Part shown: positions 1 through 44,001 of the stretch, piece after piece
Layout of the letters: the number at the start of each line of letters is the position of its first letter
Position numbering within the stretch: the stretch's first letter is position 1
The notes under the pieces: model-generated
Database searches by the model: none
What the model was told of the DNA's origin: nothing
Seen by the model: the letters and a program-made list of their open reading frames with translations, nothing else
Translations under genes and position numbers: made by a program
From: Ectothiorhodospiraceae bacterium WFHF3C12
GTDB lineage: Bacteria; Pseudomonadota; Gammaproteobacteria; Nitrococcales; Nitrococcaceae
Direction: 5' to 3'
Length of the DNA stretch: 44,001 nt
NCBI GenBank assembly: GCA_013519935.1
Contig: JACDUA010000036.1
Location: 1-44,001, forward strand

Positions 1-109
1 GCAACAGCACGGCCGCCAGGCCCTGAAATACGGCGCGGCGGCGCGGCGGCTCACCGCCGGCGCGGCCGGCGAGGCCGCTACCCGCGGTCTGATCAGGTTC
101 TCGTTCCAT
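1..109 (-). CDS. HlyD/RND periplasmic adaptor, N-terminal fragment (partial)
   Basis: This is the first 36 codons of a minus-strand gene that runs off the window. The start is an ATG whose A is the last base of the TGA stop of the outer-membrane lipoprotein gene (TGATG junction), so the two are probably translationally coupled. The visible peptide has a charged Gly/Arg/Pro-rich N-terminus and then the beginning of a hydrophobic stretch (AVFQGLAAVLL), as in an inner-membrane-anchored adaptor of a tripartite efflux system. The family call rests mainly on position next to a NodT-type channel gene, not on conserved domain residues, which lie outside the window. An RND, ABC or MFS partner cannot be told apart from here. 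Confidence 0.5.
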   Translation of the reverse strand, partial: MEREPDQTAGSGLAGRAGGEPPRRRAVFQGLAAVLL

Positions 110-1554
110 CATCCCGTCTCTTCGACCACGGCGGTGTCGGTTTGCTCCCAGCCTCCGGCGATGGTCCGGATCAGGTCGATGCGACGCAGCAGCACCGCCC
201 AGCGTGCTTCCAGACGCTGCTGCTGCGCCTCCTGCAGCGTTGTCAGCGCCGAGAGCACGTCCAGGTAGTCGACGACGCCGTTGACGTAGCGTTGACGCAA
301 CCGTTGCACAACCTGCTCGGCCAGGGCGACCTGACGGTCCAGGCTCTCCAGGCGTTCCCGGGCGTAGCGCTCGTCCGACAGCGCGGTTCCCACCTCGGCG
401 ACGGCTTCGGTGACCGTCCGGGCATACTCATTGAAGGCCACGGCCCGGGCGGCGCGGTTGCGTTCGACCTCGGCCGCGAGAGCGCCACCACGGAACAGCG
501 GTACCGTGAGTCCCGCGGCCAGGGACTGTATCCAGTCCTCGAACAGCGTCGACGGCGAGTCCGACGTGCTGCGCAGGGAGGCGGTCAGATCCAGGCGCGG
601 ATAGCGTGCGGCGATGGCGGCCGCCACCTCGGCATCGGCGGCGCGAACGCGCAGCCAGGCCGCCTGCAGGTCGGGGCGACGGTTCAGCCAGACCGAGGGT
701 ATGCCCAGGGCCGGCGCGGCGGGCACTTCGACGAACTCGTGGCCGCCGGGCAGCTCGAGCGCGTCCGGCGAGCGGCCGAGCAATGCCGCCAGCCGGTTGC
801 GCAGAGCCGCCGCTTCAGCCCGTGCCGTCGCCAGCTCGGCCTCGCTGGCCTCAACGAGGCGGCGCTGGCGCAGCAACTCGTCCAACTGGGCCTGGCCGTT
901 GCGGTAGCGCACGTCGATCAGGCCGGCGATCTGCCGGTTGTTCTCCCGCTGTGCCTGCAGCAGGTCGATGCGGGCGCGTTGTCGCAGCAGGCTGTAGAAG
1001 GCCGTGGCGGCCTCCGCCGTAACGGTGATCCCGGCGGCGCGCAGATCACGACCCACCGCCAGGCTCTCCAGCGACGCGGCCTGCGTGGCGGCGTCAATGC
1101 GGCCCCACAGGTCCAATTCATAGGCGGCCGCAAAGCCCCCCGTGTACTGCTCCGTGTTCTCCCCCCGTTGACGGGTCACGGCGGCCTCACCGGTGCCATC
1201 CAGCGTGGGCAGACGGGAAGCGCCCTGGATACGTGCCGCGGCCCGTGCCTGACGCAGGCGCGACTGCGCCGCGGCCAGGGTGAAGCTCTCCTGCACGGCC
1301 GTTGTCATGAGGGCGTCGAGCCGCGGGTCGTCGAAGTGGCGCCACCATCGCTCGGGCAGCGCCTCGCCGGAGGTCGCCTCGAAACCGGGCGGGAGTGGCA
1401 CGCTTTCCCGGGCCGGCATATCGGTGGTCATGCTGCAGCCGCTGCCGAGCAGGGCCACGAGCACGGTCGTCACCGTGGTCCGGGCGCGGCCGTGTGCGCC
1501 GTCGCCCGGGCAAGTTGCGGGACGGAACCGGATGGTTCGCAATGGGGGAGTCAT
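109..1554 (-). CDS. Efflux outer-membrane lipoprotein, NodT/OprM family
   Basis: The protein has 481 aa and is the trimeric outer-membrane channel of a tripartite efflux pump. A hydrophobic signal segment ends in the lipobox LLGSGC (Cys about residue 40), so it should be lipid-anchored. Two outer-membrane-efflux repeats follow, with the family signature YELDLWGRI about a quarter of the way in, Ala/Arg/Gln-rich coiled-coil helices, and a second repeat containing GLTVPLFRGG and YVNGVVDYLDVL. The frame is open further upstream, but that part is low-complexity Arg/His sequence. ATG at 1554 was chosen because it precedes the signal peptide by a sensible distance; a later GTG start is possible. The adaptor gene follows with overlapping stop and start. 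Substrate unknown. Confidence 0.88.
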   Translation of the reverse strand: MTPPLRTIRFRPATCPGDGAHGRARTTVTTVLVALLGSGCSMTTDMPARESVPLPPGFEATSGEALPERWWRHFDDPRLDALMTTAVQESFTLAAAQSRLRQARAAARIQGASRLPTLDGTGEAAVTRQRGENTEQYTGGFAAAYELDLWGRIDAATQAASLESLAVGRDLRAAGITVTAEAATAFYSLLRQRARIDLLQAQRENNRQIAGLIDVRYRNGQAQLDELLRQRRLVEASEAELATARAEAAALRNRLAALLGRSPDALELPGGHEFVEVPAAPALGIPSVWLNRRPDLQAAWLRVRAADAEVAAAIAARYPRLDLTASLRSTSDSPSTLFEDWIQSLAAGLTVPLFRGGALAAEVERNRAARAVAFNEYARTVTEAVAEVGTALSDERYARERLESLDRQVALAEQVVQRLRQRYVNGVVDYLDVLSALTTLQEAQQQRLEARWAVLLRRIDLIRTIAGGWEQTDTAVVEETG

Positions 1555-1670
1555 CCGTCTTGGCCGGTGTCCGTTGCGGTTCACGAACGACGATGATGCC
1601 GATGTGACCGCCGGGATGCGAGTCCGGCGTGCGCCATGCAAGCCCGAGACACCGCGGCCCGCCGGCGCGG

Positions 1671-2387
1671 TCAGCGTCCGTAGAGGTACCAGTCGCGCAA
1701 CAGGGCGGTGGCGGCCTGGGGACGCTCCATGGTGGACATGTGCCCGCAGTCCTCGATGATGGCGAGCCGGGCGCCGGGTATGGCCTGCCCCATTTCCTGC
1801 ATCCACTCCAGCGGCGCGATCTGGTCGCTGCGGCCGGCGAGGACGAGCGTCGGACAGGCTATGGCCGGCAGGTCCGGGCGGCTATCCACCCGGTGGATTA
1901 TGGCCTGCTGCTGACGCTCGAAGACCTCGGCACCGACACGGTGCTTCATGGCGGTGATCGCCGCCACCAGCTCGGCATCGTCGAGCCGGTCCGGGTGGAT
2001 CATGGCCGGTAGCAGCGTCTCGACCACGGCACTGAAGCGGTCCTGGCGGGCCATGTCCACCAGCCGCCTGCGGCGCTCGCTCTGTTCCGCCGTGTCGGGT
2101 CGGGCGTGGGTATTGAGCAGGGCGAGGCGGTCCACGCGTTCCGGGGCGCGGCGCATGATCTCAAGGGCGACATAGCCGCCCATTGAGAGCCCGGCCAGGG
2201 CGAAGCGCCGGGGGGCGGCCGCCAGGGCATCCTCGGCCATGGCCGCGATGGACGTCTGCCCGGTCAGGTCGGGGATGTATATGTCCGCCAGCGTCCCGAG
2301 ATGCGCCCGGGCGTGCGCCCAGAGGGCATCGTCGCACAGCAACCCCGGCAACAGGACGAGCGGCTGCGCCTGTCGCTCGGCATTCAT
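1671..2387 (-). CDS. Alpha/beta-fold hydrolase
   Basis: The protein has 238 aa and a classical alpha/beta hydrolase fold: N-terminal LVLLPGLLCD (oxyanion-hole region), nucleophile elbow GLSMGG, acid-bearing strand LVLAGRSDQIAP and catalytic histidine in EDCGHMSTME. It resembles the enol-lactonase/BioH-like carboxylesterase group; substrate specificity cannot be read from sequence. The start is ATG at 2387, preceded by GGTGAG six bases upstream; an upstream TTG (2411) is less likely. It lies 116 bp upstream of the efflux lipoprotein gene on the same strand and just downstream of a small exported protein, but no functional link to either is evident. Confidence 0.82.
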   Translation of the reverse strand: MNAERQAQPLVLLPGLLCDDALWAHARAHLGTLADIYIPDLTGQTSIAAMAEDALAAAPRRFALAGLSMGGYVALEIMRRAPERVDRLALLNTHARPDTAEQSERRRRLVDMARQDRFSAVVETLLPAMIHPDRLDDAELVAAITAMKHRVGAEVFERQQQAIIHRVDSRPDLPAIACPTLVLAGRSDQIAPLEWMQEMGQAIPGARLAIIEDCGHMSTMERPQAATALLRDWYLYGR

Positions 2388-2433
2388 GCCGGGCTCACCG
2401 CCCGCCTGCAATGCGCCCGAACGGCCGGCAAAC

Positions 2434-2892
2434 CTACTTCACCATCCACAGCGCCCGGCGGTAGCGCTCGAGGGTCTGGCTGAGCTCACCACGCCGCGGG
2501 TGATTGGTCAGATACCGGGCCGCCTCGTCGATCTTGCTCTCCGCCAGGCCGATCTCGCCCTCGTTCATGGCCTGCTGGGAGACCGCGAGCGGCAGATGGA
2601 AGTTGATCTCGTCGCTGACTTCCCAGTAGCGCGGGGTGCCGCGGGCCGCCCGCCGCTCCAGGCCGGCGAGGATCTCGCGGGCGCGCTCGAAGTCCTTCGC
2701 ACGCCGAGCCGCCACTGCCGCCTGCAGCTGCGACTGAAAGTCTCCCTGCGCCTGGTCGGCCTGCGCGAGCACCAGCGGCCGGGCCTCCACGGCGCCGGCG
2801 GTCGAAGCCGCGCCGGCCAGCGCCACCGCCAGAGCGCAGAAGGCCATCACCATTGCGCCGGTGTTTCGTCCCTCAAATCTGTCACGGGCCAT
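2434..2892 (-). CDS. Small exported protein of unknown function
   Basis: I do not recognise a named family. The 152-aa frame starts at ATG 2892 just after a purine-rich GGGGGGCGAGGAG; ATG 2853 is an alternative. Residues about 14-35 form a hydrophobic Ala-rich signal peptide (MVMAFCALAVALAGAAS), so the product is probably periplasmic. The mature part is helical and charged, with two helix pairs (QAAVAARRAKDFERAREIL and AESKIDEAARYLTNHP) that look TPR-like or YfdX-like. It is on the strand of the hydrolase gene, 46 bp upstream of it, so the two may be co-transcribed. Function unknown. Confidence 0.6.
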   Translation of the reverse strand: MARDRFEGRNTGAMVMAFCALAVALAGAASTAGAVEARPLVLAQADQAQGDFQSQLQAAVAARRAKDFERAREILAGLERRAARGTPRYWEVSDEINFHLPLAVSQQAMNEGEIGLAESKIDEAARYLTNHPRRGELSQTLERYRRALWMVK

Positions 2893-3128
2893 CTCCTCGC
2901 CCCCCTGGGCCGATCGTGAATTCGGCCTCGCGTTTATTCTGTAATCGTCTTACGCCCCGGAATCAGGCAGTGCGTTCAAACACGCACATTTCTATTCTGC
3001 GCAGCGGTACACCCCAAAAACAAGGCACTGTGCCTCACTGCTGGCCCGCTCCGAGGGGTGCGTCGCGCCGGCGAACGGCACGCTCCGCTGCCCGCCGCGC
3101 GGCGCCCCGCCGGTACTGGCCCGCGCGG

Positions 3129-4643
3129 TCAGCTCAGAAACAGGCTGTACGCGGGATTGTCGGTTTCATCCCGGAACGGATAACCGAGCTTGTCCAGAAA
3201 GGCCTTGAAACGCTGGCGTTGGCCCGCGGGCACCTGGACACCCACCAGAACCCGGCCATAGGCCGCACCGTGATTGCGGTAGTGGAACATGCTGATGTTG
3301 AACCGCCTGCCCAACTGGCGGAGGAAGTTCATCAGGGCACCCGGGCGCTCGGGAAACTCGAAGTGATAGAGCACCTCGTCGGCCACGCTCGGCGCGTGGC
3401 CGCCGACCATGTGCCGGACGTGCACCTTGGCCATTTCGTTGTCGGTGAGATCCAGCACCGGGTAATCGCGCTCGCGCAGCGCCCGGACCAGCGCCTCCTT
3501 CTCCTCCAGGCCATCGTTCAGCTGGATGCCGGCGAAGACATGGGCCTCGTTGGGATCCGAATAGCGGTAGTTGAACTCGGTGATGGAACGTTTGCCGATG
3601 GTCTCGCAGAACGCCCGGAAGCTGCCGGGGCGTTCCGGGATCGTCACGGCGAGCACGGCTTCGCGATGTTCGCCAACCTCGGCCCGCTCGGCAACGTGGT
3701 TGAGACGGCTGAAATTCATGTTGGCGCCGCTGTTGATGGCAACCAGGGTCTCGCCGCTGGCCCCCGTGCTCTCCACGTATTTCTTCAGTCCGGCCATGGC
3801 CAGGGCACCGGCAGGCTCCATGACCGAACGCGTGTCGTCGAAAATGTCCTTGATAGCCGCGCAGACCTCGTCGGTGGAGACCAGGATCACGTCGTCGACG
3901 TGCTGCCGGGCCACCCGGAAGGTCTCCTTGCCGATCTGGCGCACCGCCACGCCATCGACGAAGATGCCCACCTCGTCCAGCGTGACGCGCTTGCCGGCCT
4001 GCATGGCCGCGTGCAGGGTGGGGGCGTCCTCCGGTTCGACGCCGATGATCCGGATATCCGGGCGCAGATGCTTGATGTAGACCGCGATGCCCGCGATCAA
4101 GCCGCCGCCGCCGACGGGCACGAAAATCGCGTCGAGCTGACGGGGATGCTGGTGCAGGATCTCCATGCCCACGGTCCCCTGGCCGGCGATGACCTCCGGA
4201 TCGTCATAGGGCGGAATGAACGTCATGCCGCGTTCCCGGACGAGCTTGTCGGCCTGGGCCTTGGCTTCGTCATAGCTGTCGCCGTGCAGGACCACGCGCC
4301 CCCCGAAGTTCCGCACCGCGTTGACCTTGATGGACGGCGTCGTGCGCGGCATCACGATCACGGCCTTGATGCCCAGCACCTTTGCCGACAGCGCCACCCC
4401 CTGGGCATGATTGCCCGCCGACGAGCAGATGACGCCCTTTTCCTGGGCCTCCCGGGGCAGGCTGACGATCTTGTTGTAGGCCCCGCGGATCTTGAAGGAG
4501 AACACGGGCTGGAGGTCCTCGCGTTTCATGAGCACGTTGTTGCCCAGTCGCTTGGACAGATTGACGGCCGGCTCCAGTGGTGTCTGCTTGGCCACGTCGT
4601 AGACGCAGGCGGTGAGGATCTTTTCCAGGTAAGGTCGGGTCAT
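3129..4643 (-). CDS. ilvA: Threonine ammonia-lyase, biosynthetic
   Basis: The 504-aa product is the PLP enzyme converting threonine to 2-oxobutanoate, first committed step of isoleucine synthesis. The PLP lysine is in SFKIRGAYNK (K51), the phosphate-binding tetraglycine loop in PVGGGGLIAG (about 176-185), and the SSAGNHAQG segment near 74-82 matches the family. From about residue 330 two ACT-like regulatory repeats follow (RPGSFRAFCETIG and RPGALMNFLRQLG), so isoleucine inhibition and valine activation as in the long biosynthetic enzyme are expected. Length is close to the 514-aa E. coli enzyme. The gene is divergent from rpiA, a common gammaproteobacterial arrangement. The ATG at 4643 has only a weak ribosome-binding site. 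Confidence 0.96.
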   Translation of the reverse strand: MTRPYLEKILTACVYDVAKQTPLEPAVNLSKRLGNNVLMKREDLQPVFSFKIRGAYNKIVSLPREAQEKGVICSSAGNHAQGVALSAKVLGIKAVIVMPRTTPSIKVNAVRNFGGRVVLHGDSYDEAKAQADKLVRERGMTFIPPYDDPEVIAGQGTVGMEILHQHPRQLDAIFVPVGGGGLIAGIAVYIKHLRPDIRIIGVEPEDAPTLHAAMQAGKRVTLDEVGIFVDGVAVRQIGKETFRVARQHVDDVILVSTDEVCAAIKDIFDDTRSVMEPAGALAMAGLKKYVESTGASGETLVAINSGANMNFSRLNHVAERAEVGEHREAVLAVTIPERPGSFRAFCETIGKRSITEFNYRYSDPNEAHVFAGIQLNDGLEEKEALVRALRERDYPVLDLTDNEMAKVHVRHMVGGHAPSVADEVLYHFEFPERPGALMNFLRQLGRRFNISMFHYRNHGAAYGRVLVGVQVPAGQRQRFKAFLDKLGYPFRDETDNPAYSLFLS

Positions 4644-4921
4644 TCCGGTGGTTTCACTTGATTGGCGGCATCAGGGGCTGCGTGGACCGGAACGGCGCCA
4701 GGCGCGCGGCTCCGGGAACGCCGGGTGGCGCAACCCGAAAGCGGATGGTTTCGAGTCCGGGGCTGCGCGCGACGGCCAGCTTATGCGCCCGAGCAGTGTA
4801 AAAGATCGCCGCCGCGCTGATAAGCGCCGGACGCGCCGGCGTGGCCGGGGCACCGCCGCAGACGGTATGATGGGCTCCGGTCGAATCAGGCCATCCCTCA
4901 CCTCAGCTCAGGAATTCAGCA
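4644..4921. promoter_or_regulatory. Divergent ilvA/rpiA intergenic region
   Basis: These 278 bp separate the two divergent starts and must carry promoters in both directions. The rpiA side ends with CTCAGGAATTCAGCA before the ATG, giving AGGA at a good spacing. I found no clear sigma70 hexamer pair, T-box-like or attenuator structure, and no coding frame I would support. Confidence 0.4.
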
Positions 4922-5584
4922 ATGAGCGCCGACACTCAGAAACAGGCGGCGGCGAAGGCCGCCCTGGCCTACATCGAGCGCGACACCGTCGTGGGCGTGG
5001 GCACCGGCTCGACGGTGAACTTCTTCATCGACGCCCTGGCGGCGATGCGCGACGACATTCGCGGCGCCGTATCGAGCTCGGAGGCCTCCTCGCAACGGCT
5101 GCAGGGCCATGGCATTCCGGTGCTGGCCCTCAACGACGTGGACGCGGTGCCGGTCTACGTGGACGGCGCCGACGAAGCCAACCGCCATCTCCAGCTCATC
5201 AAGGGCGGCGGCGGCGCACTGACCCGGGAGAAGATCGTCGCCGCGGCCAGCGAAAGGTTCATCTGCGTGGTCGATCCCTCCAAACGGGTGGACGTGCTGG
5301 GCCGATTCCCGCTGCCCGTGGAGGTCATCCCCATGGCCCGCAGCTACGTCGCCCGGGAACTGGTCAGGCTCGGCGGTCAGCCCGAGCTGCGCTCCGGGTT
5401 CACCACGGACAACGGCAATATCATCCTGGACGTGCACAACCTGGAAATCCTCGAGCCCATAAAGCTGGAACGCGCCATCAACGATCTGGCGGGCGTGGTC
5501 GCCAACGGACTGTTCGCCATGCGCCCGGCCGACGTGTTGCTGGTGGGCGGCTCCGACGGCGTCGAGACCTTTACCGCGCCCTGA
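4922..5584 (+). CDS. rpiA: Ribose-5-phosphate isomerase A
   Basis: The 220-aa product interconverts ribose-5-phosphate and ribulose-5-phosphate in the pentose-phosphate pathway. Family motifs are complete: phosphate-binding GTGSTVN (27-33), DGADE (81-85), KGGGGAL (94-100) with the catalytic glutamate just after (E103 in TREK), and a C-terminal [15 protein letters not shown]. Length matches the 219-aa E. coli enzyme. The start is supported by AGGA upstream. It is divergent from ilvA; a convergent DUF2905 gene follows. rpe, the partner epimerase, lies elsewhere in this window (19810-20490). Confidence 0.97.
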
Positions 5585-5653
5585 GCGTTCGCGGCCAGGG
5601 GCCGCCCCTACGTCGCGGGTACCCACGCCCGCAGGCGCGCCCCATTGGCCCGG

Positions 5654-5860
5654 CTATTTCCGGAACAGCCACAGCACGAGCGTGATGAGTACGCTGACGA
5701 TGATCGACGTGGTAATCGGGAAATAGAAGGCGAAGTCGTCCCGCTTGATGGCGATATCGCCGGGCAGGCGTCCCAGGCCCAGCTTGCCCAGCCACGGCCA
5801 GGCGATCCCCACGACGAGAATCACCAGGCCGAGGATGATCAGTAGGCGCTGAAAGTCCAT
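5654..5860 (-). CDS. DUF2905 family two-helix membrane protein
   Basis: This 68-aa protein matches the small DUF2905 family: a first transmembrane helix (LLIILGLVILVVGIAW), the central family signature LGRLPGDI, an amphipathic FYFPITTS segment and a second transmembrane helix (IIVSVLITLVLWLF). The function is unknown. The start is supported by GGAGGAGGCT directly upstream of ATG. It sits between rpiA (convergent) and moeA (same strand, 124 bp upstream), with no obvious functional link to either. Confidence 0.85.
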   Translation of the reverse strand: MDFQRLLIILGLVILVVGIAWPWLGKLGLGRLPGDIAIKRDDFAFYFPITTSIIVSVLITLVLWLFRK

Positions 5861-5984
5861 AGCCTCCTCCGGCGCGGGCGTTTCTGGTCCATTTAATGGG
5901 GCCGGATTCCGCCTCCTCCAATCGGCCCGGCCCGCGCATCCCGCGAAACCCGCTCAGCGGCCCGGGTTCGCCGGGAGGTGCTGG

Positions 5985-7199
5985 CTAGAGCGGCAGCCAG
6001 CGAACCGCCGAGCCGGCCGGGTAGGCCTCGGCGGAGGCCGGCAGGCGCAGCAGTGCATTGGCATGGCAGAGGTTGCTCAGCATGTGCGAGGCCTGCCGGC
6101 CGAGCGGCTCCAGCTGGATGCCGCCGTCGCGCCCCGTCCACCAGACGGCACGCAACCAGCTGTCCCGACCGGGGTCGGCCTCGGTCTCCAGGGCAAGCCG
6201 GCCCTGATACAGGTGAGGACCGGGCTCGGCGACCCCTTCGAGCACGTCCAGCAGCCGGCGCAGATAGATCTGCGCGCCGACCGCCACGGCCCCCGGGTTG
6301 CCGGGCAGCCCCAGCAGCACGGGCCCATCCTCGGCGCGGCCGAGGAACAGCGGCTTGCCCGGCTTCTGCCGAACCCGCCAGAAGACCTCCTCGATGCCCA
6401 TCTCCCGGGCGACGGGGATGACCATGTCCTTGTCGCCCACCGAGACGCCCCCCGTGGTCACCACCAGATCGGCCTCGGCGAAGACGTCATCCATGGCCTG
6501 TTCCAGGGCGCCGCGGTCATCCTCGACGTAGGCGAGCTCGACATCGCCATAGCCCCAGTGCTCGAGCAGCGCCATGAGCATCGGGCCGTTGCCGTCGTAG
6601 ATGGCGCCCAGGGGCAGGTCGGCGCCGGCGGGGCTGACCTCGTCGCCGGTCACCAGGACCGCGATGCGCGGTTCGCGGTGGACCGGGACATCGTCCACGC
6701 CGGCAACCGCCAGGGCGCCGATCATGCCGGGGGTTATCCGCCGGCCCGCCGCGGTGAGCTCCGCGCCTGCCGCCAGCTCCTCGCCGCGGCGGCGGACATT
6801 GTTGCCCGTCGTGACCGGGGCGCTCACCACCAACCGGCCATCCTCGACGTATACGTCCTCCTGCTTGACAACGGCGTCCGCGCCGGACGGAACGACGCCG
6901 CCGGTGAAGATGCGCATGCTCGTGCCGTCGGCCAATCGCGGGTACTCGGCCTGGCGGGCGGCCGCTACCTCGCCGCTCAGACCCAGGCGAACGGGCGCGC
7001 CGTCGCTGGCCCCCGAAACCCCCTCCGAGGCCAGTGCGTAGCCGTCCATCGCGCTCTGATCGAAGGGCGGCAGGTCCAGCTGCGCCCGGGCCGGCTCGGC
7101 CAGCACGCGATTCAGGGCGTGGGCCAGGGGCAGACGCTCCGCCGCCAGCGGGGTCAGGCCCTCGGCACACAAGGCCAACGCCTCTTCGATAGTTATCAT
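5985..7199 (-). CDS. moeA: Molybdopterin molybdenumtransferase
   Basis: The 404-aa product inserts molybdate into adenylylated molybdopterin, the last step of Moco synthesis. Sequence markers: N-terminal LPPFDQSAMDGYAL, the MoeA/MogA core with VTGDEVSP and TTGGVSVGDKD, GLPGNPGAVAVG, and a C-terminal beta domain ending in AVRWLPL. ATG 7199 is preceded by GGGAGGTG; an upstream GTG at 7223 is less likely. The gene follows moaA-moaD-moaE on the same strand after a 133-bp gap, which may hold its own promoter or a processing site. moaB lies far away at 34037-34582. Confidence 0.95.
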   Translation of the reverse strand: MITIEEALALCAEGLTPLAAERLPLAHALNRVLAEPARAQLDLPPFDQSAMDGYALASEGVSGASDGAPVRLGLSGEVAAARQAEYPRLADGTSMRIFTGGVVPSGADAVVKQEDVYVEDGRLVVSAPVTTGNNVRRRGEELAAGAELTAAGRRITPGMIGALAVAGVDDVPVHREPRIAVLVTGDEVSPAGADLPLGAIYDGNGPMLMALLEHWGYGDVELAYVEDDRGALEQAMDDVFAEADLVVTTGGVSVGDKDMVIPVAREMGIEEVFWRVRQKPGKPLFLGRAEDGPVLLGLPGNPGAVAVGAQIYLRRLLDVLEGVAEPGPHLYQGRLALETEADPGRDSWLRAVWWTGRDGGIQLEPLGRQASHMLSNLCHANALLRLPASAEAYPAGSAVRWLPL

Positions 7200-7332
7200 G
7201 GGCACCTCCCGGCCTGGCGACACTTGCCTTGGGCCATTCCAAACCGCGAATTCTAAAGGATTGAACCCGGTTCCGGGGCAAAGAACTCAAGGAAGAACAG
7301 GGGTCGGAATCCGTTTACGGGAATGCGGGCGC

Positions 7333-7782
7333 TCAGCGCGTACCCTCGTCACCGTGCTCCCCGCAGGCGGAGAGGGGAATGCCGTCCTGGTAGGCGCTGG
7401 TGCCGTCCGGATAGAAATCGTTCTTCCAGATCGGTACCCGGTGCTTGAGCGTGTCGATGGCGTATTCGGACGCTTTGAAGGCCTCGGCCCGGTGCGGCGA
7501 GCGCACCACGATAGCCACGCTGGACTCGCCGATATCCAGGTCGCCGACACGGTGGACGATACGGCAGACCGGCACGCCGAAACGCTCGCGGACCTCCGCT
7601 TCCAGCTCCCGCAGCACCCGTTCGGCCAGAGGCTTGTAGGCGGTATAGCGCATGCGCGCGACCGCCTGACCGTCGTGATGATCACGAACAACGCCCTCGA
7701 ACACCACCAGGGCGCCGCAGCTCGGCTCGGCGGTCTCGGCGATCAGTGCCGCCACGTCAATCGGCTGATCGGTAATATGCAT
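7333..7782 (-). CDS. moaE: Molybdopterin synthase catalytic subunit
   Basis: The 149-aa large subunit of molybdopterin synthase transfers sulfur from the MoaD thiocarboxylate to precursor Z. Recognisable blocks are GALVVFEGVVRDHHDG, IVHRVGDLDIGESSVAI, the lysine-bearing FKASEYAIDTLKHRVPIWK and the C-terminal NDFYPDG. It is 42 bp downstream of moaD on the same strand, as expected for an operon encoding the two synthase subunits. The start has an AGGGA ribosome-binding site. Confidence 0.96.
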   Translation of the reverse strand: MHITDQPIDVAALIAETAEPSCGALVVFEGVVRDHHDGQAVARMRYTAYKPLAERVLRELEAEVRERFGVPVCRIVHRVGDLDIGESSVAIVVRSPHRAEAFKASEYAIDTLKHRVPIWKNDFYPDGTSAYQDGIPLSACGEHGDEGTR

Positions 7783-7824
7783 TGTTCAGTCCCTGTTGAA
7801 ACCGGCGACGGGCGCTGCGGACCT

Positions 7825-8064
7825 TCAGCCGCCGCTGACCGGCGGGAGCAGCGCGAGCGTGTCGCCGGCGTTTACGGTCTCGCCACGCATGACCAGCTCA
7901 TCGCCCACGGCGCAGGCTACCCGCGGAAGGTGGCCGGACAGGGCGGGCAGCCGCTGCTCAAGCGCATCCAGTACGCCCTGAACGTCCCGGGCTTCGTCCG
8001 CCGCCAGGGTCATCTTCCGGGTACCGGCCACCTCGGCCAGCACGCCATAGAACTCGATCTGCAT
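7825..8064 (-). CDS. moaD: Molybdopterin synthase sulfur carrier subunit
   Basis: This 79-aa ubiquitin-like protein ends in the diagnostic Gly-Gly (LLPPVSGG), which is adenylylated and thiocarboxylated before delivering sulfur through MoaE. The beta-grasp pattern (IEFYGVLAEVAG, ACAVGDELV, GDTLALLPPVSGG) and length match MoaD. It lies between moaA and moaE on the same strand. GGAG lies about 11 bases upstream of the ATG. Confidence 0.95.
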   Translation of the reverse strand: MQIEFYGVLAEVAGTRKMTLAADEARDVQGVLDALEQRLPALSGHLPRVACAVGDELVMRGETVNAGDTLALLPPVSGG

Positions 8065-8101
8065 GTTGCCGTAACTCCGGAAGGTGGCACGCCGGGCGCG
8101 G

Positions 8102-9145
8102 TCAGCCGCCCAGGGCGTGCATGGTGATCCCGCGCTGCACGTAACCGCTGTTGACGACGAAACCGGCGTCCTTCTGCCAGACTGCCCCGCGGATCACGCC
8201 CAGCAGCTCCTCGGCGCTCGCGCCGCCCCGCAGCGGGGTCTTCAGATCCGTGAAACCCGGCGAGAACAGGCAGGGATAGATCTCCCCCGTCGCCGTGACC
8301 CGCACCCGGTCGCAGCTGCTGCAAAAGGGATTGGAGACCGTTGAGATAACGCCGATGCTGTAATCCCCGTCCAGGGTGTAGTAGGTGGCGGGCTCGCGGG
8401 TCCGGGGCTGCGCCTCCACCCGGAACGACCCCTTCAGAGCGGCGACGATATCCGCCTCCGGGACCACTTTGCCGGGTTGCCAGCCGCCCCGGGCATCCAG
8501 CGGCATGAACTCGATGTAGCGCAGCGGTACCCCTTCGTCCTTGGCCCAACGAGCCAGCGGCAGGACGTCGTCCTCGTTCTCGCCCTTGATGACAACGGCA
8601 TTGAGCTTGACGGCCAGGCCGGCATCCCGGGCCGCGCGAATCCCGCCCAGCACCGGCTCCAGCTCACCGCCGCCGGTCATGGCCCGGAACCGATCCGGAT
8701 CCAGGGAGTCGATGCTGATGTTGACATCGTCGAGGCCCGCGGCCGCCAGTGCCGGCGCGTGACGCTCCAGCAAGGCGGCATTGGTCGTCAGCGAGATCCG
8801 CTCGAGACCCACCGCCCGCAGGCCGTCGAGCTGCTCGACGAACGCCGGCACGTTGCGGCGAACGAGGGGCTCGCCGCCGGTGAGCCGTATGTTGGTGATG
8901 CCAAGCTCCTCGACGAAGAGTCGGGCAACGCTGAGCAGTTCCTCGTAGCTCAGCAGTTGCTCCTTCGGCAGCCACTCGGGCTCCTCCGGCATGCAGTAGC
9001 CGCAGCGGAAATTGCAGCGATCGGTCAACGACAGGCGCAGCTTGCGCTTGCTGCGGCCGAAGCTATCCACCAGCACGCCGGCCTGCCGCGGCGCCGGCGG
9101 GTCCCGCCGGGCGTTACCGCTGTCCATCTCGAAGTACCGTCGCAT
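8102..9145 (-). CDS. moaA: GTP 3',8-cyclase (radical SAM)
   Basis: The 347-aa product catalyses the first step of Moco synthesis, radical rearrangement of GTP toward cPMP. The N-terminal cluster motif CNFRCGYC (C44, C48, C51) binds the SAM [4Fe-4S] cluster; the C-terminal CSSCDRVRVTATGEIYPC binds the second cluster; the protein ends in the conserved GG (HALGG). RLTGGEPLVR is the SAM-binding GGE-like block. The frame is open to 9322, but ATG 9145 (or 9127) matches the usual family length. It heads moaA-moaD-moaE; moaC is not in the window. I saw no Moco riboswitch in the leader. Confidence 0.95.
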   Translation of the reverse strand: MRRYFEMDSGNARRDPPAPRQAGVLVDSFGRSKRKLRLSLTDRCNFRCGYCMPEEPEWLPKEQLLSYEELLSVARLFVEELGITNIRLTGGEPLVRRNVPAFVEQLDGLRAVGLERISLTTNAALLERHAPALAAAGLDDVNISIDSLDPDRFRAMTGGGELEPVLGGIRAARDAGLAVKLNAVVIKGENEDDVLPLARWAKDEGVPLRYIEFMPLDARGGWQPGKVVPEADIVAALKGSFRVEAQPRTREPATYYTLDGDYSIGVISTVSNPFCSSCDRVRVTATGEIYPCLFSPGFTDLKTPLRGGASAEELLGVIRGAVWQKDAGFVVNSGYVQRGITMHALGG

Positions 9146-9270
9146 GATTGCTCGCTGTTCCAAGCTCCAGGGCACCGCCCTGCCAGGCGGCGATGAAGGC
9201 TTCCCAGTAAACCCGAGTCCCGCTTGCCCGACCTTGATCTCAGGCAAGCCTATGTCCAACGGGCCCATGA

Positions 9271-9283
9271 CAATACAGTATTG
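9271..9283. promoter_or_regulatory. Perfect dyad upstream of moaA
   Basis: CAATACaGTATTG is a perfect 6+1+6 palindrome 126 bp upstream of the moaA start. A second CAATAC half-site follows 10 bp after it (9293-9298). This is in a promoter-like, less GC-rich patch. It could be an operator, but it does not match the ModE consensus I know, and no cognate regulator is evident. Confidence 0.3.
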
Positions 9284-9393
9284 CCGTGACATCAATACTA
9301 GTTCAGCCACGCGCGGGGACAATCATCCGGAGGGAGTAGGATCGCGGGCGTGTCCGACTTCGCGGTTTCGTTTGGGGCTGAGCGTGCCATGGC

Positions 9394-9570
9394 GGCCGGC
9401 TGGAGGCGCTTCACCGTCTGGCGACCAGGATTGCGGCGCACTTCCATGTGCGCCGTCCCTTCGGGACCGCCGGCCTGACGGCCGGCGTCCAAAATCGCTC
9501 CCGGCGATTTTGTCGAACCAGGGTCCGAACCAGGGCTATCCCCTCAGCAACAAAAAAAGGGCCCACCGGT
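9394..9570. repeat. 177-bp direct repeat, copy 1
   Basis: First copy of a near-identical tandem repeat; the second copy starts 189 bp later. The unit contains several compact hairpins: CGGCGCA/TGCGCCG, GTCCC-ttc-GGGAC and AAAATCGC-tcccg-GCGATTTT. It ends with the seven-A tract and left half (GGGCCCAC) of the tRNA-Gln terminator, but lacks the right half of that stem. Three differences from copy 2 are visible, all transitions, which suggests a recent duplication. Confidence 0.9.
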
Positions 9571-9582
9571 GGTGGCGTCGAT

Positions 9583-9759
9583 GGCCGGCTGGAGGCGCTT
9601 CACCGTCTGGCGACCAGGATTGCGGCGCACTTCCGTGTGCGCCGTCCCTTCGGGACCGCCGGCCTGGCGGCCGACGTCCAAAATCGCTCCCGGCGATTTT
9701 GTCGAACCAGGGTCCGAACCAGGGCTATCCCCTCAGCAACAAAAAAAGGGCCCACCGGT
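9583..9759. repeat. 177-bp direct repeat, copy 2
   Basis: Second copy of the repeat, separated from copy 1 by a 12-bp spacer (9571-9582). Its right end lies inside the loop of the intact terminator that follows tRNA-Gln, so the ancestral unit was most likely this one, next to the tRNA. No coding capacity is supported; open frames through it are artefacts of the repetition. Confidence 0.9.
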
Positions 9760-9773
9760 AGTGGGCCCTTTTT
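9741..9773 (-). terminator. Rho-independent terminator after tRNA-Gln
   Basis: A perfect 8-bp GC stem (GGGCCCAC / GTGGGCCC) with a 5-base loop is flanked by seven A on the left and five T on the right. Read on the minus strand it is a strong hairpin followed by seven U, placed directly after the tRNA 3' end. It could also work in the plus direction. Confidence 0.9.
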
Positions 9774-9777
9774 CTGT

Positions 9778-9851
9778 TGGCTGGGGGACCAGGATTCGAA
9801 CCTGGGTTGGCGGAGCCAGAATCCGCAGTCCTACCGCTAGACGATCCCCCA
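9778..9851 (-). tRNA. tRNA-Gln (anticodon CUG)
   Basis: The 74-nt minus-strand sequence folds as a cloverleaf: acceptor TGGGGGA/TCCCCCA, D-arm with AGCGGTAGG, anticodon stem GCGGA/TCCGC around loop TTCTGGC (anticodon CTG), T-arm with GGTTCGAATCC, discriminator G and an encoded CCA. The U1-A72 pair is a feature of bacterial tRNA-Gln. A terminator follows at once, and the gene sits 24 bp downstream of rpsI on the same strand. Confidence 0.97.
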
Positions 9852-9875
9852 ATAACCGGTGCGCCTGTCTGGCTC

Positions 9876-10268
9876 TTAGCGCTTGGAGAACTGGGTGGCG
9901 CGGCGGGCCTTGTGCAGGCCGATCTTCTTGCGCTCGACCTTACGGTCGTCACGGGTGACGTAGCCGGCCCGGCGCAGGCTCGACTTCATCTCGCCGTCGT
10001 ACTCGACCAACGCCCGGGTGATGCCGTGACGGATCGCGCCGGCCTGGCCGCTCATGCCGCCGCCGTGGACGGTGACCTGAACGTCGAACTTGTCCAGCAT
10101 GTCGGCAAGCTCCAGCGGCTGGCGAACGATCATCCGGGCGGTCTCACGGCCGAAGTACTCATCGATGCCGCGGCCGTTGATCTTGATCTCGCCGTTGCCC
10201 GGACGCAGGAACACCCGCGCGCTGGAGGTCTTGCGTCGCCCGGTGCCGTAGTAGTTTTCGGTCGCCAT
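9876..10268 (-). CDS. rpsI: 30S ribosomal protein S9
   Basis: The 130-aa ribosomal protein S9 is fully recognisable: N-terminal [16 protein letters not shown], the central [15 protein letters not shown] block, and the basic C-terminal tail ending in ATQFSKR, which reaches toward P-site tRNA in the ribosome. It lies 44 bp downstream of rplM, the universal L13-S9 operon. tRNA-Gln follows on the same strand. Confidence 0.98.
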
Positions 10269-10312
10269 ATGCTCTTTGTTCCGTCGATTCCGCTATCGCG
10301 CTACGCGCTGAT

Positions 10313-10741
10313 TCAGATGTCCAGGGCCTGGGGCTGCTGAGCGTGATGCTGGTGTTCCGGGCCGGTATAGACCTTCAGCTTCTTCATCATCTGCCGGCCC
10401 AGGCGGTTGCGGGGCATCATACCTTTCACCGCGCTGAACAGCACGCGCTCCGGCGCCTTCTGCATGAGCTTCTCGTAGGAGATGCTCTTGAGGTTGCCGA
10501 CCCAGCCCGTGTGGTGATGATACATCTTGTCACGGGCCTTCTTGCCCGTCACGGCCACCTTGTCCACGTTGACCACGACGATGTAGTCGCCGGTATCCAC
10601 GTGCGGCGTGTACTGGGGCTTGTGCTTGCCGCGCAGGCGGAACGCGATTTCCGAGGCGAGACGGCCCAGCGTCTTGCCGCTGGCGTCCACCACGTACCAG
10701 TCCCGCTGCACGTCAGCCGGTTTGGCGCTGAAGGTCTTCAT
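10313..10741 (-). CDS. rplM: 50S ribosomal protein L13
   Basis: The 142-aa L13 protein begins [20 protein letters not shown] and carries DVIVVVN-like, [14 protein letters not shown] and [12 protein letters not shown] segments typical of the family; length matches E. coli L13 (142 aa). It is first in the rplM-rpsI operon. In other bacteria L13 represses its own operon through the mRNA leader; the leader here was not resolved into a structure. Confidence 0.98.
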
Positions 10742-11095
10742 GAGAAACCTGACTCCGACGCATGTACTCGTCTACGAAGGGCGGGAATAGTACAAGAATC
10801 GGTATCGGCATACAAGGCACCGGAACCCACCCGCAAGACCGGCGCCGGAATCGCCCGCAGGCGCAATATTCGCGGACAAAAAAATAGCGCAGCCGCAAGA
10901 TCGCCACTGCGCATTCTGGTCATTACACCAAAGGAGAATGGAGGAGAGCTGCCAGTCGCTGGTATTGCACCACCGTGCCGACAGCTGAGAACAGGTTCTC
11001 ATGTTGCAGCGCACATGTCAATCGGTTCATGTCCGCGTATCACTGCGCGCCGGCGGGAAACGCAAGGATTCGACGGCTCGCCGTGCCGCGCTTGC
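10742..11095. other. rplM upstream region with dyad at 10987-11000
   Basis: These 354 bp hold no gene I can support. They should contain the rplM promoter and leader (minus strand). The one distinct signal is GAGAACagGTTCTC at 10987-11000, a perfect 6+2+6 dyad, which could be a regulator operator. A-rich runs near 10878-10886 may be promoter DNA. No terminator with a T-tract was seen. Confidence 0.4.
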
Positions 11096-11404
11096 CTAGA
11101 TTTTCAACCGTTCCACCGGCCGGCCATTGACCAGATGCTCTTCGATGATCTCGTCGAGATCCTCCTTGTCCACGTACGTGTACCAGGTCTCCTCCGGGTA
11201 GACCACGATCACCGGTCCCTCGCTGCAACGATCCAGGCAGCCCGCGTCGTTGACGCGGATGCGTCCCTGGCCATTGAGGCCCAGAGCCTTGACCCGCTCC
11301 TTTACATAGGCACGCGCCTCCGCGGCACCGGCGTTCTGGCAGCACTCGCGGCCGTCCGTGCGCAGGTTCGTGCAAAAGAAGACGTGATGTTGATAGTAGG
11401 ACAT
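11096..11404 (-). CDS. Thioredoxin-like [2Fe-2S] ferredoxin-domain protein
   Basis: The 102-aa protein matches the small thioredoxin-fold ferredoxins related to the NuoE C-terminal domain. Cysteines are arranged as expected: one in HHVFFCTN (C11), a pair in GRECCQN (C21/C22) and two in DAGCLDRCSEGP. The C-terminal WYTYVDKEDLDEIIEEHL block is typical. Its role is probably low-potential electron transfer, partner unknown. It is divergent from coq7. Confidence 0.85.
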   Translation of the reverse strand: MSYYQHHVFFCTNLRTDGRECCQNAGAAEARAYVKERVKALGLNGQGRIRVNDAGCLDRCSEGPVIVVYPEETWYTYVDKEDLDEIIEEHLVNGRPVERLKI

Positions 11405-11570
11405 GGATTCAGCCGTTCTCCGACGCTGCTCCGCGGCCCGGGCAGACCCGCTCCCCTGCTTAGTGCCTTGCGGAGCACTGGGTTAGAATCTGCGAAGCAT
11501 ATGTACTTATCCCGACCGAGGCAAAGCGCCGGCGCCACTGGCGCCGGACCGCTCAAGGGAGCAACCCTTC

Positions 11571-12215
11571 ATGCAGGATCGTGCCTATAGCCTTGCCGAC
11601 AGGCTGCTCATGCAGTTCGACCAGGGTCTGCGCACCGTGTTCGGCCAGCCGCAGACCACGGGCCGGCCGGACCCGGCTGGAAGCGCCGAGGAAGCCGCGC
11701 TGACGGATGAGGAACGCAGTCGCTCCATGCGATTGATGCGCGTCAATCACACCGGCGAGATCTGCGCTCAGGCCCTCTACCAGGGCCAGGCGCTAACCGC
11801 GCGCAGCGAGCGCGTGCGGGAGGCCATGAAGGAGGCGGCGGCCGAGGAGAATGACCACCTGGACTGGTGCCAGCGGCGCGTGGAGGCCCTAGGCGGCCGG
11901 ACCAGCCGTCTGAACCCGCTCTTCTACCTCGGCTCCCTCGGCGTCGGCGCTCTGGCCGGTGCCATCGGCGACCGCTGGAGCCTGGGCTTTCTGGCCGAGA
12001 CCGAGCGCCAAGTGGTGCGCCACCTGGACGGCCACCTGCAACGCATGCCCGCGGGCGACGCCGTCAGCCGCGCCATCGCCGAACAGATGCGCGAAGACGA
12101 GGGCCGGCACGCCACCACCGCCGTAGAACACGGCGCCGCCGAGCTGCCGGAGCCCGTCAAGCGGTTCATGGGGCTGTCGTCGAAGGTCATGACCACGACC
12201 ACTTACTGGGTGTGA
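11571..12215 (+). CDS. coq7: Ubiquinone biosynthesis diiron hydroxylase
   Basis: The 214-aa product hydroxylates 2-octaprenyl-3-methyl-6-methoxy-1,4-benzoquinol, a late step in ubiquinone synthesis (COQ7/UbiF-replacing type). Diiron ligand motifs are visible: NHTGEICAQALYQGQ, EEENDHLDWC-like (AAAEENDHLDW), TERQVVRHLDGHL and the C-terminal EDEGRHATTA. A ribosome-binding site AAGGGAG precedes ATG 11571. It converges with speD. The neighbourhood coq7-speD-OsmC-crp is the same as in Pseudomonas. Confidence 0.95.
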   Translation: MQDRAYSLADRLLMQFDQGLRTVFGQPQTTGRPDPAGSAEEAALTDEERSRSMRLMRVNHTGEICAQALYQGQALTARSERVREAMKEAAAEENDHLDWCQRRVEALGGRTSRLNPLFYLGSLGVGALAGAIGDRWSLGFLAETERQVVRHLDGHLQRMPAGDAVSRAIAEQMREDEGRHATTAVEHGAAELPEPVKRFMGLSSKVMTTTTYWV

Positions 12216-12435
12216 TGGCGCTGCGCGCCTGGGTACCGCGTGGGCTCGTGTCGGCGCGGCCCCCTGGCCGCGAATTCCTTCAAGGAACGGCTGTTTCGGC
12301 CGCCGTCAGGCTGACTAAACAGAATTCGACCTGAATGGATTCGATTCGCGGCAAGGGACCGCTCCTACGGCGAGCACGGAAGTCCCATGGGTACGGGACG
12401 GAACCGCTGCCGGAGCGCCGCAAGGCACGCCGCGT

Positions 12436-13254
12436 TCAAACCTCCTGCGTCGGCAGCAGGTTGCGGCCGGAGAAGATCTCCATCATTTCCCGGCGCAGCT
12501 GCCGGCGGATCTCTTCCTTTTCGTCCACGGAGAGGTTCTCCGAGGACTCGCCGAAGAGATAATCGTCGATGTCCCAGTCCTTGAGCAGCATCTTGGTATG
12601 GAAGATGTTCTCCTGGAACACGTTGACGTCGATGGTGTGGTACTTCTGCTTGGTGTCGTCCGCCACGTAGTTCTGGATCGAGTTGATCTCGTGGTCGATG
12701 AAGTGCTTGCGCCCTTCCACGTCGCGCGTGAAACCGCGCACGCGGTAATCCATCGTGACGATGTCCGAATCGAAGGAATGGATAAGGTAGTTCAGCGCCT
12801 TAAGCGGTGAGATCAGCCCGCAGGTGGACACGTCGATGTCGGCCCGGAAGGTGCTCACGCCCCGGTAGGGGTGGCTCTCCGGATATGTGTGCACCGTGAT
12901 GTGGCTCTTGTCCAGGTGGGCCAGCACGGTCTCGGGAAGGGGACCCGGGGAGGCCGGTGCGGTAACATACGTCTCCTGCTGATGCTCGTCGCCCTCGGCG
13001 ATGAGCATGGTCACGCTTGCCCCCTGCGGCTCGTAATCCTCGCGGGCGATGTTCAGCACCGTCGCCCCGATGATTTCCGAGACCGTCGACAGGATCTGCG
13101 TCAGCCGCTCGGCGTTGTACACCTCGTCAATGTACTCGATGTACTCCTGACGCTGAGCCGGCGTTTTGGCGTAGCAAATGTCGTAGATGTTGAAGCTCAG
13201 CGATTTCGTGAGGTTGTTGAAACCGTGGAGCTTCACCCGTTCCTGCTGCGCCAA
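12436..13254 (-). CDS. speD: S-adenosylmethionine decarboxylase proenzyme
   Basis: The 272-aa pyruvoyl enzyme supplies decarboxylated SAM for spermidine synthesis. [20 protein letters not shown] at the N-terminus matches the E. coli-type (class 1A) family. The self-cleavage site is in [13 protein letters not shown]: cleavage before S117 would generate the pyruvoyl group. The processed C-terminal chain has [21 protein letters not shown] chose the TTG at 13254 because GGAGG lies eight bases upstream; another TTG at 13269 would remove that site. Length agrees with the 264-aa E. coli protein. speE is not in the window. Confidence 0.94.
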
Positions 13255-13301
13255 CGCTGAGTCCTCCAAGCTGCCGGTTGCGGATAGGGCCGCGACGCGG
13301 G

Positions 13302-13724
13302 TCAGGCCGTCGCGGCCAGGACCTCGTGGTCGTGCGTGATCTCGGCGCTGCGCGCCAACATGATGGACGCCGAGCAGTATTTCTCGGCGGACAGGCGCAC
13401 CGCACGCGCAACGGCGGCGTCTGAGAGTCCCCTGCCGGTGACGCGGTAGTGCATGTGAATGCGGGTGAAGACCTTGGGCGGCGTCTCGGCGCGTTCGGCC
13501 TCAAGGTCCACCACGCAGTCGGTCACGTCATGGCGTCCTTTCTGGAGGATATGGACGACATCGAAGGCGGAACACCCCCCGAGACCGAGCAGCAGCATCT
13601 CCATGGGCCGAACGCCCAGGTTACGGCCGCCGAACTCCGGCGGGCCGTCCATCAGCACGGTGTGCCCGCTCGCCGCGGTGCCCTCGAACGCGACACCGTC
13701 GCGCCAGCTCACGGTCGCCTTCAT
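13302..13724 (-). CDS. OsmC/YhfA-family protein
   Basis: The 140-aa protein begins [20 protein letters not shown] and has the OsmC-fold blocks [19 protein letters not shown], with the first conserved cysteine, and [16 protein letters not shown], with the second. These two cysteines are the peroxidatic pair in OsmC/Ohr relatives; the YhfA subgroup function is unsettled. ATG 13724 has GGAG six bases upstream. It lies upstream of speD on the same strand and is divergent from the crp-like gene, as in Pseudomonas next to vfr. Confidence 0.88.
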
Positions 13725-14049
13725 CCCCGACTCCAATAACAGAAAAGGATCCGCCGGCACGGGATGTCATCCGGGCCACGCCGCCCAGGCCCTTGTGTCG
13801 GGCGCTGTGACAGCAGGCGGACCGGCTGCGTTCCCGGGACCTGACGAGACCCTTTCGGCAATGTAATCGAACAGTATAACGGTGCAGGCCAGACGCGGGG
13901 AAGCGCCGCCGCCGATCCGTCGCCGAACCCCGACGAAAGTGGGCGGAAATGGCCCTGGAAGCAAAATTTTTCTTGCCTCAAGGAAGCGCTTGTACTACGA
14001 ATAGGCGTAAGCGACCTGAGAAGTGCGTCGCAGTCCAACGGGATCAATA

Positions 14050-14688
14050 ATGGTACAGGTAGCTAGGGACTTATCTCACAAGCCTTCCATAGACAACCTT
14101 CTGCGGTACTGCCACCGGCGCAGATATCCGCCGAAAACGGTTGTCATTTACGCGGGAGATACCTCCGACGCGCTCTATTACATCATCGAGGGCTCGGTGA
14201 GCGTTCTCATGGACGACGAGAGCGGTCACGAGCTGGTGCTTTCCTATCTCAACGCCGGCGACTTCTTCGGCGAGATGGGGATCTTCAGCGAAGACCGCAC
14301 CCGCAGCGCCTGGATTCGGACCCGCACTCACTGCGAACTGGCCGAAATCAGCTACAGCCGCTTCCGGCAGGTGGCAGAACAGGACAACCAGATCCTGTTT
14401 CACCTGGCGGGACAGATGGCCGACCGCCTGCGCAAGACCAGCCGCAAGGTCGGCGACCTCGCCTTCCTGGACGTCACCGGCCGCATCGCCCGGACCCTGC
14501 TCGATCTGTGCAAGGAGCCGGACGCCATGACCCACCCCGATGGCATGCAGATCCGCATAACCCGCCAGGAGCTGGGGCGAATCGTGGGTTGTTCCCGGGA
14601 AATGGTGGGCCGTGTACTCAAGGATCTGGAGGAGCAGGGCCTGATCTCGGTGAGCGGCAAGACCATGGTGGTGTTCAACACCCGCTAG
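14050..14688 (+). CDS. crp: cAMP-responsive regulator, CRP/Vfr family
   Basis: The 212-aa product has a cNMP-binding domain with GEMGIF (74-79) and RSAW (85-88), equivalent to the E72/R82/S83 cAMP contacts of E. coli CRP, then the dimerisation helix ([15 protein letters not shown]) and a C-terminal HTH ([20 protein letters not shown]) with the recognition helix RE..GR of CRP. I chose ATG 14050; the frame is open to 14023. The close neighbourhood of trpC, OsmC and speD matches Pseudomonas vfr, so Vfr-like global control is likely. It converges with trpC. Confidence 0.93.
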
Positions 14689-14739
14689 AAAGCGGTGAAT
14701 CAGCCACGTGCGGCTGTAGCGGGGAACCGCCGCGGCCGC

Positions 14740-15537
14740 CTAGCGAAAGATCGCTTTCAGGGCTTCGCCCGGATCGGCCGCCCGCATGAACGCCTCCCCC
14801 ACGAGAAAGGCGTGCACGCCGTGGTCACTCATGTAGGCCACCTCCTCGCGGGTATGTATCCCGCTCTCGGTCACCAGCAGGCAGTCTTCCGGCACCTTCG
14901 CGCGCAGACGCAGCGTGGTCTCGATGTCGGTCTCGAAGGTGCGCAGATCGCGGTTGTTGATGCCCAGCAGCGGTGGTGACAGGGCCAGCGCGCGCTCCAG
15001 CTCCGCCTCGTCGTGGACTTCGACCAGCACGTCCATACCCAGCTCGCCCGCCAGCCCGTGGAGCTCCGCCAGGGCCGCGTCACCCAGCGCCGCGGCGATG
15101 AGGAGGATGCAGTCCGCCCCCAGCGCCCGGGCCTCGTAGACCTGATACGCGTCGATGATGAAGTCCTTGCGCAGCACCGGCAGCTCGCAGGCAGCCCGCG
15201 CCCGAACCAGATCATCGTCACTGCCCTGGAAATAGTCCTCGTCGGTAAGCACGGACAGGCAGCTGGCGCCGCCGGCCTGGTAGCTGCGGGCGATGGCGGC
15301 GGGATCGAAATCCTCTCGCAGCAGCCCCTTGCTCGGCGACGCCCGTTTGACCTCGGCGATGACACCCGCGCGCCCCGCGTCGATGTCGCTCTGCAGGGCC
15401 TGACGGAACCCCCGCGGCGGATCGGCGGATTCCACCCGCTTGGCGAAGGCCTGCAGGGTCACCTGCTCGCTGCGCTCGGCAACGATCTCGGCCTTGCGCC
15501 GCAGGATTCGCTTGAGAATATCGGGCGTGTCGCTCAT
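14740..15537 (-). CDS. trpC: Indole-3-glycerol-phosphate synthase
   Basis: The 265-aa TIM-barrel enzyme closes the indole ring in tryptophan synthesis. Visible motifs: [58 protein letters not shown] (a run of family residues), [28 protein letters not shown] and VTESGI. It is the monofunctional form, not a TrpC-TrpF fusion. It ends the trpG-trpD-trpC gene set with a 43-bp gap after trpD. Confidence 0.97.
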
Positions 15538-15580
15538 GGACGCGATCCTTGTATGTCCTGCCGCGGCTGCCCGGGCCGGG

Positions 15581-16603
15581 CTAACCGGGAAACTCGTTGG
15601 TAAAGGCAACGAACTCCGCCATTTTCTCGGTGGCGGCGCCGCTGCCCAGGATTGCCCGCGCGCGCTCGACACCGGCGCCGAGATCCGCAGCCAGGCCGGC
15701 CGTGTAGATCGCCGCGCCGGCATTGAGGACGATGATGTCCGCTGCCGGCCCGGGCTCCCCCGCAAAGGCGGAGCGGATCATCTCGAGGCTCTCGGCGGCC
15801 GTCGTGACCCGTACGGCGTCCAGCGGCGCCCGCTGCATGCCGAAATCCTCCGGCGCGATCGTTCGTTCGCTGACCACGCCGTCCCTGAGCTCCGCGATGT
15901 GGGTGGCTGAGCCGATGCTAATCTCGTCCAGGCCGTCCTCCGCGTGGACCACCATGACCTGGTTGCTGCCCAGCTCCTGCAGCACCTCGGCCACCGGCCT
16001 GACCCAGTGGTCGCTGTAGACACCGAGCAGCTGATGCGCCGCGCCGGCCGGGTTGGTCAACGGCCCGAGCAGATTGAACAGCGTGCGCACGCCCATCTCC
16101 TTACGCGGCCCCACGGCGTGTTTCATCGCCGAATGGTGCTGCGGGGCGAACAGAAACCCCACGCCCACCTCGGCGATGCAGCGGGCTACGGTCTCCGGCG
16201 TGAGATCCAGCTTGGCGCCGGCGGCCTCCAGGACATCCGCGCTGCCCGAGGAGCTGGAGACCGAGCGGTTGCCGTGCTTGGCGACCTTGCCGCCGGCCGC
16301 GGCGACCACGAAGGCCGTGGCGGTGGAGACATTGAAGGTGCCCTTGGCGTCGCCACCGGTACCACAGGTGTCGATCAGGTTGAGACCGGCCACGTCGACC
16401 CGGGTGGCGAGCTCGCGCATGACCCGGGCGGCGGCGGCGATCTCGTCCACCGTCTCGCCCTTCATCTGCAGGCCCACCAGGAAACCGCCGATCTGCGCGG
16501 GCGTCGCCTCGCCGGTCATGATGGTCCGCATCACCGTGGTCATCTCGTCCTGGTTGAGATGCTCGCCGCTCATGACGGCGCGGATGGCGCTCTGGATTTC
16601 CAT
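15581..16603 (-). CDS. trpD: Anthranilate phosphoribosyltransferase
   Basis: The 340-aa product transfers phosphoribosyl from PRPP to anthranilate. The PRPP-binding [18 protein letters not shown] block, [19 protein letters not shown] and [20 protein letters not shown] are all conserved. The ATG at 16603 has AGAGGAG upstream; the open frame extends further but into the trpG junction. It is separate from trpG, not fused as in enteric bacteria. It is 37 bp downstream of trpG. Confidence 0.97.
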
Positions 16604-16640
16604 CGCTTGCTGCTCTCCTCTGCTGACCCCGTGGCCGCGC

Positions 16641-17234
16641 TCAGGCGGCCTGCCTTGGCCGGTCGATGAAGTTGCGCAGGAGCTCATGGCCTGCCTGGGT
16701 CAGAATGGATTCCGGATGGAACTGCACGCCCTCGACGTCCAGGCTGCGATGGCGCACGCCCATGATTTCGTCGAGGGCGCCATCGTCCGTCTCGGTCCAG
16801 GCCGTCACCTCCAGGCACGCGGGCAGGCTGGACTGCTCCAGAACCAGCGAATGATAGCGCGTCGCCTCCAAAGGGTTGGGCAGGCCGCGGAAGACTCCCT
16901 GATCGCGATGATATACGCGGGAGGTCTTGCCGTGCATGACGGTCTTGGCGTGGATCACCTTGCCGCCGAAGGCCTGGCCAGCGGCCTGATGGCCGAGACA
17001 AACCCCCAGCAGCGGAATGCGCCCGGCGAAACGCTCCACAACCGCCAGAGAGATACCGGCCTCGTTGGGCGTGCACGGCCCCGGGGAGATGACGATCTGC
17101 TCCGGCGCCATGGCCTCGATGTCGTCGACGCCAATGGCGTCGTTGCGGTGTACGGCAACCTCCACGCCCAGCTCGCCGAGGTACTGAACCAGGTTGTAGG
17201 TGAAGGAATCGTAGTTGTCGATCATCAACAGCAT
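16641..17234 (-). CDS. trpG: Anthranilate synthase glutaminase subunit
   Basis: The 197-aa class I glutamine amidotransferase supplies ammonia to TrpE (and often to PabB). It begins [20 protein letters not shown]; the nucleophile is C79 in LLGVCLGHQ, and the His-Glu of the triad are in [18 protein letters not shown] is the usual TrpG/PabA segment. ATG 17234 has GAGG nine bases upstream. An inverted-repeat element (17247-17515) lies between it and trpE, so its expression may depend on read-through of that element or a promoter within it. Confidence 0.96.
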
Positions 17235-17246
17235 GGCGGTGACCTC

Positions 17247-17515
17247 AGTGTACTGCCCCATGAATAACGTACCTGTCAGCGAGCCGCCAGGCGGTCAGAT
17301 GCAAGGCGCGGCGCGCAGCGCCGTAGCCGGCTACGGTCAAGCGACGCAACGCAGCCAGATGGCCGCCTGGCGGCTCGCCCGAAGGGAGCCCCGCAAAAGC
17401 GCCTCGGCAAGGCGGCGTGCGCAGTGAATGGCCGTCGCCCTTTACCAGAATGCCAACGTAGTCGAGGCGCTTTTGCGGGGCTCTGACGGGCACGTTATTT
17501 ATGGGACAGCACACT
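17247..17515. mobile_element. MITE-like element between trpE and trpG
   Basis: This 269-bp segment is bounded by about 33-bp imperfect terminal inverted repeats with consensus AGTGTRCTGYCCCATRAATA then ACGTRCCYGTCAG; the five mismatches are all transitions. Inside are two nested perfect inverted repeats: a 16-bp pair (17279-17294 with 17363-17378) and a 21-bp pair (17386-17406 with 17463-17483). There is no transposase. A minus-strand frame stays open through the whole element, but I take it as repeat-derived. The outer base on the trpE side is the last base of the trpE stop codon. The flanks read CTC and CTA, so no exact target duplication is seen. Confidence 0.8.
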
Positions 17516-19002
17516 TAGTTGTCCAGCCCGGCTTCCGCCATGGCGACCGCGCGGAACAGGGCCCGCCCCTTGCTCAGCGTCTCCTCCCACTCCGAGCTGG
17601 GCACGGAATCGGCAACCACCCCGGCGCCGGCCTGGACATGCACCTGGCCGTCCTTGATCACGGCCGTGCGGATGGCGATCGCCGTGTCCATGTTGCCCGT
17701 CCAGGAGAGATAGCCCACGGCGCCGGAATAGACCCCGCGCTTGACCGTCTCCACCTCGTCGATGATCTCCATGGCGCGGATCTTGGGCGCGCCGCTCAGG
17801 GTGCCCGCCGGGAAGGTGGCCCGCAGGGCGTCCATCGGTCCGAGCCCCGGCTTCAGCTCGCCGGTGACGTTGGAGACGATGTGCATGACATGGGAATAGC
17901 GCTCGATGGCCATCTTGTCGGACACCCGCACCGTGCCGGTCTGGCTGACCCGGCCGATATCGTTGCGGCCGAGATCGATGAGCATGAGATGCTCGGCCAG
18001 CTCCTTGGGGTCCGCCAGCAGCTCCCGCTCCAGCGCCTCGTCCTCGTGGACGGTCTTGCCCCGGCGGCGGGTGCCCGCGATCGGCCGTACGGTGATCTCG
18101 CCCTCGTCCAGGCGCACCAGGATCTCCGGTGACGAACCGGCGATGTGGAAGTCCCCCAGGTCCAGATAGAACATGTAGGGCGACGGGTTGGTGCAGCGCA
18201 GGGCCCGATAGAGATCCAGCGGCCGGCCGCGGTAAGGCGCGGTCATGCGCTGGGACGGCACCACCTGCATGCAGTCGCCGTCGACGATATAGCGCTTGAT
18301 GCGCTCCACCGCCGCCTCGAACTCGGCCTGGGTGAAGTTGGAGGTGAAGTCCTCCTCGGCCACTTCCCGGGGCGGCTGGCCGGCACGGTAGCCGGTACCG
18401 GCGGCGCGCAGCTGCTCGGTCAGGGCATCGAGCCGGGTCTCGGCCCGGCCCAGGGCGTCCGGCTGCGAAGGGTTGCCGTAGACCACCAGGTAAAGCTTGC
18501 CCAGCAGGTTGTCGAAAACCAGCACCTCGTCGGAGACCATGAGCAGGATCTCCGGCACGTCGAGGGGGTCGGCATTGGGCGAAGCCCCGAGTCTCGGCTC
18601 GACGTAGCGGACCGTGTCGTAGCCGAAGTAGCCAACCAGCCCGCCCAGGAATCGCGGCATGTGCGGGAAATCCGGCGGGGGCGCGGCGCTCACCCGGGCG
18701 TGATAAGCCTCGACCCAGGCCAGCGGGTCCTCCGGCCGGTGGGTCTCGATTAGCTCGTCGTCGCGCAGCAGGCGCACCTCGCCGTCGCGGATCTCCACCC
18801 GCTCCCGGCACGGCAGCCCGAGGATGGAGTATCGACCCCATTTCTCGCCACCGTAGACCGATTCGAACAGATAGGAATAGGGCCCCTGGGCCAGCTTGAG
18901 GTAGGTGCTCAGGGGCGTATCGAGATCCGCCAGGATCTCGCGGATAACGGGGATACGGTTATAGCCGGCAGAAGCCAGGGCCTCGAATTGCTTGGAATCC
19001 AT
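17515..19002 (-). CDS. trpE: Anthranilate synthase component I
   Basis: The 495-aa product converts chorismate to anthranilate with TrpG. The N-terminal regulatory region contains [19 protein letters not shown], equivalent to the LLES element that binds tryptophan in feedback-inhibited enzymes. The C-terminal chorismate-binding domain is complete: [64 protein letters not shown] and a final [17 protein letters not shown] block. gph and rpe lie upstream on the same strand. The TAA stop abuts the right end of the MITE-like element; the C-terminus nevertheless looks normal. Confidence 0.97.
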
Positions 19003-19059
19003 GGAGCATCACCAATAATCAGTGGACGAGGGCGCGGGACACGCACGCGAACGGCTTTT

Positions 19060-19125
19060 TCAGCCTCGCCATCGCCCGCTGATGCCCTGCTGGCACAGTA
19101 TCCGCGTGGTGGTGTCTCGATCCAT
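19060..19125 (-). CDS. Possible short leader ORF before trpE (low confidence)
   Basis: In the 137-bp gph-trpE gap, ATG 19125 opens a 21-codon frame (MDRDTTTRILCQQGISGRWR plus one Gly) with a single Trp codon near the end. Pseudomonas trpE genes are known to be controlled by attenuation with short leader peptides. However, there is no strong ribosome-binding site, no tandem Trp codons, and I could not find a convincing terminator/antiterminator pair after it. Confidence 0.2.
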   Translation of the reverse strand: MDRDTTTRILCQQGISGRWRG

Positions 19126-19139
19126 GGCCAGTGTTCCGG

Positions 19140-19820
19140 TCAGCCCCGTCCGGCGTGCAGCCCGACCAGCTCGATCAGGCTTTCGATCATGGCATCCGGC
19201 CGGGCATCGAAGATATCACTGCCGTGATTATACCCATACGGTACGCAAACGATAGGCATGCCCGCCTGCCGCGCGGCCAGCACGTCGTTCATGGAATCGC
19301 CCACCATGACGGCCTCCCGGGGCGCGATACCCAGGGAGTTGGCCGCATAGAGCAGCGGTGCCGGATGGGGCTTCTTCTGGTCCAGGGTATCGCCGGCGAT
19401 GACCACGTCGAAGTCGTGGGCAATACCCAGCCGCTCCAGGATTGGCAGCGTGAACCGGGCCGGCTTATTGGTGACCACGCCCAGCTTCAGACCGCGGTCG
19501 CGCAGCCCGTCGAGCCCTTCACGTACCCCGGGGTAGAGCACGGTGCGGTCAACCAGATTGTCCCCGTAATAACGGAAGAACAGCCGCAGCGCCCGTTCGA
19601 ACAGGGCCTTTTCCGGCTCACCTTCCCACTCGCCGGTCAGCGCGCGCTTGACCAGCCGCGCCGCGCCGTTTCCCACCCAGTAACGCACCCGATCCTCGCC
19701 GGCTTCCGGCCGGCGCAGCTCCACCAGCATGGCGTCCACCGCCTGGGCCAGGTCCGGGGCGCTGTCGATGAGCGTGCCGTCCAGATCGAACAGCATGGCG
19801 CTGGCGTTCTCAATCGCCAT
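19140..19820 (-). CDS. gph: Phosphoglycolate phosphatase, HAD family
   Basis: The 226-aa HAD phosphatase has motif [14 protein letters not shown] (D12, D14), motif II VVTNKP, the lysine of motif III in [12 protein letters not shown] and motif [18 protein letters not shown]. Gph removes 2-phosphoglycolate arising from DNA-end repair. The ATG at 19820 lies within the last codons of rpe (11-bp overlap), so the two are translationally linked. rpe-gph-trpE order is as in Pseudomonas. Confidence 0.94.
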
Positions 19821-20490
19821 GGCCAACCTTCGCCAGCTCCTCACGCATGGTGCCGATGACCTGGCCGTAATCGCTCCTGCCGAATATCGCCGAGCCGGCG
19901 ACGAAGGTGTCGGCCCCGGCCTCGGCCACCTGGCGGATATTCTCCGCCTTGATGCCACCATCCACCTCCAGACGGATGTCGTGGCCGCTGTCGTCGATGA
20001 GGCGCCGGGCCTCCTGAAGCTTGTCCAGGGCCGTGGGGATAAAGGCCTGGCCGCCGAAACCGGGATTGACCGACATGATCAGCACCATGTCCACCTTGTC
20101 CATGACGTAGCGCAGGTAATCCAGCGGGGTCGCCGGATTGAACACCAGCCCGGCCCGGCAGCCGCTGTCGCGGATAAGCTGCAGGCTGCGATCGATGTGC
20201 TCGCTGGCCTCCGGGTGGAAGGTGATGATGCTCGCCCCCGCCTCGGCGAAATCCGGGATCAGGCGATCCACGGGCTTGACCATGAGGTGCACGTCGATGT
20301 CGGCGGTCACCCCGTGATTGCGCAGCGCCCGGCAAATCACCGGCCCGAAGGTGAGGTTCGGGACGTAGTGATTGTCCATGACGTCGAAGTGCACCATGTC
20401 GGCGCCGGCGGCGAGGACATTGTCCACCTCCTCGCCGAGCCGCGCGAAATCGGCGGACAGGATGGACGGAGCGATTCGGTAGTCGGCCAT
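19810..20490 (-). CDS. rpe: Ribulose-phosphate 3-epimerase
   Basis: The 226-aa TIM-barrel enzyme begins [39 protein letters not shown] holds the metal-binding His and Asp, VHLMVKPVD the next metal His, [14 protein letters not shown] the phosphate/lid region and LEVDGGIK the second Asp. ATG 20490 has GGGAG five bases upstream, better than the GTG at 20502. First gene of the apparent rpe-gph-trpE set. Confidence 0.97.
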
Positions 20491-20562
20491 GCGAACTCCC
20501 ACGGTAATGGACTCTCCGGAGGGCCGGTCACTCTAACCGAAGCGAGTCGCGTTTTCAGTAGG

Positions 20563-20769
20563 TTTTAGCCACAGATGAACACGGATGAACACGGATGAAC
20601 ACAGATTTGCGCGGGCGTGCCCGCCGGGCGTCGCTCGTGGATCCGACCACAACAATGCCCACAGCCGCGTAGCCTACCGATGCCGGCATTGCGGCACCCT
20701 CCGTGTCACGAACGGTGCATGGCAGGCATAGCGTCATCCGTGTTTATCTGTGTCCATCTGTGGCTAAAC
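20563..20769. repeat. Inverted-repeat element with 10-bp periodic arms
   Basis: The left arm (about 20563-20606) reads TTTTAGCCACAGATGAAC followed by tandem ACGGATGAAC units; the right arm (20733-20769) is its imperfect inverted copy (revcomp GTTTAGCCACAGATGGACAC and onward). The roughly 125-bp interior has no coding frame. This type of CACAGATGAACACGGATGA text occurs between genes in many bacteria as a decayed repeat. It lies between the rpe promoter and the CopD-type gene. Confidence 0.65.
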
Positions 20770-20788
20770 GAAAAAACGGGTCTCGCCA

Positions 20789-21265
20789 ATGGGTTTGCAT
20801 CTGCCATTCGCATTGTTGCTGCATCTGCTGGCTGCCGTCATCTGGATCGGCGGCATGTTCTTCGCCTATCTGTGCCTGCGTCCGGCGGTGGGCGAGGTGT
20901 TGGCCGGAATCGACCGGGCCCGGCTCTGGGCGCCGACCCTGCGGCGCTTCTTCGGGTGGGTCTGGCTCGCGGTGATCGTCCTTCCCGTGACCGGCTACTG
21001 GATGGGCTATCACCTGTACGGCGGCATGGCGGGTTATCCCATCCACGTGCATGTCATGCACGGCCTGGGCTGGCTGATGATCGTCCTGTTCGCCCTGGTC
21101 TATCTCTTGCCCTTCCGGCGCCTGCAGCGGGCGGTGGCCAGCGGGGACGCGCCAAACGCCGGGGCTTCAATCGGCTGGATCCGGCGTATCGTCGCGGTCA
21201 ACCTGGCGCTGGGGCTGTTCATCGTGCTGGTCGTGAGCCTGGGCCGCTACATCCCGTTTCTGTAG
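20789..21265 (+). CDS. CopD-type four-helix membrane protein
   Basis: The 158-aa protein has four predicted transmembrane helices: LPFALLLHLLAAVIWIGGMF, RFFGWVWLAVIVLPVTGYW, HVHVMHGLGWLMIVLFALVY and IVAVNLALGLFIVLVVSLG. Conserved residues such as LHLLAAVIWIGG and HVMHG resemble the CopD/YhhN-like hydrophobic domain family; the histidines could bind copper or heme, but the function of short members is not established. ATG 20789 has only a weak ribosome-binding site; the repeat element ends 20 bp upstream. It converges with the DjlA-like gene. Confidence 0.75.
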   Translation: MGLHLPFALLLHLLAAVIWIGGMFFAYLCLRPAVGEVLAGIDRARLWAPTLRRFFGWVWLAVIVLPVTGYWMGYHLYGGMAGYPIHVHVMHGLGWLMIVLFALVYLLPFRRLQRAVASGDAPNAGASIGWIRRIVAVNLALGLFIVLVVSLGRYIPFL

Positions 21266-21273
21266 CGACCTCC

Positions 21274-22086
21274 TCAGAAGCCGCGGACACGCCGGATCTC
21301 GTCGAAAGCGGCCCGAATCTCGTGGGTACGCGCGGCGGCCTGCTGTATGGCTTCCGGCGTCTCGCCCCGGCCCTCCAGCCGATCCGGGTGGTAGCGACCG
21401 ATCATGCGCCGGTAGGCCCGCCTGATCTCGTCGGCACCCGCGCACTCGCGCACCTCCAACAGGGCATAGGCCTCCTCCACGCGGGGCGCCAGCGCCCGGC
21501 GGCCCCGGCCCATGCGCGCGGAGCGCTCGCGCAGGCGTTCGTCGATGGCGTCCGCTGAAATCAGCAGGCTGGCGCCCACCGCCTGCAGCACGTGAAGCTG
21601 CCGTTCGCCGGGTTGACCGTCGGCGAGGGCCATCCGAAGCTGCACATCCAGAAAGCGCTCCACGGCCGCGGCGTCATCACCGCAGAGCCGCCGGAAACGC
21701 CGGACCAGCGAGACCAGAGGGAAATCAGGCTGCTTGCCGTGGGTGAACATTGCGATGGCGTGGCGCCGTTCGGGCCCGGTGAGTGACAGCTCCGCCATCA
21801 CGCGCCTCGCCAGGGCAATCTCCCGCTCACTGACTCGACCGTCGGCCTTGGCCACCTGACCCGCCACCGCGAAGGTGCTGACCAGCGCCGCCCGCTGCTC
21901 GCGCGTGCGATCGCCGCTAGACCAGCGCGCCGGGGCATAGCGTCGCAGTCGAAGCCGCCGGTCTATGAACACGCCGACGACGAAGCCACCCACGCTACCG
22001 GGCCAGCCCAGCAGGGCCGTACCGAACGTGACGCCACCGAAACGGCCCCACCACGGGCCCAGCCTGGATGCCAGACCTTTAGACAA
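21274..22086 (-). CDS. djlA: Membrane-anchored DnaJ-like co-chaperone (DjlA type)
   Basis: With a TTG start at 22086 the product is 270 aa, matching E. coli DjlA (271 aa). An N-terminal glycine-rich membrane anchor (FGGVTFGTALLGWPGSVGGF) is followed by a TerB-like helical domain (AGQVAKADGRVSEREIALAR) and a C-terminal J domain with intact HPD in RMIGRYHPDRLEG. DjlA stimulates DnaK at the inner membrane. The frame is open upstream to 22320 with low-complexity sequence; GAGG precedes the TTG. It is 8 bp convergent with the CopD-type gene. Confidence 0.85.
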   Translation of the reverse strand: MSKGLASRLGPWWGRFGGVTFGTALLGWPGSVGGFVVGVFIDRRLRLRRYAPARWSSGDRTREQRAALVSTFAVAGQVAKADGRVSEREIALARRVMAELSLTGPERRHAIAMFTHGKQPDFPLVSLVRRFRRLCGDDAAAVERFLDVQLRMALADGQPGERQLHVLQAVGASLLISADAIDERLRERSARMGRGRRALAPRVEEAYALLEVRECAGADEIRRAYRRMIGRYHPDRLEGRGETPEAIQQAAARTHEIRAAFDEIRRVRGF

Positions 22087-22589
22087 TGATTCAGACCTCG
22101 GTGGCAGTGTGCGCCGCTGTGGTATCGCGCGACAGGGAGCGTTTAGCGAGGCCTGAAGTACCGGTGGGAAACGCTGGCCACCGGGTGGTTCCGGCGGCAC
22201 TGCGCTCGCCGGGCACAGGGCGGCCATGCCAGGGCGCGCGCGCCTTGCCGGAAAGCCGCGCGGTGATACCGGGATCCGAAAATACTGCCTGACAGGTTCG
22301 CAACTGGGACACCGACTCAACTCTTCTCGCGAAGGGCCCGGGACCGGACCGCGCGGACCGGAGAACAGGACAATAGCAGCGAATTCGGTCCCGTCAAGAG
22401 ACCGGAGCGCGGGTCCACGTCAGGGCAATGGAAAAGCTGCATCTGCCACAGCGCGGCACAGGCACGGTTCGTGGCGAGCCCAAAAAGAGAAGGGCATCCC
22501 TGCCCCATGCAGCGGGAAGTCCGTTTCCCAATTGCCACGCCGAGGTAAAGCCATGCGGGTCGATGACCAGGCGGTCGCCGGCCCCGCCC
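22087..22589. other. 503-bp intergenic region without a supported gene
   Basis: This region lies between the djlA start and the stop of the GGDEF/EAL gene (both minus strand). It should contain the djlA promoter and the 3' end of the luxI operon transcript. Open frames through it have no recognisable features. I saw no strong T-tailed terminator, no tRNA and no c-di-GMP riboswitch signature. Confidence 0.4.
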
Positions 22590-24626
22590 CTATGAAGCCA
22601 ACCGGACTGCCTCCTCTCGAAGGGTCATCCGCGCCATCAAGTCCGTGAGCGCCAAAGGCCGTGCGAAATGGAATCCCTGGGCAATCGCGCCGGCCTGCTG
22701 GGCGAGATAGTCCACCTGTGCCTGGGTCTCGACGCCCTCAGCGACCACGTCGAGTCCCAGGTGAGCCGCCATCTGGCAGACCGCGTTGACGATAGCCGTG
22801 TCCTCGCGGCACTGGCCGAGCCCCCGGGTGAAGGACTTGTCGATCTTCAGACAGTGGACCGGGAAGCGCTTGAGGTAGGCCAGCGCCGAGTAGCCGGTAC
22901 CGAAGTCGTCCACCGCCACCCGCAGGCCGAGCGCCCCGAGCCTGCTGAGCACACTGTCGCTGCCCGCCATGGGGCTCATGAACAGCGACTCCGTCAGCTC
23001 CAGCTCCAGCGCGCCGGATTCTATGCCGGCTCCCGCAAGGAGGCTCTCCAGCCGGTCCAGGAATCGCGGCTCCTCAAGCTGCCGGGGCGAGAGATTGACG
23101 GATACCCGCAGGCCATGGAAGCCGCCGCCGCGCAGCGTACCCAGGTCCTCGCAGGCCCGCGCCAGCACCCACTCGCCAACCGGCACTATCAGGCTGCTCT
23201 CTTCAAGCACCGGGATGAACTCCGCCGGTGGGATGAGCCCCCGCTCCGGGTGATTCCAGCGCAGCAACGCCTCCAGGCCCACCACCTCGCCCGTGGCGGC
23301 CACCACCTGTGGCTGGTAGAGCAACTGGAACTCCTCGCGCCCGAGTGCGTGACGCAATTCGGTGGTCATCCACAGATGTCCGGGGTCACGCGCCTCCTCG
23401 GGCGCTCCCGAATACACGACGTAGGCATCACGACCCCGGTGCCGCGCATCACTCAGAGCGCGTTCGGCCCGGCAGACCGGATCCGAATCGCCCGTACCGG
23501 TGCTCGTGCTCGCCATGCCAAGACAGGCCGTGACACAGATCTCCCGATCCGAGAGCTCGATGGGCTCGGCTACACAGTCCAGGAGCCGACGCGCCAGCTC
23601 ATCGCAGCCGGGAGGGTCAACGGCGCCCAGCAGCAGGGCGAATACGTCGCCGGAGAACCGCGCCACGACATCCGTATCCCGCACGGCGCCGCAAAGCCGC
23701 TCTGCCATGGTGCGCAGCACCTGATCGCCGACGGCGTTGCCGAAGGCGGCGTTGACTTCGCGGAATGCGTCCAGGTTCAGGAGCGCTACTGTGGGCGCGC
23801 GGGCACCCTCGTTCTGCCAGGACTCCAGCATCCAGGCGAGCTCGGCCTGAAAGGTCCTGCGATTGCGCAAGCCCGTGAGCTGATCGCAGCGGGTCAGGAA
23901 ATCCTCGCGGGCCGCTCGCTGACGCTCCATCCCCGTATCCCGCGGACTGATCAGGCACAGACCGCCGCCGCCCGCGCCGTCGGGCAATGGTGCCAGCCGC
24001 CACTCGACGGGCGCATCCGTGGGATCCTGCCAGCGGCTCGGAGCCTCGATGGCGGACTGACCCACCGCGAGGGCCCGGCGTACGGCGGAGCGGGCCGTAC
24101 GCTCGCCACGCGGCGGCACGATCACCGCGTCGATGGTCAGGCCCGCCAGCGCCTCGCGGTTGACGCCGAGAAAACGTGCGGCGGCCGGATTGGCCTGCAA
24201 CACCCGCCCTTCAGGATCGATGACCAGCATGGGCTCGAAGGCCTGATCGAAAAGCGCGCGGCTCACATCCATCGTCTGATCGCCGGTCCCGCCGCCGGTG
24301 GCCGGACCGGTCCACTGGGCGATCAACACCACCATGACGTCCTCGCCCCCCTCGCACCGGCTCAGGGCCAGGGTCGCGGTACCGCCGTCCGGCAGGCCGA
24401 CATCAAGCAGGCTGCGCGCGACGCGATCCGCGCGCAGCCCCGACAATGCCGCGTTAAATCGCCGGGCGTCCTCACGGGACAGAAAATCGGCAAGCCGGCT
24501 TCCCGGCAATTGCGCGCCACGGCGCAGCGCCCTGTCCCAGGCGGCGTCGGCATGAGCGATGCGGCCGTCGGCGTCGACGGTCATCGTCGAGGCCCGGGAC
24601 ATGGGCAGCGGGGTCACATTGCTCAC
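22590..24626 (-). CDS. PAS-GGDEF-EAL protein, probable c-di-GMP phosphodiesterase
   Basis: The 678-aa protein has an N-terminal PAS-like region, a clear PAS domain (about 123-200: FDQAFEPMLVIDPEGRVLQA), a GGDEF domain (about 245-410) and an EAL domain (about 425-675). The cyclase signature is degenerate, RFSGDVF instead of RxGGDEF, while the inhibitory RxxD (RDTD) remains five residues upstream. The EAL domain keeps its catalytic set: GLEALLRW, VNLSPRQL, LELELTES, AVDDFGTGYS, LKIDKSF and EGVET. It is therefore predicted to degrade c-di-GMP, with the GGDEF as a sensor. A GTG start overlaps the preceding stop (GTGA), coupling it to luxI through the small middle gene. Confidence 0.9.
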   Translation of the reverse strand: MSNVTPLPMSRASTMTVDADGRIAHADAAWDRALRRGAQLPGSRLADFLSREDARRFNAALSGLRADRVARSLLDVGLPDGGTATLALSRCEGGEDVMVVLIAQWTGPATGGGTGDQTMDVSRALFDQAFEPMLVIDPEGRVLQANPAAARFLGVNREALAGLTIDAVIVPPRGERTARSAVRRALAVGQSAIEAPSRWQDPTDAPVEWRLAPLPDGAGGGGLCLISPRDTGMERQRAAREDFLTRCDQLTGLRNRRTFQAELAWMLESWQNEGARAPTVALLNLDAFREVNAAFGNAVGDQVLRTMAERLCGAVRDTDVVARFSGDVFALLLGAVDPPGCDELARRLLDCVAEPIELSDREICVTACLGMASTSTGTGDSDPVCRAERALSDARHRGRDAYVVYSGAPEEARDPGHLWMTTELRHALGREEFQLLYQPQVVAATGEVVGLEALLRWNHPERGLIPPAEFIPVLEESSLIVPVGEWVLARACEDLGTLRGGGFHGLRVSVNLSPRQLEEPRFLDRLESLLAGAGIESGALELELTESLFMSPMAGSDSVLSRLGALGLRVAVDDFGTGYSALAYLKRFPVHCLKIDKSFTRGLGQCREDTAIVNAVCQMAAHLGLDVVAEGVETQAQVDYLAQQAGAIAQGFHFARPLALTDLMARMTLREEAVRLAS

Positions 24627-24994
24627 GCCATGCTCCCGCGCCGCCGCGGCACGTGGTATTCGAGCACCCAGGGAGACTCCCCCTCCTGCACCAGCCCGCC
24701 GGCACCGGCCCGCTGCGTCTCGTGTTCATCCGAGTCGGCCGCGCTCTCGCGCCGGGACCAGTCCAGGAAAGTGAAGCTGGGCAGCGGCGGCGGCACGCAC
24801 AGTCGGACCTCGCGGGCCAGCGACGGCGCGGCGTTCACCTCCGCCAGTACCCAGTCGAAATTGACTCCCGAGTGAACCAGCCGCAGCGCCTCGGACTCGA
24901 CGCCGCAGTGCACGACACTGCCCGAGCCTGCCATCACGAGGCTCTGGGCCAGATGGCCGGTTTCGGGAGAGGAACCGACGAGCAACAATCTCAT
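24623..24994 (-). CDS. Small pseudo-receiver-like protein
   Basis: No family is certain. The 123-aa protein starts with a receiver-like pattern: strand RLLLVGSS (acidic pair replaced by Ser), helix, strand SVVHCG, then EALRLVHSGVNFDWVLAEV, where the position of the phospho-acceptor Asp appears to be Glu. After about residue 75 the match ends and the tail is unlike receivers. Its ATG overlaps the luxI stop (ATGA) and its TGA overlaps the GTG of the GGDEF/EAL gene, so it is translated between the two. A role linking AHL synthesis and c-di-GMP turnover is inference. Confidence 0.6.
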   Translation of the reverse strand: MRLLLVGSSPETGHLAQSLVMAGSGSVVHCGVESEALRLVHSGVNFDWVLAEVNAAPSLAREVRLCVPPPLPSFTFLDWSRRESAADSDEHETQRAGAGGLVQEGESPWVLEYHVPRRRGSMA

Positions 24995-25620
24995 GCCACT
25001 TGCCTGGCGGCTTCCACCGCCCGCTTGCTGTCGAAGAGGGCCGCACGGAGCTCTTCGCCTATGGGAATGTGGACGGCGACGGACAGCACCCGACCGACGC
25101 GGCGCGCCTTGCGATCGCCGAAGCGCGTCATGGGCAACCCGATCTGACGCAGCAGGCGCTCCATGGCCACGCTGGCCACGGTCACGTACTCGCTGATGCC
25201 ATTGTCGACACCGAACAGATAGCCGGCGCGCAGCATCTGCAGCGTCAGCGCCGAGGAGGTGGCCTGGGCCTTCTGGTCATGCCCGGAAGGGGGCTGGACG
25301 GCAAACCGGCTGAGCTCCCAGACGTCCGCTCGCCTCGGTGCGGCCTCGCCGGCCGTGAGCTCCGGGAAGGTGTCCGTTAGCATGTAGGGGCCCGTGCTGG
25401 GCAGGGCGCGCCAGCATGCCGCGATTCGGCCATCGGCGGCCCGGGCCATGATGTAGACGGGATCCAGATCGTCGAAGTGATCCCGCTCCTCGCCGTCGCG
25501 CCCCTGTACGTCCCAGCCCAGGCGCTCCTTGAACACCTCGTAACGGAAGCGGAACATGCGACCCAGGGTCTCGGGGCTGAAGGCGCACTCAGACGCCCGC
25601 CCAATCAGTATTTCGTTCAT
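24991..25620 (-). CDS. luxI: Acyl-homoserine-lactone synthase (LuxI family)
   Basis: The 209-aa product makes an AHL autoinducer from SAM and an acyl donor. The conserved LuxI residues are present in register: FRFRYEVFKERLGW (R26, F30, W36), ERDHFDDLDP (D47, D50), CWRALPSTGPYML (R71), F85, and WELSRFAV (E102, R105). The acyl chain specificity cannot be read from sequence. The ATG has a G-rich upstream (GGGGGCAGGGC). It is first in a translationally coupled trio with a pseudo-receiver-like gene and a GGDEF/EAL gene. Its only LuxR candidate in the window lies 6.6 kb upstream on the same strand. A lux-box-like dyad lies 67 bp upstream. Confidence 0.93.
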   Translation of the reverse strand: MNEILIGRASECAFSPETLGRMFRFRYEVFKERLGWDVQGRDGEERDHFDDLDPVYIMARAADGRIAACWRALPSTGPYMLTDTFPELTAGEAAPRRADVWELSRFAVQPPSGHDQKAQATSSALTLQMLRAGYLFGVDNGISEYVTVASVAMERLLRQIGLPMTRFGDRKARRVGRVLSVAVHIPIGEELRAALFDSKRAVEAARQVA

Positions 25621-25658
25621 GCCCTGCCCCCGTCTGCTTTTTGCCGAGCCCGAACTCC

Positions 25659-25706
25659 ATTAACGGCGAAAGGACGGTCCCGAGGAAACTGTCAGGATTG
25701 ACAGGA
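25659..25706 (-). promoter_or_regulatory. Lux-box-like dyad and -10 of luxI
   Basis: Positions 25687-25706 (AACTGTCAGGATTGACAGGA) contain CTGTCA-ggat-TGACAG, fitting the CTG-N10-CAG lux-box pattern. On the minus strand a -10-like GTTAAT lies at 25664-25659, which would place the dyad centre about 44 bp upstream of transcription start, the usual activator position. Caution: GGATTGACAGGAT is also part of common intergenic repeat text. Confidence 0.45.
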
Positions 25707-25805
25707 TAGTCAAATCAGAGGCTTGGGGACTCAACTCGGGGGCACGGGGCGACCGGCAATCGGCCGCCCACCAGTAACTGGCCCGGATGCGATGGCCAAT
25801 GGGAG

Positions 25806-28052
25806 TCAGAAGTCGTACTTGAGCCCCGCGACAAAGGTTCGGGGCTTACCCGGCCGCGCGCCGTATGGCCGCCGAGAGATCATGTATTCCTTGTCGAACA
25901 CGTTCTCCACGGTCAGGTAGGTCGTGAATTGGCGGTCGATGCGATAACGCCCCGCCAGGTCGACCACGGTATACGCATCGACCGTCGCACCGGCCAGTGG
26001 GCCGTCGTCGTCGCCATCATCGGCTTCACCATCCCCGGCCTGCTCCAGCTGCTCACCCACGTAATGAGCGCTGGCCGTCACGTCCCAGTCGGCCGTGGCG
26101 AGCCCCGCCCGCGCCGTGGCCTGATGCCGGGGCATGTAGGGCAGGCGGTCCCCCGCCTCCACCTCGCCCCATAACGCGAAACTGGACTCGAAACTGGTCT
26201 GGAACTCGGTCTCGGTGTAGGTGTAGCTCAGGTGCAGAGGCACCCGATAGCGCTCCGTCAACCGGACCTCATGGGCCATCAGCGCCTCGATGCCGTAGAC
26301 GTCCACCTCGCCCCCGTTGAACGTCTGGCCCCGGGCGTCGGGACAGCCGCTGGAGATGGTGCAGGTCCCCTTCAGGTTGCTGTAGTCGTTATAGAAACCG
26401 ATGAGCTCGGCCCGGCTGGAATCATCCAGATAGCGGGCGCCTGCTTCGTAGTTCACGCTCTCTTCCGGTTCCACGTCGTCCGACTCGCCGGGCCCGGTAG
26501 GCACAAACCCCTTGTGAACACCCGCCAGCACGCCCCAGGACGGGGCCACCTGGTAGAACACGCCGGCACCGGGCAGCACGGCAGAATCGCTGTTGCTGCG
26601 CCGTGTGCCGGTCAGGTCGTCCTCCGAGGTGTAATCCACCTGCTCCAGACGAACGCCGGCGTTGACGGTCCACCGACGGTAGCGCATCTCGTCCAGCAGA
26701 TACGCGGAAAACGCATCCGCCGACTCCCGGTTCAGCGTGGTCTGGCGGGTATCGCCGCCGTCCGGGACCATGCGGCCATCGCGCATGAGGTAACCGTCTT
26801 CGGTGTGATCGCGGCGCACCTGGTCCTGATGGAAACGCAGGCCCAGCGATACGTGATGGTCGCTCCACCCCCAACGCGGGAACCACTCCAGCACCGACTG
26901 CACGCCCTGGGAGTAATACTCGCGGTCGTTGGTGCCCACCAGCAGCGTCTCCTGGCTGATCTGGGAGTCCCGCTCGCCGCGCAGCACTTCCATGTAGCTG
27001 CGGTTCAGCCCGGCGTCGGGATTGCTGAGGATCTCCAGCAGACTGCGATCCGTATCGAAGCCGTTGAGCTTGGCCCAGGCACGCTCGAAGTCGTGCCGGT
27101 AGATGTTGGTACGGAGGGTGAGCGCCGGCGTGAACTCGACGAAATGCCGCAGCTGAACCTGGGTGTGCTCCCAGTCCATCTCGTCTTTCCGGGTACCGGC
27201 GTAGCGACGGTAAGGCGTGTCGTCGAAGTCGTCGTCGGTAAGGCCGGTGTAAGTCTCGTTGGAGGTCTCGTCCGCGTAGCCCAGCTTCAGCTCCACCTCC
27301 TGGTAAAGCGCGGCCTCCATGCCGGAGTTCCATCGGGTCTTGACCATGAGGTTGTTCTTGTCGAAGCCCGTGTCTCCCCCGCCGTCCAGATCCTTGAAGC
27401 CGCGCGTCTGCGTGTGAAGGCCTTCAATGAGCCAGCCCAGCTGATCGGTGCTGTCGCCATAATGGGCGTGCAGCTTCCGGTAGGCGTCGGTGCCAAGCGC
27501 GGCGTCCACGCCCACCTCGGTCTCGAACGGTACCCGCCGGGTTATCAGATTGAGCGCGCCGCCGACCGTGGCCGGTCCGTGGGCCACCGCAGCCGGCCCC
27601 TTGACCACTTCCACCTCCACCATGCGCGAGACCATGGGGAAGTAATAGGCCGCTGGCGCGGCGTAAGGAGCCGGACCGATGAGGACCTGATCCTCCATGA
27701 GCGTGATCTTCTGGCTTCGCTCGGTGGTGGTACCGCGCAGCCCGATGTTCGGCCGCAGGCCGTAACCGTCCTCGCCGCGGATGTACACGCCCGGGACCTC
27801 GTTCAGCACCCGGTGGATATCGTCGTACTCGTAGCGCTCCAGGCTCTCTTCGTCGACGCTGTGAGCGGACCCCGTGGCGCCCAGCAGCTCGCCGGGGTCC
27901 TCGCCGATCACCGAGACGGCGTCAAGCTGCAATGTCCCGGAATCGCCCTCCTGAGCCTGGACGCCACCGGCGGCCAGCGCCAGGCCGAGCAACCAGACCG
28001 GACCGGGCCGGCCTCCAGGACGCCACGTCACACCGGGCTTGGTCTCGAACAT
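25806..28052 (-). CDS. TonB-dependent receptor, FecA-like
   Basis: The 748-aa outer-membrane receptor has a signal peptide ending GGVQAQ, a TonB-box-like LQLDAVSVIGE, a plug domain (RVLNEVPGVYIRGEDGYGLR, VEVVKGPAAVAHGPATVGGA) and a 22-strand barrel that ends with VENVFDKEYM and the terminal Phe (LKYDF). Plug features resemble the FecA ferric-citrate group. ATG 28052 has AAGGAGGA upstream. It follows the DUF4856 lipoprotein on the same strand by 98 bp and is probably Fur-regulated with it. Ligand not determinable; an iron chelate is likely. Confidence 0.9.
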   Translation of the reverse strand: MFETKPGVTWRPGGRPGPVWLLGLALAAGGVQAQEGDSGTLQLDAVSVIGEDPGELLGATGSAHSVDEESLERYEYDDIHRVLNEVPGVYIRGEDGYGLRPNIGLRGTTTERSQKITLMEDQVLIGPAPYAAPAAYYFPMVSRMVEVEVVKGPAAVAHGPATVGGALNLITRRVPFETEVGVDAALGTDAYRKLHAHYGDSTDQLGWLIEGLHTQTRGFKDLDGGGDTGFDKNNLMVKTRWNSGMEAALYQEVELKLGYADETSNETYTGLTDDDFDDTPYRRYAGTRKDEMDWEHTQVQLRHFVEFTPALTLRTNIYRHDFERAWAKLNGFDTDRSLLEILSNPDAGLNRSYMEVLRGERDSQISQETLLVGTNDREYYSQGVQSVLEWFPRWGWSDHHVSLGLRFHQDQVRRDHTEDGYLMRDGRMVPDGGDTRQTTLNRESADAFSAYLLDEMRYRRWTVNAGVRLEQVDYTSEDDLTGTRRSNSDSAVLPGAGVFYQVAPSWGVLAGVHKGFVPTGPGESDDVEPEESVNYEAGARYLDDSSRAELIGFYNDYSNLKGTCTISSGCPDARGQTFNGGEVDVYGIEALMAHEVRLTERYRVPLHLSYTYTETEFQTSFESSFALWGEVEAGDRLPYMPRHQATARAGLATADWDVTASAHYVGEQLEQAGDGEADDGDDDGPLAGATVDAYTVVDLAGRYRIDRQFTTYLTVENVFDKEYMISRRPYGARPGKPRTFVAGLKYDF

Positions 28053-28150
28053 CCCCTGACAATCCTCCTTCCGGACATGGGAAGGGGCCGGATCAGCGAT
28101 CCAGCCCCTCACTCGGCTCAGCCGGTCAGCCCGACCGGGAGCGACTGGGG

Positions 28151-29584
28151 CTACCAGTCGGCGACGTCACTGCCGGCGAAACCGTACGCATTCTCCAGAA
28201 TGTCCCGGGCTTCGAGGAGATCGGCCCGGTAGTCACTGAACCCCGTCTCGCCCGGCAGTACCGGCGCCTCTCCCATCAGGTCATGGAGGTCGCTGTACTG
28301 GGTGTCGGTCAGGGTCATGCGGGGGTTGAACTGCAGCCCCAGCGCGAAGGCCTTCATTTCGCTCCAGTGCGCGGCCAGGTCACCGAAAGTGCCGGCTCCG
28401 GGACTGGTGCTCCAGGCGTCCATATCCGCCAGGGTGGAGTTGATGTAGTGGACTACGTTGGCAGCGAGCACCTTCTCCCAGTTCTCGACGATGATGTCGC
28501 GCTGGGCCTGCAGATCGGACATCTCCTCGCTGGTCAGTTCGCCGCCGGCGTTGGAGATAATGGCCCTGCCGCGCAGGAACGCGTTGAAGATGTCCTCGCT
28601 GAACGTGGTGCCGGTCTGACTGCTGCGGTCCCGCTTCGCGGCGTAGCCTGCCAGGTCGAAGATGTACTCCGATTGCAGGTCAATGAAGCCGTTGCCATCG
28701 CTATCGCGGTAGGGCTGGCTGGCCACGTCGTCGTCGGTGTAGGCGTTGTAATCCCGCGCGGCGCCGAAGTAGCCGAAGCCTTCGTCCCACTGGTGCTCCA
28801 GTTCCGTGAACGGGCTCGCGCCACTGTCGGCGGCGCTTACGTTATCCGTCATCAGCCCCTTGCCGTCGACGTCGTCGTCAAGGTAGTCATCGGCGGCCTG
28901 GGAAAAGGCCACCGCGCCCAGCAGAAATTTCTGTACCAGCTGGCCGAGATGCAGACCATCCTCGGTAAGATAGTGCTCCAGATTGAACGTGGTCCCGTCG
29001 ACCGTGGCCTGACGCAGGCTCCCGCTTGCCTCGGTGGCGACATTGTCGCCGATCGTATCGAACCAGCCACGGACCAGGGCTTCCGGAGAGGCGGCGCTCC
29101 AGCCGACAAAATCACCCGCATCCCAGTCCACGTGGTCGGTCACGTCGTCATTGCCGGCGATCTTGCCCGTGAGGTTCTTGTTCGACGAAATGTCGCCGTA
29201 CGTGTCCTGCACGGTGGGCGGCGTGGTGGTCAGTGCCAGCTCGTTCCCCGCCAGGGTGTCGATGCCGCCGTCGTAATGGCTCTCGAGGATGGCCACCACC
29301 TCGGCCTGCGTGTCGACCTCGCTCGGCGTGGTGTCGATGCGATCGCCGAGGCCGTTGTCGATGAGGCTTCGCAGGTCGGCGATCAGCACCTGACGCGCCA
29401 CCTGCCCGGGGTAGGCCACACTGCTGACGCTGCTGAACCGGCTCGGAAAGGCATAGGTCTCGGGCACATCCAGCGTACTGCCGGTCGGCGCGTTGTCATT
29501 GTCGTCATCGTTGTCGCCGCCACAACCCGTCAGCCCGAGTGATGCCAACAGGGCGAGGGTGAGCGCTATCCTGCTGTTCTTCAT
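28151..29584 (-). CDS. DUF4856 lipoprotein
   Basis: The 477-aa protein has a lipoprotein signal (ALLASLGLTGCGG, Cys at about 21) and the DUF4856 features YAFPSRFSSVSSVAYPGQVA near the N-terminus and HQWDEGFGYFGAARDY in the middle. It is strikingly acidic. DUF4856 proteins occur beside imelysins and TonB receptors and are thought to act in iron handling at the cell surface; the activity is unproven. A Fur-box-like site lies 87 bp upstream, inside the 3' end of the preceding gene, so this gene may start its own Fur-controlled transcript with the receptor. Confidence 0.82.
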   Translation of the reverse strand: MKNSRIALTLALLASLGLTGCGGDNDDDNDNAPTGSTLDVPETYAFPSRFSSVSSVAYPGQVARQVLIADLRSLIDNGLGDRIDTTPSEVDTQAEVVAILESHYDGGIDTLAGNELALTTTPPTVQDTYGDISSNKNLTGKIAGNDDVTDHVDWDAGDFVGWSAASPEALVRGWFDTIGDNVATEASGSLRQATVDGTTFNLEHYLTEDGLHLGQLVQKFLLGAVAFSQAADDYLDDDVDGKGLMTDNVSAADSGASPFTELEHQWDEGFGYFGAARDYNAYTDDDVASQPYRDSDGNGFIDLQSEYIFDLAGYAAKRDRSSQTGTTFSEDIFNAFLRGRAIISNAGGELTSEEMSDLQAQRDIIVENWEKVLAANVVHYINSTLADMDAWSTSPGAGTFGDLAAHWSEMKAFALGLQFNPRMTLTDTQYSDLHDLMGEAPVLPGETGFSDYRADLLEARDILENAYGFAGSDVADW

Positions 29585-29656
29585 GAGTACTTTTCCTTTC
29601 TTCCCGGTTACGCCTTTGCGTGGAGGCCCGTTTGCCTCCCGCCCGACTTCCGGACG

Positions 29657-30745
29657 TTACACAGAATGCGAATGCGAGTCAATTGCATTCGTACGAACTC
29701 TTGAAGACGCATTAATACCTGAATGCTTCCCCGGGCGCGGCGGACGGCGGTCACGGATCCCCCCGCGTTCCCGACCGGATCCCGCGGCGACGGCCTCCTT
29801 CAGCGGCAGCCAGTAGGCCTGCCAGAGATTGCCGTAGACGGGCTCCGCGGCGCGTCGGCCGAGCCCGAACCCGTGCCGGCGCTGACCGTGCGCCACGGTC
29901 AACGTGCCGAACAGCCAGTCCCAGACCGCGAGGAAAGAGCCGAAGTTGCGGTCGAAGTGCTCGCGCCGGTTGCTGTGGTGGATCTGGTGCTGCGCCGGGC
30001 TGATGATCAGCCGCTCCAGCCAGCGCCCGTAGCTCAGACGCACATGGGAATGCCGCAGGTTCGCCCCTGCCAGGTTGAAGACGAAGGTAAACACGTTCGC
30101 GCCGGCGATATCCCAGGCGCCCAGCCGCATGCCGAAGCCGTAGAAGAACAGCCCCACTACAAGGCCCTGGGTGAGCGTCATGCGCAGGGTATAGAGCACG
30201 CTTTCGAGGGGATGGATCCGGTAGACCGTCACCGGCGTAAGCACCTCCGCGGAGTGATGCAGCTTGTGCAGCGCCCACAGCACGGGGATGCGGTGCAGCA
30301 GCCAGTGCAGGCCGTAGCGCGTGAAGTCGTCCGCCACGAACAGTGTCAGGGTGAAGGCCGCGGCCACGGCCCAACCCGGCCAGGACGGCTCGGCCGGGCC
30401 GAGCCGCTCCCCCAGCACCTCGGAGACGGCGATGGCCACGGCCACCATGGACACCAGGCCGGCCGCGTTCAGCGACGCCGATATCACCGGGTTGACCAGC
30501 AGGACCTGGTAATCCAGCCGAGCCGAGCGATGCCACCAGATCCGCGGATTGAGTAGGTACCGGCACAGCCCCCCCAGCGACCGCGCGCCGCGTGGTCCGG
30601 CGAGCCAGTAGGCGGCGGCGGCCATGGCCGCCGCGCCCAGCAGGTACCAGCCGAAAATGCGCTTGTCCGGATCGAGCGGAAAACGCAGCGCCGCCAGCAG
30701 ATCGCCGGTGGGCCATTGCCCGAGCCAGGTGCCCAGTGTCTCCAT
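29657..30745 (-). CDS. Sterol desaturase / fatty-acid hydroxylase family membrane enzyme
   Basis: The 362-aa membrane protein carries the three histidine clusters of the non-heme diiron hydroxylases: HWLLHR (HxxxH), HKLHHS (HxxHH) and HQIHHS (HxxHH), with four to five transmembrane segments. Substrate unknown. ATG 30745 has TGAGG five bases upstream. It sits between the imelysin and DUF4856 genes, 36 bp after the former. The last roughly 25 residues (NAIDSHSHSV end) are encoded by DNA that also holds the DUF4856 promoter and Fur-like site, so the tail may be non-conserved. Confidence 0.85.
   Translation of the reverse strand: METLGTWLGQWPTGDLLAALRFPLDPDKRIFGWYLLGAAAMAAAAYWLAGPRGARSLGGLCRYLLNPRIWWHRSARLDYQVLLVNPVISASLNAAGLVSMVAVAIAVSEVLGERLGPAEPSWPGWAVAAAFTLTLFVADDFTRYGLHWLLHRIPVLWALHKLHHSAEVLTPVTVYRIHPLESVLYTLRMTLTQGLVVGLFFYGFGMRLGAWDIAGANVFTFVFNLAGANLRHSHVRLSYGRWLERLIISPAQHQIHHSNRREHFDRNFGSFLAVWDWLFGTLTVAHGQRRHGFGLGRRAAEPVYGNLWQAYWLPLKEAVAAGSGRERGGIRDRRPPRPGKHSGINASSRVRTNAIDSHSHSV
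29671..29689. promoter_or_regulatory. Fur-box-like site upstream of the DUF4856 gene
   Basis: AATGCGAGTCAATTGCATT is a 19-bp dyad (AATGC...GCATT) matching about 13 of 18 positions of a Fur consensus AATGAGAATnATTCTCATT. It is 87 bp upstream of the DUF4856 start and lies inside the 3' end of the sterol-desaturase-type gene. Confidence 0.5.
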
Positions 30746-30781
30746 CACGCCTCACCCCGCTACACCGGTCTGATCACGGCA

Positions 30782-32074
30782 TCAGTCGCCGTCGCCGGCG
30801 GCCGAATCAGGGATCGACAGCCCGAGCACCTGCAGAAAGTCGTTCTTGAGCTCGTCCGTGACAGTCTTCGTTGCCGTGTGGGCGCTCTCCACCAAGGGCC
30901 GCTCGGACTGCAGGGTCTGCGTCAGCGTGTCCCGCATCGTGGCATCCGAAACCGAGGCCACGGCCGCGTCGATATTATTGGCCAGCATGGAGGAGACGTT
31001 GTCCCCGCCCGCCGAGCTCAGGTAGTCGTCGAAACCGGTCGCCGGCGTACCACCCGGCTCATTGCCCAGGTACATCAGCTGCAGGGCGAGCAGATTGTTG
31101 CGAATATTGGCCTTGCTGTTGTCGCTCCAGGGCGACTCGACGGCCTCCAGGCATACCTCGCCCGGAGACGCCGCCCCGCAGGTGCTCGCCTTCAGCCGAA
31201 GCGGCTCGGCCAGCTTGATGTCCTTGGTCTGTTTCTCGACGTAGAACAGCCCGTCGGAGACGGCGTTGACCGCCTCCTCGACGCTGTCGTAACGGCTGGC
31301 GCCGGAACCGGGGCTGGTCAGCTCGGCCAGGAAGTCGCCCGAGGTACCATCCCAGCTCTCAACCAGCGTCCGGGCCTGGTTGGCCACGTCCGCGGCCGCC
31401 TGTTCGGCGAAGACGCAGCGCGCCTCGCGTCTTTCGGGGTCACTGAGCAGCGTCCAGTATCCCTCGTCCCCGGGGGTTGTTTCGAAGCCGGAGACCGAAG
31501 AGGGACACTGCGCGGTCGTCGGATCGCTGAACAGGGCATACTCCAGCGCGTCCATACCCCGCCTCGTCAGGGTGCGCGAACCGATGTCATAAGTCGCACT
31601 GGTGTTGGCGGCCTCGTGCGCGAGGATCACGTCCTGATCGACGGCGCAGGCATTGGTGGAGGGCCACGAGTAGATCGTGTCGCGCAGCTCGCTGGAATTC
31701 GCCACCAGGGGCCCCACCTGCATCACGTCGGCGCGCTGCCAGGCGGCCATTGCGTCGCGCCAGGCTTGCCGGGCATTGTCCCGCTCGGCGGTCGCCGGAT
31801 CGCTGGTATCCAGAGCGGTGCAGTAGTCGCTGACGGCGGAAACCATCGCCTCGCTCTCGGCGCGGAAGGTCTCGTAGGTCGGCAACATCACGTTGTTCGC
31901 CAGGTTCTCAAGCATGCCCTGGCAGTCGAAGTCGTCGCAGCTGCTGCCACCACCGGTCCCGCCGCCGCCACCACCGCCACCTCCGCCGCCGCAGGCGGCG
32001 AGCAGCCCGATGGCCGCCGTCAGACCCAGTACCGTACCGACCCTGCTACTGCGTGCGATCGCCAAAGTGTCCAT
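30782..32074 (-). CDS. Imelysin-family (M75-like) lipoprotein
   Basis: The 430-aa protein has a lipoprotein signal with lipobox LLAAC (Cys 28) followed by an unusually long glycine run as a flexible tether, then an imelysin domain with the segment RGMDALEYALF where most imelysins have a GxHxxE motif; here the His position is Asp. Imelysins of this type lie in iron-uptake operons and are Fur-regulated; the peptidase annotation is historic and activity is doubtful. Several cysteine pairs suggest disulfides. First gene of the imelysin-desaturase-DUF4856-TonB receptor set; a Fur-like site is 102 bp upstream. Confidence 0.87.
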   Translation of the reverse strand: MDTLAIARSSRVGTVLGLTAAIGLLAACGGGGGGGGGGGTGGGSSCDDFDCQGMLENLANNVMLPTYETFRAESEAMVSAVSDYCTALDTSDPATAERDNARQAWRDAMAAWQRADVMQVGPLVANSSELRDTIYSWPSTNACAVDQDVILAHEAANTSATYDIGSRTLTRRGMDALEYALFSDPTTAQCPSSVSGFETTPGDEGYWTLLSDPERREARCVFAEQAAADVANQARTLVESWDGTSGDFLAELTSPGSGASRYDSVEEAVNAVSDGLFYVEKQTKDIKLAEPLRLKASTCGAASPGEVCLEAVESPWSDNSKANIRNNLLALQLMYLGNEPGGTPATGFDDYLSSAGGDNVSSMLANNIDAAVASVSDATMRDTLTQTLQSERPLVESAHTATKTVTDELKNDFLQVLGLSIPDSAAGDGD

Positions 32075-32175
32075 CTCCGCGCTCCCTCGTTCTTACGCGT
32101 GTTACGAATCCCGCGCGGCCCGTGGTAACGCGAGAACGAAACGCACGCGCACTCGGGCACACGAGTAATGTTGCT

Positions 32176-32194
32176 AATAAGAATAAGTCGCAAC
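32176..32194. promoter_or_regulatory. Fur-box-like site upstream of the imelysin gene
   Basis: AATAAGAATAAGTCGCAAC matches about 13 of 18 positions of AATGAGAATnATTCTCATT and lies within a broader GTTGC...GCAAC dyad (32170-32194). It is in an AT-rich patch between luxR and the imelysin gene, about 100 bp upstream of the latter. Confidence 0.5.
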
Positions 32195-32249
32195 TCTATG
32201 CACGGAGCCGGTACGCGTCAATCGGGAGCACAGGGGGCGGGGACGGCGG

Positions 32250-32996
32250 TCAGTTGAACTGCGGGACGATCAGGCCCTGGGCAACGGCCCGGGCGATGGC
32301 CTGCTGGCGGCTGGTGACGTTGAGCTTGTTTGCCACGTTCTGGAGATGAAAGTTCACGGTGCGCTCGGATATGCCGAGTATGTGGGCGGTCTCCCAGGAC
32401 GTCTTCCCCTCCGCCGCCCAGAGCAGGCACTCGCGCTCACGCTCGGTGAGCTCTTCTCTCTTGAACGGCAGCTTGCCCGCGCTGACCAGCCGCGAGGCCG
32501 CCTCGTGCACGTAGGCGGAGAGCAGGTAGAGATCGGGCAGGGCATGGTGGATCTGGCCGCGCACGGCGGGCATGGACTGCTCGCTGCTGAGACTGAGCAT
32601 GGCGACCTCCCCCCGCCCGCCATGCACCGGCATGCTGACGCCCGAGCGAAGCCCGAAAGTCCGGGCCTCGCCCATGAACCGGCGACTGAAGTCGGTGGCG
32701 CGTTCGCCGTTCTCCAGCTCGTCCCACACCAGCGGACGGACGCTGTTGACGCAGTGGGTCACCGTGGGATCGGTGGCGATGTAATGCCGCTCCACGTAAC
32801 GCTCGCGCCATTCGTCGGGATAGCCGCTGACAATGAGCACGAAAGGCTTGACCAGGGACGTGGGAAAACGCGCGCCGTAGATGAAGTAGTCGAAGCCGTT
32901 GGACTCGCAGATGTCACGGCAGAGCGCATGCAGGTCCTCGACGCTGGACGCCTGCAGGCTGCTCTCGATGATCTCTGGCAAGGTCAGGTCGTCCAT
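32250..32996 (-). CDS. LuxR-family AHL-responsive regulator
   Basis: The 248-aa protein has an N-terminal autoinducer-binding domain and a C-terminal LuxR HTH. The AHL-pocket residues of TraR/LuxR are all found in register: W63, Y67, D76, P77, W91 and a glycine in FGLRSG. The HTH (LTERERECLLWAAEGKTSWE, then TAHILGISERTVNFHLQNVA) has the conserved Glu, Leu and Gly. It is therefore the likely receptor for the LuxI product, although the genes are 6.6 kb apart. A GGAACgaagGTTCC dyad at 32998-33011 lies directly before the ATG and may be an autoregulatory site or part of the leader. Confidence 0.92.
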   Translation of the reverse strand: MDDLTLPEIIESSLQASSVEDLHALCRDICESNGFDYFIYGARFPTSLVKPFVLIVSGYPDEWRERYVERHYIATDPTVTHCVNSVRPLVWDELENGERATDFSRRFMGEARTFGLRSGVSMPVHGGRGEVAMLSLSSEQSMPAVRGQIHHALPDLYLLSAYVHEAASRLVSAGKLPFKREELTERERECLLWAAEGKTSWETAHILGISERTVNFHLQNVANKLNVTSRQQAIARAVAQGLIVPQFN

Positions 32997-33337
32997 AGGA
33001 ACGAAGGTTCCCCCCGCACGAGCCCGGAGGCCCGGCGCTCGACTTCATCTTTCAAGCGTGGCTCGTTCGCGGGCCAAAGGCAAACCAGGCACCTCCAGCG
33101 CCCGAGCCGGTTTCGCGACCGTTCAGGTTACGGGCCAAGCCCCGAGGCCCGCCACGAAAGCGGTCACAATTCAATATCATAGGAGAACACAACGTTCATG
33201 CCGAACGATACTTTGACTTGCGCGCCCGTCCGCCGAATGGCCACGTTCATCAGAAATGATTGAACGCAACTGCCGTTTTGAACGGACTGGTCCCGCGGAA
33301 CGCTGGACGACCCGCGCGGGCCGCTCGAGGAGCGCCG
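32997..33337. other. luxR upstream region
   Basis: These 341 bp hold the luxR control region. Visible signals are the GGAACgaagGTTCC dyad next to the start and an AT-rich patch CAATTCAATATCATAGGAG (33167-33185). A 21-codon plus-strand frame (ATG 33198 to 33263, MPNDTLTCAPVRRMATFIRN and Asp) follows an AGGAG, but the spacing is too long to be persuasive. No other gene is supported. Confidence 0.35.
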
Positions 33338-33967
33338 CTAGGCCGGCATCGACCGGATCGCCTGGGCGGCGGCGAACTCGCGCACGGCGGGCGAGGGATC
33401 CATGCCGAGATCCACGCGTAGCTGCTCGACGATGCGCTGGAAGGCGGAGGCATCGGTGAGGCGGGCCAGCTGGAGGCTGCCCTGCAACGCGGCCAGCATG
33501 GAATCCGCCCGGGTTTCGGCGTTGCCGGAAAAGCTGAGCTCGCCCGTTTCCCGACCGGCCTCCAGATTGGTCAGCAACCACTGCCGCACGTCGTTCAGCA
33601 GGCCGCGGACGGCGTCCTTCATGGGGTCGGGAATACCGGGCAGCTCGACCCCTGTCACGCCCAATGGGCATACCCGTGTCTGGGCGCAATAGCGCTCTTC
33701 GATGTCGAAGAAACCCTCGATGGCTTCGGTGGGCGTCGCGCCGCGGCTGCGCATCTGGTCGGCCCAGAAGCGGAAGTTCTCACGGAAACGGCCGATCAGC
33801 GCCACGCCGAGATCCGCCTTGGATGGGAAATAGTAATGGACGGCGGCATTCCGGATGCCGAGTCGCTCGGCGATGTGGTGGTAGCTGAAACCGTGGAAAC
33901 CGCGCTGCTGCATCAACTCCTCGGCACAGGTCAGGATGTTCGCGCGTGTATGCCCTCGATTCTTCAT
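33338..33967 (-). CDS. TetR/AcrR-family regulator
   Basis: The 209-aa protein begins MKNRGHTRANILTCAEELMQ and carries a TetR HTH (FSYHHIAERLGIRNAAVHYY, FPSKADLGVALI). The ligand domain contains CAQTRVCPLGVTGVELPG, resembling TetR members with CPxG-type loops; the cysteines could sense electrophiles, but no ligand can be named. ATG 33967 has GGAGG six bases upstream. It lies 69 bp downstream of moaB on the same strand; the regulated gene is not obvious. Confidence 0.88.
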   Translation of the reverse strand: MKNRGHTRANILTCAEELMQQRGFHGFSYHHIAERLGIRNAAVHYYFPSKADLGVALIGRFRENFRFWADQMRSRGATPTEAIEGFFDIEERYCAQTRVCPLGVTGVELPGIPDPMKDAVRGLLNDVRQWLLTNLEAGRETGELSFSGNAETRADSMLAALQGSLQLARLTDASAFQRIVEQLRVDLGMDPSPAVREFAAAQAIRSMPA

Positions 33968-34036
33968 CCCATCCTCCCGCATTATCGATGCGCGACCGGT
34001 CCTCTTCGGGGCCATCGGGCGCGTTTGCCATGCTCG

Positions 34037-34582
34037 TTACAGGATCAGCTCCGCGAGGTTGCAGGGCCGGTGGCCGTGATCGAGCTGCTCCTGCAAAAGC
34101 CGGTACCAGCCCGTGCGGCAGGCACCGGAAGAGCCGGGCAGGCAGGCGATTACCGTGTCGTTGGCGATGCCGGCAAGGGCCCTGGACTGAAGCGTTGACG
34201 AGCCGATCTCCTCATAGGATAGCTGGCGAAACAGCTCACCGAACCCGTCAATAGTCTTGTCCAGCAGGGGCCTCACGGCCTCCGGCGTCTGATCCCGCGC
34301 CGAGAAGCCGGTACCGCCGGTAGTCAGCACGACCTGGACCGCCGGATCCGCGACCCACTGCGAGACCGCCGCGCGCACCTGGTAGATGTCGTCCCGGACG
34401 ATTCGCCGCTCGGCGAGCCGATGGCCCGACTCCTCCAGGCCGGCGACCAGCACGTCACCCGAACGGTCCTCGGCGAGGCCGCGGGTATCCGAAATGGTCA
34501 GCACGGCTATGTTGAGCGGCCTGAAGGCCGCGACGGCGTGGTCCGCCACTGTCTCCCGCCTCTCAGTAGCGACATTGGACAT
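34037..34582 (-). CDS. moaB: Molybdenum cofactor biosynthesis protein B
   Basis: The 181-aa MoaB/MogA-fold protein has LNIAVLTISDTRGLAEDRSG, LTTGGTGFSARDQTPEAVRP and IACLPGSSGACRTGW. In E. coli MoaB is dispensable; in species without mogA it adenylylates molybdopterin before MoeA acts. No mogA is seen here, so this is the likely partner of MoeA at 5985-7199. The ATG at 34582 has a poor ribosome-binding site, and the frame is open upstream to 34651. It is 27 kb from the other Moco genes. Confidence 0.92.
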   Translation of the reverse strand: MSNVATERRETVADHAVAAFRPLNIAVLTISDTRGLAEDRSGDVLVAGLEESGHRLAERRIVRDDIYQVRAAVSQWVADPAVQVVLTTGGTGFSARDQTPEAVRPLLDKTIDGFGELFRQLSYEEIGSSTLQSRALAGIANDTVIACLPGSSGACRTGWYRLLQEQLDHGHRPCNLAELIL

Positions 34583-34755
34583 CAATGTTACGCCAGCTTC
34601 ACGAACGCACCAAGCGGCACCACGGTCAGCGCCGCGGCCGCCTCCCGGCACGCGCGAGCAGCGGTCGCTCCGGAGCTCACCCCGACGTCACGTCGGCCGG
34701 CGGGATAAAAGCTTTGTACCGGGCTCAGGGAGATTGAGGCCGCCACGGAAACACA

Positions 34756-34802
34756 GAGTTGTACAAACCGGCTTGACTTGAATCATTTTCTTATACATAA
34801 AT
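34756..34802 (+). promoter_or_regulatory. Promoter and TTGTACAA element of the FAD-oxidoreductase operon
   Basis: AGAGTTGTACAA at 34756-34767 is identical to the element in the litR-SDR region. Downstream lies a sigma70-like pair, TTGACT (34774-34779), 17 bp, CATAAA (34797-34802), about 30 bp before the first gene. The shared element is the best candidate operator for the LitR-like regulator. Confidence 0.5.
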
Positions 34803-34832
34803 GACACAGTTTTCTTACCAGCAGGATATGTC

Positions 34833-36161
34833 ATGGTTCAGCGTGAGATCGCGGTCATCGGCGGCGGCATCGCCGGCCTGGGTAGCGCCTGGCTGCTCAG
34901 TCGGCGGTATGACGTTACACTTTTCGAGCGCAACGACTACATTGGCGGACACAGTAACACGGTCGATGCGCCGGCCGGTGCCGGCGAATCCACGCCGGTG
35001 GACACGGGCTTCATCGTCTACAACGAGCCCAACTACCCCCACCTGAGCGGGCTCTTCAGGCACCTCGACGTTCCGACGCGGGCGAGCGACATGTCCTTCG
35101 CCTTCTCCTGCACCGAGGCGGATGTGGAATACGCCGGCGACAACCTCAACACCCTGTTCGCCCAGCGCCGAAACCTGCTGCGGCCGCGGTTCTGGCGGAT
35201 GGCGGGGGACGTCCTGCGCTTCAATGCCGACGCCCGTCGCCGGCTCGGCGCCGGCATGACGGAAGACCTGACGCTGGGCGCCTATCTGGAAGGACTCGGC
35301 GTCAGCCGGGCTTTCATGGAGCACTACCTGCTACCCATGAGCGCGGCCATCTGGTCCTGCCCCCAGTCCCGGATGCTTGACTTCCCGGCCATCCGCTTCC
35401 TGCGTTTCTTCGAAAAGCACGGCCTGATCAGCCTGACCAACCGACCGCCCTGGCGTACGGTGCGTGGCGGCTCCAGGGAATATGTCCGGCGAATGACTGG
35501 CGGGATTTCCCGGGTCGTATCCGATACCCCGGTCCGGCGCGTCGTCCGCGGCGCCGAGGGCGTCACGCTCCACGGCGAACAGGGGCTGCTGGGCCGATTC
35601 GACGAGGTCGTTGTCGCCGCTCACGCCGACGAGGCACTGGCCATGCTCGAAGCACCCACCGAGGACGAGCGCCGGGTGCTGGGCGGCTTTCGCTATCAGC
35701 CCAACGAGGCTGTCCTGCACACCGACCCCGCCGCCATGCCGCGGCGGCGCAGTGTCTGGTCTTCATGGAACCATCTATCCGAGGGATTTGACGGTAACCG
35801 GCCGGTGGCGGTGACGTACTGGATGAACCGGCTCCAGGGACTGGAGACCAGGGAGCCCCTGTTCGTGACCCTGAATCCGCTGTCCCCGCCCGACCCGGCC
35901 AAGGTCATCCGCCGGATGACCTACGACCACCCGGTATTCGACCTGGCCGCGTGCAACGCCCAACGGCTGCTGCCGACGATCCAGGGGCGTGACCGTATCT
36001 GGTTCGCTGGCAGCTATGCCGGCTACGGCTTCCACGAGGATGCGCTCGCTTCGGCCGTCCGGGTGGCGAGCGCCCTGGGCGTGAGCGCACCCTGGCAGCA
36101 GCAACCCGAGCCGGAAACCGCGCCGGCCGTGACGGGTAACCCGGTGGAGGCACTGCCTTGA
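34833..36161 (+). CDS. FAD-dependent amine-oxidase-type oxidoreductase
   Basis: The 442-aa flavoprotein has the N-terminal dinucleotide-binding loop AVIGGGIAGLGSAWLLS and FERNDYIGGHSNTV, and a C-terminal FAD site WFAGSYAGYGFHEDALASAV. Such genes are consistently found in light or singlet-oxygen induced clusters with DUF1365 and cyclopropane-fatty-acid-synthase-like genes, where they are thought to act on membrane fatty acids or furan fatty acids. It heads a four-gene plus-strand operon; its TGA overlaps the TTG start of the DUF1365 gene (TTGA). AGGA lies seven bases before ATG 34833. Confidence 0.88.
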   Translation: MVQREIAVIGGGIAGLGSAWLLSRRYDVTLFERNDYIGGHSNTVDAPAGAGESTPVDTGFIVYNEPNYPHLSGLFRHLDVPTRASDMSFAFSCTEADVEYAGDNLNTLFAQRRNLLRPRFWRMAGDVLRFNADARRRLGAGMTEDLTLGAYLEGLGVSRAFMEHYLLPMSAAIWSCPQSRMLDFPAIRFLRFFEKHGLISLTNRPPWRTVRGGSREYVRRMTGGISRVVSDTPVRRVVRGAEGVTLHGEQGLLGRFDEVVVAAHADEALAMLEAPTEDERRVLGGFRYQPNEAVLHTDPAAMPRRRSVWSSWNHLSEGFDGNRPVAVTYWMNRLQGLETREPLFVTLNPLSPPDPAKVIRRMTYDHPVFDLAACNAQRLLPTIQGRDRIWFAGSYAGYGFHEDALASAVRVASALGVSAPWQQQPEPETAPAVTGNPVEALP

Positions 36162-36928
36162 CCGTAGCGGCAGGAGCCCTTTACCGAACGGCGGTCATGC
36201 ACCGGCGCATGGATCGCGTTGCCTATCGGTTCGACTACCGGGTCTTCAGCCTGCTGGTGGACATCGACAGGCTCGACGAGCTCGACGGCCGGTTGCGGCT
36301 GTTCTCCCACAACCGCCGCAATCTCGTCGCTATTCACGACCGTGACCACGGGCCGAAGGATGGCACCCCCCTGCGGCCGTGGGTGGAGGACATCCTCGCG
36401 CGCCACGGTATCAACAGCGGCGCCGGGCGCATCGAGCTGTTCTGCATGCCTCGGGTGCTGGGCTATGCGTTCAATCCCTTATCCCTTTACTACTGCCGGG
36501 ATGCCGACGACCGCCTCGTGGCCGTGTTGTGCGAGGTCAGGAACACCTTCGGGGAGTGGCACGGGTACCTGCTGCACGATCAGGGCCGAGCGCTGGCCCT
36601 GCCGCTGCGCCACCGCGCGGCGAAGGTTTTCCATGTTTCGCCTTTCCTGCCGAGGTCAGGCGAATACCGGTTCCGGCTCAAGGAGCCCGGCGAGCGGTTC
36701 TCGCTGGGCATACGCTATCTACTGAACGACCGCCCGGTGATGGTGGCCACCCAGACCGGTGAGCGGCGCGCACTGCGAGACGCCGAGCTCGGGCGCGCCG
36801 TGCTCGCCATGCCACTGATGACGTTCAAGGTCATGGCCGCCATTCACTGGCAGGCGGCCAGGATCTGGCTGCGCGGGGGCAGGTTCCACCACAAGCCCCT
36901 GCCGCCCACCCAGGAGATTACCGAATGA
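36158..36928 (+). CDS. DUF1365 family protein
   Basis: The 256-aa protein matches DUF1365: ALYRTAVMHRRMDRVAYRFD, YRVFSLLVDID, the strongly conserved PRVLGYAFNPLSLYYC, EVRNTFGEWHGY and KVFHVSPFLP. Function unproven; in alphaproteobacteria related clusters are tied to fatty-acid modification under singlet-oxygen stress. The start is TTG overlapping the previous stop, consistent with the usual family N-terminus shortly before xALYRGxVxHRR. Its stop overlaps the next gene's ATG (ATGA). Confidence 0.88.
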   Translation: MTVAAGALYRTAVMHRRMDRVAYRFDYRVFSLLVDIDRLDELDGRLRLFSHNRRNLVAIHDRDHGPKDGTPLRPWVEDILARHGINSGAGRIELFCMPRVLGYAFNPLSLYYCRDADDRLVAVLCEVRNTFGEWHGYLLHDQGRALALPLRHRAAKVFHVSPFLPRSGEYRFRLKEPGERFSLGIRYLLNDRPVMVATQTGERRALRDAELGRAVLAMPLMTFKVMAAIHWQAARIWLRGGRFHHKPLPPTQEITE

Positions 36929-38142
36929 GCACCGTCTCTCAGCAACCGATTCTGCACGTGCCCGAGCGCCTGCCGCTGAGTGCGCGCCCCGTGCTGAGCA
37001 TTCTCCGGCGTCTACGCTATGGCGCGATCCAGGGCACCTTGCCGGACGGCCAATGGTTCTTCGTCAGCGGCAGCGAGCCCGGCCCGGAAGGCACGCTGCG
37101 GCTGCACCACCCCATGCGCCTGCTCTGGCGGGTGGCCCGGCGGGGCGCAATCGGCTTCGCCGAGGGCTACATGGCCGGCGACTGGAGCAGCCCCGTGCCC
37201 GCGGACCTGCTCGAGGTCCTGGCGGCGAACGAGCAGAGCATGCAGCGCCAGAGTCGCTACGACAACCTGACCGGCTGGCGCCTGCGCCGCTATCACCAGG
37301 CACGCCGGAACACCCTGGCGGGCAGCCGCCGAAACATCCAGGCCCATTACGACCTGGGCAACGATTTCTACCGGCTGTGGCTGGACCCGACCATGACCTA
37401 CTCCGGCGCCGAGTTCGAGGACCCGGCCCAGGAGCTGGAGGCCGCCCAGCACAACAAGTTTGGTCGCATTCTGGAGCTCCTGCCCCTACGCTCCGGCGCG
37501 CGGGTACTGGAGATCGGCTGCGGCTGGGGCGGCCTGGCGCTGGCGGCTGCCGAGCGCGGCGCTCACGTCACGGGCGTAACCCTCTCCCGGGAGCAGCTCG
37601 ATCACGCACGGGGGGCCGTCCGCGAGGCAGGCCTTACCGCACGGGTGGACTTGCGCCTGGAGGATTACCGGGAAACCTCGGGGCAGTTCGACCACATCGT
37701 CTCCGTCGAGATGCTGGAGGCCGTGGGCGAGGAGTACTGGCCCGTCTACTTCGACACCCTGGCGGCGCGGCTGCGCGAGCGCGGCAGCGCCGTCCTCCAC
37801 GGCATCACCATTCAGCGGGACCAGTTCGAGAACTATCGGCGCGAACCGGATTTCATTCAGCGCTATATCTTCCCCGGCGGCATGCTGCCGACCCTGGAGC
37901 ACCTGCAGGCGCAGGCGGAGCGAGCCGGACTGCGCGTGACGCGCGTGGACAGCCTGGGCGGGCACTACGCGCGCACGCTTCAGCGCTGGCACCAGCGCTT
38001 CGTGGCGAAGCTCGACGAGGTGCGGGCGCTGGGCTACGACGAGCGTTTCATCCGTATGTGGCGCTATTACCTGGCCTATTGCGAGGCCGGGTTCCGCATT
38101 GGCCGCATCGACCTTCACCGCCTGCGCCTGGAAAAGCCCTGA
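36925..38142 (+). CDS. cfa: Cyclopropane-fatty-acid-synthase-family methyltransferase
   Basis: The 405-aa protein has the SAM-binding loop VLEIGCGWGGLALAAAERGA (about 192-211), NIQAHYDLGNDFYRLWLDPT and MTYSGAEFE typical of CFA synthases, and FIQRYIFPGGMLPT and LGGHYARTLQRWHQRF near the C-terminus. It methylates double bonds of membrane acyl chains; cluster paralogues may instead take part in furan-fatty-acid synthesis. It overlaps DUF1365 by ATGA. Its TGA stop overlaps an ATG that opens an 11-codon minigene. Confidence 0.92.
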   Translation: MSTVSQQPILHVPERLPLSARPVLSILRRLRYGAIQGTLPDGQWFFVSGSEPGPEGTLRLHHPMRLLWRVARRGAIGFAEGYMAGDWSSPVPADLLEVLAANEQSMQRQSRYDNLTGWRLRRYHQARRNTLAGSRRNIQAHYDLGNDFYRLWLDPTMTYSGAEFEDPAQELEAAQHNKFGRILELLPLRSGARVLEIGCGWGGLALAAAERGAHVTGVTLSREQLDHARGAVREAGLTARVDLRLEDYRETSGQFDHIVSVEMLEAVGEEYWPVYFDTLAARLRERGSAVLHGITIQRDQFENYRREPDFIQRYIFPGGMLPTLEHLQAQAERAGLRVTRVDSLGGHYARTLQRWHQRFVAKLDEVRALGYDERFIRMWRYYLAYCEAGFRIGRIDLHRLRLEKP

Positions 38143-38177
38143 TGGTGGCCATCGGCAACGCAAGCACCACGCCGTGA
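38142..38177 (+). CDS. Possible 11-codon coupling minigene
   Basis: The CFA stop and a new ATG overlap (TGATG). The short frame MVAIGNASTTP ends in TGA at 38175-38177, which overlaps the GTG start of the transporter gene (GTGA). There is no ribosome-binding site before that GTG, so ribosomes might be handed on through this minigene. It may instead be chance. Confidence 0.3.
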   Translation: MVAIGNASTTP

Positions 38178-39472
38178 GCACGGGCGTCGGCCGGTCGACA
38201 TTGCTGGCGTACGGGCTGCCGGGGCTGCCGCTGGCCCTGCTCGGCATCCCCATGTACGTCTACCTCCCCGCCTTCTATGGCGAGCAGCTCGGGCTTGCGG
38301 CCGTCGGCGGCATCCTGCTGGCCGCGCGGCTGTGGGATCTGGTAACCGACCCCCTGGTCGGGGCGCTGGGTGATCGAATCCGTATCCGGTGGGGCCGGCG
38401 CAAGCTGTTGATGCTCGCCGGTACACCGCTGCTCCTGCTGGGCGCGGAGAGGCTGTTGCGTCCTCCCGAAAGCCCGGACGCCGCGTACCTGCTGACCTGG
38501 GCCTTCGTGGGTTACCTGGGCTGGACCCTGGTGAGCCTGCCCTACACGGCCTGGGGCGCGGAAATCTCCCCCGACTATGACCGCCGCGCTTCCATCACCG
38601 CCAGCCGCGAGGGATTCATGGTGTTGGGCACGGTGCTCGCCATCGCCTGGCCGACGCTGGTCGGCTCCGGCCAGGCCGACGCCGGCACGTTGAGCTCGCT
38701 GGCGACCCTGCTCTGGCTATCCCTGCCCCTGACACTATTGATCGCTCTCCTGCGGGTGCCGGACCGCGGCCGCCCCACCGCCGGCGTCGGCTGGCGCCAC
38801 GGGGTACGGCTGCTGTTGCGCAATCGGCCCTTCGCGCGGCTGCTGTTTGCCTACCTGCTCAACGGGCTGGCGAACGGCCTCCCGGCGACGCTATTCGTAC
38901 TGTTCGTCAAGCACGCGCTGGAGGCCGAGGCCCAGACCGGCATCCTGCTCCTGGTTTACTTCGGCAGCGGCATCCTGGCCCTGCCCCTGTGGCTCGCGTT
39001 GTCCCGCCGGATCGGCAAGCACCGCAGCTGGGCGACCTCGATGCTGTGGAGCTGCGTGGTCTTTTCCGCCGTGCCGTTTCTGGGCAGCGGGGACGTCTGG
39101 GCCTTCGGCGTGATCTGCGTCCTTTCCGGTGCCTGCGTGGCCGCGGACATGGCCCTGCCCGCCGCGATCCAGGCTGACGTGGTGGACTACGATACCGCGG
39201 CCGGTGGCGGCAACCGGGCCGGGCTGTTCTTCGGGCTCTGGAATCTGGCCACCAAGGCCGCCCTGGCCGCGGCCGTGGGCGTCGCTTTCCCGCTGCTCGA
39301 CTGGGCGGGATTCGATCCCCAGGCCGTCACCAGTCAGGGCGTGCTGGCGCTGACCCTGGCCTATGGCGCGCTGCCCATCGCCTTCAAGCTGCTGGCGACC
39401 GCCGCGGTATGGCGCTTTCCCCTGGACCGGCGCCGGCAGGCAGACCTCCAGGTCCAGGCGAGCGTGGGTTAA
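38174..39472 (+). CDS. MFS transporter, GPH (glycoside-pentoside-hexuronide) type
   Basis: The 432-aa protein has about 12 hydrophobic segments and GPH-type loops: ARLWDLVTDPLVGALGDR, IRWGRRKLLMLAG and DYDRRASITASREGF. The same type of transporter is present in light-response clusters, where its substrate is unknown. The start is taken as GTG 38174; the frame is open upstream but overlaps CFA codons. The TAA stop overlaps the TAA stop of the convergent SnoaL-like gene. Confidence 0.85.
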   Translation: MSTGVGRSTLLAYGLPGLPLALLGIPMYVYLPAFYGEQLGLAAVGGILLAARLWDLVTDPLVGALGDRIRIRWGRRKLLMLAGTPLLLLGAERLLRPPESPDAAYLLTWAFVGYLGWTLVSLPYTAWGAEISPDYDRRASITASREGFMVLGTVLAIAWPTLVGSGQADAGTLSSLATLLWLSLPLTLLIALLRVPDRGRPTAGVGWRHGVRLLLRNRPFARLLFAYLLNGLANGLPATLFVLFVKHALEAEAQTGILLLVYFGSGILALPLWLALSRRIGKHRSWATSMLWSCVVFSAVPFLGSGDVWAFGVICVLSGACVAADMALPAAIQADVVDYDTAAGGGNRAGLFFGLWNLATKAALAAAVGVAFPLLDWAGFDPQAVTSQGVLALTLAYGALPIAFKLLATAAVWRFPLDRRRQADLQVQASVG

Positions 39473-39888
39473 CCGGCCTTCGCCGACAGACGCCGGCGCA
39501 GGAGACGCATCAGCGCTCCGAGCACGGGCACCCGCTCGTACAGCTGCCGGGCCGGATCCCAGAAATCCTCGTGCCGGCTGACCCGGCCCTCGGCATCAAA
39601 GCTCACCCGGGAGACACCCTCGACCCTGACCCCGCCACAGAAGAAATACCACTGGATGTAGCCGGTGCCACCTGACATGGCGGTATGCAGCACCTGAAAT
39701 CGGGGATCCGCGCACTGGCGGAACATGTGTTCGAAAACCCGGCGCACGGCAGCCGGCCCGGTGACGTCGTTGAACGGATCGATGAACCGCACGTCGGGCG
39801 AGAGCAGGGGTTCCAGTGCCTCCAGCCGCTCCGGGGTCAGCGACTCGTAGAGCGCGCAGTAGGCCGCCATGGCACGCTCCATGCTCAC
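39469..39888 (-). CDS. SnoaL-like / NTF2-fold protein
   Basis: The 139-aa protein has an NTF2-like cone-fold pattern: YCALYESLTPERLEALEPLL, PDVRFIDPFNDVTGPAAVRR, a beta-rich YIQWYFFCGGVRVEG and GRVSRHEDFWDPARQLYERV. Such proteins accompany the SDR in light-response clusters; the substrate is not known. A GTG at 39888 overlaps the SDR stop (GTGA); ATG 39882 is the alternative start. Confidence 0.82.
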   Translation of the reverse strand: MSMERAMAAYCALYESLTPERLEALEPLLSPDVRFIDPFNDVTGPAAVRRVFEHMFRQCADPRFQVLHTAMSGGTGYIQWYFFCGGVRVEGVSRVSFDAEGRVSRHEDFWDPARQLYERVPVLGALMRLLRRRLSAKAG

Positions 39889-40652
39889 GAGACCATCCGC
39901 CCGGTGATGCGGAAATACAACCAATAGGGTAAAAGCCGCAGTAGCTTGAGCGTGTACGTGAGCCGCTTGGGGAAGGCGATCTCGAAACCCGGCCGGCCCA
40001 GCCCCTTGAAGATGGCCTCCGCGGCCTCCTCGGGACTCATCAGCTGCGGCATGTGAAAGGTGTTCTTGGCCGTCAGCCGCGTCTTGACGAAACCGGGGTT
40101 GATAACGCGAAGCTGCACGCCGGCGCGCCCCAGCTCCGGACGCAGGGATTCGGCGAGGCTGAGCAACGCCGCCTTGCTGGAGCCGTAGGCGGCGGCCTTC
40201 GGCAGCCCCCGGTACGCCGACAGGCTGCCAGTGAGCAGTATCTGGCCGCTGCGGCGCTCGCGCATCAGCGGCCACATGGCCGCCACCGTATTGACCGCTC
40301 CGAGATAGTTGACGCGATGGATGCGCTCGAACACCGCCGGATCCAGGTCATCCGCGCCGACAGGTTCGTATTCGCCGGCGTTCATGATGCAGACCCGTAT
40401 GGGGCCCACGCCGCGCTCCACGGCGGCGATGGCCTCCCGCAGACCTTCGAAGTCCGTCACATCCATCACCCGGGGATGGATCCGCTCGGCGCAGTCCGGG
40501 TTTTCCTCGCGCAGCGCCTGCAATGGCGCCTCGCGACGGCCGGCCACCACGACCTCGTCGCCGTGCCGGGCCAGCCGCCGGGCCAGGGCTGCCCCGATGC
40601 CGGCGCTGGCACCGATGATAAGGTAGGGGCCGGCAGGAACCGGGTTGACCAT
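39885..40652 (-). CDS. Short-chain dehydrogenase/reductase
   Basis: The 255-aa SDR has the cofactor loop GASAGIGAALARRL, VVAGRR (suggesting NADP(H)), NAG in IMNAGEYEPV, the catalytic Ser in LLTGSLSAYRG and YGSSK. A C-terminal extension with KLLRLLPYWLYFRITGR could be membrane-associated. ATG 40652 has AGGAG eight bases upstream. It is divergent from the LitR-like gene; the shared control region carries TTGTACAA. Confidence 0.9.
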   Translation of the reverse strand: MVNPVPAGPYLIIGASAGIGAALARRLARHGDEVVVAGRREAPLQALREENPDCAERIHPRVMDVTDFEGLREAIAAVERGVGPIRVCIMNAGEYEPVGADDLDPAVFERIHRVNYLGAVNTVAAMWPLMRERRSGQILLTGSLSAYRGLPKAAAYGSSKAALLSLAESLRPELGRAGVQLRVINPGFVKTRLTAKNTFHMPQLMSPEEAAEAIFKGLGRPGFEIAFPKRLTYTLKLLRLLPYWLYFRITGRMVS

Positions 40653-40679
40653 CGGGAACGCTCCTTGTAGGAATCTACG

Positions 40680-40733
40680 AGAGTTGTACAATATCATTGC
40701 ATAACTTATTCTTTAACTGGTTCCGCCTCGTTC
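40680..40733. promoter_or_regulatory. Divergent SDR/litR promoter region with TTGTACAA
   Basis: AGAGTTGTACAA (40680-40691) is identical to the element before the FAD-oxidoreductase operon. TTGTAC (40684-40689), 17 bp, TATTCT (40707-40712) fits a litR promoter. On the minus strand TTAAAG, 17 bp, TATTGT fits an SDR promoter whose -10 overlaps the palindrome. One bound regulator could therefore block both. Confidence 0.5.
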
Positions 40734-40757
40734 GTGTATTTTTTCTCTGGGGGTTCG

Positions 40758-41726
40758 ATGAGTACGGACAGGATTGGGGTTGAAATGCCCGACAACGACG
40801 AACACGAGGCGCTTTACCCGATTCGCACGGTCTCCGCGCTGACTGGCGTGAATCCGGTGACGCTACGAGCCTGGGAACGCCGCTACGGGCTCATCAAGCC
40901 GAAACGCACACCCAAGGGGCACCGCCTCTACGCCGACGCCGATATCGAGCGCATCCAGCGCATCCTCGAGCTGCTCAAGCAGGGTATACCGATCAGCCAG
41001 ACCCGCCAGCTGCTCGCCAATCAGCCCAAGCCCTTGCGCACTCCAGAGCCCCAGCCGGGCAGCGGCGGCCAGGACCCCTGGGAGGATTACCAGAACCGGA
41101 TGCACGGCGCGGTGGCGCGCTTCGACGAGTTCGGCCTGGACGCGGCCTACAACGACGCCCTGTCCCTGTACCCGGTGGATCTCGTCACGCGGCTGCTGGT
41201 CATGCCTTTGCTGCGGCGGCTGCGAGGACGCTGGGAAACCGAGCCGGCCGGGCCGGCCGAGGCGCATTTCTTCAATGCCTACATGCGCAACAAGCTCGGT
41301 GCCCGCTTCCACCATCAGTCCAGCCGTTCCCAGGGACCGAAGCTCCTGGCGGCCGGCATGCCCGGCGAGTACAACGAGATCGAGCTGCTGCTGTTTTCCC
41401 TGTCCGCGCTCACCCACGGCTACCGGGTGGTGCTTCTCGGCGGCAACATGCCGTTGCAGCCGCTCCCCCTCGCTCAGCAGCGCGCGGAGGCGCGCGGGGT
41501 GGTGATCTACGGCAGCATCGAGCCGCCCCCGGCGCTGATCAACACCCACGTCGCCTCCCTGGTACAGAACATCGGCGTGCCGGTCTTCCTCGGCGGCGAA
41601 ACGGCCCAGAACCACGCCGACGGCATCCGCGGCGCCGGCGCGCTGCCGCTGCCGGCGGATATCGGTGAATCGCTGGTAGCGATCGACGAGCGTCTCACCC
41701 AGCGCCGCGGCCCGACCCCGGTCTGA
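40758..41726 (+). CDS. litR: MerR-family LitR/CarH-like photoreceptor-type regulator
   Basis: The 322-aa protein has a MerR HTH (YPIRTVSALTGVNPVTLRAW, ERRYGLIKPKRTPKGHRLY), followed by a cobalamin-binding-like region. In CarH, a W-x9-EH motif and a lower-ligand His hold adenosyl-B12. Here W and the second His remain (WETEPAGPAEAH), but Glu is Ala, and the PGExH position reads PGEYN, so the lower ligand His is missing. This resembles class II LitR described in Pseudomonas. ATG 40758 has GGGGG upstream. It is followed by the photolyase. Confidence 0.87.
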   Translation: MSTDRIGVEMPDNDEHEALYPIRTVSALTGVNPVTLRAWERRYGLIKPKRTPKGHRLYADADIERIQRILELLKQGIPISQTRQLLANQPKPLRTPEPQPGSGGQDPWEDYQNRMHGAVARFDEFGLDAAYNDALSLYPVDLVTRLLVMPLLRRLRGRWETEPAGPAEAHFFNAYMRNKLGARFHHQSSRSQGPKLLAAGMPGEYNEIELLLFSLSALTHGYRVVLLGGNMPLQPLPLAQQRAEARGVVIYGSIEPPPALINTHVASLVQNIGVPVFLGGETAQNHADGIRGAGALPLPADIGESLVAIDERLTQRRGPTPV

Positions 41727-41751
41727 GCCGCGCCGCCGGCGACGGCCGCAA

Positions 41752-43194
41752 ATGCCAACGGCACTGGTCTGGTTCCGACGCGACCTGCGCCTGCACGACC
41801 ACCCGCCATTGCAGGCTGCGGTGGGCGCGGGATATCGTGTCGTGCCGGTCTACATCCATGAATCGGACGACACGGATCCGTGGCCGCCCGGGGCCGCCAG
41901 CCGCTGGTGGCTGCATTTCAGCCTGCAACGCCATCGGGAGCAACTGCGCCGTCAGCGCTCCGAGCTGGTGGTCCGCCGCGGCCGGCCGCTGGACGTCCTG
42001 AGACAGCTGCTGCGCGAGACGGGCGCCGAAGCCGTGTACTGGCAGCGGCGTTACGAGCCGGCGACCATCGAACGGGACCGGGGCGTCAAAGAGGCTCTTC
42101 GTGCGGACGGTGTCGACGCGCGCAGCTTTCCCGGCGCCCTGCTGTTCGAGCCCTGGCGGGTGCGCAGCGGCAACGATCAACCATACCGCGCATTCTCGCC
42201 GTTCTGGAGGGCCTGCCAGGCGCTGGGTGAGCCAGGGCGGCCGGATGGAAAAGCACGGGCGCCCCTGCCCGAGGCCGGACTACCGGACGGGCTCGCCGTG
42301 GAGGACCTGGGCCTGCTGCCACGAATTCCCTGGGATGACGGCCTGCGCGAGACCTGGTCACCGGGAGAGGCCGGCGCGGAGGCCGCACTGTCGGCATTTC
42401 TGGAAGAGGGGCTGAGCCGGTACGACGCCCATCGAGACCTGCCCGCCCTGCGCGGTACGTCGCGCCTGTCGCCACACCTGCACTTCGGGGAAATCAGCCC
42501 CCGTCAGGCGTTCGCCGCCACCCGTCAAAGGATGGCCGCGGGTGGCGCCGGTGTGACATCCGGCGGCGAGAAATTCCTCGCCGAGCTCGGTTGGCGCGAG
42601 TTCGCCCACCACGTGCTCTACCACAATCCCCATTTCCCGGACGAGCCCCTCAATCCCCGCTTTGCCCATTTCCCGTGGCGGGACGACGACGGCGGCCTGC
42701 TACAGGCCTGGCGCGCGGGACGAACGGGCATTCCCCTGGTGGACGCCGGCATGCGCGAGCTCTGGCGAACCGGCTGGATGCACAACCGCATCCGCATGGT
42801 GGTCGGCTCGTTCCTGGTGAAGAACCTGCGCCTGCCCTGGCAGTGGGGGGAGTCCTGGTTCTGGGATACGCTGGTGGACGCGGACCTGGCGAGCAACAGC
42901 CTGGGCTGGCAATGGGTGGCGGGCAGCGGCGCCGACGCGGCCCCGTACTTCCGGGTGTTCAACCCGGTTCGACAGGCCGAGCGCTTCGACCCCGACGGCG
43001 AATACATCGCGCGCTGGGTGCCGGAGCTCGCCGCGCTCCCCGCCAGGGCGCGCCGGGCCCCCTGGGAAGCGGATGCGACCACGCTCCGGCGCGCGGGCGT
43101 GCAGCTCGGACGCGACTACCCCCGGCCCATCGTCGATCTAAAGCGCAGCCGTGAGGAGGCGCTGGAAGCCTTCCAGGCCATCAAGAACCGTTAG
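41752..43194 (+). CDS. phrB: Deoxyribodipyrimidine photolyase, class I
   Basis: The 480-aa enzyme repairs UV-induced cyclobutane dimers using light. It has the N-terminal antenna domain (LVWFRRDLRLHDHPPLQAAV) and the FAD domain with TSRLSPHLHFGEISPRQ-type residues, ELGWREFAHHVLYHNP, GRTGIPLVDAGMRELWRTGW and MHNRIRMVVGSFLVKNL; the photoreduction Trp chain is plausible (DTLVDADLASNSLGWQWVAG). It lies 25 bp after litR and is most likely co-transcribed, a common arrangement in LitR regulons. Confidence 0.95.
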   Translation: MPTALVWFRRDLRLHDHPPLQAAVGAGYRVVPVYIHESDDTDPWPPGAASRWWLHFSLQRHREQLRRQRSELVVRRGRPLDVLRQLLRETGAEAVYWQRRYEPATIERDRGVKEALRADGVDARSFPGALLFEPWRVRSGNDQPYRAFSPFWRACQALGEPGRPDGKARAPLPEAGLPDGLAVEDLGLLPRIPWDDGLRETWSPGEAGAEAALSAFLEEGLSRYDAHRDLPALRGTSRLSPHLHFGEISPRQAFAATRQRMAAGGAGVTSGGEKFLAELGWREFAHHVLYHNPHFPDEPLNPRFAHFPWRDDDGGLLQAWRAGRTGIPLVDAGMRELWRTGWMHNRIRMVVGSFLVKNLRLPWQWGESWFWDTLVDADLASNSLGWQWVAGSGADAAPYFRVFNPVRQAERFDPDGEYIARWVPELAALPARARRAPWEADATTLRRAGVQLGRDYPRPIVDLKRSREEALEAFQAIKNR

Positions 43195-43245
43195 GCCAAC
43201 GCCGGGCGTCACCCCGGGGAGTCGCTCGGCGGTCGCGACCGTTGC

Positions 43246-43261
43246 ATACCCGCAGGGGTAT
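43246..43261. promoter_or_regulatory. CsoR/CstR-like dyad upstream of the SulP gene
   Basis: ATACCC-gcag-GGGTAT is a perfect 6+4+6 dyad with the GC-rich core of CsoR/RcnR/CstR-type operators. It lies in the 198-bp phrB-SulP gap, about 130 bp before the SulP start. No such regulator is in the window. The rest of the gap shows no gene. Confidence 0.35.
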
Positions 43262-43392
43262 CAGGATACTGGTGGCTGCACATGCCACCGACGGGACGGG
43301 CCCTTGAGTAATCGTGATCCGGCCACAGACGCACCAGCGAGCACACGCGCCGATCAACAGCGCAACGTCCACCCGGCCTGGGGGCGGTCGCC

Positions 43393-44001
43393 GTGACGAA
43401 GCGGCCAGGCGTGCTCGCTCGCATGGTGCCGGTACTGGACTGGGGGCGGCGCTACCGCCGTGGCGATCTGGGGCTGGACGTCGCGGCGGGGGTCATCACC
43501 GCGGTGCTGCTCATCCCCCAGGCTATGGCCTATGCCGCCCTGGCCGGGGTCCCGCCGGAGGTCGGCCTCTACGCCAGTATCATCCCGCCATTGATCTATG
43601 CCGCGTTCGGCACGAGCCGAACCCTCGCCGTGGGGCCGGTCTCGGTGGCCGCGCTGCTGGTGGCCAACGCGCTGGCCGACATCGACGCACCGGCGGGCAG
43701 TCCCGAGTACCTCGCGGCCGTCATGATGCTGGCGGCCCTGTGCGGCGGGCTGATGCTGGCCACCGGGGCCTTGCGGCTGGGCGCCCTGGTCAACTTCATC
43801 TCGCACCCGGTGCTCTCCGGTTTCACGAGCGCGGCGGCGGTCATCATTATCATCAGCCAGCTGGGCGCGCTGGCCGGCATCCGGCTGCCGCGGGGCGAAT
43901 CGACCACGGGCATGGTGGAGGCCCTGCTGACACAGCTCGGTCAGGCCCACGGCGCGACGCTGGCCCTCGGCCTGGGCTCGGTGGCGGCCCTGTTGCTGGC
44001 C
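43393..44001 (+). CDS. SulP-family anion permease (partial)
   Basis: The 203 codons to the window edge are open and match the N-terminal half of SulP transporters: LDVAAGVITAVLLIPQAMAY, LAGVPPEVGLYASIIPPLIY, AAFGTSRTLAVGPVSVAALL and FISHPVLSGFTSAAAVIII. The C-terminal membrane part and the STAS domain lie outside. Sulfate, bicarbonate and other anions are all possible substrates. The GTG at 43393 has a G-rich ribosome-binding site (GGGGGCGG); ATG 43423 is the alternative. Confidence 0.9.
   Translation, partial: MTKRPGVLARMVPVLDWGRRYRRGDLGLDVAAGVITAVLLIPQAMAYAALAGVPPEVGLYASIIPPLIYAAFGTSRTLAVGPVSVAALLVANALADIDAPAGSPEYLAAVMMLAALCGGLMLATGALRLGALVNFISHPVLSGFTSAAAVIIIISQLGALAGIRLPRGESTTGMVEALLTQLGQAHGATLALGLGSVAALLLA

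Follow-up and report, generated by a model that had tools for sequence, protein, structure and literature searches.

The window, which is the whole 44,001-nucleotide stretch analyzed from Ectothiorhodospiraceae bacterium WFHF3C12, carries a luxI-type gene, a small middle gene and a PAS-GGDEF-EAL gene on its minus strand, with the following features in and around them:

22491..22506, minus strand: terminator-like hairpin 3′ of the EAL gene (pattern scan alone)
22590..24626, minus strand: PAS-GGDEF(degenerate)-EAL gene, predicted c-di-GMP phosphodiesterase, 678 aa (Pfam and motifs)
24623..24626, minus strand: GTGA stop/start overlap between the middle gene and the EAL gene (read in the sequence)
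24623..24994, minus strand: middle gene for a LuxI-linked pseudo-receiver protein, 123 aa (family HMM, receiver profile and fold matches)
24991..24994, minus strand: ATGA stop/start overlap between luxI and the middle gene (read in the sequence)
24991..25620, minus strand: luxI-type AHL synthase gene, 209 aa (PF00765, 3e-36)
25689..25704, minus strand: predicted lux box CTGTCAATCCTGACAG, near edge at -69 from the luxI ATG (pattern match)
25806..32074, minus strand: block between luxI and luxR with TonB receptor, DUF4856, fatty-acid hydroxylase and imelysin (Pfam)
32250..32996, minus strand: luxR-type receptor gene (PF03472, 1.6e-40; GerE, 3.4e-21)

The sequence-only reading had described luxI, the 123-aa frame and the PAS-GGDEF-EAL gene as joined by ATGA and GTGA on the minus strand, and this layout is confirmed in the sequence. 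Its further claim of a fixed stoichiometry does not follow from the overlaps, as these do not set protein ratios. No sigma-70-like site was found within the operon on the operon strand, which says little because the same scan is equally blank before luxI. Terminator-like hairpins are about as frequent as expected from the pattern scan (2 observed, 1.5 expected).

The window LuxI matches PF00765 at 3e-36 (125 bits; cut-off 24), and R24, R26, F30, W36, D47, D50, R71, E102 and R105 are invariant across this protein and five relatives. We take the known LuxI catalytic residues to be among these positions. By its LuxI family membership, the product is a predicted AHL synthase. The 678-aa protein shows Pfam matches to EAL (2.1e-70), GGDEF (1.4e-28) and PAS_4 (3.9e-18). 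Its EAL motifs are unbroken (EAL in EALLRW, DDFGTG and EGVET), and it is a predicted c-di-GMP phosphodiesterase; the cyclase half is probably dead, because SGDVF replaces the GG[DE]EF active-site motif.

The luxR gene is the sole PF03472 match found in the window's genome and is 53-59% identical to the luxR preceding luxI in four relatives. It lies 6.6 kb from luxI, across the block at 25806..32074. This block has no counterpart in the compared stretches of four relatives (L027 and L029-L031), both of its flanks are collinear with L027, and it is a probable insertion. That the PAS protein is the only receptor for an orphan luxI is ruled out by the luxR gene 6.6 kb away, whose flanks match the Arhodomonas luxR neighborhood. 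The sequence CTGTCAATCCTGACAG at 25689-25704, a predicted lux box for luxI, is the sole place in the window where the box search gave a match (0.05 expected). In the window's 4.6-Mb genome the pattern CTGTMANNNNTKACAG is present at 2 places, one of them being the box before luxI; Arhodomonas and Nitrococcus mobilis have it once each, both times preceding luxI. Such boxes precede luxI in 32 of 37 middle-gene loci, the window and many near relatives included, against 0.02 expected in order-1 Markov randomized sequence, a count that leaves out weaker LuxR sites. At the lux box, a promoter scan gave no consensus match. The luxR gene, the lux box and the insertion were all absent from the sequence-only reading.

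The middle protein of the window has no Pfam or NCBIfam match at E ≤ 1, and as judged from its sequence it fits no curated family. A family HMM built without the window protein still recovers it at 3.1e-8, and 33 of 36 other middle-gene loci show luxI and the middle gene overlapping by 4 nt in this register; these two results indicate that the arrangement is not due to chance. The overlap is also found in gammaproteobacterial, betaproteobacterial and Desulfuromonadales records, and relatives differ in how the middle gene is spaced from the EAL gene. Family matches in relatives rule out a gene peculiar to the window's genome. Present in 36 of 80 LuxI loci, the middle gene is luxI's steadiest partner, ahead of the EAL gene. 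Its dN/dS is below 1 in all 12 pairs of other loci (0.07-0.43, the pairs overlapping). The family is present in two named strains, of the ammonia oxidizer Nitrosospira multiformis and of Arhodomonas aquaeolei, which makes the role of the middle protein testable.

The earlier label "pseudo-receiver-like" is supported by the match of the family profile to receiver domains (best FleR, 1.2e-7, positions 2-88) and by receiver-like alpha/beta fold matches in Foldseek. The model of the window protein has an uncharacterized Rossmann-fold protein as its best match (E = 0.013) and the CikA pseudo-receiver as its second, and the model of the L085 protein has FleR (7e-4) followed by a flavodoxin. Flavodoxin_5 is also the commonest weak Pfam match of the middle proteins (12 of 32, best 0.0012). 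The receiver-like matches cover residues 1-85 alone, and on these profiles and models the N-terminal ~85 residues look like those of a degenerate receiver. In the window protein, Glu stands at the phospho-acceptor position and Gly-Ser at the acidic pair. Among the 32 middle proteins, the acceptor Asp is found in 21 (20 of the betaproteobacterial branch, and Arhodomonas), the first acid of the pair is Gly in 27, and the second is Glu or Asp in 20.

A search of 369 genomes of the class, which scored up to 10 candidates per genome in a first pass, so that further middle genes are possible, gave at least 54 middle-gene profile matches in at least 47 genomes. At least 7 matches, one in each of seven genomes, extend into the C-terminus of the family (to position 149 or further); all of them sit at luxI, the one in G132 being a fusion remnant. 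The remaining 47 of the 54 end at or before position 140, mostly by about 90, in frames of at least 226 aa, and are read as ordinary receivers. No luxI match was found in the stretches of roughly 3 kb covered for the 14 shorter matches inspected (L124-L137).

The gene-neighborhood check proposed with the sequence-only reading found the trio or its remnant again in relatives. All three genes are kept in Arhodomonas, luxI and the EAL gene with a broken middle gene in three Nitrococcus-group genomes, and luxI and the middle gene in a Halorhodospira MAG. The middle gene appears dispensable in the Nitrococcus group, as it is no longer a family match there while luxI and the EAL gene remain. In Nitrococcus the tail of the middle gene is conserved, but this was not used as a sign of selection on the protein, since the stretch also lies within the open EAL frame.

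The data do not support the EAL gene as the core partner: among the 34 other middle-gene loci with enough sequence to show one, 22 lack an EAL/GGDEF gene inside 1.5 kb, including all 17 loci of one Nitrosospira/Nitrosovibrio clade. An adjacent EAL/GGDEF gene is nevertheless found in 12 of these 34 loci compared with 5 of 41 other LuxI loci (P = 0.026). In a subset that sets aside the 17 rows of this Nitrosospira/Nitrosovibrio clade and three loci of the Nitrococcus group, a grouping picked after viewing the data, the numbers are 12 of 17 and 2 of 38 (P = 1e-6). These counts leave out L043 and L059, which have too little sequence past luxI, and, from the group of other LuxI loci, L079, L104 and L109; L080, a Nitrosovibrio record outside that clade, has an EAL gene and was retained. 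EAL proteins of differing domain build (PAS, REC, MASE1, GAF) occupy the same downstream place, suggestive of domain exchange or of recruitment on several occasions. The PAS match is missing in 8 of the 10 downstream EAL proteins scanned, the exceptions being L039 and L055. By a crude motif search, just 7 of 19 downstream proteins tested from other loci show EAL, DDFGTG and EGVE jointly, so that not all of them need be enzymes.

One pair of metagenome assemblies, L039 and L046, shares 56% identity in LuxI and 66% in LuxR, compared with 83% in the middle protein and 90% in the EAL protein. DNA identity jumps at the junction of luxI and the middle gene. These identities and the position of the break suggest that the middle gene is retained together with the output half. 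The luxI dN/dS value of this pair was set aside because its synonymous sites are saturated.

The Burkholderia receptor RpfR has the domain build PAS-GGDEF-EAL, and the synthase RpfF is not known to be related to LuxI; the window synthase is of the LuxI family rather than RpfF-type. RpfF/RpfR is like the window in pairing an autoinducer synthase with a c-di-GMP-altering protein, but its signal is a cis-2 fatty acid and RpfR is itself the receptor, whose PAS domain binds the signal and which alters c-di-GMP; a pseudo-receiver gene or luxR is not named in its abstract (PMC6361424). In Nitrospira, the LuxR protein NspR1 induces luxI (nspI) and an adjacent GGDEF/EAL gene via a shared lux box, as seen in reporter tests, an arrangement shared with the LuxR-type control predicted for luxI and its neighboring EAL gene in the window; there, however, the two genes are divergent, and the accessible text does not mention a middle gene (PMC8553950). 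The link of luxI to an EAL gene, which had been called unusual, is thus already published in that form, so that its novelty is smaller than first claimed. We found no description of a luxI-EAL operon or of the middle gene in the open-licence literature, subscription papers being mostly outside the search.

Rhizobium cinS, the gene of a small regulatory protein, is co-transcribed with the AHL synthase gene cinI, but CinS has 67 residues (PMC3356288) and is an anti-repressor, and an EAL gene is not named in the accessible text (PMC4149787). RsaM (PF16245) is likewise a small protein encoded beside luxI/luxR, with two helices surrounded by an antiparallel sheet of five strands (PMC10710839); it is ruled out for the middle gene, as PF16245 is absent among the 11 families that the 32 middle proteins match at E ≤ 1 (0 of 32). 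Burkholderia cenocepacia BCAM1871, which is co-transcribed behind cepI and affects AHL activity and motility, is unlikely to be the same gene from its size (254 residues) and description: a 52-bp gap, occurrence reported in Burkholderia only and weak similarity to HMG-CoA reductase (PMC3356288). Acidithiobacillus orf3, which adjoins afeI (PMC10972369), is a further possible counterpart of the middle gene. Within the literature searched, the pseudo-receiver family looks new, and so does the one pair with an exchanged luxR-luxI half.

Links between quorum sensing and c-di-GMP usually run through layers of transcription. At this locus a single LuxR-controlled transcript appears to encode the synthase together with an unnamed but conserved protein and the predicted phosphodiesterase, and we consider it fairly probable, on the sequence features above, that the locus is a LuxR-autoinduced operon raising the AHL synthase and the c-di-GMP phosphodiesterase together. 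At high cell density, AHL-bound LuxR would act at the lux box and raise the synthase and, via the same transcript and coupled translation, the pseudo-receiver and the phosphodiesterase; c-di-GMP would then fall and cells would quit the attached state. The locus thus looks like a direct crowd-to-biofilm switch kept by relatives. In the window's clade, the middle protein would not be a normal phosphorylated receiver, and more likely serves the operon's output half as adaptor or regulator by contacting other proteins. More tentatively, it is possible that the family is a new one of phosphorylation-independent receivers that occur only as coupled partners of AHL synthases and adapt them to a pluggable output, here c-di-GMP breakdown, with the luxR-luxI half exchangeable by recombination while the pseudo-receiver and the output enzyme stay. 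If so, strains would swap their signal language and keep their response; should the cassette exchange hold in further pairs, it would represent an AHL system in which signals diversify while the output stays fixed.

The middle gene could instead chiefly regulate the AHL circuit via LuxR or another regulator, in a role like that of CinS or RsaM, with the EAL gene a separate output co-transcribed by chance in some lineages. We regard this as rather unlikely. The 22 of 34 loci without a nearby EAL/GGDEF gene are consistent with it, as is the inactivation of the repressor PraR by CinS, the small protein from cinIS (PMC4149787); the enrichment of EAL/GGDEF genes next to the middle gene in both comparisons (12/34 vs. 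5/41; 12/17 vs. 2/38 in the subset) and the break that parts luxI from the middle gene argue against it.

It is improbable that the PAS-GGDEF-EAL or middle protein binds AHL or LuxI directly, as a second receptor with feedback on signal synthesis besides LuxR. The PAS domains of the window protein and the tight coupling of luxI to the middle gene fit such a scheme, and its plan resembles that of RpfF, which makes DSF, and the DSF receptor RpfR, which uses its N-terminal domain to bind and inhibit RpfF (PMC6361424). However, a luxR exists in the window's genome, the PAS match is missing in most downstream EAL proteins scanned (8/10), and LuxI diverges far more between L039 and L046 than the middle and EAL proteins do, a difference not expected if the proteins were in tightly co-evolved contact or shared a signal specificity.

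Inherited gene order alone, with signal synthesis and c-di-GMP not functionally coupled, is also improbable: Arhodomonas is collinear with the window's whole neighborhood from the trp cluster to moaB, so some of the order is simply inherited, but records from Gammaproteobacteria, Betaproteobacteria and Desulfuromonadales again show luxI overlapping the middle gene, and EAL proteins of different domain build stand at the same place.

It is evident that luxI, a small middle gene and a PAS-GGDEF-EAL gene form the overlapping minus-strand trio that the sequence-only reading had described, in which an ATGA joins luxI to the middle gene and a GTGA joins the middle gene to the PAS-GGDEF-EAL gene. A lux box precedes them.

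22590-24626, minus strand, PAS-GGDEF-EAL gene (Pfam EAL 2.1e-70, GGDEF 1.4e-28, PAS)
24623-24994, minus strand, middle gene, a called 123-aa open reading frame without a Pfam name
24991-25620, minus strand, luxI (Pfam PF00765, 3e-36)
25689-25704, lux box CTGTCAATCCTGACAG, a pattern match

Gene order, overlaps, lux box and domain motifs are directly observed. The 678-aa PAS-GGDEF-EAL protein has intact EAL motifs and SGDVF in place of GGDEF, so it is predicted to act as a phosphodiesterase whose cyclase half is dead. A second, weak PF00765 match in the same genome (31 bits; G000:C2:20420-20707) possibly encodes an exosortase-type acyltransferase.

We searched 95 genomes with PF00765 and found LuxI above 90 bits in six, including that of the window; in the other five, a co-directional luxR is the gene immediately before luxI, about 0.1 to 0.6 kb away. 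The sequence-only reading had proposed looking for the same trio beside other LuxI genes, and its members recur in relatives: a GGDEF-EAL gene follows luxI in Arhodomonas and in all three genomes of genus g3 (the Nitrococcus group, two of them Nitrococcus mobilis), and the middle gene is present in a Halorhodospira MAG whose 5.7-kb contig gave no match for EAL. In genus g3 the family match of the middle gene is gone (best 0.073, in the tail alone). Single-base indels distinguish the three copies from one another (L051, L055 and L056, about 6618-6960); two contain stops and the third is an open 128-aa frame without a family match. The luxI and EAL gene frames remain open in these genomes.

We then kept the best 80 of 262 LuxI matches from an alignment scan of genome contigs, and built a middle-gene HMM from 18 sequences, the window's and those of 17 loci in this set. 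Among these best 80, 36 carry the middle gene at E <1e-5, 19 of them outside the training set, and in 33 of the 36 the gene starts with an identical 4-nt overlap of the luxI stop (ATG in 30, GTG in 3). The records include Arhodomonas, Halorhodospira, Thiogranum, Gallionellaceae, Nitrosospira/Nitrosovibrio and two Desulfuromonadales MAGs. An HMM built without the window's sequence recovered its middle protein at 3.1e-8; the value was 4.5e-6 once Arhodomonas was also removed, 3.6e-5 after further removal of Halorhodospira and Natronospiraceae, and a non-significant 0.025 after that of Desulfuromonadales. An 81-row LuxI tree requires 5 changes of the middle-gene label, compared with 27 in shuffles, and places the window with Arhodomonas and Nitrococcus (100/85). 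One LuxI clade (L044, L047, L048, L050 and L053) lacks the middle gene and has luxI flanked by luxR before it and another LuxR-like gene immediately behind it.

Searching 369 class genomes for the middle gene yielded 54 matches, spread over 47 genomes. Seven extend to the C-terminus (the window, Arhodomonas and probably G133 were already known), and all seven lie directly after luxI or, in genome G132, are fused to a luxI remnant. Of the 47 matches short of the C-terminus, 14 were inspected as loci, and luxI was near none of these. In the G132 locus (4075-6402), luxR is reduced to a frame of about 136 aa whose match is split in two, the luxI start and the middle-gene end share one open frame, and an EAL gene follows directly; this is probably a decayed signal half with its output kept.

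The gene that follows is more variable. An EAL/GGDEF gene lies within 1.5 kb on the same strand in 12 of the 34 middle-gene loci with room, versus 5 of 41 other LuxI loci (P = 0.026); the Nitrococcus group accounts for three of the five. With the Nitrosospira/Nitrosovibrio clade (17 rows) and the three Nitrococcus-group loci removed, a post hoc grouping, the counts are 12/17 versus 2/38 (P = 1e-6). Ten downstream proteins show PAS-GGDEF-EAL, REC-GGDEF-EAL, REC-EAL, GGDEF-EAL, EAL alone, MASE1-GGDEF-EAL and REC-GAF-GGDEF-EAL builds. In a crude motif search, EAL, DDFGTG and EGVE occur together in 7 of 19 downstream proteins of other loci, the first motif being EGL in one of the seven; Arhodomonas has ETL there. 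The second junction ranges from overlap to gap, and the first does not vary so. In a betaproteobacterial MAG (L064, about 7107-7622), the gene after the middle gene appears by eye to be CheW-type chemotaxis-like, possibly another output.

The luxI/middle-gene junction is also a break in similarity between two loci, whose luxR-luxI parts differ far more than the genes next to them. Between L039 (about 2600-4390) and L046 (about 3100-6640), identity is 56% for LuxI and 66% for the neighbouring LuxR, 83% for the middle proteins and 90% for the EAL proteins. In 150-base steps, luxR-luxI shows a DNA identity of 0.51-0.67, which rises to 0.82-0.94 across the middle and EAL genes; aligned flanks are at 77-95%. 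L046 has a second luxR. Since both are metagenome assemblies, the apparent exchange of the signal half counts as one case.

CTGT-N8-ACAG precedes luxI in 32 of 37 middle-gene loci, including the window (0.02 expected in randomised sequence), in 3/3 Nitrococcus-group loci (0 expected) and in 9/41 other LuxI loci. Arhodomonas and Nitrococcus mobilis each have the pattern CTGTMANNNNTKACAG once, ahead of luxI. The window's genome has it twice, and its second strict lux box (G000:C80:718-733) lies just before a 230-aa ORF that is hemerythrin-like by eye. A promoter scan found no site within the operon on its strand, but it was equally blank before luxI. The terminator-like hairpin after the EAL gene is within chance expectation.

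The window's middle protein has neither a Pfam nor an NCBIfam match. A flavodoxin-like protein is a less likely reading, since Flavodoxin_5 is the commonest sub-threshold Pfam match (12/32 members, best 0.0012); a flavodoxin also ranks second in Foldseek for the poorer L085 model (pLDDT 64.5). The best hit of that model is FleR (7e-4), and a profile of the 32 members matched receiver domains in PDB (FleR 1.2e-7 over positions 2-88). The window model, confident at residues 1-80 (block means at least 80) and poor at 88-112, gives Foldseek hits with weak E values (best 0.013), mostly to receivers, an uncharacterised Rossmann-fold protein ranking first and the CikA pseudo-receiver second. For this pseudo-receiver reading, columns were assigned from the FleR alignment and general receiver anatomy. 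The acceptor Asp is retained in 21/32 members (Glu, Asn, Ala, His or Gln in the rest; Glu in the window); the first position of the acidic pair is Gly in 27/32, and the second is acidic in 20/32 and Ser in the window. Conservation is strongest towards the C-terminus, in two Cys regions and in [FL]EY, of which the window retains only [FL]EY. Middle-gene dN/dS is 0.07-0.43 in 12/12 pairs of other loci, and exceeds the luxI value in the 11 pairs that allowed both calculations.

We infer a regulatory direction in which LuxR-AHL would activate the lux box, the AHL synthase, the pseudo-receiver as a putative adaptor and an active phosphodiesterase would rise together, and c-di-GMP would fall. A luxI gene in one translationally coupled operon with an EAL gene had been regarded as unusual; PMC8553950 already describes a GGDEF/EAL gene adjacent to luxI under LuxR control in Nitrospira, and PMC4149787 and PMC3356288 describe co-transcribed genes after luxI (cinS and BCAM1871, respectively). 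What stands is a coupling of luxI to the pseudo-receiver that is conserved while the c-di-GMP output varies; this was not met in the open-licence literature searched. The middle-protein family is probably undescribed.

About 0.1 kb separates the end of luxR from luxI in Arhodomonas. In the window, the block between the two genes (25806-32074) encodes a TonB receptor, a DUF4856 protein, a fatty-acid hydroxylase and an imelysin. Its GC content does not stand out, nothing similar was found at that place in four relatives compared, and its flanks are collinear with Arhodomonas. The simplest reading is an insertion into the quorum-sensing locus in the window's lineage.
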